This document shows positions 1 to 46,994 of a DNA stretch of 46,994 bases, one piece after another. Numbering within the stretch: the stretch's first letter is position 1; every line of letters begins with the position of its first letter. The stretch is taken from assembly GCA_947480335.1 (NCBI GenBank), contig CANKCB010000017.1, forward strand, positions 1 through 46,994, read 5' to 3'. The translations under genes were made by a program, and so were the position numbers. The notes beneath the pieces were generated by a model. The model was not told the DNA's origin and did no database searches. It saw only the letters and a program-made list of their open reading frames with translations. Source of the DNA: Gammaproteobacteria bacterium (GTDB taxonomy: Bacteria > Pseudomonadota > Gammaproteobacteria > Eutrophobiales > Eutrophobiaceae).

Positions 1-83
1 ACCGTCTTGATGCCACGGATCGCTTCAAGTGCCACTTTGGCCTTGAACTCGCCACTAAAATTCTTGCGCTTACTTTCGCTCAT
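1..83 (-). CDS. IS3-family transposase OrfA, N-terminal 27 codons (partial)
   Basis: Read on the minus strand from ATG at 83, the product begins MSESKRKNFSGEFKAKVALE and continues to the window edge. This is the typical opening of the IS3-family OrfA helix-turn-helix protein (basic start, then FS.EFKAKVALEA). A GGAG ribosome site lies 9 nt before the ATG. OrfA normally binds the element ends and is fused to the OrfB integrase by programmed frameshifting. Only the first 27 residues are visible, so whether the element is intact is unknown. Confidence 0.82.
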   Translation of the reverse strand, partial: MSESKRKNFSGEFKAKVALEAIRGIKT

Positions 84-144
84 CACCTGCTCCTCAATTG
101 CAGCAGGTTACCACCTTAATTTATTGTCTGAAAATCGGGGTCCA
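1..144 (-). mobile_element. End of an IS3-family insertion sequence (rest lies outside the window)
   Basis: The transposase OrfA start (1-83) is preceded on the minus strand by a short leader and a probable terminal inverted repeat, TGGACCCCGATTTTCAGAC (minus strand from 144 down). This begins with the TG dinucleotide usual at IS3-family ends. The outer edge could be a few bases further right (about 149). Only one end is in view, so the inverted repeat and the target duplication cannot be checked. The element lies roughly 75 bp upstream of the phaC promoter and reads away from phaC. Confidence 0.72.
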
Positions 145-220
145 CTATAGACTGTTACATGACTTAACCCTGATAGAGCAAATGAACCCTGTAACTCACG
201 TTTTAACTGCTGAAAAGATT

Positions 221-249
221 TTGACAAAACGTCGGCCACAGAATATGCT
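221..249 (+). promoter_or_regulatory. Candidate sigma70 promoter of phaC
   Basis: A perfect TTGACA (221-226) is followed after exactly 17 bp by TATGCT (244-249, four of six consensus bases). Transcription would start near 256, about 47 nt before the phaC ATG. Nothing else occupies the 158 bp between the IS end and phaC. Confidence 0.55.
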
Positions 250-302
250 GCAATGCACAATCCGTTGGTTTTATTAAAATTCTGTAAAAAACTGGTAATA
301 AA

Positions 303-2081
303 ATGACAACTTCTACTCAAGCTGACCACAGTGAACTCACCCCGCAATCCCTGTTTGATGCCGTAACCCATATTTCGGAATCTAGCCAGTCCTTGATGCA
401 GGACTTTCTGGCTAAACAACATGGCCAGTTTGATACGATGGGATTGCAACAGGCTTATATGGAGTTGGGTGCAGCATTGATAAAACATCCAGAGAAAATT
501 GCAACGGCGCAACTACAAGCCTGGAATGCCTGGGTTAACCTGTGTCTGGATACGGCAGGCAAGGTAATGGGGGTTGAAAGCAAGGCAGATTCAAGCAAGC
601 CCAGACCAGACAAGCGTTTTAAACATGAAGCCTGGGAAAACAATCCCTTCTTTGACCATATCAAACAATCCTATTTGCTGGCTGCTGGAACCATACAGTC
701 GATTGTGAATAATGTTGAAGGTCTGGATGCGAAGACCGCCCATAAAATCGGTTTTTATACCAGACAATTTATTGACGCAATGTCGCCCAGCAATTTCATG
801 CTGACCAATCCGGAAGTGATTGAAAATACCCTGCAGACCAATGGACAAAACCTGCTCAAAGGTCTGCAAAATTTTTGCAAGGATTTCGATATGGAATCCG
901 GTCAACTACGGATACGCATGACTGATCGTAATGCGTTCGAGCTGGGTAAGAATATTGCGGTCAGTCCCGGCAAGGTGATTTTCCAGAACGAACTGATGCA
1001 ACTGATTCAGTATGATCCAGCCACAAACGAAGTCTATAAAAAACCGGTTTTAATAATTCCACCCTGGATTAACAAGTTTTATATACTTGATTTGCAACCA
1101 AGGAACTCGTTGATCAAATGGCTGACTGAACAGGGCCACACAGTATTTGTTATTTCCTGGGTCAATCCGGATGCCAGTCTGAGCCAGAAAGATTTCGAGG
1201 ACTATATCTTTGACGGGCCATTGGCGGCACTGGATGCGATTGAACAGGCTATCGGTGTGAATGAGGTCAATGTGATTGGTTATTGCATTGGTGGAACATT
1301 ATTAAGTGCGACACTGGCCTATATGCAGGCGAAACAGGATCGGCGTATCGTCTCGGCGACCTTTCTGGTCACACTAATCGATTTTACCGACCCGGGTGAT
1401 CTGGGGGTATTCATCGATGAACAGCAAATTCAATCGCTGGAGCAGCAGATGAATGAGCGTGGCTATCATGAAGGCAGGGAAATGGCGACGGCATTCAATT
1501 TGCTCAGGGCGAATGATTTAATCTGGTCGTTTTATGTAAATAATTATCTGTTGGGCAAGGATCCGGCCGTGTTTGACCTTTTATACTGGAATTCAGATTC
1601 GACCCGTATGCCGGCCAGAATGCACAGTACCTATCTGCGTACCATGTACCAGCAGAACCGGTTCAAGGATTCAGGTGGCCTCGTGGTGAGAGGCGTACCG
1701 ATAGATGTTCGTACTATACAAACACCGGCCTATTTTATCTCTACCGAGGAAGATCATATTGCTCCCTGGAAGAGTACTTATCTGGGCGCAGGATTGTTTG
1801 CTGGCCCGGTCCGCTTTGTTCTGGGTAAATCCGGGCATATCGCCGGTGTGGTTAATCATCCGGATGCAAACAAATACGGCTATTTTACCGGTCTTGCACC
1901 GGAAGTTAGCGCAGAACAATGGTACGGTGCGCGGGAATCTCACCATGGATCCTGGTGGCCGGACTGGAATAACTGGGTAGCGCCATTTGTCGGTGAGAAA
2001 GTCGCAGCCAGACAACCCGGAGCAGGCAAACTGAAAGCGCTGGAAGCGGCACCTGGCAGTTATGTCAGGGTGGAATCCTGA
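303..2081 (+). CDS. phaC: Class I poly(3-hydroxyalkanoate) synthase PhaC
   Basis: Polymerises (R)-3-hydroxyacyl-CoA into polyhydroxyalkanoate at the surface of storage granules. The 592-residue length fits class I enzymes. The N-terminal PhaC domain covers about residues 80-250, followed by an alpha/beta-hydrolase fold. The lipase-like box GYCIGGT carries the catalytic cysteine at residue 328. The other triad members are Asp484 (EEDHIAPW) and His512 (SGHIAGVVNHP), at the same spacing as in the Cupriavidus enzyme. It stands alone, with its own promoter (221-249) and terminator (2141-2167); no phaA, phaB or phasin gene is adjacent. The ribosome site before the ATG is weak, but no better in-frame start is seen. 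Confidence 0.96.
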   Translation: MTTSTQADHSELTPQSLFDAVTHISESSQSLMQDFLAKQHGQFDTMGLQQAYMELGAALIKHPEKIATAQLQAWNAWVNLCLDTAGKVMGVESKADSSKPRPDKRFKHEAWENNPFFDHIKQSYLLAAGTIQSIVNNVEGLDAKTAHKIGFYTRQFIDAMSPSNFMLTNPEVIENTLQTNGQNLLKGLQNFCKDFDMESGQLRIRMTDRNAFELGKNIAVSPGKVIFQNELMQLIQYDPATNEVYKKPVLIIPPWINKFYILDLQPRNSLIKWLTEQGHTVFVISWVNPDASLSQKDFEDYIFDGPLAALDAIEQAIGVNEVNVIGYCIGGTLLSATLAYMQAKQDRRIVSATFLVTLIDFTDPGDLGVFIDEQQIQSLEQQMNERGYHEGREMATAFNLLRANDLIWSFYVNNYLLGKDPAVFDLLYWNSDSTRMPARMHSTYLRTMYQQNRFKDSGGLVVRGVPIDVRTIQTPAYFISTEEDHIAPWKSTYLGAGLFAGPVRFVLGKSGHIAGVVNHPDANKYGYFTGLAPEVSAEQWYGARESHHGSWWPDWNNWVAPFVGEKVAARQPGAGKLKALEAAPGSYVRVES

Positions 2082-2140
2082 ACCGATTCTGTAGCCAGTT
2101 TGAAATAACCCACACACTAAGTCAGATTAATGAATAACTT

Positions 2141-2167
2141 ACCGGCCTGGACAGGCCGGTTTTTTAT
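2141..2167 (+). terminator. Rho-independent terminator after phaC
   Basis: Stem ACCGGCCT / AGGCCGGT with a 4-nt loop (2141-2160), followed directly by a run of T (2161-2165). It lies 60 bp after the phaC stop and before the rpsF promoter. Confidence 0.9.
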
Positions 2168-2186
2168 CCAATAGCCCGATAATATA

Positions 2187-2215
2187 TTGCATCTATGGCG
2201 GTCATCGCCTAGAAT
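2187..2215 (+). promoter_or_regulatory. Candidate promoter of the rpsF operon
   Basis: TTGCAT (2187-2192), a 17-bp spacer and TAGAAT (2210-2215, five of six -10 bases). Transcription would start near 2222, just upstream of the structured leader at 2233-2263. Confidence 0.5.
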
Positions 2216-2232
2216 TCCCGCTCTTTTTCCTT

Positions 2233-2263
2233 GCCCCACCGCAATTTTGCAAAGACGGGGGGC
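2233..2263 (+). promoter_or_regulatory. Probable S6:S18-binding ribosomal leader RNA
   Basis: In the rpsF 5' leader, GCCCC (2233-2237) can pair with GGGGC near 2259-2263. Inside this stem an unpaired CCG (2239-2241) sits next to a small inner hairpin (around 2242-2249), just before the rpsF ribosome site (GAGAGGA, 2271-2277). Seen: outer stem, bulged CCG, inner hairpin. Known: the bacterial S6:S18 leader binds the S6-S18 complex through a bulged CCG resembling the 16S rRNA site and represses the operon. Inferred: the same feedback operates here. Confidence 0.6.
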
Positions 2264-2282
2264 TTAACCCGAGAGGATTACA

Positions 2283-2753
2283 ATGCGACATTATGAAATT
2301 GTATTTCTGGTTCATCCGGACCAGAGTGAACAAGTGCCTGCGATGATTGAGCGATACCGCTCCATGATCGAATCCGGTAACGGCCGTATCCATCGACTGG
2401 AAGACTGGGGTCGACGTCTGCTGTCCTATCCAATCAACAAGATTCATAAGGCACACTATGTGCTGATGAATATCGAATGTAATCAGGAAACGCTGACACA
2501 GCTGAACAATGCTTTCCGTTATAATGATGCAGTTATTCGTGATCTGGTTATCAGCCGCGACAAGGCTGACACAGAACCTTCCTTCCTGGCCAAGAGCAAG
2601 GAAGAACAGGAAGAACAGGAAAAGCTGAAAGCATTACGTGAATCCGCCGCCAGTGCAGAAGCACAACAGGGCGTTGTTGCGGATGAAAATGCCAGTGTTG
2701 AAGAAGTGGCTGAAACCGCTGATTCTGCTGATACCGTTGATGCGTCTGTCTAG
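2283..2753 (+). CDS. rpsF: 30S ribosomal protein bS6
   Basis: Component of the small-subunit platform, binding 16S rRNA as a heterodimer with S18. The N-terminal 95 residues are the S6 ferredoxin-like fold ([32 protein letters not shown]). With 156 residues it is longer than the E. coli protein (about 131-135). The extra part from about residue 100 is acidic and Ala/Glu rich, but lacks the terminal Glu-Glu run modified by RimK in enterobacteria. First gene of rpsF-rpsR-DUF2232-rplI; priB, found here in E. coli, is missing. Good ribosome site GAGAGGATTACA before the ATG. Confidence 0.97.
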
Positions 2754-2785
2754 ACGTTACGCTAATAGATTATAAGGAATAGATT

Positions 2786-3010
2786 ATGGCACGTTATTTT
2801 CGTAGAAAGCGCTTCTGCAAATTTACGGCAGAAGGTTATATAGAAATAGATTACAAGGACCTGAACACGTTAAAGAGCTATGTTACCGAGACTGGCAAGA
2901 TTGTCCCCAGCCGTGTTTCAGGTACGAATGCACGATATCAACGTCAGCTGGCTACAGCTATCAAGCGCGCCAGATTTCTGGCCCTGATACCTTACTCAGA
3001 TACTCACTGA
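2786..3010 (+). CDS. rpsR: 30S ribosomal protein bS18
   Basis: Small basic protein of 74 residues ([17 protein letters not shown] at the start; [20 protein letters not shown] near the end), the full family length. It binds 16S rRNA together with S6. Located 32 bp after rpsF with an AAGGAA ribosome site 7 nt before the ATG. Confidence 0.97.
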
Positions 3011-3030
3011 TTAACCGTTGGGTACCGTGT

Positions 3031-3051
3031 GCGGCCTGCTGTGCAGGCCGC
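3031..3051 (+). terminator. Strong GC hairpin after rpsR (attenuator or processing site)
   Basis: GCGGCCTGC (3031-3039) pairs perfectly with GCAGGCCGC (3043-3051) across a TGT loop, 21 bp after the rpsR stop. There is no T-run after it, so it is more likely an RNA-stabilising or partial attenuation hairpin that separates highly expressed rpsF-rpsR from the membrane protein gene than a full terminator. Confidence 0.45.
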
Positions 3052-3139
3052 GACGGAATTGCCATAGCTGGTCAGTATAGGTCCAGCCAGACAAACTCCG
3101 CAGCGGCAAGTTGAGAGACATACTGTTGAGTGCCAGTGT

Positions 3140-4042
3140 ATGAATTTTCTGGGTAGATATCTGTTAAGTGGCAAACTGCAGGCCATCGGCGTCATTACAT
3201 TGACGACCCTTTTGTCCCTGCTGGTTCCTCCGTTTACCTATTTAATCAGTGGTGCACCTGTCGGACTGATCACGCTCAGGAAAGGACCCGCTTACAGTGT
3301 GCAGATATTGACAGGCTCACTGGTTTTAACTTCTGTGATTGGCGGTTTTACCAATATTGGTACGACATTTGGTGCCATTTTTGCGTTGGGTATCTGGTCA
3401 CCGGTCTGGTTGGCGTCGATGTTGTTACGCGCGACGGAATCACAATCGGTGATGTTGTTGTGTGCGGCCGGTATAGGTGTAATAACAATTATCGGTACTT
3501 ATTTGTTTGCCGAAGATTTGACGGTGTTATGGCAATCCTGGCTGGACATGTTTTTGCAGCAGGGTATACCGGCAGAAGAAACAGCGCGTCTGCAACAGTT
3601 ATTTGAGGCGATAAAGCCTTTGCTGAATGGTGTGGTAGCGGCTGGTCTGGTGATCAGTCTGGTTTTGACCGTCCTGTTCGCGCGGTGGTGGCAGTCACGG
3701 TTGTATAATCCCGGCGGTTTCGGTATAGAGTTCCAGCAGCTGTTGTTACCCAGATGGGCGGGATTAGTGACCTTTAGCTGTTTGCTGTTGAGTGCGTTTG
3801 AGTCCGGGGACGTACAGTGGCAAGTCCGCAACCTGTTAATCATTTTGATCGTAATACATGTTTTTCAGGGGGTAGCCAGCGTACACAGGATTGTATTTAC
3901 GCGGAAAATCTCCAGTAACTGGATTATAGGTATGTATGTGTTTCTGGCTCTTATGCCACAAATGGCCGTGATTATGGCCTGTATAGGCCTGGTGGATGTC
4001 TGGGTCAGACATCGCAAAACCGTACCTACCGATAAGGCATAG
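3140..4042 (+). CDS. DUF2232 family integral membrane protein
   Basis: A hydrophobic protein of 300 residues with about eight predicted membrane segments (for example 14-36, 58-95, 108-124, 166-182, 200-216, 229-247, 262-286). A member of this family (Pfam DUF2232, YybS-like) is typically found between rpsR and rplI in non-enteric gammaproteobacteria, and this position supports the call. Function unknown; no catalytic motif is seen. The ribosome site is poor (none within 15 nt of the ATG), which with the hairpin at 3031-3051 suggests low expression relative to the ribosomal genes on either side. Confidence 0.8.
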   Translation: MNFLGRYLLSGKLQAIGVITLTTLLSLLVPPFTYLISGAPVGLITLRKGPAYSVQILTGSLVLTSVIGGFTNIGTTFGAIFALGIWSPVWLASMLLRATESQSVMLLCAAGIGVITIIGTYLFAEDLTVLWQSWLDMFLQQGIPAEETARLQQLFEAIKPLLNGVVAAGLVISLVLTVLFARWWQSRLYNPGGFGIEFQQLLLPRWAGLVTFSCLLLSAFESGDVQWQVRNLLIILIVIHVFQGVASVHRIVFTRKISSNWIIGMYVFLALMPQMAVIMACIGLVDVWVRHRKTVPTDKA

Positions 4043-4079
4043 GTATGATATGATTAGTCAAAATAGTGAGGAGTAATGT

Positions 4080-4529
4080 ATGGAAGTTATCTTGCTGGAA
4101 AAAGTCCGCAATCTGGGCACCCTGGGTGAGAAAGTACGTGTCAAACCGGGATATGGTCGTAACTTTCTGATTCCGGGAGGCAAGGCTGTCCCCGCGACCA
4201 AACAGAATATTGAAAAATTTGAAGCCAGACGTGCAGAGCTGGAAAAGTCCCAGGCTGAGATTCTGGCCAAGGCAGTTGCCAGGGCTGAAGCAATGAATGG
4301 TCTTGCGGTTACCATTGGCCAGAAAGCCGGTGCGGAAGGCAAGTTGTATGGCTCGGTTGGTACCGTGGATATTTCCGAGGCCGTAACAGCAAAAGGTATT
4401 GAGCTGGCCAGACAGGAAATCCGTTTGCCGGAAGGTCCTTTCCGCAATATTGGTGAATATGAAGTTGAAATACATTTGCATACTGATGTAAATGTAAAAA
4501 TCAGGATTAATATCGTTCCTGAAGAGTAA
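4080..4529 (+). CDS. rplI: 50S ribosomal protein bL9
   Basis: Binds domain V of 23S rRNA near the L1 stalk and limits frameshifting. The 149 residues match the family: N-terminal domain [32 protein letters not shown], a long central helix (about 41-75) and the C-terminal domain. A GTGAGGAG ribosome site lies just before the ATG. Followed by a hairpin at 4551-4569. Confidence 0.97.
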
Positions 4530-4550
4530 TCAGCGTCAGGTATATTTCTG

Positions 4551-4569
4551 CGGGGCCGTTCAGGCCCCG
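4551..4569 (+). terminator. Hairpin after rplI, probable weak terminator
   Basis: CGGGGCC (4551-4557) pairs with GGCCCCG (4563-4569) across a 5-nt loop, 21 nt after the rplI stop. The downstream sequence TAATTCTAAAA is only moderately T-rich, so read-through into dnaB is possible. Confidence 0.5.
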
Positions 4570-4668
4570 TAATTCTAAAAACACATCTGCATAGAGTGTA
4601 GATGATGTGTAAATAATGGACGGCCTGGCTGGTATATCTACAACATTACTGGATCAACACAATCATCT

Positions 4669-6063
4669 ATGCCTGAAATCGTACGCAAGGATTCTGATTC
4701 AGAAACCAAATCACTGAAAATACCGCCGCATTCTATCGAATCAGAGCAGGCGGTACTGGGTGGGTTGTTCCTCGACCCGGAATCATGGATGAAAGTCGCT
4801 GAACGATTACGTCAGGAAGACTTTTACCGCCGCGACCATAAAATCATTTTTAATGCGATTGCCCGGCTTGATGCAGAAGGCCATCCCATCGATTTGGTCA
4901 CCGTTGCGGAATGGCTGGAAAATAACCAGCAACTGGATGATGCCGGCGGGTTGAGTTATCTGTCTGCGCTCGCAGATGCCACTCCCAGTGCCAGCAACAT
5001 TGCTTCCTATGCTGATATTGTACGCAAGCGTTCTATCCTGCGTCAGCTGATCGGTGCAACCTCACAGATCAGTGATACTGTTTTTAATCCATCCGGTCGC
5101 ACCAGCAATGAAATACTCGATTTTGCCGAGCAGACTATATTTGAAATTGCCGAACAGGAAAGCCGCGGTCGCAAGAGTTACCGAAAACTGAACGACTTGC
5201 TGGCGACCACACTGGATCGCATAGACGAGTTGTTTCGCAAGAAAAGCCATATTACCGGCGTTTCCACCGGATTCAGTGATTTCGACAGACAGACAGCCGG
5301 GTTGCAAAAATCAGATCTGATTATTGTTGCTGGAAGACCCTCCATGGGCAAAACCGCGTTTGCGATTAATATTGCCGAACATGCGGTAATCAAGGATCGG
5401 ATATCGGTTGCCGTGTTCAGCATGGAAATGTCCGGCGAGCAGTTATCGATGCGTATGATGTCCTCACTCGGACGAATAGACCAGCACAAGGTAAGAACAG
5501 GTAGGCTCGATGATGAAGATTGGCCGCGTCTGACTTCGGCGGTGGAAATCCTGAAGGATTCAAAATTGTTTATAGATGACACACCTGCTTTGACACCAGC
5601 CGAATTACGGGCCAGGTGTCGACGTATTGCCCGTGAACATGGGCTGGACATGGTCGTGGTTGACTACCTGCAATTGATGCAGGTACCTGGTACCAAGGAA
5701 AATCGTGCAACTGAAATCTCTGAAATTTCCCGTTCGCTCAAAGCAATGGCGAAAGAGTTGAATATTCCAGTCATTGCCCTGTCACAGTTGAATCGTAGTC
5801 TTGAACAACGACCCAACAAACGTCCAGTCATGTCGGACTTGCGTGAATCAGGTGCTATAGAGCAGGATGCAGACGTGATTGTGTTTATCTATCGGGATGA
5901 AGTGTATGACGAACAGAGTCCGGACAAGGGTACTGCAGAAATCATTATCGGTAAGCAACGTAATGGCCCAATCGGTACCGTCAGACTGTCATTCCTCGGT
6001 CGTTACACCCGCTTTGAAAACCATGTCGAAGATAAAGGTTATATGATGGGTCCTCGTGAATGA
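4669..6063 (+). CDS. dnaB: Replicative DNA helicase DnaB
   Basis: Hexameric ring helicase that unwinds DNA at the replication fork. The 464 residues contain the N-terminal DnaB domain (about 20-125), a linker, and the RecA-like ATPase domain (about 190-455). Walker A is GRPSMGKTA with Lys228; Walker B ends at Asp332 (VVVDYLQLM). No intein, although the Walker A region of DnaB is a common intein site. The ribosome site is weak. The stop overlaps the alr start by 4 nt, so the two are translationally coupled. Confidence 0.97.
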   Translation: MPEIVRKDSDSETKSLKIPPHSIESEQAVLGGLFLDPESWMKVAERLRQEDFYRRDHKIIFNAIARLDAEGHPIDLVTVAEWLENNQQLDDAGGLSYLSALADATPSASNIASYADIVRKRSILRQLIGATSQISDTVFNPSGRTSNEILDFAEQTIFEIAEQESRGRKSYRKLNDLLATTLDRIDELFRKKSHITGVSTGFSDFDRQTAGLQKSDLIIVAGRPSMGKTAFAINIAEHAVIKDRISVAVFSMEMSGEQLSMRMMSSLGRIDQHKVRTGRLDDEDWPRLTSAVEILKDSKLFIDDTPALTPAELRARCRRIAREHGLDMVVVDYLQLMQVPGTKENRATEISEISRSLKAMAKELNIPVIALSQLNRSLEQRPNKRPVMSDLRESGAIEQDADVIVFIYRDEVYDEQSPDKGTAEIIIGKQRNGPIGTVRLSFLGRYTRFENHVEDKGYMMGPRE

Positions 6064-7145
6064 GTCGACCCGCCCAGGTCGTAATAAACCTCGCTGCATT
6101 ACGCCATAATTTTTCCAGAGTCCGTGCGCTGGCTCCCGCCAGCAAAATCATTTCCGTGGTCAAGGCCGATGCGTATGGTCATGGACTGGTGCGTGTTGCC
6201 AGTACATTGATCGATACGGACGCATTCGGTGTAGCCTGTCTGGAAGAGGCTATGGAACTACGTGATGCTGGTATCCGCAAACCCATCATCCTGCTGGAAG
6301 GTCCCTACTCAGGTACGGAATTGCAGGATATAACCCGTTTAGATCTGGATATCGTGGTGCATCATCCAGACCAGATTCAAATGCTTGAACAGTATCCGGG
6401 CAAGGCCGCTATTCGTGTCTGGATGAAAGTCGACTCCGGTATGCACCGGCTCGGATTTGATCCTGCAACAGTGGTAGCAAGTTGGCAGCGTCTGAAAAAA
6501 TGTTCCGCAGTACATCCGGATATTCGCCTGATGACGCATCTGGCCAATGCGAGCAATCCGGCTTCACCGATGACTCTGGCGCAGCTGGATACATTCAATA
6601 AAACCTGTGGTGCGATTCAGGCGCAACGCACGATAGCCAACTCGGCCGGCATTGTCGCCTGGCCACAGGCGCATGCGGATTATGTCCGTCCCGGATTGAT
6701 GTTGTATGGTGTTTCTCCGATAGACAACACTGAATCATCAGCATTGGGATTATTACCAGTCATGTCGCTGCAATCGACCCTTATTTCCATCCGTGAGGTG
6801 AAAAAGGGTGAGCCGGTTGGTTATGGTGCAGACTGGTTATGTCCGCAGGACATGCTTGTTGGAATAGTCGCCGCTGGATACGGTGATGGCTTTCCACGAC
6901 ATGGCCGGACCGACACGCCAATTACCATCAATGGCAGGCGTACACGTATTATCGGCAATCCCTCTATGGATATGCTGACGGTAGATTTAAGTACTGTTCC
7001 TGGTGTCAAAACCGGCGATCCGGTCGAACTGTGGGGCAACTCGCTGCCAGTGGAAGAGGTGGCCAAAGCAGCTGGCACAATCGCTTACGAACTACTCTGT
7101 GCAGTGCATAAACGGTTAAGGTTTATTGTGCATGACCAGAGTTAA
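6060..7145 (+). CDS. alr: Alanine racemase
   Basis: PLP enzyme that makes D-alanine for peptidoglycan. 361 residues; the PLP lysine is Lys35 in VVKADAYGHG and the second catalytic base is Tyr274 in AAGYGDGFPR. The N-terminal TIM-barrel and the C-terminal beta domain (from about 240) are both complete. It starts inside the dnaB stop (ATGA), the usual dnaB-alr arrangement in gammaproteobacteria, and its 3' end overlaps the radA start. Confidence 0.96.
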   Translation: MSRPAQVVINLAALRHNFSRVRALAPASKIISVVKADAYGHGLVRVASTLIDTDAFGVACLEEAMELRDAGIRKPIILLEGPYSGTELQDITRLDLDIVVHHPDQIQMLEQYPGKAAIRVWMKVDSGMHRLGFDPATVVASWQRLKKCSAVHPDIRLMTHLANASNPASPMTLAQLDTFNKTCGAIQAQRTIANSAGIVAWPQAHADYVRPGLMLYGVSPIDNTESSALGLLPVMSLQSTLISIREVKKGEPVGYGADWLCPQDMLVGIVAAGYGDGFPRHGRTDTPITINGRRTRIIGNPSMDMLTVDLSTVPGVKTGDPVELWGNSLPVEEVAKAAGTIAYELLCAVHKRLRFIVHDQS

Positions 7146-8502
7146 GATCCGGTTTCAATGTAACAACTGTGGCGCCATTTCTCCGAAATGGACCGGTCAG
7201 TGCCCTGAATGTCAGGCCTGGAATTCACTGACTGAAACTGCGATCGAAAAGGAATCCAAATCAGATCGGATCAAACTGCATCAACAAACACCCGCACAGG
7301 TCAAAACGCTGGATCAGATCGAACCAGGAGAACAGGTCCGTACACTTTCAGGGATCTCCGAGCTGGATCGTGTGCTTGGTGGAGGCATTGTCGGCGGTTC
7401 AGTGATTCTGATAGGTGGTGATCCCGGTATCGGTAAATCCACCCTGTTGTTACAAATGTTTGCCGCGTTAAACGAAAAGTCTGGTTTAAAGACCCTGTAT
7501 ATTTCAGGGGAAGAATCGATAGAGCAGATAGGAATGCGGGCCAGAAGGCTGGATCTGCAACTCGAAAAATTACGCACGCTGACAGAAAACCATCTTGAAC
7601 AAATCTTTTCTATCATCGCTGTGGAAAAACCGCAAATCATGGTCATTGATTCCATCCAGACCGTCTATACCGAGTTACTGCAGTCGGCTCCGGGATCGGT
7701 AGCGCAGATCCGCGAATGCGCGGCGCAGCTGGTACGGTTTGCCAAGCTAACCAATACCACAGTGATTCTGGTAGGACATGTGACCAAGGAAGGCACGCTG
7801 GCTGGGCCGCGCGTGCTCGAACACATGGTCGATACCGTGCTTTATTTTGAAGGTGATACCGGTGGCCGTTACCGCGTGATACGTGCCGTTAAAAACCGGT
7901 TTGGTGCAGTCAATGAGCTGGGTGTGTTTGCGATGACCGACCGAGGTCTGCGCGAGGTGAACAACCCTTCTGCCATCTTTCTTTCCCGTCATGAAGGCAA
8001 TGTAGCCGGTAGTGTGGTCATGGTAACGCGGGAAGGTACACGGCCTTTGTTGGTGGAGGTGCAGGCGCTGGTCGACAATGCACACGGTCACCAACCCAAA
8101 CGGGTCACGGTGGGTCTTGAACAGAACCGGCTGGCGATGTTACTTGCGGTCATGCACCGCCATTCCGGCATCATTACCTATGATCAAGATATTTTTATCA
8201 ATGTCGTTGGAGGCGTGCGCATTAGTGAAACAGGCGCGGATTTACCGATCTTGCTGGCGATATTATCAAGCCTGAAGGATCAACCCTTGCCCAGAGATTT
8301 GGTGGTGTTCGGGGAAGTTGGATTGGCCGGAGAAGTAAGGCCCATTCAGGGTGGTGCTGAACGTTTGAATGAAGCGGTCAAACATGGTTTCAAACAGGCG
8401 ATCATACCGAAAGCGAACCTGCCCAAACAGGCCATCGAAGGACTGAAAATTACTGCCGTATCACGACTAGCTGAAGTGATGGATAATATTCCGGTTGCCT
8501 AG
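7132..8502 (+). CDS. radA: DNA repair protein RadA
   Basis: RecA-related DnaB-type helicase that promotes branch migration in recombinational repair. Zinc finger Cys10-Cys13-Cys24-Cys27, Walker A GGDPGIGKST with Lys102, RadA signature KNRFG at 254-258, and a C-terminal Lon-protease-like domain. I chose the ATG at 7132 (456 residues). A TTG at 7126 is in frame, but would add only two residues and does not fit the family start. It overlaps alr by 14 nt, which implies coupled translation. Confidence 0.95.
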   Translation: MTRVKIRFQCNNCGAISPKWTGQCPECQAWNSLTETAIEKESKSDRIKLHQQTPAQVKTLDQIEPGEQVRTLSGISELDRVLGGGIVGGSVILIGGDPGIGKSTLLLQMFAALNEKSGLKTLYISGEESIEQIGMRARRLDLQLEKLRTLTENHLEQIFSIIAVEKPQIMVIDSIQTVYTELLQSAPGSVAQIRECAAQLVRFAKLTNTTVILVGHVTKEGTLAGPRVLEHMVDTVLYFEGDTGGRYRVIRAVKNRFGAVNELGVFAMTDRGLREVNNPSAIFLSRHEGNVAGSVVMVTREGTRPLLVEVQALVDNAHGHQPKRVTVGLEQNRLAMLLAVMHRHSGIITYDQDIFINVVGGVRISETGADLPILLAILSSLKDQPLPRDLVVFGEVGLAGEVRPIQGGAERLNEAVKHGFKQAIIPKANLPKQAIEGLKITAVSRLAEVMDNIPVA

Positions 8503-8616
8503 TAGGGGCGCTGCCGCTGTGCATTACGAGATTGTAATTGAGTCACGCATAATCGCCATGAGGCGGAAATCTTTAAAGGTCTATCAGACCGGACAAACTC
8601 GGGTAGTTACCTGTAG

Positions 8617-8636
8617 GGGCACAGCATGCTGTGCCC
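8617..8636. repeat. Perfect 20-bp palindrome in the radA/corB convergent gap
   Basis: GGGCACAGCATGCTGTGCCC is a perfect inverted repeat, flanked by TAG / CTA that extend it further. It lies between two convergent genes, where it can act as a bidirectional transcription stop. Its form resembles short REP-type palindromes dispersed in many proteobacterial genomes; copies elsewhere in this genome cannot be checked here. A related-looking TAGGGGCGCTGCCGCTGTGC lies at 8502-8521. The rest of 8503-8648 shows nothing else. Confidence 0.6.
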
Positions 8637-8648
8637 TAGAGGGTTGTA

Positions 8649-9935
8649 CTATCCGTTGTCTTCAAATTCGGAAGTTTCAGTCTGTTCAATAATTCTGACG
8701 GTCTTTACCGCATTATCTGCAATCTGCATGATTTCCACGGTAAACCGACCGATACGCATACTGGTCCCCGGATCCGGAATTGTTTCCAGTGTTTCCAGGA
8801 TCAGGCCATTTAATGTCTTGGGCCCACCGGTAGGCAGGTCCCAATGCATCTGTTTGTTGATGTCGCGTATCATCGCCGTACCATCGATCATGACCGTACC
8901 GTCTGGTTGCAAATGGATGTCCTGATTGAAGGTCTGAATATCGGTGGTGAATTCGCCAACAATTTCTTCCAGTATGTCCTCCAGTGTCACGATACCTTGT
9001 ATCCCGCCGTATTCATCCACCACCAGACCCATGCGGATTTTCTGTCGCTGGAAGTTACGTAGCTGGATATGCAGCGGCGTGCCCAGCGGAACGAAGTAGG
9101 GTTCCTTGGTATAGGCAGAAAGGTCTTCTGATTCAAATTCATCCTTGTCCGCAAGGATACGTGGAAACAGTCGTACATGCAGGATACCGATGATATTATC
9201 TATCGTGTCGCGATAAACCGGTAGGCGCGTGTGCTGACAATTACTGATCTGATTGATGATCTCATCGCTGGAATCATTGATGTCTATGCCGGCAATATCA
9301 CCACGTGGCACCATGATTTCATCCACCGTGATGTTTTCCAGATCCAGTATGCTGATCAGCATGCGTTGATGGCGCATCGGGATCATATTTCCGGCTTCAA
9401 GTACAATAGTACGTAATTCTTCCCGACTCAGCGGCATGCTTTCGTTTGCTTCCGTATTCAGGCCGAACAGATTCATAATACCGTTAGCAACACTGTTGAT
9501 GAACCAGATGAACGGATAGAGCACCCAATCGAGAACAATCAGCAGGTACGAAGCGGGGAAGGCAATCTTTTCCGGATACAGTGCGGCGATCGTTTTGGGC
9601 AATACTTCAGTGAATATCAGGATCAACATCGCCAGCACCATGGTCGTGATCACAAAGCCGGAATCCCCGAACAGCTTCAGACTGATTACCGTGGTCACCG
9701 AGGCGGCAGCCGCATTGACGAGCGTATTTCCGAACAGGATCAAACCCAGCAATTGCGCCGGTTTGGACAACAGGCGGTCAGCCAGTATGGCTGTTTTCTT
9801 GCCTTCCTTGACCAGATGGCGCAGGCGATAACGGTTCAGCGTCATCATGCTGGTTTCGCAGCTGGAAAAGAAAGCCGATATCACAAACAGGAAAAATAAC
9901 AGCACACACAGATAATTCAGCGAGATATCGTCCAC
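8649..9935 (-). CDS. CNNM/CBS-domain transporter, CorB (YfjD)-like
   Basis: Inner-membrane protein of the HlyC/CorC group linked to Mg2+/Co2+ resistance or efflux. 428 residues: CNNM (DUF21) membrane domain (about 1-185) with SAFFSSCETSMMTLNRYRL and the EVLPKTIA motif; two CBS domains (about 200-325), which bind adenine nucleotides in relatives; and a C-terminal CorC/HlyC domain (about 340-415). Starts with GTG (9935), with AAGG 8 nt before it. It is paired with the corE-like gene and divergent ffh, exactly as yfjD (corB)-ypjD (corE)-ffh in E. coli, hence the CorB-type call. Confidence 0.9.
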   Translation of the reverse strand: MDDISLNYLCVLLFFLFVISAFFSSCETSMMTLNRYRLRHLVKEGKKTAILADRLLSKPAQLLGLILFGNTLVNAAAASVTTVISLKLFGDSGFVITTMVLAMLILIFTEVLPKTIAALYPEKIAFPASYLLIVLDWVLYPFIWFINSVANGIMNLFGLNTEANESMPLSREELRTIVLEAGNMIPMRHQRMLISILDLENITVDEIMVPRGDIAGIDINDSSDEIINQISNCQHTRLPVYRDTIDNIIGILHVRLFPRILADKDEFESEDLSAYTKEPYFVPLGTPLHIQLRNFQRQKIRMGLVVDEYGGIQGIVTLEDILEEIVGEFTTDIQTFNQDIHLQPDGTVMIDGTAMIRDINKQMHWDLPTGGPKTLNGLILETLETIPDPGTSMRIGRFTVEIMQIADNAVKTVRIIEQTETSEFEDNG

Positions 9936-10005
9936 TGTTAAAACCTTTTTGTTGCAATCAGGAGGTGAAAATTACAATACATAGGGTTGATATCGATTCG
10001 GCACA

Positions 10006-10833
10006 TTAGACGCGTTGCAGTATCAGTTCGAGTACCAGCTTGGAACCAAAATACGAGAGCATCAGCAGCGTGAATCCGCCCAGTGTAAACCGCACCAGAT
10101 ATTTTCCACGCCAACCCCAGGTGGAACGGCCAAACAGCAATAGCCCGAAAAACAACCAGGCCATAATCGACAGCACTGTTTTGTGGACCAGATGCTGGCC
10201 GAGTAAATCATGAATAAACATCAGACCGGTGGCGAGTCCGAGACTGAGCAGGAAAAAACCGGTCCACAATAACTGTACCAGCAGTTCTTCCATCGTTTGC
10301 ATTGGAGGCAATAAACGCATGACTTTTACAGGGTGTTTGGCCCGTAATTGATGCTCCTGAATGGCGAGGATGACAGCTTGCAGTGCCGCAATTGATAGCA
10401 GGCTGTAAGCGGCAATTGAGAAAATAATATGCAAATCCAGCCCGTAATTGGCTGATCCAGACACCAGCCGCACACTCGGAAAGAGATAGTCCAGCAACAG
10501 CGAGAACGAGGTAATCGGGAAGATGACCATGGCCAGATTGGCGGTCGGTTTGACCAGCGTTGTCAGTATCACCAACAGTGTAATGACCCAGCTGACCAAT
10601 GACAGCGCATTGTAGAAGCCCATATTCAGGCCAGAATGGGTAAAGATAAGCTGGTACAACATGAAACCATGTAGCAATAGTGCGGAGAAGCTGGCGATCA
10701 GCATTTTTGCATCGGGTTGGTCAGCGGTTTCCTGCCCAGCCGAAACAAAACGCTGCCCTATCCTCGCTGTGGCCAGCAGGTAAAGTAGTATCGCCAAAGA
10801 GGCTACGAGCAATAAATTCATAAAGTCCGTCAA
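10006..10833 (-). CDS. CcsA/YpjD (CorE)-like inner membrane protein
   Basis: 275 residues with about eight membrane helices, a member of the cytochrome c assembly protein family (CcmC/CcsA superfamily). Typical features are the LDLHIIFSIAAYSLLSIAALQA segment (from about residue 130) and GLMFIHDLLGQHLVHKTVLS (around 205-224), each carrying a conserved histidine. The family fold is used for haem handling, but the E. coli relative next to ffh is linked to divalent cation resistance (CorE). Context favours the latter; the haem role is not excluded. The 70-bp gap to the corB-like gene suggests one operon. Confidence 0.85.
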   Translation of the reverse strand: MTDFMNLLLVASLAILLYLLATARIGQRFVSAGQETADQPDAKMLIASFSALLLHGFMLYQLIFTHSGLNMGFYNALSLVSWVITLLVILTTLVKPTANLAMVIFPITSFSLLLDYLFPSVRLVSGSANYGLDLHIIFSIAAYSLLSIAALQAVILAIQEHQLRAKHPVKVMRLLPPMQTMEELLVQLLWTGFFLLSLGLATGLMFIHDLLGQHLVHKTVLSIMAWLFFGLLLFGRSTWGWRGKYLVRFTLGGFTLLMLSYFGSKLVLELILQRV

Positions 10834-10985
10834 AATCCCGGTTGCTGATTATACAGCCAGGTAATAGCGTAAAACGATAATATCCATGTTTCAGCAAAAA
10901 ATGTTAATATTGCAAGTATCAGATTTTACACATAAAACCAGCACTCTGGTGAAATTATTTACACATAAAGGGCAAGGATAACAGT

Positions 10986-12353
10986 ATGTTTGAGAACCTT
11001 TCTTCCAGGTTAACACAGGTCGTACGGCAAATTCGCGGTACCGCTCGCATCAGCGAGGAGAATATCGGCGATACGCTGCGCGAAGTCCGGCAGGCACTGC
11101 TTGAGGCCGATGTGGCCCTGCTAGTGGTCAAGGAATTCGTTGAGCATGTTAAACAACGCGCACTGGGGCAGGAAATCAATGCGAGCCTGACTCCCGGACA
11201 GGCTGTCATCAAGATTGTGCACGATGAACTGGTCAAGTTGATGGGCAACAGCCGTGCCACGTTGAATCTGGTTCAACGTCCCCCGGTCGTGATCCTGATG
11301 GCCGGTTTGCAAGGCGCGGGTAAAACTACGACGGTGGCCAAGCTGGGACGCTGGTTACAGGCGAATGGCAAGAAATCGATTATGACTGTCAGTTGCGATA
11401 TATATCGCCCGGCGGCTATTGAACAATTACGCGTGCTGTCGGCAGAAAACAATCTGCAATTTTATCCCAGTGATGCCGGACAGAATCCGGTCGAGATAGC
11501 CAGACAGGCCTTGGTGCAGGCAGAGAAAAAACTGATCGAAGTACTGATCGTCGACAGTGCAGGGCGCCTGCATGTGGATGAACAGATGATGGAGGAAATC
11601 AAACAAATTCATGCGGCGTTGAATCCGGCCAATACGCTGTTTGTTGCTGACAGTATGCTCGGCCAGGACGCCGTTAAATCTGCCGCCGCATTCAATAATG
11701 CGCTGCCATTGACCGGTGTGATTCTGACCAAAACCGATGGTGATGCCAGAGGCGGTGCGGCGTTGTCGATTCGCCATGCGACCGGCAAACCGATTTTATT
11801 CCTCGGTACTGGTGAACGGGCAACGGAGTTTACCGAATTTCATCCGGAACGAATCGCGTCACGTATTCTCGGTATGGGGGATATGCTCAGCCTGATCGAG
11901 GAAATCCAGCAGAAGACCGACAAGGACAAGGCAGAAAAACTCGCGACCAAGCTGAAAAAAGGCAAACGCTTCGATATGGAAGATTTGCGCGATCAGTTGC
12001 AGCAGATGAAAAGCATGGGTGGCATTGCCGGTCTGATGGACAAACTGCCGGGCATGGGTGGCAAATTGCCGGCCGGTGTGACCGAACAAATGCAGAATCA
12101 GCAACTGAACCGACTGGAAGCGATCATCAATTCAATGACCCCGCAGGAACGCAAGTTCCCGGATCTGATCAATGGCTCACGCAAGAAGCGTATTGCCAAC
12201 GGCTCCGGCAACCAGATCGTCGACGTGAATCGCTTGCTGAAACAACACAAGCAAATGCAGAAGATGATGAAGACACTGGGCAAGAAAGGCGGCATGCAGA
12301 ACCTGATGCGTGGAATGAGTGGCAAATTACCACCAGGATTCAGGCCGCAGTAA
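10986..12353 (+). CDS. ffh: Signal recognition particle protein Ffh
   Basis: GTPase of the SRP that binds signal sequences of nascent membrane proteins with 4.5S RNA. 455 residues: N domain (1-90), G domain with P-loop GLQGAGKTT (107-115, Lys113), DSAGRLH and TKTDGDARGGAAL motifs, then the methionine-rich M domain (about 325-430) with RxxRxxxGSG as RKKRIANGSG. AAGGATAAC ribosome site. Divergent from the corE-like gene across 152 bp that must hold both promoters. Confidence 0.97.
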   Translation: MFENLSSRLTQVVRQIRGTARISEENIGDTLREVRQALLEADVALLVVKEFVEHVKQRALGQEINASLTPGQAVIKIVHDELVKLMGNSRATLNLVQRPPVVILMAGLQGAGKTTTVAKLGRWLQANGKKSIMTVSCDIYRPAAIEQLRVLSAENNLQFYPSDAGQNPVEIARQALVQAEKKLIEVLIVDSAGRLHVDEQMMEEIKQIHAALNPANTLFVADSMLGQDAVKSAAAFNNALPLTGVILTKTDGDARGGAALSIRHATGKPILFLGTGERATEFTEFHPERIASRILGMGDMLSLIEEIQQKTDKDKAEKLATKLKKGKRFDMEDLRDQLQQMKSMGGIAGLMDKLPGMGGKLPAGVTEQMQNQQLNRLEAIINSMTPQERKFPDLINGSRKKRIANGSGNQIVDVNRLLKQHKQMQKMMKTLGKKGGMQNLMRGMSGKLPPGFRPQ

Positions 12354-12418
12354 GCTAAGTTTAACAATGCCCCGATTGTCAGGATTCGGGTACAGAGTAA
12401 CCTAGGGGGAGGGAAATT

Positions 12419-12871
12419 ATGAGCAGGATGATACGTATCTATTTAATAGTGCTTCTGCAACTATTGACCGCAAGTCTATCGAGTGCAGTCTACGCTGCTG
12501 AGGCAGAGACACTGATCAAGCAATTGCCACGTTCGTATGCGGGCGAGTTTCAATGGCGGGACAGTGTCAGAATATACAAGGTAACGTTGCAATTCACTAA
12601 TGTGCGTGTGCTCGATACGGGCGTGGTCGAAGCAACTGGCACCGGCATTTATGATGAATATGGCTCCCTCAGCATGGTGAATATCCGTGCCGAAATTGAT
12701 CCGAAAGACTTGTTCCTTGAAATATGGGAAACCGATCCAGTAGCGGCTGGCCGTGAGCTGGAAGGCATGTACCGTGGCGACCTATCCGAAGACATGCAAA
12801 CCATTACGGCAATGTGGCGGAGCTTTACCGATAAAAATCGCGGTTATCTGAATTTGAAGGTGAAGAAGTAA
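12419..12871 (+). CDS. Secreted protein of unknown function
   Basis: 150 residues starting with a clear Sec signal peptide: basic MSRMIR, a hydrophobic stretch 7-20, and a probable cleavage after AVYA at residue 26. The mature part is a mix of short alternating beta-prone segments (VRIYKVTLQFTNVRVLD, GVVEATGTGIYD, GYLNLKVKK), which suggests a small beta-barrel or beta-sandwich. No cysteine and no catalytic motif. A very strong ribosome site (GGGGGAGGGAAATT) precedes the ATG. I do not recognise the family. It lies 65 bp after ffh, with no clear terminator between. Confidence 0.75.
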   Translation: MSRMIRIYLIVLLQLLTASLSSAVYAAEAETLIKQLPRSYAGEFQWRDSVRIYKVTLQFTNVRVLDTGVVEATGTGIYDEYGSLSMVNIRAEIDPKDLFLEIWETDPVAAGRELEGMYRGDLSEDMQTITAMWRSFTDKNRGYLNLKVKK

Positions 12872-12947
12872 AGTAATTAGTGCTTACAGACCACAGAGAC
12901 ACATACGTGTTTATGCGTGACGGGAATTTAAACCGAGTTAAGTAAAC

Positions 12948-12965
12948 TGTCCCCCCCTCGGGACA
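12948..12965. repeat. Small inverted repeat TGTCCC-6-GGGACA
   Basis: TGTCCC (12948-12953) and GGGACA (12960-12965) form a perfect 6-bp stem in the 135-bp gap between the secreted protein gene and the convergent exonuclease gene. It could act as a bidirectional hairpin. The adjacent CACAGAGACACA text near 12893-12905 resembles another intergenic block at 16084-16136. Confidence 0.35.
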
Positions 12966-13006
12966 TTAGAAGAAAAAGCATTTGTATAGAACTTGTTAAT
13001 ACTGAT

Positions 13007-13597
13007 TTAAGTATGTTTGACATCAGCTTTTCTGCAGGTTTGATAGTTTTGTAGAAACCCGGGGTTGATTTGATTTTCTGGATAAAGTTTAGCGATGTCC
13101 TTATGAATTCTAAGCAGTAATTCAGCTGTATATTTGGCATCAGCCAATGCTCGATGATAAGAATCTGCACGTTTAATGTTGTTAAATTCGACTAAGGTTT
13201 TTAATTTATGGTTGGGTGAAGACGGATAAAGTCGTTGGGAAATTTGCATAGTACATATAAAAGGATTGGGCTTACTTATATTTAATAAACTTAATTCTTT
13301 TTCCCAGAACATCCTGTCAAATGCAGCGTTATGAGCCACAATAGTAGCATCTCCAACGAATTGGATTGCTTGATGCATTACCGCGGAGGAGGCTGGTGCC
13401 TTTTCTACCATCTGATTTGTTATACCCGTTAATTGGCTAATAAAATCAGAAATAGCAATATCAGGATTCATCAAGGATTGGTATTCGTCAATCAATTTGT
13501 TTTGTTCAACAATAACGACCGCAACTTCAATTGCACGGTCACCCTGATTGGGTGATAGTCCGGTGGTTTCAAAATCAATCACAGCGTAACGATTCAT
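13007..13597 (-). CDS. DnaQ-like DEDDh 3'-5' exonuclease
   Basis: 196-residue single-domain exonuclease of the DnaQ/RNase T superfamily. Exo I is VIDFETTG with Asp8 and Glu10; Exo II is VAHNAAFDRMFW; Exo III is HRALADAKYT, giving the DEDDh His and last Asp. There is no polymerase-binding tail, and it is not next to rnhA, so it is not the Pol III epsilon subunit. Closest in layout to stand-alone repair or RNA-trimming exonucleases (ExoX-like); substrate unknown. The gene is visibly AT-richer than ffh or dsbB on either side and stands alone, which suggests separate acquisition. Confidence 0.85.
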   Translation of the reverse strand: MNRYAVIDFETTGLSPNQGDRAIEVAVVIVEQNKLIDEYQSLMNPDIAISDFISQLTGITNQMVEKAPASSAVMHQAIQFVGDATIVAHNAAFDRMFWEKELSLLNISKPNPFICTMQISQRLYPSSPNHKLKTLVEFNNIKRADSYHRALADAKYTAELLLRIHKDIAKLYPENQINPGFLQNYQTCRKADVKHT

Positions 13598-13657
13598 ATA
13601 AAAGTAATCAGGATTAGAGTGGCATTTAAGAAACTTGCAGAGAGAATTTTTAGTATA

Positions 13658-14155
13658 TTAACTTCCGACCCGCAATTTACCCATCATATGTAACACACTC
13701 GCTATTCCAAATGCGATAAACCAGGCCAGGCTCAGTTCAGCAATACTGAATCCGAGAAAGGTCCAGTCGACCTTCGCACATTCACCCGAGCCGGTAAATA
13801 CCATTTTCAGTGTTTCGCCCAACGGGAAAACTTCAAGCATAAAGTCGAGGCCGGGGCCGCAGGCAGGTACCTGATCCTCCGGTAAATGCTGTAGCCAGAC
13901 TTGACGTGAAGCGATGGAAGCGCCCGCAATCGCACTGACCAGAATCAATCCGCTGTAAACGTATTGTCCTACTTTCTGCGGTCCGTGCAGTGTTCCTATA
14001 AACGCAATCACAATGATGGCGATAAAGGCAATACGCTGGAAGATACACAGCGGGCAGGGTTCGAGCCCTTGCACAAACTGAAGGTAATAGCCGTAGCTTA
14101 GTAACGAGATGGAGATTAAAAATACCACGCCGTAAAACAGTCGATTTGATTTCAT
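13658..14155 (-). CDS. dsbB: Disulfide bond formation protein B
   Basis: Inner-membrane quinone reductase that reoxidises DsbA. 165 residues with four membrane helices. The first periplasmic loop carries Cys34-Pro-Leu-Cys37 (EPCPLCIFQR); the second loop has cysteines in VPACGPG and GECAKVDW. Both redox pairs are present. Start ATG at 14155 overlaps the stop of the upstream hydrolase gene by 4 nt (ATGA), so the two are coupled. No dsbA gene is nearby. Confidence 0.94.
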   Translation of the reverse strand: MKSNRLFYGVVFLISISLLSYGYYLQFVQGLEPCPLCIFQRIAFIAIIVIAFIGTLHGPQKVGQYVYSGLILVSAIAGASIASRQVWLQHLPEDQVPACGPGLDFMLEVFPLGETLKMVFTGSGECAKVDWTFLGFSIAELSLAWFIAFGIASVLHMMGKLRVGS

Positions 14156-15126
14156 TTCAAATAGTGTTCCAGATAATTGATGATTCGTTGTTCCAGCCAG
14201 TATACCGGTTTCCAGGGGAATCGGCCTGTGACAAACCCGACATGGCCCCCGTGACTGGATACTTCCAGTCTAACATTATCCGGTAGTTCATTCCTGTCTG
14301 GCAGCGTATCTGGCCGCATGAACGGGTCATCCAGTGCATGAATCAGCAAGGCAGGAACCCGTATGCCGGGTAAATACTGGCGCGAACTTGATTGCTGGTA
14401 ATAGTCATCGACACCGGCAAAACCGTGCATCGGGGCGGTAATCGCATCATCAAACTGATAAAAGGTTTTCAAAGTGTCGATCGTCTGGATCGGCAGGCGG
14501 GTGCTTTTTCCGGCAAATTTTCGCCGGATTTTATCTTTTAATGAATTAACCAGATGTGTCTGGTAGAGCCGGGAAAAACCGCGTGATAGGCGATCTGCAC
14601 TGAGGTGCAGCAGGTATGGTACGGAAACGGCAACCGCCGCCGTGACAGGGGCGTCAGTTCCCATAGTGCCCAGATATTTCAGCATCGCATTACCGCCGAG
14701 CGAATAACCGACAATGCCGAGTGGTGAGAATGGATAACGGTTTTTCAGTGTGGCGAGAAGAAACGCTATATCACCGGTATCGCCGGAATGATACCCACGT
14801 TCGAGCCGGTTGGGTAAGCCACTGCATCCACGAAAATGCATGAATACGCCACGCCAGCCCAGTTGATGAATCGCCGCCATAATCGCCGAGGCATAGGGAG
14901 AATCAATGCTACCTTCAAGGCCATGAAATACCGCAACGATAGGACCGGAAGTATGCGTGGTCCAGCACAGATCGACAAAATCGCCATCCGGTAATTCCAG
15001 ACGTTCAGGTTTGAGCGACAGTACCGGACGTCGGCGAAACAGATATGGCCAGAGTGTCTGAAAGTGGGGATTACGCAACCACCAGGTGGCAATGAAGCTT
15101 TTGTCTGAAGACGTGCCTGAGTGCAT
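14152..15126 (-). CDS. YheT-family alpha/beta hydrolase
   Basis: 324 residues of the COG0429 hydrolase family. N-terminal part NPHFQTLWPYLFRRRP is a family hallmark. Nucleophile elbow GYSLGG (serine about residue 142), acid in ALDDPFMRPD, and histidine in SHGGHVGFV. Members hydrolyse esters, but the physiological substrate in bacteria is not settled. It precedes dsbB with a 4-nt overlap; a 11-bp gap separates it from ygfZ upstream, so ygfZ-hydrolase-dsbB may be one transcript. Confidence 0.92.
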   Translation of the reverse strand: MHSGTSSDKSFIATWWLRNPHFQTLWPYLFRRRPVLSLKPERLELPDGDFVDLCWTTHTSGPIVAVFHGLEGSIDSPYASAIMAAIHQLGWRGVFMHFRGCSGLPNRLERGYHSGDTGDIAFLLATLKNRYPFSPLGIVGYSLGGNAMLKYLGTMGTDAPVTAAVAVSVPYLLHLSADRLSRGFSRLYQTHLVNSLKDKIRRKFAGKSTRLPIQTIDTLKTFYQFDDAITAPMHGFAGVDDYYQQSSSRQYLPGIRVPALLIHALDDPFMRPDTLPDRNELPDNVRLEVSSHGGHVGFVTGRFPWKPVYWLEQRIINYLEHYLK

Positions 15127-15137
15127 ATCAGGCCGGT

Positions 15138-16052
15138 TCAGCCGGCCTTGACGGGATCAGGTAAGGGTGTGAACAGTACCGGCTCCTGGTTTTCGGTGAA
15201 TACCGAGCGTGTTCCGGTGGTTTCCATATCGATGACGGCCAGCAAGCGCATTCTGTGTCCGGAGTCATGTACACAGGCTATAACGGTTCCGGCCAGTACC
15301 GGTTCTGCACCGGTGTGCAGTCTGGCGCCGGCAGGGAGTACGATATGCTGAGAGTCAATGTAAGCTTGGCACAAGCGACGTTTTAACTTCCCCCTAAAAT
15401 GCAGACGCGCAATGATTTCCTGACCTGGATAACAGCCCTTGTTATAACTGAGTCCATCGAGTCGCTCCAGATTCAGCTCGGCGGGCATCAGCTCGCCACT
15501 GGTCGGTGTGGTAATCCAGGGAATACCGTCCTGTATATCTGCCAGCTGCCACGCGCTCTTGTCGGTTAATGGATAAGCTGTGGCAGTCAAAGACGAATCT
15601 AATGATGTCGAGTCTGTAGGTATGATCAGTATGATTCTCGGTTCATTAGAATGACGAATAATGGCTTTAATAACCGGTTTTGATGCATTGGCAGTCAAGG
15701 ACATTGTTGCGGCAATGGTTTCACTCTCTGCCCCTGAAATACCGAGGCAAACCATTTTCTGACTCAAGTTTGAAATGGTGACTTTGGCGCGCAAGACAAA
15801 CATTTTCAGGCGCTGGCTGACGGTTTCAACCAGATCCTTCGGTAGCAGAAGTAAATAGCGATCCTGATCACGTATAACCAGCAAAGTACAAATGACCCGC
15901 CCCTGGGCATTACACCAGGCAGAAAATTGTGATTGCTGATCAGTGAGACTAAGGATATCACTGCTTAGTTGGCCATGCAGAAAGGCGGTTGCATCTGCAC
16001 CCCCAGTTTCTATTACTCCGAAATCATCCAGTCGGGTTACAAAATTAGTCAT
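15138..16052 (-). CDS. ygfZ: Folate-binding Fe-S cluster maintenance protein YgfZ
   Basis: 304-residue GcvT-like tetrahydrofolate-binding protein that helps keep certain iron-sulfur enzymes active. The diagnostic motif KGCYPGQE is present at 205-212, with the conserved Cys207. It lies directly downstream of sdhE, as in many gammaproteobacteria, and the enzyme encoded beyond it (succinate dehydrogenase) has three Fe-S clusters. The 96-bp gap to sdhE holds a CACAGAG/CTCTGTG-type intergenic block. Confidence 0.93.
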   Translation of the reverse strand: MTNFVTRLDDFGVIETGGADATAFLHGQLSSDILSLTDQQSQFSAWCNAQGRVICTLLVIRDQDRYLLLLPKDLVETVSQRLKMFVLRAKVTISNLSQKMVCLGISGAESETIAATMSLTANASKPVIKAIIRHSNEPRIILIIPTDSTSLDSSLTATAYPLTDKSAWQLADIQDGIPWITTPTSGELMPAELNLERLDGLSYNKGCYPGQEIIARLHFRGKLKRRLCQAYIDSQHIVLPAGARLHTGAEPVLAGTVIACVHDSGHRMRLLAVIDMETTGTRSVFTENQEPVLFTPLPDPVKAG

Positions 16053-16148
16053 GGTTCTTGATGGTGTAAGGTATAGCCATAGAGGACGCAGAGACGCCAG
16101 AATGCATACTCCGTGTTCTCAGTGATCTCTGTGGCAGGAATATATTTT

Positions 16149-16391
16149 TCAGCACGCATGCAACTGTTGCAGGCGTTGAATCAGAAATATAAAGTCAGGA
16201 TTAGTCGGTACTTCATAACCGGTAATCCAGTTATAGATGTCAGGGTCCTGTTCATCCAGAAACCGGTCAAATATTTGTTGCTGTGCTTCTGACAGTTGAT
16301 CAAATTCGTTCGCCAGAAATGACTGCAACAGCGTATCAAGCTCCCGGGTGCCACGACGGCAGCGCCAGAGCAGGCGTGATTGGTTGCTCAT
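16149..16391 (-). CDS. sdhE: FAD assembly factor SdhE
   Basis: 80-residue helical protein needed for covalent attachment of FAD to SdhA. The family motif RGxxE is seen as RGTRE at residues 13-17 (RRGTRELDTLLQSF), and the tail has the usual NWITGYEVP. It starts 10 bp after the sdhB stop and is therefore the last gene of the sdh operon. Confidence 0.94.
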   Translation of the reverse strand: MSNQSRLLWRCRRGTRELDTLLQSFLANEFDQLSEAQQQIFDRFLDEQDPDIYNWITGYEVPTNPDFIFLIQRLQQLHAC

Positions 16392-16401
16392 TCCACCTGA
16401 A

Positions 16402-17184
16402 TCAGATTGACCGGGTGACCATCAGCTTCTTGATTTCAGCTATCGCCTTGGCCGGGTTCAGCCCTTTCGGACAGGTGTTTGTGCAATTCATAATCGTGTG
16501 ACAACGATACAGACGGAACGGGTCTTCCAGATTGTCGAGTCGTTCACCTGTGGTTTCATCACGGCTGTCAGCAATCCAGCGATAGGCCTGTAACAGAATG
16601 GCCGGGCCCAGATAACGGTCGCTGTTCCACCAGTAACTGGGACAGGAGGTTGAACAACACGCACACAGGATACATTCATATAGTCCGTCCAGTTTCTCGC
16701 GGTCTTCCTTGGATTGCAGTCTTTCCCGATCCGGCGGTGGTGCAGATTGGGTTTCAATCCAGGGCTTGATAGAGGCGTACTGGGCGTAGAAATGAGTCAG
16801 GTCGGGTACCAGATCCTTTTTCACTTCCATGTGGGGAAGCGGGTAGACCGGAAGATCATTTTTGGTGTCGCTGATGTATTTGGTGCAAGCCAGTGTATTG
16901 GTACCATCGATATTCATCGCGCAGGAACCGCAGATACCTTCTCGGCAAGAACGGCGGAAGGTCAGTGTCGTATCAATATCATTCTTGATGTAGATCAGCG
17001 CATCAAGCACCATCGGGCCGCATTTATCCAGATCAATTTCGTACTGGTCCATTCTGGGATTTTCACCACTATCCGGATCCCAGCGATAGATGCGGAAGGT
17101 CTTTTTATTCTTCGCACCGGCTGCCATGGAATACGTCTTGCCCGGTTGGATCTTCGAATTTTTTGGTAGTGTAAATTCAGCCAT
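16402..17184 (-). CDS. sdhB: Succinate dehydrogenase iron-sulfur subunit
   Basis: 260 residues carrying electrons from FAD to quinone through three Fe-S clusters. The N-terminal ferredoxin domain has the 2Fe-2S ligands ([13 protein letters not shown], then NTLAC). The C-terminal domain has [12 protein letters not shown] and [14 protein letters not shown] for the 4Fe-4S and 3Fe-4S clusters. A 22-residue N-terminal extension precedes the usual start. It lies 59 bp after sdhA. Confidence 0.96.
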
Positions 17185-17243
17185 TTTATTCTCTCAATGT
17201 TGCCTGTCGCTGGTTGCTGGCAGTGCTTGTTTAAATAGTAGGA

Positions 17244-19031
17244 TTAATAAACTCTCTTTTTCGGCGGTACCGGTTTGACTTCGTCTGTCAATGTCGTCAG
17301 GGTTACCGGACGATAACCGTAGCTGACCGCACCTGATTTGAGGTCGAGCCAGGACAGCGTGTGTTTCAACCATTTATCATCATCGCGGTCTGGATAGTCT
17401 TCACGCGCATGACCACCACGGCTTTCCTGACGGTTCTCGGCGGAGCAGATGGTCACCAGTGCACATTGCAACAGGTTTTCCAGCTCCAGCGTTTCGGCCA
17501 GATCGGTATTCCAGATCATCGAACGATCAGAGATGCCAACATCGTTGAATGACTGATAGATTTGCTGTAACTGTTCCACACCCTGATGCAAGACTTCACC
17601 GGTACGGAATACGGCCGCGTTGTTCTGCATGGTACGTTGCATATTCATGCGAATTTCTGATGTACGCAGTTTGCCTTTCGCATTACGTAATTTGTCGAGT
17701 TTGGCAATTGTCGCTTCACCCGCATCCTTTGGTAAGGGTTTATGGTCTGTATCGGGCTTGATGATTTCTGCTGCACGAATGGCCGCTGCACGACCAAATA
17801 CAACCAGATCCAGCAGGCTGTTCGAACCCAGTCGATTGGCCCCATGTACGGACACGCAGGCAGCTTCACCAATGGCCATCAACCCGGGAACCACGCTCAT
17901 ATTCTTGCCATCTTTCAGGTTGAGGACTTCACCCAGATAATTGGTCGGTATGCCACCCATGTTGTAATGCACGGTCGGGATAACCGGAATCGGTTGTTTG
18001 GTTACGTCAACACCAGCAAATATGCGTGCTGATTCGGCTATGCCCGGCAGGCGTTCATGAATGATTTCCGGCCCCAGATGTTCCAGATGCAGGAAGATAT
18101 GATCCTTGTCCGGACCCACGCCGCGGCCTTCGCGGATTTCGATAGTCATCGAACGACTTACGACATCACGTGAAGCCAGATCTTTAGCTGATGGGGCATA
18201 GCGTTCCATAAAGCGTTCGCCTTCGGAATTGGTCAGATAACCGCCTTCACCGCGTACCCCTTCGGTAATCAGGCAGCCTGAACCGTAAATACCGGTCGGA
18301 TGGAACTGTACAAATTCCATGTCCTGCAAGGGCAGGCCAGCACGTAATACCATCGCATTACCGTCACCGGTACAGGTATGTGCCGAAGTACAGGAGAAAT
18401 AGGAGCGACCATAACCACCAGTTGCCAGCACAACCATGTGTGCGCTGAAGCGATGCAAGGTGCCATCTTCCAGATTCCAGGCAATGACACCGCGGCATAC
18501 GCCTTCGGCATCCATAATCAAATCAATCGCAAAATACTCGATATAAAATTCAGCCTGATGCTTCAGGGATTGCTGGTAAAGCGTATGCAATATGGCATGG
18601 CCGGTACGATCAGCGGCTGCGCAAGTGCGTTGTGCAGTACCTTCGCCGTAATTGGTGGTCATGCCACCAAACGGGCGCTGATAAATCTTGCCTTCTTCCG
18701 TGCGCGAGAAGGGTACGCCGTAGTGTTCAAGTTCGACTACCGCCGGAATGGCTTCGCGGCACATATATTCGATGGCATCCTGATCACCGAGCCAGTCAGA
18801 GCCCTTGATGGTGTCATACATATGCCAGCGCCAGTCGTCCGGACCCATATTGCCCAATGCCGCGCTGATACCACCCTGTGCAGCCACCGTATGACTGCGG
18901 GTGGGGAATACCTTGGTAATACAGGCTGTTTTCAGTCCTTTTTGCGCCATACCAAACGTGGCACGCAAACCCGCACCACCGGCACCCACTACTACGACAT
19001 CGTATTTATGATCAATAATTTTATAAGACAT
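17244..19031 (-). CDS. sdhA: Succinate dehydrogenase flavoprotein subunit
   Basis: 595 residues. FAD-binding motif [13 protein letters not shown] near residue 15, and the covalent FAD histidine in [18 protein letters not shown] (around residues 45-62). Catalytic motifs include [21 protein letters not shown]. The C-terminal domain ends in the usual [13 protein letters not shown]. Catalyses succinate to fumarate oxidation at the cytoplasmic face of the membrane. It lies 1 bp after sdhD. Confidence 0.97.
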
Positions 19032-19032
19032 T

Positions 19033-19413
19033 CTATAACCCCAGGAAAACTTTAAGAACGGCCATGGCCGATGTGAGGCCCGTCAGGATGATGAGAAATT
19101 TTACGAGAATAATACAGGCGATCTTTTGCCATTCAGTGTGGATGTAATCCTCAATGACTACCTGTACACCCAGTAGAGCATGGTAGTACATCGCCAGTAT
19201 GAAGATCAGCACCAGCACAGCATTCAGTGGCGAGGCCATCCAGGCAGAAACGGTTTGATAGTCCATCGCTGTCATTTTGACGATGGATACCATAATCCAC
19301 AGACTGAGAGGTACCAGTGCGATGGCAGTAAGCCGCTGGTTCCAGAAATGGTGAGTTCCAGACTTGGCGGATCCCAAACCACGTGCTTTCGCCAGAGGAG
19401 CTTGCAGATTCAT
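19033..19413 (-). CDS. sdhD: Succinate dehydrogenase membrane anchor subunit SdhD
   Basis: 126 residues with three membrane helices (about 28-48, 63-82, 99-121). The haem b histidine is expected in [17 protein letters not shown] (about residues 76-92), followed by the quinone-site Asp-Tyr. Start overlaps the sdhC stop by 4 nt. Confidence 0.93.
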
Positions 19414-19793
19414 ATCATACCTCCTGCAAACCAGGTAACACCGGTCAGTAACAGTGTCGCAATCACCACGGCATAGCCGCTTTTATGAAAAGTGGGAATC
19501 TGGAATCCGAGGCCAACATCCCAGAACAAATGGCGTATACCGTTACATAAATGCAGATAGAGCGAAAAGGTAAAGGCGATCAGTATCGCCTTACCGTACC
19601 AGCTATGCATATAGACAGCGAGGTTATCGTAGGCTTGTTGACCGGAGGCCAGTGATAATAACCAGCAGGTCAGTAGCAATAATCCAATACTCATAAAGAC
19701 ACCTGTGGCCCGGTGCAGGATAGATAATACCATCGTGATTTGCCACCGATAGATCGTCAAATGGGGTGACAGTGGACTACGTACTGATGCCAT
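19410..19793 (-). CDS. sdhC: Succinate dehydrogenase cytochrome b556 subunit SdhC
   Basis: 127 residues with three membrane helices. The family start RPLSPHLTIYRWQ is present in the form SPLSPHLTIYRW. The signature SILHRATG supplies the quinone-site Ser and Arg, and HLCNGIRHLFWD carries the haem ligand. A GGAG ribosome site lies 8 nt before ATG 19793. It sits 53 bp after the SdhAF4-like gene and is probably co-transcribed with it. Confidence 0.94.
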   Translation of the reverse strand: MASVRSPLSPHLTIYRWQITMVLSILHRATGVFMSIGLLLLTCWLLSLASGQQAYDNLAVYMHSWYGKAILIAFTFSLYLHLCNGIRHLFWDVGLGFQIPTFHKSGYAVVIATLLLTGVTWFAGGMI

Positions 19794-19846
19794 GCTTGAA
19801 ACTCCTCTCTATTCTCGTCAGGACTTGCTGAGACTTGTCAGTAATA

Positions 19847-20047
<201 letters not shown>

Positions 20048-20052
20048 TCAGG

Positions 20053-20081
20053 ATAATATGTTACTAGTTCCGTACCCTGAA
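20053..20081 (-). promoter_or_regulatory. Candidate promoter of the sdh operon
   Basis: On the minus strand TTCAGG (20081-20076), a 17-bp spacer and TATTAT (20058-20053, five of six -10 bases), about 45 bp upstream of the SdhAF4-like start. The -35 element is weak, so activation by a regulator is likely. Confidence 0.4.
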
Positions 20082-20129
20082 ACGGAAATTTTACTGTTAA
20101 TCAACAGTGTGTAATGGAGAATCTCATGG

Positions 20130-20568
20130 ATGAGCCAGACAGCGGTTTTAATGCACTATCCGGATAAACTATACCGCACCGTATTGGCTAAAATGGTATC
20201 TGTTTTTTTCAGCTACCGGAGCGGGACTATGTGTCTATTTTGCAAATATAGATTGGCATTTCAGGGGCTGTATCTTGCTAATAGCATTATTCTGCTTGTA
20301 TCGTCGGGATTTGCCCCTGCTCAGACAACCGGATTTTGAGCTTGTGCTCGATCAGCGCGACAGATGGAAACTCATTGTAACTGGAAAAGCCGCTGAGACT
20401 GTCAGTCTGCTTCAGGCCTGTATTCCTGTGGCTGGTCTGGTTACGCTGGTATTAAAAAGCAGAATGGGTAAACGTTATACCCTGTTGTTGACCGAATCGA
20501 ATATGGATACCACTACATTACGGCGACTCAGGGTCAGGCTCTATAATCCCAAAAATAGGTCGGACTAG
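20130..20568 (+). pseudogene. YgfX-like membrane protein, frameshifted near its start
   Basis: The frame ending at 20568 encodes two adjacent membrane segments (WYLFFSATGAGLCVYF; GCILLIALFCLY) followed by a soluble part with FELVLDQRDRWKLIV and TTTLRRLRVRLYNPK. This is the layout of YgfX, the inner-membrane partner of SdhE/YgfY. That frame has no ATG, GTG or TTG start upstream of the first membrane segment: stops lie at 20131 and 20149. The likely starts (ATG 20126 or 20130, with GGAG at 20116) are in other frames. A single-base indel in the GTTTTAAT tract near 20145-20152 would join ATG 20130 to the body, giving about 145 residues. It is either a sequencing error, a recent mutation, or a frameshifted gene. 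Confidence 0.6.
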
Positions 20569-20582
20569 TCTCGATTTGTGTC

Positions 20583-21407
20583 TTAACGGTAATATCGGGT
20601 TCGGGTAGCAATCCATAGCTTGCGTATGGGGGTCAGTGCCAGTTTATGTTTGAGCAGCAGATAACCATCCAGGCGTATCTCCTCACAGGTGGCTTTGGTT
20701 AGCCTGTTCAGAATCAGGGTTGAGTAGGGTGTGTGGTACTGCCTCAATTGCTGATAACACATGTCCAGTTGTTGTTCCAGTCGATCGAGCAATTGGCAAA
20801 AAACCTGGGTAACCACCTGGTCAGATTGACCATTCAACAGGTCCTCGTGGTGTAGGTGATAAGTCTGTAGTAATTTATCAGGCAATATTCTATAGCCACG
20901 ATGCAGTAGCGCGTGCAGATTCTGTAGCAATTCAACCAGAAATATAGTTCCACCATTGGTTTGTACCACAGCGGCAGCCTCAGGCTGGGGTGACAACTGA
21001 GAAGCGATTAGCCAGATTTGTCCTAGCCCTTGTGTCAGTGTGTTAATCCATTCTTCCAGCCCTGACACTATTTGTCCGTTGATCAGTGATTCGATGGTGT
21101 GCAGGTATTTCAGCAATGAGGTATGGTTGTTTGGCAGTGATTCAAGTATTGGTTCAAGTAGTGTTGTCGTCGGATGTCGGGGTGTACCATTTCCGAGCCG
21201 CGCAAGTTCTTCCGACCACCAGTGCAATTTCATCCGGTTAACTCCGGGATCAGTTGAGGCTGTTAGACACGTCGAAATCTCGTAATGTAACGCAAGTAAC
21301 GGTAATAGCTGATCCTTTAGAACACTGGTTTCATACAGTAAGGCATAGTAGGTGTTTGAACCGGCAGGTGCGGCCTTGTCATGACAATATTCGGCAGCAG
21401 TTGACAT
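20583..21407 (-). CDS. Squalene/phytoene synthase-fold protein, NDUFAF6-like (probably non-catalytic)
   Basis: 274 residues with the all-helical COG1562 fold. The places where true phytoene or squalene synthases have DxxxD metal-binding motifs read STDPGVNRMKLHWWSEEL and AVVQTNGGTIFLVEL, so both aspartate pairs are missing. The opening YYALLYETSVLKDQLLPLLALHYEI and the LHWWSEEL motif match the NDUFAF6-type branch, a complex I assembly factor in mitochondria. A catalytic hopanoid role (HpnC/HpnD) is thus unlikely. I chose the ATG at 21407, which overlaps the gph stop by 1 nt (TGATG); an upstream ATG at 21473 would sit inside gph. Operon ubiG-gph-this gene. Confidence 0.72.
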   Translation of the reverse strand: MSTAAEYCHDKAAPAGSNTYYALLYETSVLKDQLLPLLALHYEISTCLTASTDPGVNRMKLHWWSEELARLGNGTPRHPTTTLLEPILESLPNNHTSLLKYLHTIESLINGQIVSGLEEWINTLTQGLGQIWLIASQLSPQPEAAAVVQTNGGTIFLVELLQNLHALLHRGYRILPDKLLQTYHLHHEDLLNGQSDQVVTQVFCQLLDRLEQQLDMCYQQLRQYHTPYSTLILNRLTKATCEEIRLDGYLLLKHKLALTPIRKLWIATRTRYYR

Positions 21408-22066
21408 CAGAATTTTGATCTTAACCAGTCCAGAATATCCAACGGTGTAGAAAATAATACATCTGCTCCCCATTGTTCGGGACGGGCATGTGCCTCCAGA
21501 TAACCGTAACGGGCTACACCGGTTTTCATACCGGCATTCACGCCTGCCTGGATATCGGTAATTGCATCACCAATGTAGATAGTATCCTCGGGCTGGCAAT
21601 TCATCAGTTTACAGGCATGGAATAAGGGTTCCGGACTGGGTTTGCGTTGGGGCAGGGTATCACCGCTGACGATACACTGGCAGCGTCTGGACAAATCCAT
21701 TGCCTCCAGTAATGGGCGAGTCAACCAGTCTGGCTTATTGGTAACGATACCCCAGCGTATATTCTGATTGTCCAGATTATCGAGTACAGATTCCATTCCG
21801 GGAAACAGTCTGGTTTTGCAATAAATATTCTGACTGTACAGTTGCAGGAACCGGTTGCGTAGCTGTTCTTGTGAGCTTTCCATTTCGGCAGGGGAAAAAG
21901 CCAGGTTCAGCATGGCAATCGCGCCTATGGAGACAGCTGGTCTGATGAATTCAAAATCGAGTGCAGGTTTATGATTTTCCTGTCGGAGTAAATTAAGGGC
22001 CATGGCCAAATCGGGTGCTGTATCGGCCAGAGTGCCGTCCAGATCAAACAGGATGCGCATCTTCAT
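21407..22066 (-). CDS. gph: Phosphoglycolate phosphatase
   Basis: 219-residue HAD hydrolase. Nucleophile motif ILFDLDGTLADTAPD with Asp8 and Asp10; motif II in WGIVTNKP; Lys in QRKPSPEPLF; last motif YIGDAITDIQAG. Removes phosphate from 2-phosphoglycolate produced by DNA repair or RuBisCO oxygenation. It lies 14 bp after ubiG, the ubiG-gph pairing common in gammaproteobacteria. Confidence 0.92.
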   Translation of the reverse strand: MKMRILFDLDGTLADTAPDLAMALNLLRQENHKPALDFEFIRPAVSIGAIAMLNLAFSPAEMESSQEQLRNRFLQLYSQNIYCKTRLFPGMESVLDNLDNQNIRWGIVTNKPDWLTRPLLEAMDLSRRCQCIVSGDTLPQRKPSPEPLFHACKLMNCQPEDTIYIGDAITDIQAGVNAGMKTGVARYGYLEAHARPEQWGADVLFSTPLDILDWLRSKF

Positions 22067-22080
22067 GAATCAGTCATCTG

Positions 22081-22791
22081 TCAGACAGGCATTTGTGCAT
22101 GAACAATATAATTGATCGCAGGACTCGTGCACAGATGTGCCATATGTAAAAAAGGCAAATATCGAATACCACTGATATCCATTACTTCCATACCGGAGTT
22201 TCTTAACCAGTGGCCAAGTTCTGCCGGGCGGATATATTGTGAATAATCATGTGTGCCAACTGGAAGCATGTTCAGCAGATGCTCTGCGCCTACGATCGTT
22301 GCCAAATAGGCTTTAAAATTACGATTGATCGTCGACAAGAACAGATGGCCTCCCGGTTTAAGCAGACGGGAGGCAGAATCTATTATTGATTCAGGATTCG
22401 GTACATGTTCCAGCATTTCCATACAGCTAATTACATCAAATTGTTGCTGGTTCTCCGATGCAAACTGCTCAACTGTGCATGCTACATAATTCACGGAGAG
22501 ACCCGATGCCGCCAGGTGATTTTTTGCAATCCTGATACTGGTTTCGCTGGCATCAATCGCCGTTACCAATGCCTGTCTGGATGCCAAGGCCTCACTTAAA
22601 ATGCCTCCACCACAGCCGACATCCAGCACCTGTTTGTTTCTCAGAGTAAGAATATCTTCAATGTATTTTAGTCGTACAGGATTGATTACATGCAGTGTTC
22701 TGAAATTACCAAGCGGATCCCACCATTCTGAGGCGATGGCATCAAATTTTCCAAGTTCAGATAGGCTGACGTTCAGGTTGTCTATGGACAT
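22081..22791 (-). CDS. ubiG: Ubiquinone biosynthesis O-methyltransferase UbiG
   Basis: 236-residue class I SAM methyltransferase acting twice in ubiquinone synthesis. The family opening KFDAIASEWWDPLGNFRTLHVINPVRLKYI is present. SAM motif I is VLDVGCGGGILSEALA (about 54-69), with the post-motif region VISCMEMLEHVPNPESII. Divergent from the sapC-like gene across 47 bp. Confidence 0.96.
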   Translation of the reverse strand: MSIDNLNVSLSELGKFDAIASEWWDPLGNFRTLHVINPVRLKYIEDILTLRNKQVLDVGCGGGILSEALASRQALVTAIDASETSIRIAKNHLAASGLSVNYVACTVEQFASENQQQFDVISCMEMLEHVPNPESIIDSASRLLKPGGHLFLSTINRNFKAYLATIVGAEHLLNMLPVGTHDYSQYIRPAELGHWLRNSGMEVMDISGIRYLPFLHMAHLCTSPAINYIVHAQMPV

Positions 22792-22838
22792 GATTTCAGC
22801 GTTATTTTTACAGATGTGTCAACATTTGGAAAGTTATA

Positions 22839-23560
22839 ATGACTGCACAGCCATTATTTTACAAGAATGTTGTTCCCTTAAATAAGGAACGTCATAAAAA
22901 CCTTTATCTTGAGCCTGTAGAAGGTTACAAGTTTGCTGCAGAAACCAATAGTTTGTATATCGCTGCAGTTGAATTTATCAAGGCAGCAGCTGAATATGCG
23001 ATTGTTTTTGGAAAAGATACTGATAATTCAGTTTATCCGTTTGTTTTATTGGGTCTGAAAGCCAACCAAAATCTGTATGTAAAAAAAAAGGCAACTGGGA
23101 GGCAGAATATATACCCGCCTATGCCCGTCGCTATCCGTTTATACTTGCTACACCTAACGCTGCAAGCGGCTCGTTCATTGTTTGTATTGATGAAAGCTTT
23201 ACCGGGTTTAATACAGCCAAGGAAGGGCAGCTGTTGTTTGACAAAAAAGGGAAGGAAACAGCTATATTAAAACAGGCAGTAGAATTTCTTGAGGATTACC
23301 AAAAGAATGTACAAATTACCTCGTTGTTTTGCAAAGACATAGTAAAGCTGGACTTGCTGGAACCGATGCAGGCCAATGTACAGATGAAGTCCGGTGATAA
23401 ATTTGCGATGGGTGGATTTCAGTGCGTCAGCAGAAAAAAACTGAAAGAATTAAAGCCGGAAGCATTGGCGAGCCTCGCTAAGTCAGACGAGCTGGAGTTG
23501 ATATATACACATCTATCTTCTTTAAATAACGTAAATAAACTGATTAAAAAGCTCGACTAG
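22839..23560 (+). pseudogene. SapC-family protein, frameshifted at an A9 tract
   Basis: Two overlapping frames give one SapC-like protein (Pfam SapC) of about 240 residues. Frame 1 runs from ATG 22839 through KNVVPLNKERHKNLYLEP and FVLLGLKANQNLYVKKK. The homology continues in another frame from GGC at 23090 (GNWEAEYIPAYARRYPFILA, then IVCIDESFTGF, LLFDKKGKE) to the stop at 23560. The switch falls exactly at nine A residues (23081-23089); a tenth A would restore one open frame. Either a homopolymer error, a phase-variable tract, or transcriptional slippage. SapC was named from Campylobacter S-layer work; its role here is unknown. The 3' end overlaps the convergent ABC exporter by 4 nt. Confidence 0.8.
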
Positions 23561-25380
23561 GTTACTGCATCCAGCTGATCGGCTATAAGCTGGTTGGTTG
23601 GATTACTTTGATGCTGCTGTATTTCCCACATTCGGGCATAAACGCCACCTTTTCTGATTAACTCATTATGGGTACCCTGTTCAACCAGTCGGCCATGCCG
23701 GATTACCAGGATGCCATCTGCATCGATTATGGTCGAGAGTCGATGAGCTATGACCAGTGTTGTCTTGTTAGTGGAAATTTCTCGTAGTGCACGCAAGATA
23801 GCCTGTTCAGAAGCCGAATCGAGCGAGGAGGTGGCCTCATCAAAAACCATAATTGCGGGATTCTTCAATAACATTCTGGCAATAGCAATCCTTTGCTTTT
23901 CTCCGCCGGATACTTTTAAACCCCTTTCACCAACAATTGTGTCATAACCCTGCGGCAGCTGTTTTATAAAATCATCCAGATGAGCCAGTCTGGCAGCCAT
24001 TTTTACTTCCGTCTCATTTGCTTGAGGTGAACCATAGGCTATGTTGTAATAAATGCTGTTATTAAAAAGAACAGTATCTTGCGGCACAGTTCCGATGACC
24101 CTACGCAAACTGTCTTGCCTGACGTGGCTAATATTCTGACCATCGATCATGATAGAACCACTATTGGTATCATAAAAACGAAAAAGCAAACGTGCGATAG
24201 TGGATTTTCCGGAACCACTAGGGCCGACCAGCGCGTATTTTTCCCCCTCTGGGACTATAAATGAGATGTCTTTAAGAATTTGCCTGTCACTTTTATAGGA
24301 AAAGTTTACGTTTTTAAATTCGATTATGCCCTTGTCAATGTGTAGATTCGGGGCATGTTCAATGTCATTGATGGCAGGTGAAGTTTGTAAAAGTATGAAC
24401 ATATGTTCAATGTCTGCTAATGCACGCTTGATTTCGCGATAAACAAATCCCAGAAAATTAAGCGGGATGAATAACTGCAACATATAGGCATTCACCATCA
24501 CCAGATCCCCCAGTGTCATGCTGCCTGATACTACATGTTGTGAAGCCAGCAACATGATAATGGTGATGGTAATTGCTATGATGAATGCCTGCCCTGTATT
24601 TAATGCGACCAGAGATAACCGGTGTCGCATGCGTGCTGATTCCAGTTTCGCAAGGTTATTGTCAAATTGGGTCGCTTCATATTGTTCATTATTGAAATAT
24701 TTGACTGTTTCAAAATTAAGCAAGCTGTCAAGCGCATAGGTACTGGAGAGGCTGTCCAGTTCATTGACAGTACGCACATATTGATTACGCCAGTCGGTAA
24801 CGAGTATTGAAAAGATACTGTAGATAGCAACTGAAACCAGAATGATCAGCGCAAAAGAGATGCCGTAGTTAACTAGCAAAATGATTGCCACCATCGTAAT
24901 TTCAAGCAGTGTTGGTAAGATATTAAACAGCATGAATCGCATCAGGAAATTGATGCCGGTAGTACCGCGTTCAATATCACGTGACAAGCCGCCGGTTCTT
25001 CTGGACAGATGGAATTCAAGATCGAGTTTATGAAGATGTTTGAACACATTCAGCGCAACTTTACGCATGGCGCTTTCGGTAACACGCCCGAATATAGTGT
25101 CGCGCATTTCACCCAACATAATCGAGCTGAATCGTAGAAACCCATAAAACAATAGAAATAATAGGGGTAAGGAAATTACTCTGGTTTGGGTTGTATCCAG
25201 CACATCAACGATGTATTTCATAGCCAGGGGGAGGGCGACGCTCGCTAACTTGGACAGTATCAGGCAAATCATTGCGATTATTACCCGGCCCCTGAACTCC
25301 AGAAAATAGGGTAAAAGACTATGCAGGACTGACCAGTCACCAGACCAGGTATTATTTGAAGTGCTTCTAGAACCACGCAT
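23557..25380 (-). CDS. Atm1/HMT1-type ABC exporter
   Basis: 607-residue half transporter: a six-helix membrane domain (about 30-330) and a C-terminal ATPase (about 360-590). Family-specific text EMRDTIFGRVTESAMRKVAL and the FHLSRRTGGLSRDIERGTTG segment identify the Atm1/ABCB7/HMT1 branch, which exports glutathione-linked compounds and metal adducts. Walker A GPSGSGKST, signature VSGGEKQRIAIARM and Walker B AIMVFDEATSSLD are intact, with H-loop VIAHRLST. It works as a homodimer in the inner membrane. Single gene, 115 bp downstream of the MacB-like permease on the same strand. Confidence 0.93.
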   Translation of the reverse strand: MRGSRSTSNNTWSGDWSVLHSLLPYFLEFRGRVIIAMICLILSKLASVALPLAMKYIVDVLDTTQTRVISLPLLFLLFYGFLRFSSIMLGEMRDTIFGRVTESAMRKVALNVFKHLHKLDLEFHLSRRTGGLSRDIERGTTGINFLMRFMLFNILPTLLEITMVAIILLVNYGISFALIILVSVAIYSIFSILVTDWRNQYVRTVNELDSLSSTYALDSLLNFETVKYFNNEQYEATQFDNNLAKLESARMRHRLSLVALNTGQAFIIAITITIIMLLASQHVVSGSMTLGDLVMVNAYMLQLFIPLNFLGFVYREIKRALADIEHMFILLQTSPAINDIEHAPNLHIDKGIIEFKNVNFSYKSDRQILKDISFIVPEGEKYALVGPSGSGKSTIARLLFRFYDTNSGSIMIDGQNISHVRQDSLRRVIGTVPQDTVLFNNSIYYNIAYGSPQANETEVKMAARLAHLDDFIKQLPQGYDTIVGERGLKVSGGEKQRIAIARMLLKNPAIMVFDEATSSLDSASEQAILRALREISTNKTTLVIAHRLSTIIDADGILVIRHGRLVEQGTHNELIRKGGVYARMWEIQQHQSNPTNQLIADQLDAVT

Positions 25381-25495
25381 GGTAATTACTTAGTTGTATT
25401 CAGATGGGTCTATTATACCGAATCCAGCAAATCACATCGGATTATATATAGGAGCGGGCGTAACTCTGAAAAAAATAAATCAGCAAACAGGGGTT

Positions 25496-26704
25496 TTATT
25501 CGTGTCGCAACGCCTCGACGGGATCCAGATAAGCTGCTCTACGAGCAGGCCATATTCCAAAGAGTAGTCCAACTCCGGCGCTGAATAAAAAGGCTATCAG
25601 TATTGAGGAAGCAGAGACATAGGTTTGCCAGCCTGCCAGTTGATTCAGTAACATGGACGCGCCAACTCCAAGCGCTATCCCCAGCAATCCGCCAACCAGA
25701 CACAAGGTCATCGACTCAACCAGAAATTGCATCAAAATATTCGATCGAGTGGCACCCAGTGCTATTCTTATTCCAATCTCCCGCGTACGTTCAGTAACCG
25801 AAACGAGCATGATATTCATAATTCCTATACCACCGACCAGAAGACTGACACCGGCGATACCTGCCAACAACATGGTAAATATTCTGGTGGCTTCCTGCGC
25901 CGTATTAAGAAACATTTTTGTGTCAATTATTGAAAAATCATTGTCTTTTCCGGGCAGAATTTTGTGTTCACGTCGTAAAATACGTTCTATTTCCACCATT
26001 GCCTGTTCCAGCTTGACCGAATCAAGAACCTTGACGCTGACGGACTCTACTAAATCGGTGCCATAAACACGGTATTGCGCGGTAAGTAGCGGGATACGAA
26101 TATCATCGTCAGGATTGTTGTAACCCACTGAACCTTTCTTCTTCAGAATACCGATTACTACAAATGGTAAGTTACGAATAGCAATTGTTTTATCCAGCAA
26201 ATCGACTGGCTTGACTCCTAGTTCCTCCGGTACTTCGCCGCCCAGAACGGCAACACGTCGTTTAGCTGCGTTATCCGCCTGATCAAATAATCTGCCATAT
26301 TCAATATCAAAATCTTTTACTTCAGCAAAGTTGGGTGTTGTACCAATTACTGAGGTATTCTGGTTGCTGTTACCAAACTTGATTTGTTCTCGTCCAGAAA
26401 TTTCCGGTACAACAGCACTGATATAATCGGAATCCTGCATTAACATCACCGTATCGCTAACTGTCAACGTCATCTGGTTTCTGGATACTCCACCACGAAA
26501 GGACCGGCTGGATGAGACATTCAGAATGTTGGACCCCAGTGCCTGTATCTGATCATTGATTGCTTTCTGTGCGCCTGAGCCCATAGCGACCATTGTAATC
26601 ACTGCGCTGACACCGATAATGATACCGAGCATAGTCAATCCGGCACGAAACAAGTTGGCTAGAATAGACTGAAATGCAACCCTGATAATTTCAAATAATG
26701 GCAT
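25496..26704 (-). CDS. MacB-like ABC transporter permease (FtsX family)
   Basis: 402 residues in the MacB layout: first membrane helix near residues 16-40 (GLTMLGIIIGVSAVITMVAMGSG), a large periplasmic domain (about 45-275), and three C-terminal helices (FtsX domain, with GGIGIMNIMLVSVTERTREIGIR). Unlike E. coli MacB, the ATPase is a separate protein (28089-28811). It lies 5 bp after the adaptor gene. Such systems do not transport through the membrane. They drive export of periplasmic substrates through a TolC-type channel; no tolC gene is nearby. Confidence 0.92.
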   Translation of the reverse strand: MPLFEIIRVAFQSILANLFRAGLTMLGIIIGVSAVITMVAMGSGAQKAINDQIQALGSNILNVSSSRSFRGGVSRNQMTLTVSDTVMLMQDSDYISAVVPEISGREQIKFGNSNQNTSVIGTTPNFAEVKDFDIEYGRLFDQADNAAKRRVAVLGGEVPEELGVKPVDLLDKTIAIRNLPFVVIGILKKKGSVGYNNPDDDIRIPLLTAQYRVYGTDLVESVSVKVLDSVKLEQAMVEIERILRREHKILPGKDNDFSIIDTKMFLNTAQEATRIFTMLLAGIAGVSLLVGGIGIMNIMLVSVTERTREIGIRIALGATRSNILMQFLVESMTLCLVGGLLGIALGVGASMLLNQLAGWQTYVSASSILIAFLFSAGVGLLFGIWPARRAAYLDPVEALRHE

Positions 26705-26709
26705 AGTAA

Positions 26710-28092
26710 TTACATGCCCGGAGGCCGCATGCGTTCATTCAATCGGTTCTGCAAGTTTTCCTGCCGTTCAACCAGACCAGAGCTCGGCAATATCAAAACT
26801 TTTTCACCCTGAACCAAACCGCTGACTATTTCACTATAGGCCAAATCAGTAATTCCGGTCTGTACAAAGCGTGGCAGAAGTTCGTTATTATTATTGACGA
26901 TTAATACCCAGTAATTTCCACCAAACTGAAAATTAATGCTGGATTGCTTTTTTGGAGCGGTACTCAATCCGTCCTGATTATCGGAGTTATTGTTAACCTC
27001 TGCTGTATTAGTGCGTGCATTCCTGCGCCCGGTTTGTTTATTAGTACGGCTATTTTCAGGAATGACCTGCCCGTCAGACTGTTCAGCCGTAGCAGGGTTT
27101 TGTGCAGAACGAGATTCACGTATTCTGGCTTTTAACTCATCGACACTGATACCTATTACTGAAGCGGTGGTTGCCATGTCCCTGTCAGTACGCAATGCCA
27201 TGGTAGGAACGGCCAGTACATTTTCTGCATGCGCAATATTGATTTCCACATCCGCATTCATGCCGGGACGAAGTAAACCTTTCGGATTTTCCAGCTGGAT
27301 CAATACAGGAAACATGGTGACATTCTGATCGACAGTGGCCTGAGGTTCGATTTTCAGGACTTCACCGGTAAACGGTTGATTCGGATACGCGGATACTTTC
27401 ACCGTCGCCTGCATACCTGGTTCAACCTTGCCTATATCGGTTTCATCAACACGTGTTCTGACTTGCACAGTGTTCAAGTCTGCCATTTTTAACAGTACCG
27501 TTCCGCCGCCGACATCACGAGTAGGCGAAGAGATTACCTGTCCTCGTTCTACATTCTTTTCTATGATTATGCCGGAAATCGGTGCTTTAACGTCGGTGTC
27601 TTCCAGTGAGATTCTGGCATTTTCAAGGTCGACTTGTTTGCTGATGACAGCAGCCTGTGCATTGGCCAGTTCAAGTTCGGCAGTTTCATATTCGGTATCT
27701 GTGATGATGCCCTTATCCAGCAGGTTTTTTGTACGTTCCAGTTGACTGGTCGCAATCTTGCGACGCGCCTTGGCGGCTTCCAAATCAGCAAGGGACTGAT
27801 CCACAAGATTACCTGGCGTCCTTTTATCTATTTGCACGAGCAGGACGCCCTCATTCACCCTATCTCCCGTTTCTGCATTTAACAACAGGATTTCACCTGA
27901 AGCTTTAGACTTGACCTCGATTGTAGTCTCCGGCTCGATGATGCCAGCAGCTTCTACAGAAATATCGATTGTGCGCATATCCGCTGCTGCACTCTCATAA
28001 ACATCCGTTGATGGTTCCTGCTTTTTCTCACACGCTGTCACTACCGTGATTAAGGCTGCGAGAATTATTATTGATGATGAAAACCTGTTCAT
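26710..28092 (-). CDS. MacA-like periplasmic adaptor lipoprotein
   Basis: 460-residue RND/MacA-type adaptor. It has a lipoprotein signal with lipobox VTAC (Cys21), so it is anchored in the membrane by lipid. Lipoyl-like halves at about 55-90 and 165-195 flank a coiled-coil hairpin (about 95-160). The beta-barrel follows ([21 protein letters not shown]). Unusual is a polar, Asn/Thr/Ser-rich insert at about residues 330-390 ([18 protein letters not shown], then [17 protein letters not shown]), placed within the membrane-proximal part. Bridges the FtsX-like permease to an outer-membrane channel. Overlaps the ATPase stop by 4 nt. Confidence 0.92.
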
Positions 28093-28811
28093 GTTGAAAC
28101 TCTCCCATTTACACTACCGGTATCATTCAATATTGCACCGTCGACGAGATATATCGTTCGTAGAGCATGTTTTGCAATATCGGCTTCATGTGTAACCAGA
28201 ATTATGGTGTGCCCAGCCTGATGCAGTTGATCCAGCAGGGACATAATGTCATTTCCGGTTTTCGAGTCCAGATTACCTGTAGGCTCATCCGCGAGGATGA
28301 TTTCAGGATTGGTAACCAGTGCTCTGGCAATGGCTACTCGTTGCCTTTGTCCACCGGACATCTCATTCGGTCTGTGATACATCCTGTCAGCCAAACCAAC
28401 TTTTTTCAGGGATTCAGCCGCTCGTGCAAGGCGTTCTTTTCGTGCCATACCTGCATAAATGAGAGGCAACTCTACATTATGTAATGCATCAGTGCGTGCC
28501 AGCAGATTAAATGTCTGGAAAATAAAACCAATTTGCTGATTACGAATTCTGGCCAGTTGATGATTATTCATCTCTGAGACCAGTTGCTTATTCAGCCAGT
28601 AACTGCCGCCATCTGGTGAGTCCAGACAACCTATCAGGTTCATCAAGGTTGATTTACCTGAACCGGATGTGCCCATAATGGCGACATATTCATTTCGATT
28701 GATCGTCAAATCCAGTCCACGCAGGGCATGAATGGTTTCACCACCCATACGGTAATATCGTTGCAGATTTTGCGTTTCAATAATGGCGGTCGTCATTGTT
28801 CCGGTGGTCAT
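28089..28811 (-). CDS. MacB/LolD-type ABC transporter ATP-binding protein
   Basis: 240-residue ATPase of the MacB/LolD branch. Walker [10 protein letters not shown], signature [15 protein letters not shown], Walker [18 protein letters not shown], and H-loop VTHEADIA. First gene of a three-gene operon ATPase-adaptor-permease, with 4-nt and 5-nt junctions. Substrate cannot be read from sequence; relatives export macrolides, lipopeptides or toxins, or act on envelope stress. Confidence 0.93.
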
Positions 28812-29025
28812 AAGCTATTACACATAAATTATGCCTATGAAAGCATTAAATAAGTATGCAAACATTGAGGATTGGACCTTGTAAGTAGGTTTTTAGTTGT
28901 ACTATCCAGAACTGTTGCCTTAGGAGATGACTTCCGGTTTACACTGGTTTATCGTAACTGGCAGACGGTTTATATGCTAAAAAATCAAACCAATCCGCAA
29001 ACAAACATACAGTAATAATCACGGG

Positions 29026-29619
29026 ATGTTTATGTTAATTAATGGTGAGTCCAATGAAAATCAAGCACTTGAGAATTTTGAAAATATTCTCAAATCAAGA
29101 CGAACCATCACTTTTTTTGATTCTGGCAGGCCGATTCCGCCAGAGCAGATCGTTAAGGCAATTGATGTCGCAAGGTGGGCACCAAACCATAAAAAGACAG
29201 AACCCTGGCATTTCTATCTGCTGGGGGCAGAGGTACAGGATAAGGTAAAAGCACTGATTACCCAGATTAAGGTAGCCGAACAGGGGGAAGCATCGCGTCA
29301 GGCTATCCGCGAAAGATTAGATGCAATTCCGGGATGGCTGGTTCTGACTTGTGAGGTATCAGCGGACTCGACCAGACAGTTTGAAGATTATGCGGCCTGT
29401 GCCTGTGCGGCCCAAAATATGATGCTTTATCTCTGGCAAGCCCGGATTGGCGTAAAATGGACTACCGGTAAAGTAGTTCGTGATCCACGCTTTTTTGAAT
29501 TATTAGGCATCGATATCAACAGACACAAAATCGTGGGTCTGTTCTGGTATGGATATCCATTACAAATACCCGCGCAGACCCGAAAACCAGTCGCTGATAT
29601 ATTTAGTACATTATCTTAA
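29026..29619 (+). CDS. Nitroreductase family protein
   Basis: 197-residue FMN-dependent oxidoreductase fold. The N-terminal SRRTITFFDSGRPIPPEQI and DVARWAPNHKKTEPWHF regions carry the FMN-phosphate contacts. The central CACAAQNMMLYLWQARIGVKWTTGK region is the family's second conserved block. Substrate unknown; the closest well-known layout is the single-domain YdjA type. A start six bases later (ATG 29032) is equally possible. Stands alone and ends within an AT-rich inverted-repeat cluster. Confidence 0.85.
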   Translation: MFMLINGESNENQALENFENILKSRRTITFFDSGRPIPPEQIVKAIDVARWAPNHKKTEPWHFYLLGAEVQDKVKALITQIKVAEQGEASRQAIRERLDAIPGWLVLTCEVSADSTRQFEDYAACACAAQNMMLYLWQARIGVKWTTGKVVRDPRFFELLGIDINRHKIVGLFWYGYPLQIPAQTRKPVADIFSTLS

Positions 29620-29666
29620 ATATATATATATCATATATTTAAGATTGCATTTTAATCTTAAATATA
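29614..29666. repeat. Three alternating copies of an 11-bp inverted repeat
   Basis: TCTTAAATATA (29614-29624), its reverse complement TATATTTAAGA (29634-29644), and the direct form again (29656-29666). The middle copy can pair with either neighbour, giving two mutually exclusive hairpins. The first copy includes the nitroreductase stop codon. It may serve as terminator for the nitroreductase gene. The rest of 29667-29862 shows nothing I can name. Confidence 0.65.
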
Positions 29667-29862
29667 GAGTTATTTCAACGCGGAGCACACTTCCTCACTA
29701 TCTATAATTGTGTAAAAGCCTAACGCCTGTTCACACATAGAATGTTCATATTTATTTCAGATGGCGGATAGTACACCGTGACTACCTTGTTATTCTCCAT
29801 AGCCATCTGCCTGCCACAGGTTCTTGTTGACCGTGTGTCTGGAGTGATTTTACTGTGGTGTT

Positions 29863-29937
29863 TGGTGGGCGTAGCGGGGATTGAACGTGCGACCCCTACC
29901 GTGTGAAAGCTGTACTCTACCGCTGAGCTAATCGCCC
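29863..29937 (-). tRNA. Degenerate tRNA-Val-like gene, anticodon CAC
   Basis: Read on the minus strand, a 75-nt tRNA-like sequence with encoded CCA. Conserved are the D arm (GCTCAGCGGTAGAG), the TTCAATC T loop and a 7-nt loop TTCACAC, giving anticodon CAC (valine) after U33. But the acceptor stem pairs only 5 of 7 (A6/A67 and T7/T66 mismatched), the T stem 3 of 5, and the anticodon stem contains A-A and G-T pairs. Either a decayed tRNA-Val gene or an unusual one. It is divergent from gltX; its 5' end lies 59 bp from the gltX start codon. Confidence 0.62.
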
Positions 29938-29996
29938 GAATAGTACTGAAAAATGCTAAACTACCCGGCCTGAATTTTAACGGTGAACCTTTAATT

Positions 29997-31433
29997 GTGA
30001 AACCCATAAGAACCCGATTTGCCCCAAGTCCCACCGGATATTTGCATATTGGTGGTGTTCGTACTGCCTTGTTTTCCTGGCTATATGCCCGTCATCACCA
30101 GGGTACTTTTATACTCAGAATTGAAGATACTGATCGGGAAAGATCCACTCAGGAAGCCGTTGATATCATTATCAACGGCATGAAATGGATTGGACTGGAT
30201 ATCGACGAGGGTCCCTATTACCAATCGCAACGAGGTGAACGATATCGGTCAGTCATCCAGCAATTACTGGATAGTGGTAATGCATATTATTGTTATTGCA
30301 GTAAAGATGAGCTGGAGCAGATGCGCGCTCAGGCCATGGCCCGTGGGGACAAGCCAAAATATGATGGAAGATGCAGAAACAGGTCAGAATCTGCGGTATT
30401 GCATGACCATCCTGTCATACGGTTCAGGAATCCGGACGCTGGGGAGGTTCTTATACAGGATCTGATTCAAGGTAATGTAAGCTATCAAAACAGCGAACTG
30501 GATGATCTGATCATCTCCCGATCTGACGGTAGTCCTACTTATAATCTTACCGTAGTGGCCGATGATATGGATATGGAAATAACCCATGTTATACGTGGCG
30601 ATGACCATTTAAATAATACACCTCGCCAGATCAATATATTCAGGGCCCTGCGTATTCAACCACCTGATTATGCCCATATTCCCTTGATTCTGGATCAGCA
30701 TGGGAAAAAACTGTCCAAGCGACAGGGGGCAGCCAGTGTGCTGGATTATCAGGAGCAAGGAATATTGCCAGAGGCATTACTGAATTATCTGGTACGCCTG
30801 GGTTGGTCACACGGGGATCAGGAAATATTTTCCATTGAAGAGATGGTAAAACTGTTTGATATCCGTGATGTAAACAAGGCAGCCGCAGCGATTAATCCGG
30901 ATAAGTTACTCTGGTTGAACCAGCACTATCTCAAACAAAGTTCCGGCACAATATTGGGACCCTTACTGACACGTCATCTTGAGCAGAAAGGTATCAGTAC
31001 ATCGGAAGGCCCTGCACCTGAAGCACTCAGCGAGGTTCAAAAGGAGCGTGTTAAAACACTCGAAGAAATGGCTGAGCAGAGCCGGTATTTTTATCAGGAC
31101 TTCAGCGAGTTTGATTCTGATGCGGCCAGTAAACATTTAAAATTCCAGGTGCTCGAGCCCTTTAAAGCCTTGTACACCGCGTTTGAAACTCTGGAGAACT
31201 GGTCAAATCATGAAATCCATAGCCAAATTGAGCAAATCGCTGCTCGTTTTGAGATGAAGTTAGGTAAAATTGCACAGCCATTGAGAGTTGCAGTGACAGG
31301 GAATGCAGTTTCACCTTCTATTGATGTCACGATTGCCCTTATTGGTCGTAAACGTGTCTTAATTCGCCTGAATATGGCCATAAACTACATACAGTCACGG
31401 TCTGAACTTGACAGCGGGGGAGTGGTAACGTAA
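29997..31433 (+). CDS. gltX: Glutamyl-tRNA synthetase
   Basis: 478-residue class I synthetase charging tRNA-Glu. HIGH-type motif HIGG at 17-20 in FAPSPTGYLHIGGVRTALF and KMSKS-type motif KLSKR at 238-242. The catalytic Rossmann part and the C-terminal helical anticodon-binding domain are complete. Starts with GTG (29997), which aligns with the family start. Its substrate tRNA-Glu(TTC) is encoded 250 bp downstream, with tRNA-Ala between. Confidence 0.96.
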   Translation: MKPIRTRFAPSPTGYLHIGGVRTALFSWLYARHHQGTFILRIEDTDRERSTQEAVDIIINGMKWIGLDIDEGPYYQSQRGERYRSVIQQLLDSGNAYYCYCSKDELEQMRAQAMARGDKPKYDGRCRNRSESAVLHDHPVIRFRNPDAGEVLIQDLIQGNVSYQNSELDDLIISRSDGSPTYNLTVVADDMDMEITHVIRGDDHLNNTPRQINIFRALRIQPPDYAHIPLILDQHGKKLSKRQGAASVLDYQEQGILPEALLNYLVRLGWSHGDQEIFSIEEMVKLFDIRDVNKAAAAINPDKLLWLNQHYLKQSSGTILGPLLTRHLEQKGISTSEGPAPEALSEVQKERVKTLEEMAEQSRYFYQDFSEFDSDAASKHLKFQVLEPFKALYTAFETLENWSNHEIHSQIEQIAARFEMKLGKIAQPLRVAVTGNAVSPSIDVTIALIGRKRVLIRLNMAINYIQSRSELDSGGVVT

Positions 31434-31500
31434 ATTCTGCCGCCTGTTTTCCGGTATATCCCTGTGTTTCGTCAGGTTGATCAATTTAGATGATTAAATC

Positions 31501-31576
<76 letters not shown>

Positions 31577-31680
31577 AATACAGAATGAAAACAGATTGAC
31601 TGGATGTCTATAAATGCCAAGAATGGCAAACTTTTTTACATATTTAAGACTTATACAGAGCGTCCATCGCACTCATCTAA

Positions 31681-31756
31681 GTCCCCATCGTCTAGAGGCC
31701 TAGGACACTGCCCTTTCACGGCGGCAACAGGGGTTCGAATCCCCTTGGGGACGCCA
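31681..31756 (+). tRNA. tRNA-Glu, anticodon TTC
   Basis: 76-nt cloverleaf with encoded CCA: acceptor GTCCCCA / TGGGGAC, D arm with CGTCTAGAGGCCTAGGAC, anticodon loop CTTTCAC (anticodon TTC), T arm CAGGGGTTCGAATCCCCTT. Close to the E. coli tRNA-Glu sequence. Confidence 0.97.
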
Positions 31757-31831
31757 TATTTTCTTATAAAGTATGGTGTTCATCATAGTTTTCATATTTC
31801 GCATCAGTAATCTGAAGTTCTTTGTGAATCT

Positions 31832-31905
31832 CGTTAAATCCTCATCTTGAAATTACACTGTTAGATTTAACGGGTTAATTCTCATCTGATCAGGCACGAA
31901 TTAAC
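31832..31905. repeat. Two tandem stem-loops sharing a CTCATCT loop motif
   Basis: Copy 1: CGTTAAATC (31832-31840) pairs with GATTTAACG (31864-31872). Copy 2: GTTAATT (31874-31880) pairs with AATTAAC (31899-31905). In both, the left arm is followed at once by CTCATCT, so this is a diverged tandem duplication. It lies in the 247-bp gap between tRNA-Glu and the polysaccharide genes, directly before a candidate -35 box, and may be an operator pair or a terminator pair. Confidence 0.5.
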
Positions 31906-31908
31906 ATT

Positions 31909-31937
31909 TTGACATGAAGTGTAAACCAGAGAATATC
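31909..31937 (+). promoter_or_regulatory. Candidate promoter of the nucleotide-sugar operon
   Basis: A perfect TTGACA (31909-31914) is followed after 17 bp by AATATC (31932-31937), a poor -10 element, so an activator may be needed. About 65 bp upstream of the epimerase start. Confidence 0.35.
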
Positions 31938-32003
31938 CAAATAAGGTATATTAACGAACTGGGTACAAACGTTTATCAATAACCCCGGAGTTTTTTCAAC
32001 AGC

Positions 32004-33005
32004 ATGAAAATACTGGTAACAGGCGCGGCCGGTTTTATTGGAGCAGCGGTAACTAAAATTCTGCTTGAAAGAGGTGATGAGGTTATCGGCATTGATAATC
32101 TCAATGATTATTATGACGTAAAGCTGAAAACCGACCGGTTAGCGCAACTGACATCCGACAATTTCAAGTTTATTAAATTGGATATCACTGACAAGCAGTC
32201 TTTTGACGCACTTTTTGTCAAAGAATACCCCGAAAAAGTCATTCATCTCGCCGCCCAGGCAGGTGTTCGGTATTCCATTCAGAATCCACAGGCTTACATC
32301 AATTCGAATCTGGTAGGATTTTTGAATGTACTGGAAGCGTGCAGACATCACCAAGTTGCGCATCTTGTCTATGCGTCGTCCAGTTCGGTTTACGGTGCCA
32401 ATACCCTATTACCCTTTTCAATCCATCACAATGTGGACCATCCTGTGTCCTTGTATGCTGCGACCAAAAAGGCGAATGAATTAATGGCGCATACCTACAG
32501 TCATCTTTACCGGTTGCCCACTACTGGCTTGCGTTTCTTCACCGTCTATGGACCGTGGGGACGTCCGGATATGTCATTGTTCCTGTTTACTAAAAAAATC
32601 CTCGCCGGTGAAGCTATTGATGTATTTAACAATGGTCAGCACAGCAGAGACTTCACGTATATCGACGATATAGCAAAAGGAGTTGTACGCGTAGTTGATC
32701 GTGTTGCCTGTCCTCAAACTGACTGGAATGGTAACAACCCTGATCCGGGCACCAGCCTTGCCCCCTATAGATTATATAATATTGGTAATCACAGTCCTGT
32801 CGAGTTGATGCGCTTTATTGAAATTCTGGAAGAGTGTCTGGGTAAGAAGGCACAGAAGAATTTCCTGCCCATGCAAGCGGGTGATGTGCCAGCCACCTAT
32901 GCCGACGTTGATGACTTGATTCGTGATACGGGATTTGCACCTGATACACCAATTGAAGTCGGCATTACACGATTTGTAGATTGGTATCGCAGCTATTACG
33001 GCTAG
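32004..33005 (+). CDS. UDP-glucuronate 4-epimerase-like SDR epimerase
   Basis: 333-residue extended short-chain dehydrogenase. NAD motif TGAAGFIG at 7-14; [13 protein letters not shown] typical of the CapI/LpsL branch; catalytic Ser-Ser-Ser and YAATKKANE (Tyr-x-x-x-Lys). Predicted to interconvert UDP-glucuronate and UDP-galacturonate. UDP-GlcA would be supplied by the Ugd encoded two genes downstream. First gene of a three-gene set (4-bp and 13-bp gaps). Confidence 0.9.
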
Positions 33006-33009
33006 TCAT

Positions 33010-34296
33010 ATGACACATAAACGAAAGATTTCTGTAACTGGATTAGGCTATGTGGGTTTGCCCGTTGCTGTTGCCTTTGGTAAAACTGCGCGGGTGATTG
33101 GATTTGATATAAGCGAAAATCGCATGTCCGCTCTGAAAGCTGGACTGGATATAACGAGGGAAATCAGCCAGTCTGAATTGAATGAGGCCGATATTCTGTT
33201 TACAAGTGATCCGGCTGAATTAACCCAGGCTGACTTTCATATTGTTACAGTACCAACGCCAATAAATCATGCCAAACTACCCGATTTGACTGCGGTAATT
33301 AATGCTACAACTACTTTGGGCAAGATAATCAAGTCAAATGATATTGTGGTATACGAATCCACTGTTTATCCGGGCGTTACCGAAGAAGTGTGTATTCCAG
33401 TGCTTGAAAAAGAATCCGGAATGCGAGCTGGTGTGGATTTTTTTGTGGGATATTCACCTGAACGAATTAATCCAGGTGACAAGGAACATGTTTTTTCAAA
33501 AATTACCAAGGTTGTTTCTGCACAGACCCGTGAAAGTCTGGATATTATTGCTGACGTTTATGGTTCTGTTGTTACCGCAGGTATACATCGTGCTCCAAGT
33601 ATCAAGGTGGCGGAAGCTGGCAAGATTATCGAAAATACCCAGCGTGATCTGAATATCGCGCTGATGAATGAATTGGCAATCATCTTTGATAAGCTGGGTA
33701 TTGATACTGGAGATATTCTGGCGGCGGCAAGTACCAAGTGGAATTTTTTACCTTTTAAACCTGGTCTGGTTGGTGGTCATTGTATCGGGGTGGATCCTTA
33801 TTATCTCACCTATAAGGCAGAACAAACCGGTTATAGCCCTGAAGTGATACTGGCTGGAAGACGCATAAACGATGGGATGGGTACCTATGTGGCAATGCAG
33901 ATAATCAAGGCTTTGATTAAAAACGGGTTTGCAGTCAAGGGGAATGTAATATCCATTCTGGGTTTTACATTCAAGGAAAATGTCCCGGATGCCCGTAACA
34001 CACGGGTGATAGATATGGCTAAAACGCTTCAGGAATTTGAGATGGAAGTGCAGCTGCATGATCCACTCGCAAACAAAGGGGAAGCGTTTGATGAATATGG
34101 TATAAAACTGCTAGACCAGCCACAGTTGAAGGCAGGGCAGGCGGTAATTCTGGCTGTTGCTCATGAGCAATATAAACAGGCAGGATGGCAATGTATTCTG
34201 CCATTATTGGTTGGTAACAAGGGGGTGGTGTTCGATGTTACTGGATGTCTGGACAGAAATGATTTGCCACCCGAAATAAATTTGATTCGTTTTTAA
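33010..34296 (+). CDS. TviB-like UDP-N-acetylhexosamine 6-dehydrogenase
   Basis: 428-residue nucleotide-sugar dehydrogenase. NAD motif GLGYVGLPVAVAFG at the N-terminus; catalytic cysteine in GGHCIGVDPYYLTYKA (about residue 257). The text VVYESTVYPGVTEEVCIPVLE is typical of the TviB/WbpO branch, which oxidises UDP-GlcNAc or UDP-GalNAc to the uronic acid. Substrate preference within that branch cannot be read by eye. The shorter N-terminus and the HCIGVDP motif separate it clearly from the neighbouring Ugd. Confidence 0.9.
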   Translation: MTHKRKISVTGLGYVGLPVAVAFGKTARVIGFDISENRMSALKAGLDITREISQSELNEADILFTSDPAELTQADFHIVTVPTPINHAKLPDLTAVINATTTLGKIIKSNDIVVYESTVYPGVTEEVCIPVLEKESGMRAGVDFFVGYSPERINPGDKEHVFSKITKVVSAQTRESLDIIADVYGSVVTAGIHRAPSIKVAEAGKIIENTQRDLNIALMNELAIIFDKLGIDTGDILAAASTKWNFLPFKPGLVGGHCIGVDPYYLTYKAEQTGYSPEVILAGRRINDGMGTYVAMQIIKALIKNGFAVKGNVISILGFTFKENVPDARNTRVIDMAKTLQEFEMEVQLHDPLANKGEAFDEYGIKLLDQPQLKAGQAVILAVAHEQYKQAGWQCILPLLVGNKGVVFDVTGCLDRNDLPPEINLIRF

Positions 34297-34309
34297 CAGG
34301 GCCGTTTAA

Positions 34310-35623
34310 ATGAAAGTAACAATAATTGGAAGTGGTTACGTTGGCTTGGTTTCAGGAACCTGCTTTGCTGAATTCGGAGCAGAAGTAAGCTGTATAGATG
34401 TTGATGCCAGTAAGATTGCGCGGTTAAACAAAGGAGAAATTCCCTTGTATGAACCAGGGTTAAATGAACTGGTTGCCAAGAATGTCAGTCAGGGTCGATT
34501 ACGATTTTCAGATCAGTATGACACTACCATAGGTAGCAGCGATCTTATTTTTATCGCAGTTGGCACGCCTTCGCGACATGGTGATGGACATGCGGATTTA
34601 AGTTATGTCTATCAGGCCGCCAGAGATATAGCACCATACTTGCAGGGTTACACAGTCGTTGTTGACAAGTCGACTGTTCCCGTCGGTACGGCCAGAAATG
34701 TGAAGCGCATCATCGCTGAAGCAAATCCTGCTGCTGATTTTGATGTGGCCTCCAATCCGGAATTTTTACGGGAAGGTGCCGCAATTACAGACTTCATGAG
34801 ACCGGATCGTGTCGTATTGGGAGTTGAAAATGAACGGGCTCTTGCTGTTTTACGTGAGTTATACAGACCATTAAACCTCATTGAAACTCCTATTGTTGCC
34901 ACCGATCTGGAAAGTGCTGAATTAATCAAATATGCCAGCAATGCGTTTTTGGCGACTAAGATCAGTTTTATAAACGAGATGTCCGTGTTGTGTGAAGCAG
35001 TTGGCGCTGATGTCCATGCAATAGCAAAAGGTATGGGGCTCGATGGGAGAATAGGGCGGAAGTTCCTGCATGCTGGTCCAGGCTTTGGTGGATCGTGTTT
35101 TCCAAAAGATACAAAAGCTTTGGTACGAATTGCACAGGAAAACGGCGTGTCCAGTCGTATCGTTGAAGCAGTAATGGAAGTCAACGAAGCGCAAAAAGCC
35201 AGAATGATCAGCAAGATCCGAAAAGCACTGGGTGGTGATCTTGCAGGCAAGGTAATCTCTGTAATAGGTCTGACATTCAAGCCGGAAACAGATGACATGC
35301 GAGATGCTCCTGCTTTATCGATTCTGCCGAAATTGGTTGAGGGTGGCGCATTAATACAAGCGCATGATCCTCATGGTATGCATGAAGCAAAAAAACTTTT
35401 ACCAGACAGCATAGTGTATGTTGAGAGTATGTATGATGTATTTAACAATGCTGACGCAGTTGTTCTACTGACTGAATGGAACGAATATCGTGGTCTTGAC
35501 TTGAAACGGATCAAAAATTCCATGCGTTCAAATAAATTTATTGATTTGCGCAATGTTTATGTCCCTGCACAGATGCAGGCAGAAGGCTTTGATTACTATT
35601 GTGTTGGTCGTCAGAACCGATAA
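34310..35623 (+). CDS. ugd: UDP-glucose 6-dehydrogenase
   Basis: 437 residues. NAD motif GSGYVGLVSGTCFAEFG at 7-23, YEPGL, and the catalytic cysteine in GPGFGGSCFPKDTKAL (about residue 261). Oxidises UDP-glucose twice to UDP-glucuronate. C-terminal nucleotide-sugar domain ends in RNVYVPAQMQAEGFDYYCVG. Follows the TviB-like gene by 13 bp; both 6-dehydrogenase types are therefore encoded in tandem. Confidence 0.94.
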   Translation: MKVTIIGSGYVGLVSGTCFAEFGAEVSCIDVDASKIARLNKGEIPLYEPGLNELVAKNVSQGRLRFSDQYDTTIGSSDLIFIAVGTPSRHGDGHADLSYVYQAARDIAPYLQGYTVVVDKSTVPVGTARNVKRIIAEANPAADFDVASNPEFLREGAAITDFMRPDRVVLGVENERALAVLRELYRPLNLIETPIVATDLESAELIKYASNAFLATKISFINEMSVLCEAVGADVHAIAKGMGLDGRIGRKFLHAGPGFGGSCFPKDTKALVRIAQENGVSSRIVEAVMEVNEAQKARMISKIRKALGGDLAGKVISVIGLTFKPETDDMRDAPALSILPKLVEGGALIQAHDPHGMHEAKKLLPDSIVYVESMYDVFNNADAVVLLTEWNEYRGLDLKRIKNSMRSNKFIDLRNVYVPAQMQAEGFDYYCVGRQNR

Positions 35624-35670
35624 AACCAAGATGTTCTATTCATCATGAATTTACATTCACAGAATCATTG

Positions 35671-36171
35671 ATGAAATCCTGGTTCCTATTACAAGCCAAA
35701 CCCAGACAGGAAAATCTGGCCAAGCTGAATCTGGAAAGGCAGGGCTATACAGTTTACCTTCCTCTTGCACCAGTACGACGCAAAATGCGTGGCAAGGTGA
35801 CGATTGAGTCTGCCCCAATGTTTCCGCTTTATCTTTTTATAAATTTGCAGGAAGGTACTGACGACTGGGGACCAATACGATCGACAATCGGTATTGCCAG
35901 ACTGGTACGGTTTGGCCAGATACCAGCACGAATTCCTGACCAATTAATTTTAATGTTAAAAAGTCGTGAAGATGAAAAAGGTGTTCAACGATTACCTATT
36001 AAGACAGTTGAGCCTGGCGACAAGGTTCGTATCGCTGCCGGACCTTTTGAGGGGTATGAAGCTATCGTTCAGTCCACCTCATCCCGATCCAGGATAGTGT
36101 TGTTGATGAAGATTATAGAAAGTTATATCAAGGTAGAAATTGATCAGGATAGTCTTGAGACTGTTAGCTAA
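35671..36171 (+). CDS. rfaH: RfaH-type transcription antiterminator (NusG paralogue)
   Basis: 166 residues. N-terminal NGN domain MKSWFLLQAKPRQENLAKLN, with GYTVYLPLAPVRRKMRGK and FPLYLFINL; C-terminal KOW region EPGDKVRIAAGPFEGYEAIV. RfaH-type proteins are recruited to RNA polymerase paused at an ops site and suppress polarity in long surface-polysaccharide operons. An exact ops sequence lies at 36966-36977. I chose ATG 35671, where family similarity begins; the in-frame extension to 35599 overlaps ugd. It is placed between the sugar-nucleotide genes and the rhamnose operon. Confidence 0.9.
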   Translation: MKSWFLLQAKPRQENLAKLNLERQGYTVYLPLAPVRRKMRGKVTIESAPMFPLYLFINLQEGTDDWGPIRSTIGIARLVRFGQIPARIPDQLILMLKSREDEKGVQRLPIKTVEPGDKVRIAAGPFEGYEAIVQSTSSRSRIVLLMKIIESYIKVEIDQDSLETVS

Positions 36172-36209
36172 TCCCATCTAGTTCATTTACAACAATAATT
36201 TGCCATACC

Positions 36210-36226
36210 TGTTCACAATATGAACA
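36210..36226. promoter_or_regulatory. Operator-like palindrome 1 of the regulator gene
   Basis: TGTTCACAATATGAACA: perfect 6-bp arms (TGTTCA / TGAACA) around 5 bp. It contains the -35 box (TTCACA, 36212-36217) of the candidate promoter. A near-identical palindrome lies exactly 30 bp downstream. Confidence 0.72.
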
Positions 36227-36240
36227 GTCTCCTTTATACT
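36212..36240 (+). promoter_or_regulatory. Sigma70 promoter of the winged-helix regulator
   Basis: TTCACA (36212-36217; five of six), 17-bp spacer, TATACT (36235-36240; five of six). Expected start near A36247, three bases before ATG 36250, so the mRNA would be practically leaderless. The -35 box is inside palindrome 1 and the start point inside palindrome 2. Confidence 0.65.
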
Positions 36241-36256
36241 GTTCAGAATATGAACG
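36240..36256. promoter_or_regulatory. Operator-like palindrome 2 of the regulator gene
   Basis: TGTTCAGAATATGAACG: same element as 36210-36226 with two differences (centre base and last base). The 30-bp spacing is close to three turns of DNA, so two protein dimers could bind the same face. It covers the predicted transcription start and the chosen ATG. Confidence 0.68.
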
Positions 36257-36858
36257 CAAAAAACCGCGAAGAATCCTTAACCCTGGGCATACTTGAATCC
36301 ATTGAGGAAAAGAGTGATGTCACCCAGCGTCATCTTGCCAATCAGCTTGGGGTGGCATTGGGATTGGTCAATTCCTATTTGAAACGCTGTGTGCGCAAGG
36401 GCCTGATTAAAATCGAACAGGCGCCCGCAAATCGTTACTTGTACTATCTTACCCCCCGTGGTTTTGCTGAAAAAAGCAGGCTTACAGCCGAATATTTATA
36501 CGTTTCATTTGATTTTTATCGCCGCGCCAGTCAGTCCTGTTCTGAGGTTTTCGAACAATGCCGCCACAATCACTATCAGCGTATCCTGCTAGCCGGTGTC
36601 TCGGAGTTGGCAGAGATTGCCAGTTTACGAGCAAGAGAAAAAGGTATGAATATCATAGCGATAGTTGATCCACAGACTAAACTTAACGAGTTTATTGGGA
36701 TTCCCGTTTGGTCCAACGCAGATAAGGCAATCCAGGTGGATGCCTGCGTAATTACCAGCTTGAATTCATCTATGTATCTTTCTGATTATATGGGAAAATA
36801 TATCGACAAAAACAGGGTGTTTATACCGGACATCCTGGGGATTAAATACGAGTCCTGA
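36250..36858 (+). CDS. EPS-associated MarR-type winged-helix regulator
   Basis: 202 residues from the chosen ATG. N-terminal winged helix (about 5-75): QRHLANQLGVALGLVNSYLKRCVRKGLIKIEQ is the recognition region of the EPS-associated MarR-type family. It is followed by a C-terminal alpha/beta part (about 105-200; RILLAGVSELAEIASLRAREKGMNIIAIVDP) that looks like a nucleotide-binding or CoA-binding-like Rossmann fold, so it may sense a metabolite. ATG 36220 would add 10 residues (MNSLLYTVQN) but lies upstream of the predicted transcription start; I prefer 36250. Probably autoregulated through the two palindromes. Between rfaH and rfbB, so a likely regulator of this locus. Confidence 0.82.
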   Translation: MNAKNREESLTLGILESIEEKSDVTQRHLANQLGVALGLVNSYLKRCVRKGLIKIEQAPANRYLYYLTPRGFAEKSRLTAEYLYVSFDFYRRASQSCSEVFEQCRHNHYQRILLAGVSELAEIASLRAREKGMNIIAIVDPQTKLNEFIGIPVWSNADKAIQVDACVITSLNSSMYLSDYMGKYIDKNRVFIPDILGIKYES

Positions 36859-36965
36859 AGCTGCAAGTATCAGGTATGGCGTGGTGAGTAATTGTGTTGG
36901 TAAGGGAAGATTAACAACGGACTGCATAAAGATTTAAACCTATACGGAGTCAACTGGCACTGTAG

Positions 36966-36977
36966 GGCGGTAGCGTG
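36966..36977 (+). promoter_or_regulatory. ops element (RfaH recruitment site) in the rfbB leader
   Basis: GGCGGTAGCGTG, identical at all 12 positions to the E. coli ops core, on the coding strand 40 nt before the rfbB start. In E. coli, RNA polymerase pauses at ops and exposes it on the non-template strand for RfaH. The RfaH-like gene lies about 0.8 kb upstream on the same strand. The remaining part of 36859-37016 shows no clear promoter. Confidence 0.9.
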
Positions 36978-37016
36978 CCTGAAGATACAACAATTAATGT
37001 ATAAGAGTAAAAAATT

Positions 37017-38102
37017 ATGAATATGGAAAAGACAATTCTGGTCACGGGTGGCGCAGGGTTCATAGGTTCAAATTTTGTACTGGATTGGTTAAAACAGCAT
37101 AACGACACCATTATCAATCTGGATGCGTTGACTTATTCAGGCAACCTGAACAACCTCGCGTCTGTAGCACAGGATAATCGCCATATTTTTGTCAAAGGGG
37201 ATATAGGTGATAAAACCCTGGTGCAAGCATTGTTACAACAATATCAACCATATGCGGTTATAAACTTCGCGGCTGAAAGTCATGTAGACCGCTCAATTCT
37301 GAATCCGGAAGCATTTGTTGAGACGAATATAGTAGGTACATTTCGTCTGTTGAATGAAACACTGCGTTATTGGGAAAAACTCTCTGGTGAGCAAAAACAT
37401 CAGTTCCGTTTTCTGCACGTTTCTACGGATGAAGTATATGGATCTTTGAAGCCGGATGATCCGTTGTTTTCTGAAACAAAACAATTTGAACCTAACAGTC
37501 CATACTCCGCATCGAAAGCGGCTTCGGATCACTTTGTCCGTGCCTATCATCATACATATGGTTTGCCGGTGTTGACTACCAATTGTTCTAATAACTACGG
37601 TCCTTACCAGTTTCCTGAAAAACTGATTCCATTGATAATCACCAATGCCTTGTCATGGAAAAACTTACCCATTTACGGGGATGGTTTGAACATACGTGAT
37701 TGGTTATACGTAGGTGACCATTGTCATGCCATACGTACGGTATTAACCAGCGGAATACCAGGGCAGACATATAATATTGGTGGCATGAATGAAATGACTA
37801 ATATCGATATCGTGCGGCATATCTGCCGAATTCTGGATAATTTGAAACCTGCGAAACAGGGTAAGTATGAAGATCTGATTACCTATGTAAAAGACAGGCC
37901 TGGTCATGACAGACGCTATGCGGTTGATATCAGCAAAATCAATGCTGAGTTGGGTTGGCAACCACAGGAAACCTTCCAGACAGGAATAGAGAAGACTGTG
38001 TCCTGGTATTTACAAAATCAGGAATGGATACAGGGCGTGATGTCAGGCTCCTACAGGGAATGGATCGAAAAAAATTATGAGGATAGGAAGACAGAAAAAT
38101 GA
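37017..38102 (+). CDS. rfbB: dTDP-glucose 4,6-dehydratase
   Basis: 361-residue SDR enzyme, second step of dTDP-L-rhamnose synthesis. NAD motif [32 protein letters not shown], and catalytic [22 protein letters not shown]. Start ATG 37017; an ATG two codons later is also possible. First gene of rfbBACD, transcribed through the ops leader. Its 3' end overlaps rfbA by 4 nt. Confidence 0.96.
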
Positions 38103-38986
38103 TGACTAAAAGAAAAGGAATCATTCTTGCGGGTGGTTCAGGAACCAGGCTTTATCCGGTAACACATATCCTTTCCAAACAGCTCTTACCAATATATGAC
38201 AAGCCTATGATTTATTATCCCTTGTCCACATTAATGAGTGCCGGTATTCGAGACATACTGGTTATATCAACACCGGACGACACACCCTTATTCAATCGCT
38301 TGTTGGGTGACGGAAAACCATGGGGCATTAATATTTCCTATGCAGTACAACCAAAGCCGGAAGGACTGGCTCAGGCCTTTATTATCGGCAAGGAGTTTAT
38401 AGGCACCGATCCTGCCGCCTTGATTCTGGGAGATAACGTATTTTATGGTCATAACTTGCAGGACTTGTTGTTTCGTGCAATGAGTCGTGAGCAGGGCGCC
38501 ACCACCTTTGCCTACCATGTGAACGATCCGGAACGCTATGGGGTCGTCGAATTTGATGATAATGGCAAGGCCTTATCGATTGAGGAAAAGCCGAAAGAGC
38601 CGAAGAGTAATTATGTCGTAACAGGACTGTATTTTTATGACAATGATGTGGTTGAGATTGCCAGTCAAATCAAACCCTCAGCTCGCGGTGAACTCGAAAT
38701 CACCGATGTAAACAGTGTCTATCTGCGTCAGAACCGTTTGGCAGTGGAAGTGATGAGTCGTGGATTTGCCTGGCTGGATACCGGCACCCATTCTTCCTTG
38801 CTGGAAGCTAGCTTGTTTGTGGAAACCATTGAGAAGCGACAAGGCTTCAAAATTGCCTGTCCGGAAGAAGTAGCCTATCGAAATGGATTTATAGATGCAC
38901 AACAAGTGGAATCACTGGCTGCACCTTTACTCAAAAGTAACTATGGCCAATACCTGCTTAGCGTGATTAAAGAAAAAGTATTTTAA
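38099..38986 (+). CDS. rfbA: Glucose-1-phosphate thymidylyltransferase
   Basis: 295 residues; activates glucose-1-phosphate with dTTP. Nucleotide-binding [22 protein letters not shown], substrate motif [14 protein letters not shown], metal-binding LGDNVFYGH, and [19 protein letters not shown]. Two consecutive ATG codons at 38099 and 38102; the first overlaps the rfbB stop. Confidence 0.96.
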
Positions 38987-39531
38987 TGAATATTATACCT
39001 ACAAGCATTCCTGATGTATTGATTCTGGAACCCAAAGTGTTTCGTGACAGTCGTGGCTTTTTTATGGAGAGTTGGAACCGGAAGGTATTTCAGAAACTCA
39101 CTGGCATTGATAAGGAATTCGTACAGGATAATCGTTCACAATCTGCACAAAATGTTTTACGTGGGCTTCATTACCAGATTAAGCAACCACAGGGCAAACT
39201 GTTCAGTGTGACACGCGGTAGTGTATTTGATGTGGCTGTGGATTTACGTAAAAGTTCATCGACATTCGGTAAATGGGTGGGTGTTGAGCTCTCGGATGAA
39301 AATAACAGACAGATATGGATACCTGAAGGATTTGCTCATGGGTTTTTAGTGTTATCAGAGCACGCAGATTGCTTTTATAAAACGACAGATTATTACTCGC
39401 CAGAGAATGAAAGATGTCTGAAATGGAATGACACGGACATTAAGATCAACTGGCCTATAAATGGTGAGCCTCTCGTATCAACAAAGGATCAGGCAGGGCT
39501 TTCATTCGGAGAAGCCGAAATCTTCCCATGA
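38986..39531 (+). CDS. rfbC: dTDP-4-dehydrorhamnose 3,5-epimerase
   Basis: 181-residue cupin-fold epimerase. Family text LEPKVFRDSRGFFMESWN, QDNRSQSAQNVLRGLHYQ (catalytic His), GSVFDVAVDLRKSSSTFGKW, and PEGFAHGFLVLSE. It starts with 1-nt overlap of the rfbA stop (TAATG). Confidence 0.95.
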   Translation: MNIIPTSIPDVLILEPKVFRDSRGFFMESWNRKVFQKLTGIDKEFVQDNRSQSAQNVLRGLHYQIKQPQGKLFSVTRGSVFDVAVDLRKSSSTFGKWVGVELSDENNRQIWIPEGFAHGFLVLSEHADCFYKTTDYYSPENERCLKWNDTDIKINWPINGEPLVSTKDQAGLSFGEAEIFP

Positions 39532-40421
39532 GAATTTTGCTGACAGGTCAGAACGGTCAGGTAGGTTGGGAGTTGGCACGCAGTTTATTGCCGTTAGGTA
39601 GTGTAATCACTTTAGACAGGCATCAGCTGGACATGATGCATCCGGAGACTTGCCGAGCAATTATTCAACAACACAAGCCAGAAGTGATTGTCAATGCAGC
39701 AGCCTACACAAATGTCGATCTGGCTGAAGATGAAATAGAACTGGCCAATACCATCAATGCGACAGCCACGGGGATACTGGCAGAAGAAGCGCGAAAAGTT
39801 AACGCGCTGTTGATTCATTACAGCACGGATTATGTCTTTGACGGAACCAAGAGTACGGCTTATGCAGAAGATGATGTTACAAACCCGATTAATGCCTACG
39901 GACGCAGCAAATTATCGGGTGAGCAGGCCATTCAAAAAACCGGGGCAGATCATCTGATATTCCGCACTTCCTGGGTGTATTCCGCACGCAGGACCAACTT
40001 TCTGCTCAGTATGCTGAAATTAATGAAAACACGGGAAACATTACGCATCGTTAACGACCAGACTGGCGCACCTACCTGGTCCAGGTCTATTGCTGATATT
40101 ACCGCCCATGTTATCAAGCAAGCGTGGACAGAACGTCATCAGGGCAGATTTAAATCAGGTATCTTCAATCTTTCTGGTTCAGGTAATACAACCTGGTATG
40201 AATTTGCCAAAAGCATTGCAGAGCTAGCCAAAGCGGATGCTCAATTCAAACAGTCATTGATGATTCGCTCCATAGAACCGATCACAACAGCAGAATATCC
40301 CAGTAAGGCAAAGCGTCCATTGAATTCGAAGATGAGTCACGAAAAAATCGTGAATCGATTTAATATTGTCATGCCTGACTGGCAGGAGTGTCTGCGATTG
40401 TGTATGCAGGATGTGGTATGA
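39528..40421 (+). CDS. rfbD: dTDP-4-dehydrorhamnose reductase
   Basis: 297-residue SDR reductase, last step to dTDP-L-rhamnose. N-terminal MRILLTGQNGQVGWELARSL, STDYVFDGTK, catalytic YGRSKLSGEQA, and FRTSWVYS. The start overlaps rfbC by 4 nt, and its stop overlaps a 40-residue ORF by 4 nt. Confidence 0.95.
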   Translation: MRILLTGQNGQVGWELARSLLPLGSVITLDRHQLDMMHPETCRAIIQQHKPEVIVNAAAYTNVDLAEDEIELANTINATATGILAEEARKVNALLIHYSTDYVFDGTKSTAYAEDDVTNPINAYGRSKLSGEQAIQKTGADHLIFRTSWVYSARRTNFLLSMLKLMKTRETLRIVNDQTGAPTWSRSIADITAHVIKQAWTERHQGRFKSGIFNLSGSGNTTWYEFAKSIAELAKADAQFKQSLMIRSIEPITTAEYPSKAKRPLNSKMSHEKIVNRFNIVMPDWQECLRLCMQDVV

Positions 40422-40540
40422 ATAATACTGATACTGAAACACTGAATTTCTGTCCTGTGCCTGAGGTAAGGACACAGTTTGATTCGGTAAAAGGTGTGAC
40501 GGCAGGAATTGAAGTACTATTGCCAGAGTTACAGAGTTAA
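40418..40540 (+). CDS. Possible 40-residue ORF coupled to rfbD
   Basis: ATG at 40418 overlaps the rfbD stop (ATGA), as at other junctions in this operon, and runs 40 codons: MNNTDTETLNFCPVPEVRTQ, then FDSVKGVTAGIEVLLPELQS. No signal, membrane segment or recognised motif. It may be the intact small last gene of the rhamnose operon or the remnant of a larger gene. Confidence 0.35.
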   Translation: MNNTDTETLNFCPVPEVRTQFDSVKGVTAGIEVLLPELQS

Positions 40541-40813
40541 TTAAATGCGCTTTACTGGATTAATCCCAGCTGGATCCTGATTGGTATAAAAAAAGGTGTA
40601 GTTCTCAACCGGCTCCGGGTTAATTAGCATCCCGCTCACACCATTAATAATCCCCAGCGTAGTCGCTACTTCGGCGGAAGTCGGGATGTACAGGGTCACC
40701 GATAGAACCATCCATACCGCAGCCGTGAACGCTGTAGTAGCCAACAGTGCCAAAGAAAAAAGACATAGAGCGCGAAAATGCCCCTGATCTGCTAAGCCAG
40801 CTGATTTATACAT
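40541..40813 (-). CDS. Small single-span membrane protein of unknown function
   Basis: 90 residues with one clear membrane segment (about 15-42; LCLFSLALLATTAFTAAVW, then MVLSVTLYI) and a polar tail ending INPVKRI. ATG at 40813 is 8 bp after the stop of the 845-residue membrane protein gene, with AGGAAT upstream, so it would be the last gene of the minus-strand gtr-like cluster. Its stop touches the end of the plus-strand 40-residue ORF. Not recognised; possibly an accessory subunit of the adjacent transferase. Confidence 0.5.
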   Translation of the reverse strand: MYKSAGLADQGHFRALCLFSLALLATTAFTAAVWMVLSVTLYIPTSAEVATTLGIINGVSGMLINPEPVENYTFFYTNQDPAGINPVKRI

Positions 40814-40821
40814 ATTTTTGG

Positions 40822-43359
40822 CTAATTCCTAATGACTACTTTGCAACCAAGATGTTCAAACCAGGCATGACCGTCTTGCACCATGCGGAAATCTGCTATC
40901 AGGTTTTGATGGCCTACTCCAAGTCCTTTCAGATTGAGCTGTGAAAGCGGGAAGCGAAGCTCTTTCGAGGTGCCTTGGGGTATCGACAAGGCCTCGCTGC
41001 GAGTGACTTTGCCAGTAACGTACTCCGGTGTTCCGGTAGGCAGTCTCAAACCGTCGTCCCATCTGAGGAGTGAGCCGTCCAGGCTGCGCAGATGAACGCC
41101 GATCTGCAGAGGAAATTTTCCTTCATTGAACGTCCAGTCAAAGTGGCTGGTATTCGCAAGCGTGACTAACAATGTGTCATTCGCCGCACCGGTCGAAGCT
41201 GCACGCGCGACGGAGCACTGAAACTCTCCTCGCATGTCTGAAATCGGCAAGATAGGCTTTGTTCCGATGCCGCGATCCATGTTGGCAACGGTAAAGAATA
41301 CTTCGAAATGTGTCGCCCGCTCAATGACCAATGCGCTTTTATCGTTGTTCTTTTCGAGCAGGTATTTTAATGCCGGTCGATTGACCAGTCGCGGCAGAGT
41401 GCTTTTGAGCAGCCTAGACGTGTCAGAGATCACAAGCTCTTCAACATCTTTGTAGGATTTATCGTAAACAAGGCGGTAACCAGGATCGTTCAATCTGAAA
41501 AACGCAAGTCTGCTGGCTTCATCTTCGATAGGCGCGGCACTTGTGCGTTGCATGAGCGCATTTCTCACTCGCTGGTATTCGACCGGTGACACTACACGCC
41601 TGTCCACTACAACAGCTTTAAAACCGGCAGCCTGCACCTCCGTAAGCAGCTGATCAATTGGCATGCGCGATAACCGTAAATGCCAGTCATCGACCGGACT
41701 ATTTTTGGATGCACCGTTACTCCATCGCAGCGCGGTAGAGTGTAAATAAAGTCGAATATGAGCCAATGAACCCCATCCATAGTAATCGCTGTCTGACAGC
41801 CACTGCGAATACGGATACTGATAAACCATCGCGCCAGGAGGAAGTTTCCCCTCAATTGTCTTAACAAATTTTTTCTCAGACAAGAAACGATTTCGAATCT
41901 CTTCACTGCCCTTATCGATGTTATTTGGCAATTGGTCGTATAGACTCAGGGTTGCGATTAGCAAAGTTAGGCCAACCAAAAACACCTTTTTTCTACCGTA
42001 TGCCTGTTTGAGAATTACCGTTAGAGCGGCACCAGCGCCTACGTAGAGTACAAAGATAAGAAAGAGTGGGAAACGGTCATACGCTCGGATAGTCGGATAT
42101 ACAAGCGCAATCAATGCACCAATACCGCCTGCAATTGAACAAAGAAAAATAAAGAGAGCAAGCGCAACAGAAGCCCATATCAGCTTATCTTCAGGTATGG
42201 CGCCTTTGTTTAAATCGCTATCGTTTGCAGATTTGCGTAAAGCCGGCACAATAAGTAGCGCCAGTGCAGTGAAAAAAAGAATTGATCCCAGAAAACCAAG
42301 AGGAGCATAGATTGGCCCAGTCTTGTATTGACGAGCCGCATCGCTGGTTTCAGTTATCTTTTTTCCGAGATCAGCAAGGCTTTTAATTCGATGATTTGGA
42401 GTTGGCGCTATCAACAATTTGAGACTAACCGAATAAACTTCTGCCTCAAAAGGATGTTTGACCAGCGCCGGGTCCGTAATGCCATTAGGGGCAAATTCTT
42501 CAGGATGGCTATATTTGTAGGCACCAAGAGGCCAAGCCAGTACAAGCGCCACGGTCATTAGTGTTATTATATAGATCGCGGGTACCAGCAAACTGGCTGG
42601 TTTTTTCATGTCGCCGGAAAGTGCCCTGACAACGGTCGCGAAACCAAGCAGCAACAGCGTAAAAAATGCGTAGTAGCCATCCGATACTGCGATGAGCACT
42701 ATAAAAATTAGACCCAAAAAGAACTTTGACGATGAAAGCGCTTCTTTAATCGCCATTTTGCTGGTCTTGGCAGGGCGCGAAAAATACTTAGAGAATTCAC
42801 CCGTCATAATCCAAAAAACAGCGACCAAAGCTAAAGGAACGGTGAAGTAATTTGAAAGGAATGAGTAAATAAAATAGTTGAATCGATAGCCAAGTAGCGA
42901 AAATAATACCCCAATGCATAAAGCTGGAAGTCGCGCCACGCCCAGTAATCTGCAAGAGAAAAATGAGGTCAAGGAAATAAGCGCGAAGTTTATCAAGTAA
43001 TAGACTTGCTGGATTTCGATAGGGTCGAGAAGCAGCTTGGAGAGACCGAGCATCAGCAACGAATGTAGAGCGCTTGTTTGTGCTGCCGCGTTATTGTGCC
43101 AGTGTGCAACGTCTGGCGCTCCTAAAAATGGATTGTTTAAGACCCAGCCTGTATCGACCACCATCTTAGTAAGAATGAGTTGCCAAGTTTCGTCGGCATT
43201 TTTGTCTCGGTAATCCAGTGGAATTGATAGATCCCAGTGCCATAAGTTCATGAAACTCATAGCGATTAAAACTGGAACGATTGCAGCTAATGCAGGAACA
43301 AGAAACTGTTTCAGAACCTTGCGATAGCGAAAGATATTGACTCTAGGGCTGTTATGCAA
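40822..43359 (-). CDS. Large multispanning membrane protein, probable GT-C-type glycosyltransferase
   Basis: 845 residues. About 11-12 membrane helices in residues 20-480, then a soluble, probably periplasmic part (about 490-845) with no recognised domain. After the first helix, a large loop carries acidic residues (LDYRDKNADETWQL), the place where GT-C transferases using polyprenyl-phosphate sugars have their catalytic Asp/Glu. Its neighbours are a GtrA flippase and a GtrB-type polyprenyl-phosphate glycosyltransferase. In seroconversion clusters that pair is always joined by a dissimilar membrane transferase, which suggests this role here. YfhO-type proteins are the alternative. Family not identified. 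Confidence 0.72.
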   Translation of the reverse strand: MHNSPRVNIFRYRKVLKQFLVPALAAIVPVLIAMSFMNLWHWDLSIPLDYRDKNADETWQLILTKMVVDTGWVLNNPFLGAPDVAHWHNNAAAQTSALHSLLMLGLSKLLLDPIEIQQVYYLINFALISLTSFFSCRLLGVARLPALCIGVLFSLLGYRFNYFIYSFLSNYFTVPLALVAVFWIMTGEFSKYFSRPAKTSKMAIKEALSSSKFFLGLIFIVLIAVSDGYYAFFTLLLLGFATVVRALSGDMKKPASLLVPAIYIITLMTVALVLAWPLGAYKYSHPEEFAPNGITDPALVKHPFEAEVYSVSLKLLIAPTPNHRIKSLADLGKKITETSDAARQYKTGPIYAPLGFLGSILFFTALALLIVPALRKSANDSDLNKGAIPEDKLIWASVALALFIFLCSIAGGIGALIALVYPTIRAYDRFPLFLIFVLYVGAGAALTVILKQAYGRKKVFLVGLTLLIATLSLYDQLPNNIDKGSEEIRNRFLSEKKFVKTIEGKLPPGAMVYQYPYSQWLSDSDYYGWGSLAHIRLYLHSTALRWSNGASKNSPVDDWHLRLSRMPIDQLLTEVQAAGFKAVVVDRRVVSPVEYQRVRNALMQRTSAAPIEDEASRLAFFRLNDPGYRLVYDKSYKDVEELVISDTSRLLKSTLPRLVNRPALKYLLEKNNDKSALVIERATHFEVFFTVANMDRGIGTKPILPISDMRGEFQCSVARAASTGAANDTLLVTLANTSHFDWTFNEGKFPLQIGVHLRSLDGSLLRWDDGLRLPTGTPEYVTGKVTRSEALSIPQGTSKELRFPLSQLNLKGLGVGHQNLIADFRMVQDGHAWFEHLGCKVVIRN

Positions 43360-43374
43360 TTTGCAACCTCTCTG

Positions 43375-43785
43375 CTACGGTTTTAAACGAACATCGCGTT
43401 GCGATGTCACGCGGAAGACAAACCACCGGCACCCTAGGAACATCGCCACGGTGTACACACCGATGCCAAAAAACTGGACCAGATAGGGACCCACGCCGAA
43501 ATGGTGTGTGCCAATCAATACCACCGACAAGTTCATCAGGTAGGAAATCGCGGCAGTGAATAGATAACGCGGAAGCACCTTGGTAATGGAGCGGCTGTCA
43601 CTGAATGTCCAAACGCGATTTAGTGTAAAACTAACAGCCAGTCCAATTGCATAGCCGATGGCATTTGCGACGGCGGCGCCTGTATTGAAAAAGAAAATGA
43701 CCGCATAAATGGCCAACAGCCCAATCGCAGTGTTCACCAGACCCACCGTCCCGAAGCGAAGCGATTGCCGGATCAATCCACTCAT
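43375..43785 (-). CDS. GtrA-family flippase-like membrane protein
   Basis: 136 residues with four membrane helices in the GtrA pattern (RFGTVGLVNTAIGLLAIYAV; NAIGYAIGLAVSFTLNRVWTF; FGIGVYTVAMFLGCRWFVFR). GtrA proteins are thought to flip polyprenyl-phosphate-linked sugar across the inner membrane. I chose ATG 43785, which overlaps the methyltransferase stop (ATGA); the longer form from 43833 would run into that gene. Confidence 0.9.
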   Translation of the reverse strand: MSGLIRQSLRFGTVGLVNTAIGLLAIYAVIFFFNTGAAVANAIGYAIGLAVSFTLNRVWTFSDSRSITKVLPRYLFTAAISYLMNLSVVLIGTHHFGVGPYLVQFFGIGVYTVAMFLGCRWFVFRVTSQRDVRLKP

Positions 43786-44516
43786 ACCGGTCTCCGGGCC
43801 ATCATCCGGTACTGGGCGCCGAGACCAAGCCATTCAAGATGGCGCTCCATGGGCCGCAGTGCAGCCAGGATGGCCGGAAAAAATAGCTTGTAGTCAACAT
43901 GGGCATCTTCCCAGCCACCTGTAAGAGCGCGTTTGCGCATGGTGGCGCCGCGGATGAGGCGGGCGTTTACGTCCAGCGGGCAGGTGTTAACGGCGCGCAC
44001 CGTTAACGGGTTCAGTGGGTTGTGTTCATAGATGGCCAGCACCCCACCAGGCTTGGTGATTCGGCGCAGTTCGGCCAGCCAGTGCAAATGCTGTTCGTGC
44101 GGAATATGGTGAAACACGCAGGCGGAGAAGACCACATCCTGGCTCGCGGTGGGCAGCGGAATGCTCTCGTCGATCTGCACATAGTTTTCTTGCCCCGGGA
44201 AGCGGCTTTGCGCGATCTCAATGCTGCGTGCCGAGACATCGGCACAGCTTATTTCGCTGCCAGAGAAATATTTGCGGAAGTAAGGCAGTGAATTGCCTAT
44301 GCCGCTACCGAAGTCCAGTATCTTTGCGGTCGGCAGTTTCATACGATCAAGTAAACCTGCCAAGTCTGCAATTTTGTATTCAGAGAAGTATTCCGGGGAT
44401 TCGCCAGTAATGGCAACATTCTCTTTGTGTTGAACACTATATGCGTCTGCCAGTAGATCAAACTCAGCTCGCATACGACTAGCGCCTAGATTTTGTCTCG
44501 CAGTGTCTTTATTCAT
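43782..44516 (-). CDS. Class I SAM-dependent methyltransferase
   Basis: 244 residues with motif I ILDFGSGIGNSLPYF (about 65-79), ISCADVSARSIEIAQ, and VVFSACVFHHIPHEQHL. Substrate unknown. Position between gtrB-like and gtrA-like genes suggests methylation of the sugar or acceptor. Coupled to gtrA by a 4-nt overlap. Distinct from UbiG in sequence. Confidence 0.87.
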   Translation of the reverse strand: MNKDTARQNLGASRMRAEFDLLADAYSVQHKENVAITGESPEYFSEYKIADLAGLLDRMKLPTAKILDFGSGIGNSLPYFRKYFSGSEISCADVSARSIEIAQSRFPGQENYVQIDESIPLPTASQDVVFSACVFHHIPHEQHLHWLAELRRITKPGGVLAIYEHNPLNPLTVRAVNTCPLDVNARLIRGATMRKRALTGGWEDAHVDYKLFFPAILAALRPMERHLEWLGLGAQYRMMARRPV

Positions 44517-44539
44517 GATGCTTTAAAATGTTTAACTTT

Positions 44540-45505
44540 TTATTTTGAAGAAGAATCCTTTTCAACAAGCTCATTTAAGCAGACGACCTCCTGAATGATG
44601 AAGAGCGGGCGACCTTTTGACTCCATGTAAAGCCTTCCCAAGTATTCACCCATGACGCCAAGCACAAACAGTTGCGCGCTGCCCAATGCGAGAACTATAA
44701 CTGCCAGCGAAGTCCAGCCTTCCACCGTCTTGCCAAATATATAGTTTACTAGCACATAGGCTAGTAGCAACAATGTGGAAATACCAAAACAGCATCCCAG
44801 AATAGAAGCTATTCTGAGAGGACGAATCGAGAATCCGGTAATGGCATCTAACGCAAATCTAATCATTTTGGAAAGAGGATATTTAGTCTCACCTGCAAAA
44901 CGGGCTGCCCGATTGTATGGTAAAGCTTCTTGGCGCATCCCGATCCAGCTCACCATGCCGCGAATAAAGCGGTGGTGCTCGGGCATGCTGTTTAATATTT
45001 CTACTGCACGGCGACTCATCAATCTGAAGTCACCAGTATCGCGGGGAATATCAATGTCCACCATCCGGCTGAGCAGACGATAAAAGGCAAAGGCAGTAGC
45101 TTTTTTGAAAGCTGTTTCGCCATCGCGTTTGATACGTTGACCAAACACGACATCGCAACCATCGTCCATACGTTCCATCATTTCTGGCAGCAACTCGGGA
45201 GGATCCTGCAAATCGGCATCCAGGATGAAGATGCGTTCACCACGGCACATATGCAGACCTGCCGACAAAGCTAATTGGTGACCATGGTTGCGCGACAAGT
45301 TGACGGCTACAATGTGTTTGTCGATTTTGGACAAGTCACGCATAATCTTCCAAGTGGCATCACTGGAGCCATCGTTGACTAGAACCAACTCATAGGCCTC
45401 ACCTACAGTGTTATGGCACACAGAAGTGATGCGACTGTGTAGCTCATGTATACCCTCATTTTCATTGTAGCAGGGAACTACAACTGATAATGTCAAAGAA
45501 ACCAT
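44540..45505 (-). CDS. GtrB-type polyprenyl-phosphate glycosyltransferase
   Basis: 321-residue family 2 transferase. N-terminal SLTLSVVVPCYNENEGIHEL, nucleotide/metal motif LDADLQDPPELLPEM, and acceptor region RDTGDFRLMSRRAVE. Two C-terminal membrane helices (about 230-255, 268-290). Makes polyprenyl-phosphate-hexose on the cytoplasmic face. First gene of the minus-strand gtr-like cluster. Confidence 0.92.
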   Translation of the reverse strand: MVSLTLSVVVPCYNENEGIHELHSRITSVCHNTVGEAYELVLVNDGSSDATWKIMRDLSKIDKHIVAVNLSRNHGHQLALSAGLHMCRGERIFILDADLQDPPELLPEMMERMDDGCDVVFGQRIKRDGETAFKKATAFAFYRLLSRMVDIDIPRDTGDFRLMSRRAVEILNSMPEHHRFIRGMVSWIGMRQEALPYNRAARFAGETKYPLSKMIRFALDAITGFSIRPLRIASILGCCFGISTLLLLAYVLVNYIFGKTVEGWTSLAVIVLALGSAQLFVLGVMGEYLGRLYMESKGRPLFIIQEVVCLNELVEKDSSSK

Positions 45506-45870
45506 TGTGTTTTATCCTAGATTAAGAATATATACCTATAGCGGCCCCCTCCATCAAGACAATGATGCATCGAGTTTAAGAGGGTAACCTTTTTCATGAA
45601 GCTGGTCGGCGCTGCACCAGTTTTCAGGTTACTTTTTTTATTTCTATTTCTGGGTGATGTTTTTCTTTATCTCCGAGTAAAACACAAAACAGTGGCTATA
45701 AGCAAACTACTTTTAAGCATTTTCATTATCAATGAAAATTTATTTTTTAAAGACAGCTGGTAACGTTGATTTAATCTCAAATCGTAAAGGTATTTTTTTG
45801 TTTCTGTATAAACTACTTTTATCTAATTTAACTTTTGGGTGCGAATTCTATGATATATCAGACCTCATTA
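45506..45870. other. 365-bp AT-rich gap with two hairpins
   Basis: No convincing gene. A long inverted repeat GTAACCT (45584-45590) / AGGTTAC (45626-45632) encloses CTGGT / ACCAG (45602-45606 / 45616-45620) and is followed on the plus strand by seven T. A second hairpin TTTTCATT / AATGAAAA (45720-45727 / 45731-45738) also precedes a T-rich run. Both look like plus-strand terminators, although no plus-strand gene is seen before them; alternatively they form structure in the gtrB-like leader. Confidence 0.5.
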
Positions 45871-46994
45871 TCAAACATCCGTCCACGTCTTATCAGGCAC
45901 AAGCCAAAAGTCATCAGGCACCTTGGAAAGTATAGGATGGGTATCAAAAGCTGTAGTCGAAGTCAGCGGAAAAAACTTACCAATGGCTATATCGGATCTG
46001 ACAAAAAAAGCATTAAAACCGCAGGTTCCAATGGCACACAAGGTGTAGCCTCGGTTGGTAAGAAGTTTCTCCCATGCAGGTAAGCTGACGCTTCCAGATT
46101 GCGGCCATCTTTTGCTGAATTTTTTTCTATCGAATTGAACTACAGAGTGTTTGTCTCTAAAGAGTTTCTCAAACTCAACGACAAGTACTCGAGGCCTGAC
46201 GGCGGTCATGCTACTGATGACTGCATAATCACCCCCATCAATGTCGATGACCATAAGATCTGGCTCTTCCTCATTGCAGACATCCCTAAGCACTTGGTCG
46301 ATATTCTCTGGACTAATCGATTTCTGGACAATTAATGGTGAAAAATAACCTTGCCTTCCGTTGACTTTCATATGAAAGTGTTTGGTAGCATAGTCTCGTG
46401 CAAAGAAATACTGCATCTTGTCACATTCCACTTGGTCAATTTCGAAAATTGCACCATGCCATCCGTGATTAACAATCAAATTAGTTGACAAGTTCTCAGG
46501 CATACCTAGATCCGATTCACTACAGTTGCTGCCAATTTCGATGACATATTGATTGATCTGACCAATGTGGCTAAAAATCCTTAGTAGCATTCCGTCCTCA
46601 TCGTTTTGTGAAAACACACGAAAACCGCTATCCAATAGATCTTTGTAGCCAATTATGGGTGTTGATGAAGCCTGCCAAATAGCCATAAGGTATTTGTGCA
46701 TAATGGCATCATCGTTGGGCAGAAAGTTACGCCGCAATCTATGATTTAACATAGCCAACTGACTTGAGGAAAATCCACCACCCCATTTCTCTTCTATGTT
46801 TTTAAGTTGCGATTTCAGATGATCTAAATCTAGTTTCAATGAATCTAACGAGGCAACGACATGATAAATCTGTTCTGTCTGTTTATTAAGCTCAACATCT
46901 TGAGCACCTAACGAGGCAACGACATGAGAAATCTGTTCTGTCTGTTTATTAAGCTCAACATCTTGAGCACCTAACGAGGCAACGACATGATAAA
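45871..46994 (-). CDS. FkbM-like methyltransferase with N-terminal coiled-coil repeats (5' end outside the window)
   Basis: The frame is open from the window's right edge to a stop at 45871, 374 codons visible. The N-terminal part (46845-46994) encodes a 21-residue repeat. The coiled coil continues to about 46790 (LDSLKLDLDHLKSQLKNIEE). The C-terminal domain has a FkbM-type fold: VFSQNDEDGMLLRIF, YVIEIGSNCSESDLGMPENL, LMVIDIDGGDYAVISS. No in-frame ATG occurs in the visible part; a TTG at 46839 is the only usual-type start near the domain, but the open repeat frame upstream makes a much longer protein likelier. Probably methylates a surface sugar. AT-richer than the housekeeping genes. Confidence 0.75.
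   Translation of the reverse strand, partial: YHVVASLGAQDVELNKQTEQISHVVASLGAQDVELNKQTEQIYHVVASLDSLKLDLDHLKSQLKNIEEKWGGGFSSSQLAMLNHRLRRNFLPNDDAIMHKYLMAIWQASSTPIIGYKDLLDSGFRVFSQNDEDGMLLRIFSHIGQINQYVIEIGSNCSESDLGMPENLSTNLIVNHGWHGAIFEIDQVECDKMQYFFARDYATKHFHMKVNGRQGYFSPLIVQKSISPENIDQVLRDVCNEEEPDLMVIDIDGGDYAVISSMTAVRPRVLVVEFEKLFRDKHSVVQFDRKKFSKRWPQSGSVSLPAWEKLLTNRGYTLCAIGTCGFNAFFVRSDIAIGKFFPLTSTTAFDTHPILSKVPDDFWLVPDKTWTDV
46845..46994. repeat. 63-bp tandem repeat, 2.4 copies to the window edge
   Basis: Units begin at 46845, 46908 and 46971 (CTAACGAGGCAACGACATGA). The first two copies are complete; copies differ at a single base (GATAAA versus GAGAAA, giving Tyr or Ser). 63 bp is 21 codons, so gain or loss of a unit keeps the frame. 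The array runs out of the window, so its true copy number is unknown. Confidence 0.93.

Follow-up and report, generated by a model that had tools for sequence, protein, structure and literature searches.

The window, as we call the whole stretch of 46,994 nt of gammaproteobacterial DNA analysed here, carries on its forward strand an rfaH-type gene for a NusG paralogue of 166 amino acids (35671–36171). Directly 5' of it lie genes for an NDP-sugar epimerase and for TviB-like and Ugd-like dehydrogenases (32004–35623), the gap between ugd and rfaH being 47 bp with the strand shared. On the 3' side follow a gene for a MarR_EPS-like repressor of 202 amino acids (36250–36858), a predicted hairpin (36943–36964), an exact copy of the ops element (36966–36977, GGCGGTAGCGTG) and the dTDP-rhamnose genes rfbB, rfbA, rfbC and rfbD (37017–40421), which are the likely target operon. 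The end of ops is 39 nt from the ATG of rfbB (37017). The rfbB product scores 496 bits against TIGR01181 (cut-off 365); the family scan covered this gene, while rfbA, rfbC and rfbD were named by inspection of their ORFs. Two tRNA genes (31501–31573 and 31681–31753) are found just 5' of the epimerase–TviB–ugd–rfaH genes, and two proteins encoded on the reverse strand near a gtr-like cluster (40822–43359 and 45871–46839) have no NCBIfam match at E 0.001.

An earlier sequence-only reading had recognised the RfaH-type gene and a perfect ops on the coding strand of rfbBACD. Both assignments hold, as the protein exceeds the curated cut-off of TIGR01955 (153 vs 144.5 bits) and the 12-mer is exact. 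It is the sole match with fewer than two mismatches in the window, and the epimerase–TviB–ugd genes are, as had been stated, not preceded by any ops within one mismatch. In the assembly of 2,422,416 bases there is one exact copy, compared to none for a reversed-pattern control. When one mismatch is allowed, the genome has 10 matches, the exact one included, vs 12 for the control. Since the one-mismatch copies are thus at chance level, the predicted regulon consists of one site, which fits the earlier suggestion that control is limited to the rhamnose genes; further RfaH targets in the genome were dropped as candidates for the same reason. A search for other NusG paralogues gave no second member of the NusG-domain family in the assembly. 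The assembly is 95% complete, and the search returned the RfaH-type gene only, the housekeeping nusG not being found either, probably because of a gap in the assembly.

What the sequence-only reading overlooked is the hairpin before ops and the repressor gene of ca 200 codons (36250–36858) together with its operators. Twin GTTCAN5TGAAC palindromes lie 5' of marR, 30 bp apart, and overlap a predicted sigma-70 promoter (TTCACA-17-TATACT, 10/12, at 36212–36240). Operator 1 (36211–36225) covers the -35 hexamer (36212–36217), and operator 2 (36241–36255) has the start codon inside it. The promoter scan taken as a whole gave 16 sites vs 20.7 ± 5.0 in shuffled sequences, i.e. no excess, and the support for the promoter therefore comes from conservation. 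The exact twins, identically spaced and placed 39 bases ahead of the marR start, are present in all 16 family genomes with a marR homologue that were examined, the window included. Among the marR loci used for comparison (the best 80 of 244 relatives from a scan of genome contigs), 17 have the exact twins and 61 have a palindrome overlapping the start, 19 being without one by the rule used. In many relatives with one operator, the first palindrome is, by inspection, replaced by a TTGAC -35 sequence.

The repressor begins with Met-Asn in 15 of 15 proteins of one alignment (A1), as the operator dictates. With the start codon inside operator 2 and nine bases past the -10 hexamer, the predicted 5' leader is only a few bases long, and no Shine-Dalgarno match was seen before marR. 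The marR mRNA is accordingly predicted to be near-leaderless, and marR is probably autorepressed via the palindromes. Elsewhere in the genome there are three GTTCAN5TGAAC sites vs two for the reversed pattern, and for this reason further targets of the repressor are not claimed. A second promoter between marR and rfbB was also considered, but the promoter scans gave no scoring site there. The ribosome site of rfbB is weak; this is not distinctive, as several other genes of the window also have weak ones.

We now turn to the repressor protein. Its N-terminal half scores 67 bits against TIGR04176 (MarR_EPS), under the curated cut-off of 88, and also matches Pfam HTH_24; all 71 sequences of the repressor set that were scanned match TIGR04176 at E 0.01 or better. 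The AlphaFold2 model was calculated from an alignment (A2) of 71 of 80 listed sequences, the rest having been thinned for similarity without a fixed rule. In the model, a long helix leads into a Rossmann-like C-terminal domain that is predicted with confidence, most of residues 91–190 having a block pLDDT above 90. The winged-helix half is poor (block pLDDT 40–60 over residues 1–60), and because of this low confidence no fold claim is built on it. In VIA-align comparisons, the C-terminal domain matches periplasmic-type ligand receptors (Z up to 10.8), Rex (3wg9_B, Z 10.0, rmsd 2.6, 93 residues), succinyl-CoA synthetase alpha chains (Z about 10) and WbaP (8t53, Z 9.5, rmsd 2.3, 86 residues). 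On the predicted model these matches are ties, and the sole reason for singling out Rex below is that it, likewise, combines a winged helix with a Rossmann-like domain. Rex is not among the sequence matches of the repressor, a sequence search of the PDB gave no significant relative (best E 0.074), and Foldseek with the repressor model gave no match reaching E 0.001. A ligand of nucleotide type is plausible from the predicted fold.

The second part of the locus is the leader between marR and rfbB. RNAfold gives a hairpin at 36943–36964, one nucleotide 5' of ops. In 59 leaders, a stem one base before ops has z 14.4 relative to 30 dinucleotide shuffles, and the stem score peaks at this 1-nt spacing, the overlapping registers of 0 to 7 bases having z 3.0–12.1. 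For the 40 bases before ops, the folding energy averages −10.4, compared to −7.4 ± 0.3 in shuffles. A sequence-only alignment (A4) was made of 58 of the 59 leaders, L162 being omitted as near-identical to L159. In this alignment, a five-pair stem can pair in 93.3% of cells vs 29–65% for slid versions, and it has 19 doubly changed cells vs 4.2 ± 1.7 after shuffling, a number reached by none of 500 shuffles. Double changes occur at four of the five pairs, which is also reached by 64 of the 500 shuffles. It should be pointed out that the five-pair stem was chosen after inspection of the leaders, and this is why the slid and shuffled controls matter. RNAalifold on the same alignment returned two invariant pairs within ops only, with no covariation, and did not predict the stem; we attribute this to gaps caused by loops of differing length. 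Selection on a hairpin before ops, beyond the 12-nt definition of the element, is suggested by these results.

Apart from the base of the 3' arm and ops itself, which stands out by the selection of the leaders, the sequence feature that stands out is a CCTGAA extension adjoining the 3' side of ops (36978–36983 in the window). Its positions are conserved at 66–76% each in the 58 leaders, which had been chosen for at most one ops mismatch, and it is not present in the two E. coli K-12 leaders that were read.

A stem-loop one base before ops is the geometry of JUMPstart elements. The window has this geometry, but scores 16.6 bits against the Rfam model RF01707, below the gathering cut-off of 35, and the cut-off is reached by none of 15 tested marR-type loci with ops; the E. 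coli K-12 rfb and waaQ leaders score 60 and 55.2 bits. The idea that the pre-ops hairpin is unreported was rejected, as JUMPstart elements are reported to contain a conserved stem-loop (passages of Weinberg et al. 2010, PMC2864571) and the E. coli rfb and waaQ leaders have the hairpin. In the window, the stem ends 12 nt before U11, the pause base of E. coli polymerase, and a distance of 12 nt from stem to pause is about the usual spacing for hairpin-stabilised pauses. For E. coli, passages of PMC11001881 describe polymerase as pausing at U11 of ops and the ops complex as distinct from a hairpin-stabilised one, and RfaH suppresses hairpin-stabilised pausing according to passages of PMC6391919.

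The arrangement of marR and ops was then compared across the best 80 of 244 relatives, and six loci that end less than 400 bp after marR were kept in the denominators. An exact ops occurs within 400 bp after marR in 51 of these 80 loci vs 1 of 5,800 control windows, i.e. other 400-bp windows from the same loci, and an ops with at most one mismatch in 58 vs 3 of the 5,800. For the same best 80 of 244, the distance from marR to ops has a median of 72 bp (47–344, n=58), while that from rfaH to ops has a median of 794 bp (677–8,501, n=48). The sequence-only reading had treated rfaH and ops as the tight pair. This is not what the distances give: the tight unit is, judged by them, marR followed by ops. 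In the window the gap from marR to ops is 107 bp, and in the 14 family genomes measured it is 48–107 bp from the marR stop. Ops is present in 48 of the 53 loci that have rfaH upstream on the same strand; the other 27 of the best 80 of 244 (22 without rfaH and 5 with rfaH downstream) include 10 with ops. There is no ops within one mismatch in 22 of these 80 loci, 5 of them with rfaH upstream. The genes past ops vary between loci, which fits a portable control cassette. Of the contigs in the 80-locus set, at least 13 are also in that of the family, and the two sets are therefore not independent.

In the family, ops with no or one mismatch is found 3' of marR on the same strand in 15 of the 17 RfaH-positive genomes. 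Of the remaining two, one has a contig that ends (G009) and the other (G072) is without such an ops, although a covariance model built from the 58 leaders picks up a diverged copy of the element there at 25.2 bits. In the class sample, short single-domain MarR_EPS genes are seen in the order marR–rfaH–element in G189, G289 and G301, and in the order element–marR–rfaH in G175 and G292.

The same covariance model was used to examine the co-occurrence of the element with RfaH. RfaH is over the cut-off in 17 of 53 family genomes, and the model matches at E ≤0.001 in 16 of these 17 vs 3 of the 36 RfaH-negative genomes (Fisher p 1e-9). In the class sample, where RfaH is over the cut-off in 55 of 274 genomes, there are matches at E ≤1e-4 in 33 of the 55 vs 3 of the 219 others (p 1.6e-24), and two of these three have an RfaH just under the cut-off, at 141 and 143 bits. 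Since the model comes partly from the same lineages, its matches are no independent discovery, and it is their association with RfaH that is informative. At E 0.01 the model matches in 60 of the 274 class genomes; many of the weaker matches may owe their score to ops-like sequence alone. The rfb and waaQ elements of E. coli are scored weakly, at 20–21 bits. Some class-sample genomes (G162, G183, G278, G309 and G107) have two to six matches at E 0.01, which suggests several RfaH targets per genome.

The long repressor is present in 31 class genomes, and in six of these the match to the RfaH model is at NusG level or missing. At E 1e-4 the element is absent from all six, one (G191) having a 20.4-bit match on another contig. 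There are exceptions to the pattern: one genome has RfaH and the long marR without the element (G165), one has the element 5' and not 3' of marR (G044), two have the element without a detected RfaH (G015 and G067), and in G029 the match is marginal. Taken over the comparisons, the link from RfaH through ops to the rfb genes, which the sequence-only reading had drawn from the E. coli mechanism, is strongly supported at the level of sequence.

The E. coli mechanism itself, however, cannot be carried over whole, since residues used for ops reading and autoinhibition are replaced in the window RfaH. Its best PDB match is E. coli RfaH (2oug, E 9.8e-23), and an alignment with E. coli RfaH and 74 relatives shows that K10, R23, Q24, T72 and G74 are retained, while R16 is changed to L, H20 to N, E48 to A, N70 to R, R73 to I and F130 to V. 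The 75 aligned proteins correspond to 62 distinct ones, most of them from loci with ops. R73 occurs in none of the 62 and R70 in 58, while H20 is found in 4, E48 in 26 and F130 in 40; V130 is seen in the window protein only. According to passages of PMC5995543, E. coli RfaH is recruited much less well when K10, H20 or R73 is changed to alanine, and passages of PMC6391919 report that F130V abolishes its ops dependence. Without H20, R73, E48 and F130, the window RfaH may read ops differently. As far as the alignments go, ops is constant and it is the reader that has changed, and our hypothesis is that R70 takes the place of R73. The AlphaFold2 model, for which an alignment (A3) of 55 of 59 listed sequences was used (the rest thinned for similarity without a fixed rule), has the C-terminal domain as strands at low confidence (block pLDDT 55–73), and the window RfaH is tentatively predicted to be without autoinhibition.

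Sequences, conservation, covariation and co-occurrence are the observations from which a mechanism can be proposed. Starting from the repressed state, a repressor made up of a winged helix and a Rossmann-like sensor domain would shut its own promoter, as the conserved sequences indicate, by sitting on the two palindromes, one of which covers the -35 region and the other the start site together with the start codon. Upon its release, polymerase would make a near-leaderless marR transcript and, 107 bp past marR, would meet a JUMPstart-type element with hairpin, one spacer base and ops. There it would pause at the hairpin and ops and, by homology, take up RfaH, and the RfaH-loaded polymerase would then carry on through rfbBACD. 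Binding, promoter use, pausing and antitermination are here what we infer from sequence. We consider it likely that the locus controls a surface-polysaccharide operon as a module with two checkpoints, repressor-gated initiation and RfaH loading. The recurrence of this layout in dozens of bacteria, most of them uncultured, suggests a single switch that is checked twice, at the start of transcription and during elongation.

A more specific version is put forward tentatively, and we would give it somewhat less than an even chance. It is that of an undescribed, widespread two-stage switch for surface polysaccharides, in which a Rex-like ligand-sensing autorepressor would control the initiation of a leaderless transcript. 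Close behind the repressor gene, a pause at ops, assisted by the hairpin, would load a cis-encoded, non-autoinhibited RfaH that reads the same 12 bases with other residues (R70 for R73). If this is true, ops would be a composite of a hairpin ending 12 nt before U11 and a DNA signal, unlike the ops pause of E. coli, which is described as distinct from the hairpin-stabilised one.

Other explanations have to be weighed against the two-checkpoint module. The operon could be fed mainly by readthrough from ugd–rfaH, with RfaH loaded in cis and marR a bystander with its own promoter. That rfaH begins 47 bp after ugd on the same strand speaks for such readthrough, and cis loading, for which the predicted lack of autoinhibition in the window RfaH would be suitable, is proposed in passages of a 2026 preprint (PMC13015549) for monomorphic RfaHs beside their operons. 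However, in six relatives (G006, G010, G013, G024, G068 and G070) rfaH is 2–6 kb from marR and ops is still behind marR, and the window has a promoter match and operators between rfaH and marR. We find this scenario unlikely as the main route, although readthrough from ugd–rfaH could also feed ops. Another option is that RfaH and ops alone matter, and that marR_EPS is a separate autoregulated gene standing beside ops by operon inheritance. Three loci (L112, L131 and L145) indeed have a twin-operator marR without ops or rfaH in the locus, but the order and spacing of marR and ops persist though the genes past ops differ, and rfaH and the element have short MarR_EPS genes as neighbours in further gene orders too (G189, G175, G289 and G292), which makes this option improbable to us.

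The least favourable view of the element is that the 12-mer matches ops by chance or is a consensus pause of general type that works without RfaH. Counting alone would allow for chance, as exact ops gives 24 matches in 20 of the 53 family genomes vs 17 for the reversed pattern, and ops fits the E. coli consensus pause according to passages of PMC5995543. On the other hand, its placement after marR is more than 1,000-fold over the control windows in the best 80 of 244 loci, and this, together with the co-occurrence with RfaH in the class sample, refutes a chance match; the covariation of the hairpin also speaks against this view of the element. We find it extremely improbable, and the two-checkpoint module is the reading that we retain.

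RfaH, ops, JUMPstart and a neighbourhood of RfaH with an HTH regulator are already known. The ordered module, its operator and an ops-linked RfaH without R73, E48 and F130 look new; no description of the marR–ops order or of the module operator was found in the open-access literature, subscription papers being mostly outside the scope of the search. The module matters because it allows the joint prediction of repressor, operator, hairpin, ops and target in one gene neighbourhood, including at loci that the Rfam model misses. Two questions can also be put to it as a natural experiment, namely if R73 is required for recognising ops and if autoinhibition is required for recruitment to be ops-specific. 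The second arises because the window RfaH has V130, a substitution that makes E. coli RfaH independent of ops (passages of PMC6391919). Passages of PMC7593976 describe RfaH as being without common gene neighbours, and say that recruitment is understood in detail for E. coli RfaH alone.

Several known systems can be compared with the locus. In the cluster CL4 of Wang et al. 2020, passages of PMC7593976 associate RfaH with an HTH regulator, and RfaH is found there near this regulator and envelope genes, as at the window locus; the term "MarR" is absent from the main text of that paper, and its section 11 gives no ops placement for CL4. The sequence-only reading had taken an rfaH beside its targets as unusual, but passages of the same paper describe RfaH near envelope-biogenesis genes as not unusual outside the E. 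coli-like cluster. With E. coli RfaH, the window protein shares the curated family model, but its gene, unlike that of E. coli, adjoins the likely target. The repressor resembles MarR_EPS (TIGR04176) in its winged-helix part and differs from it by falling under the cut-off, by being twice as long as the model and by the added Rossmann-like C-terminal domain. The redox-sensing Rex repressors combine a winged helix with an NAD(H)-binding Rossmann domain, and the window repressor may have a similar build, the likeness in fold being that of its C-terminal domain, to which folds other than Rex are equally close. Finally, the JUMPstart element (RF01707) of E. coli rfb and waaQ consists of a stem-loop, one spacer base and GGCGGUAGCGUG before surface-polysaccharide genes, as in the window, whereas the window element has another stem and loop sequence, has CCTGAA after ops and is placed behind a repressor gene.
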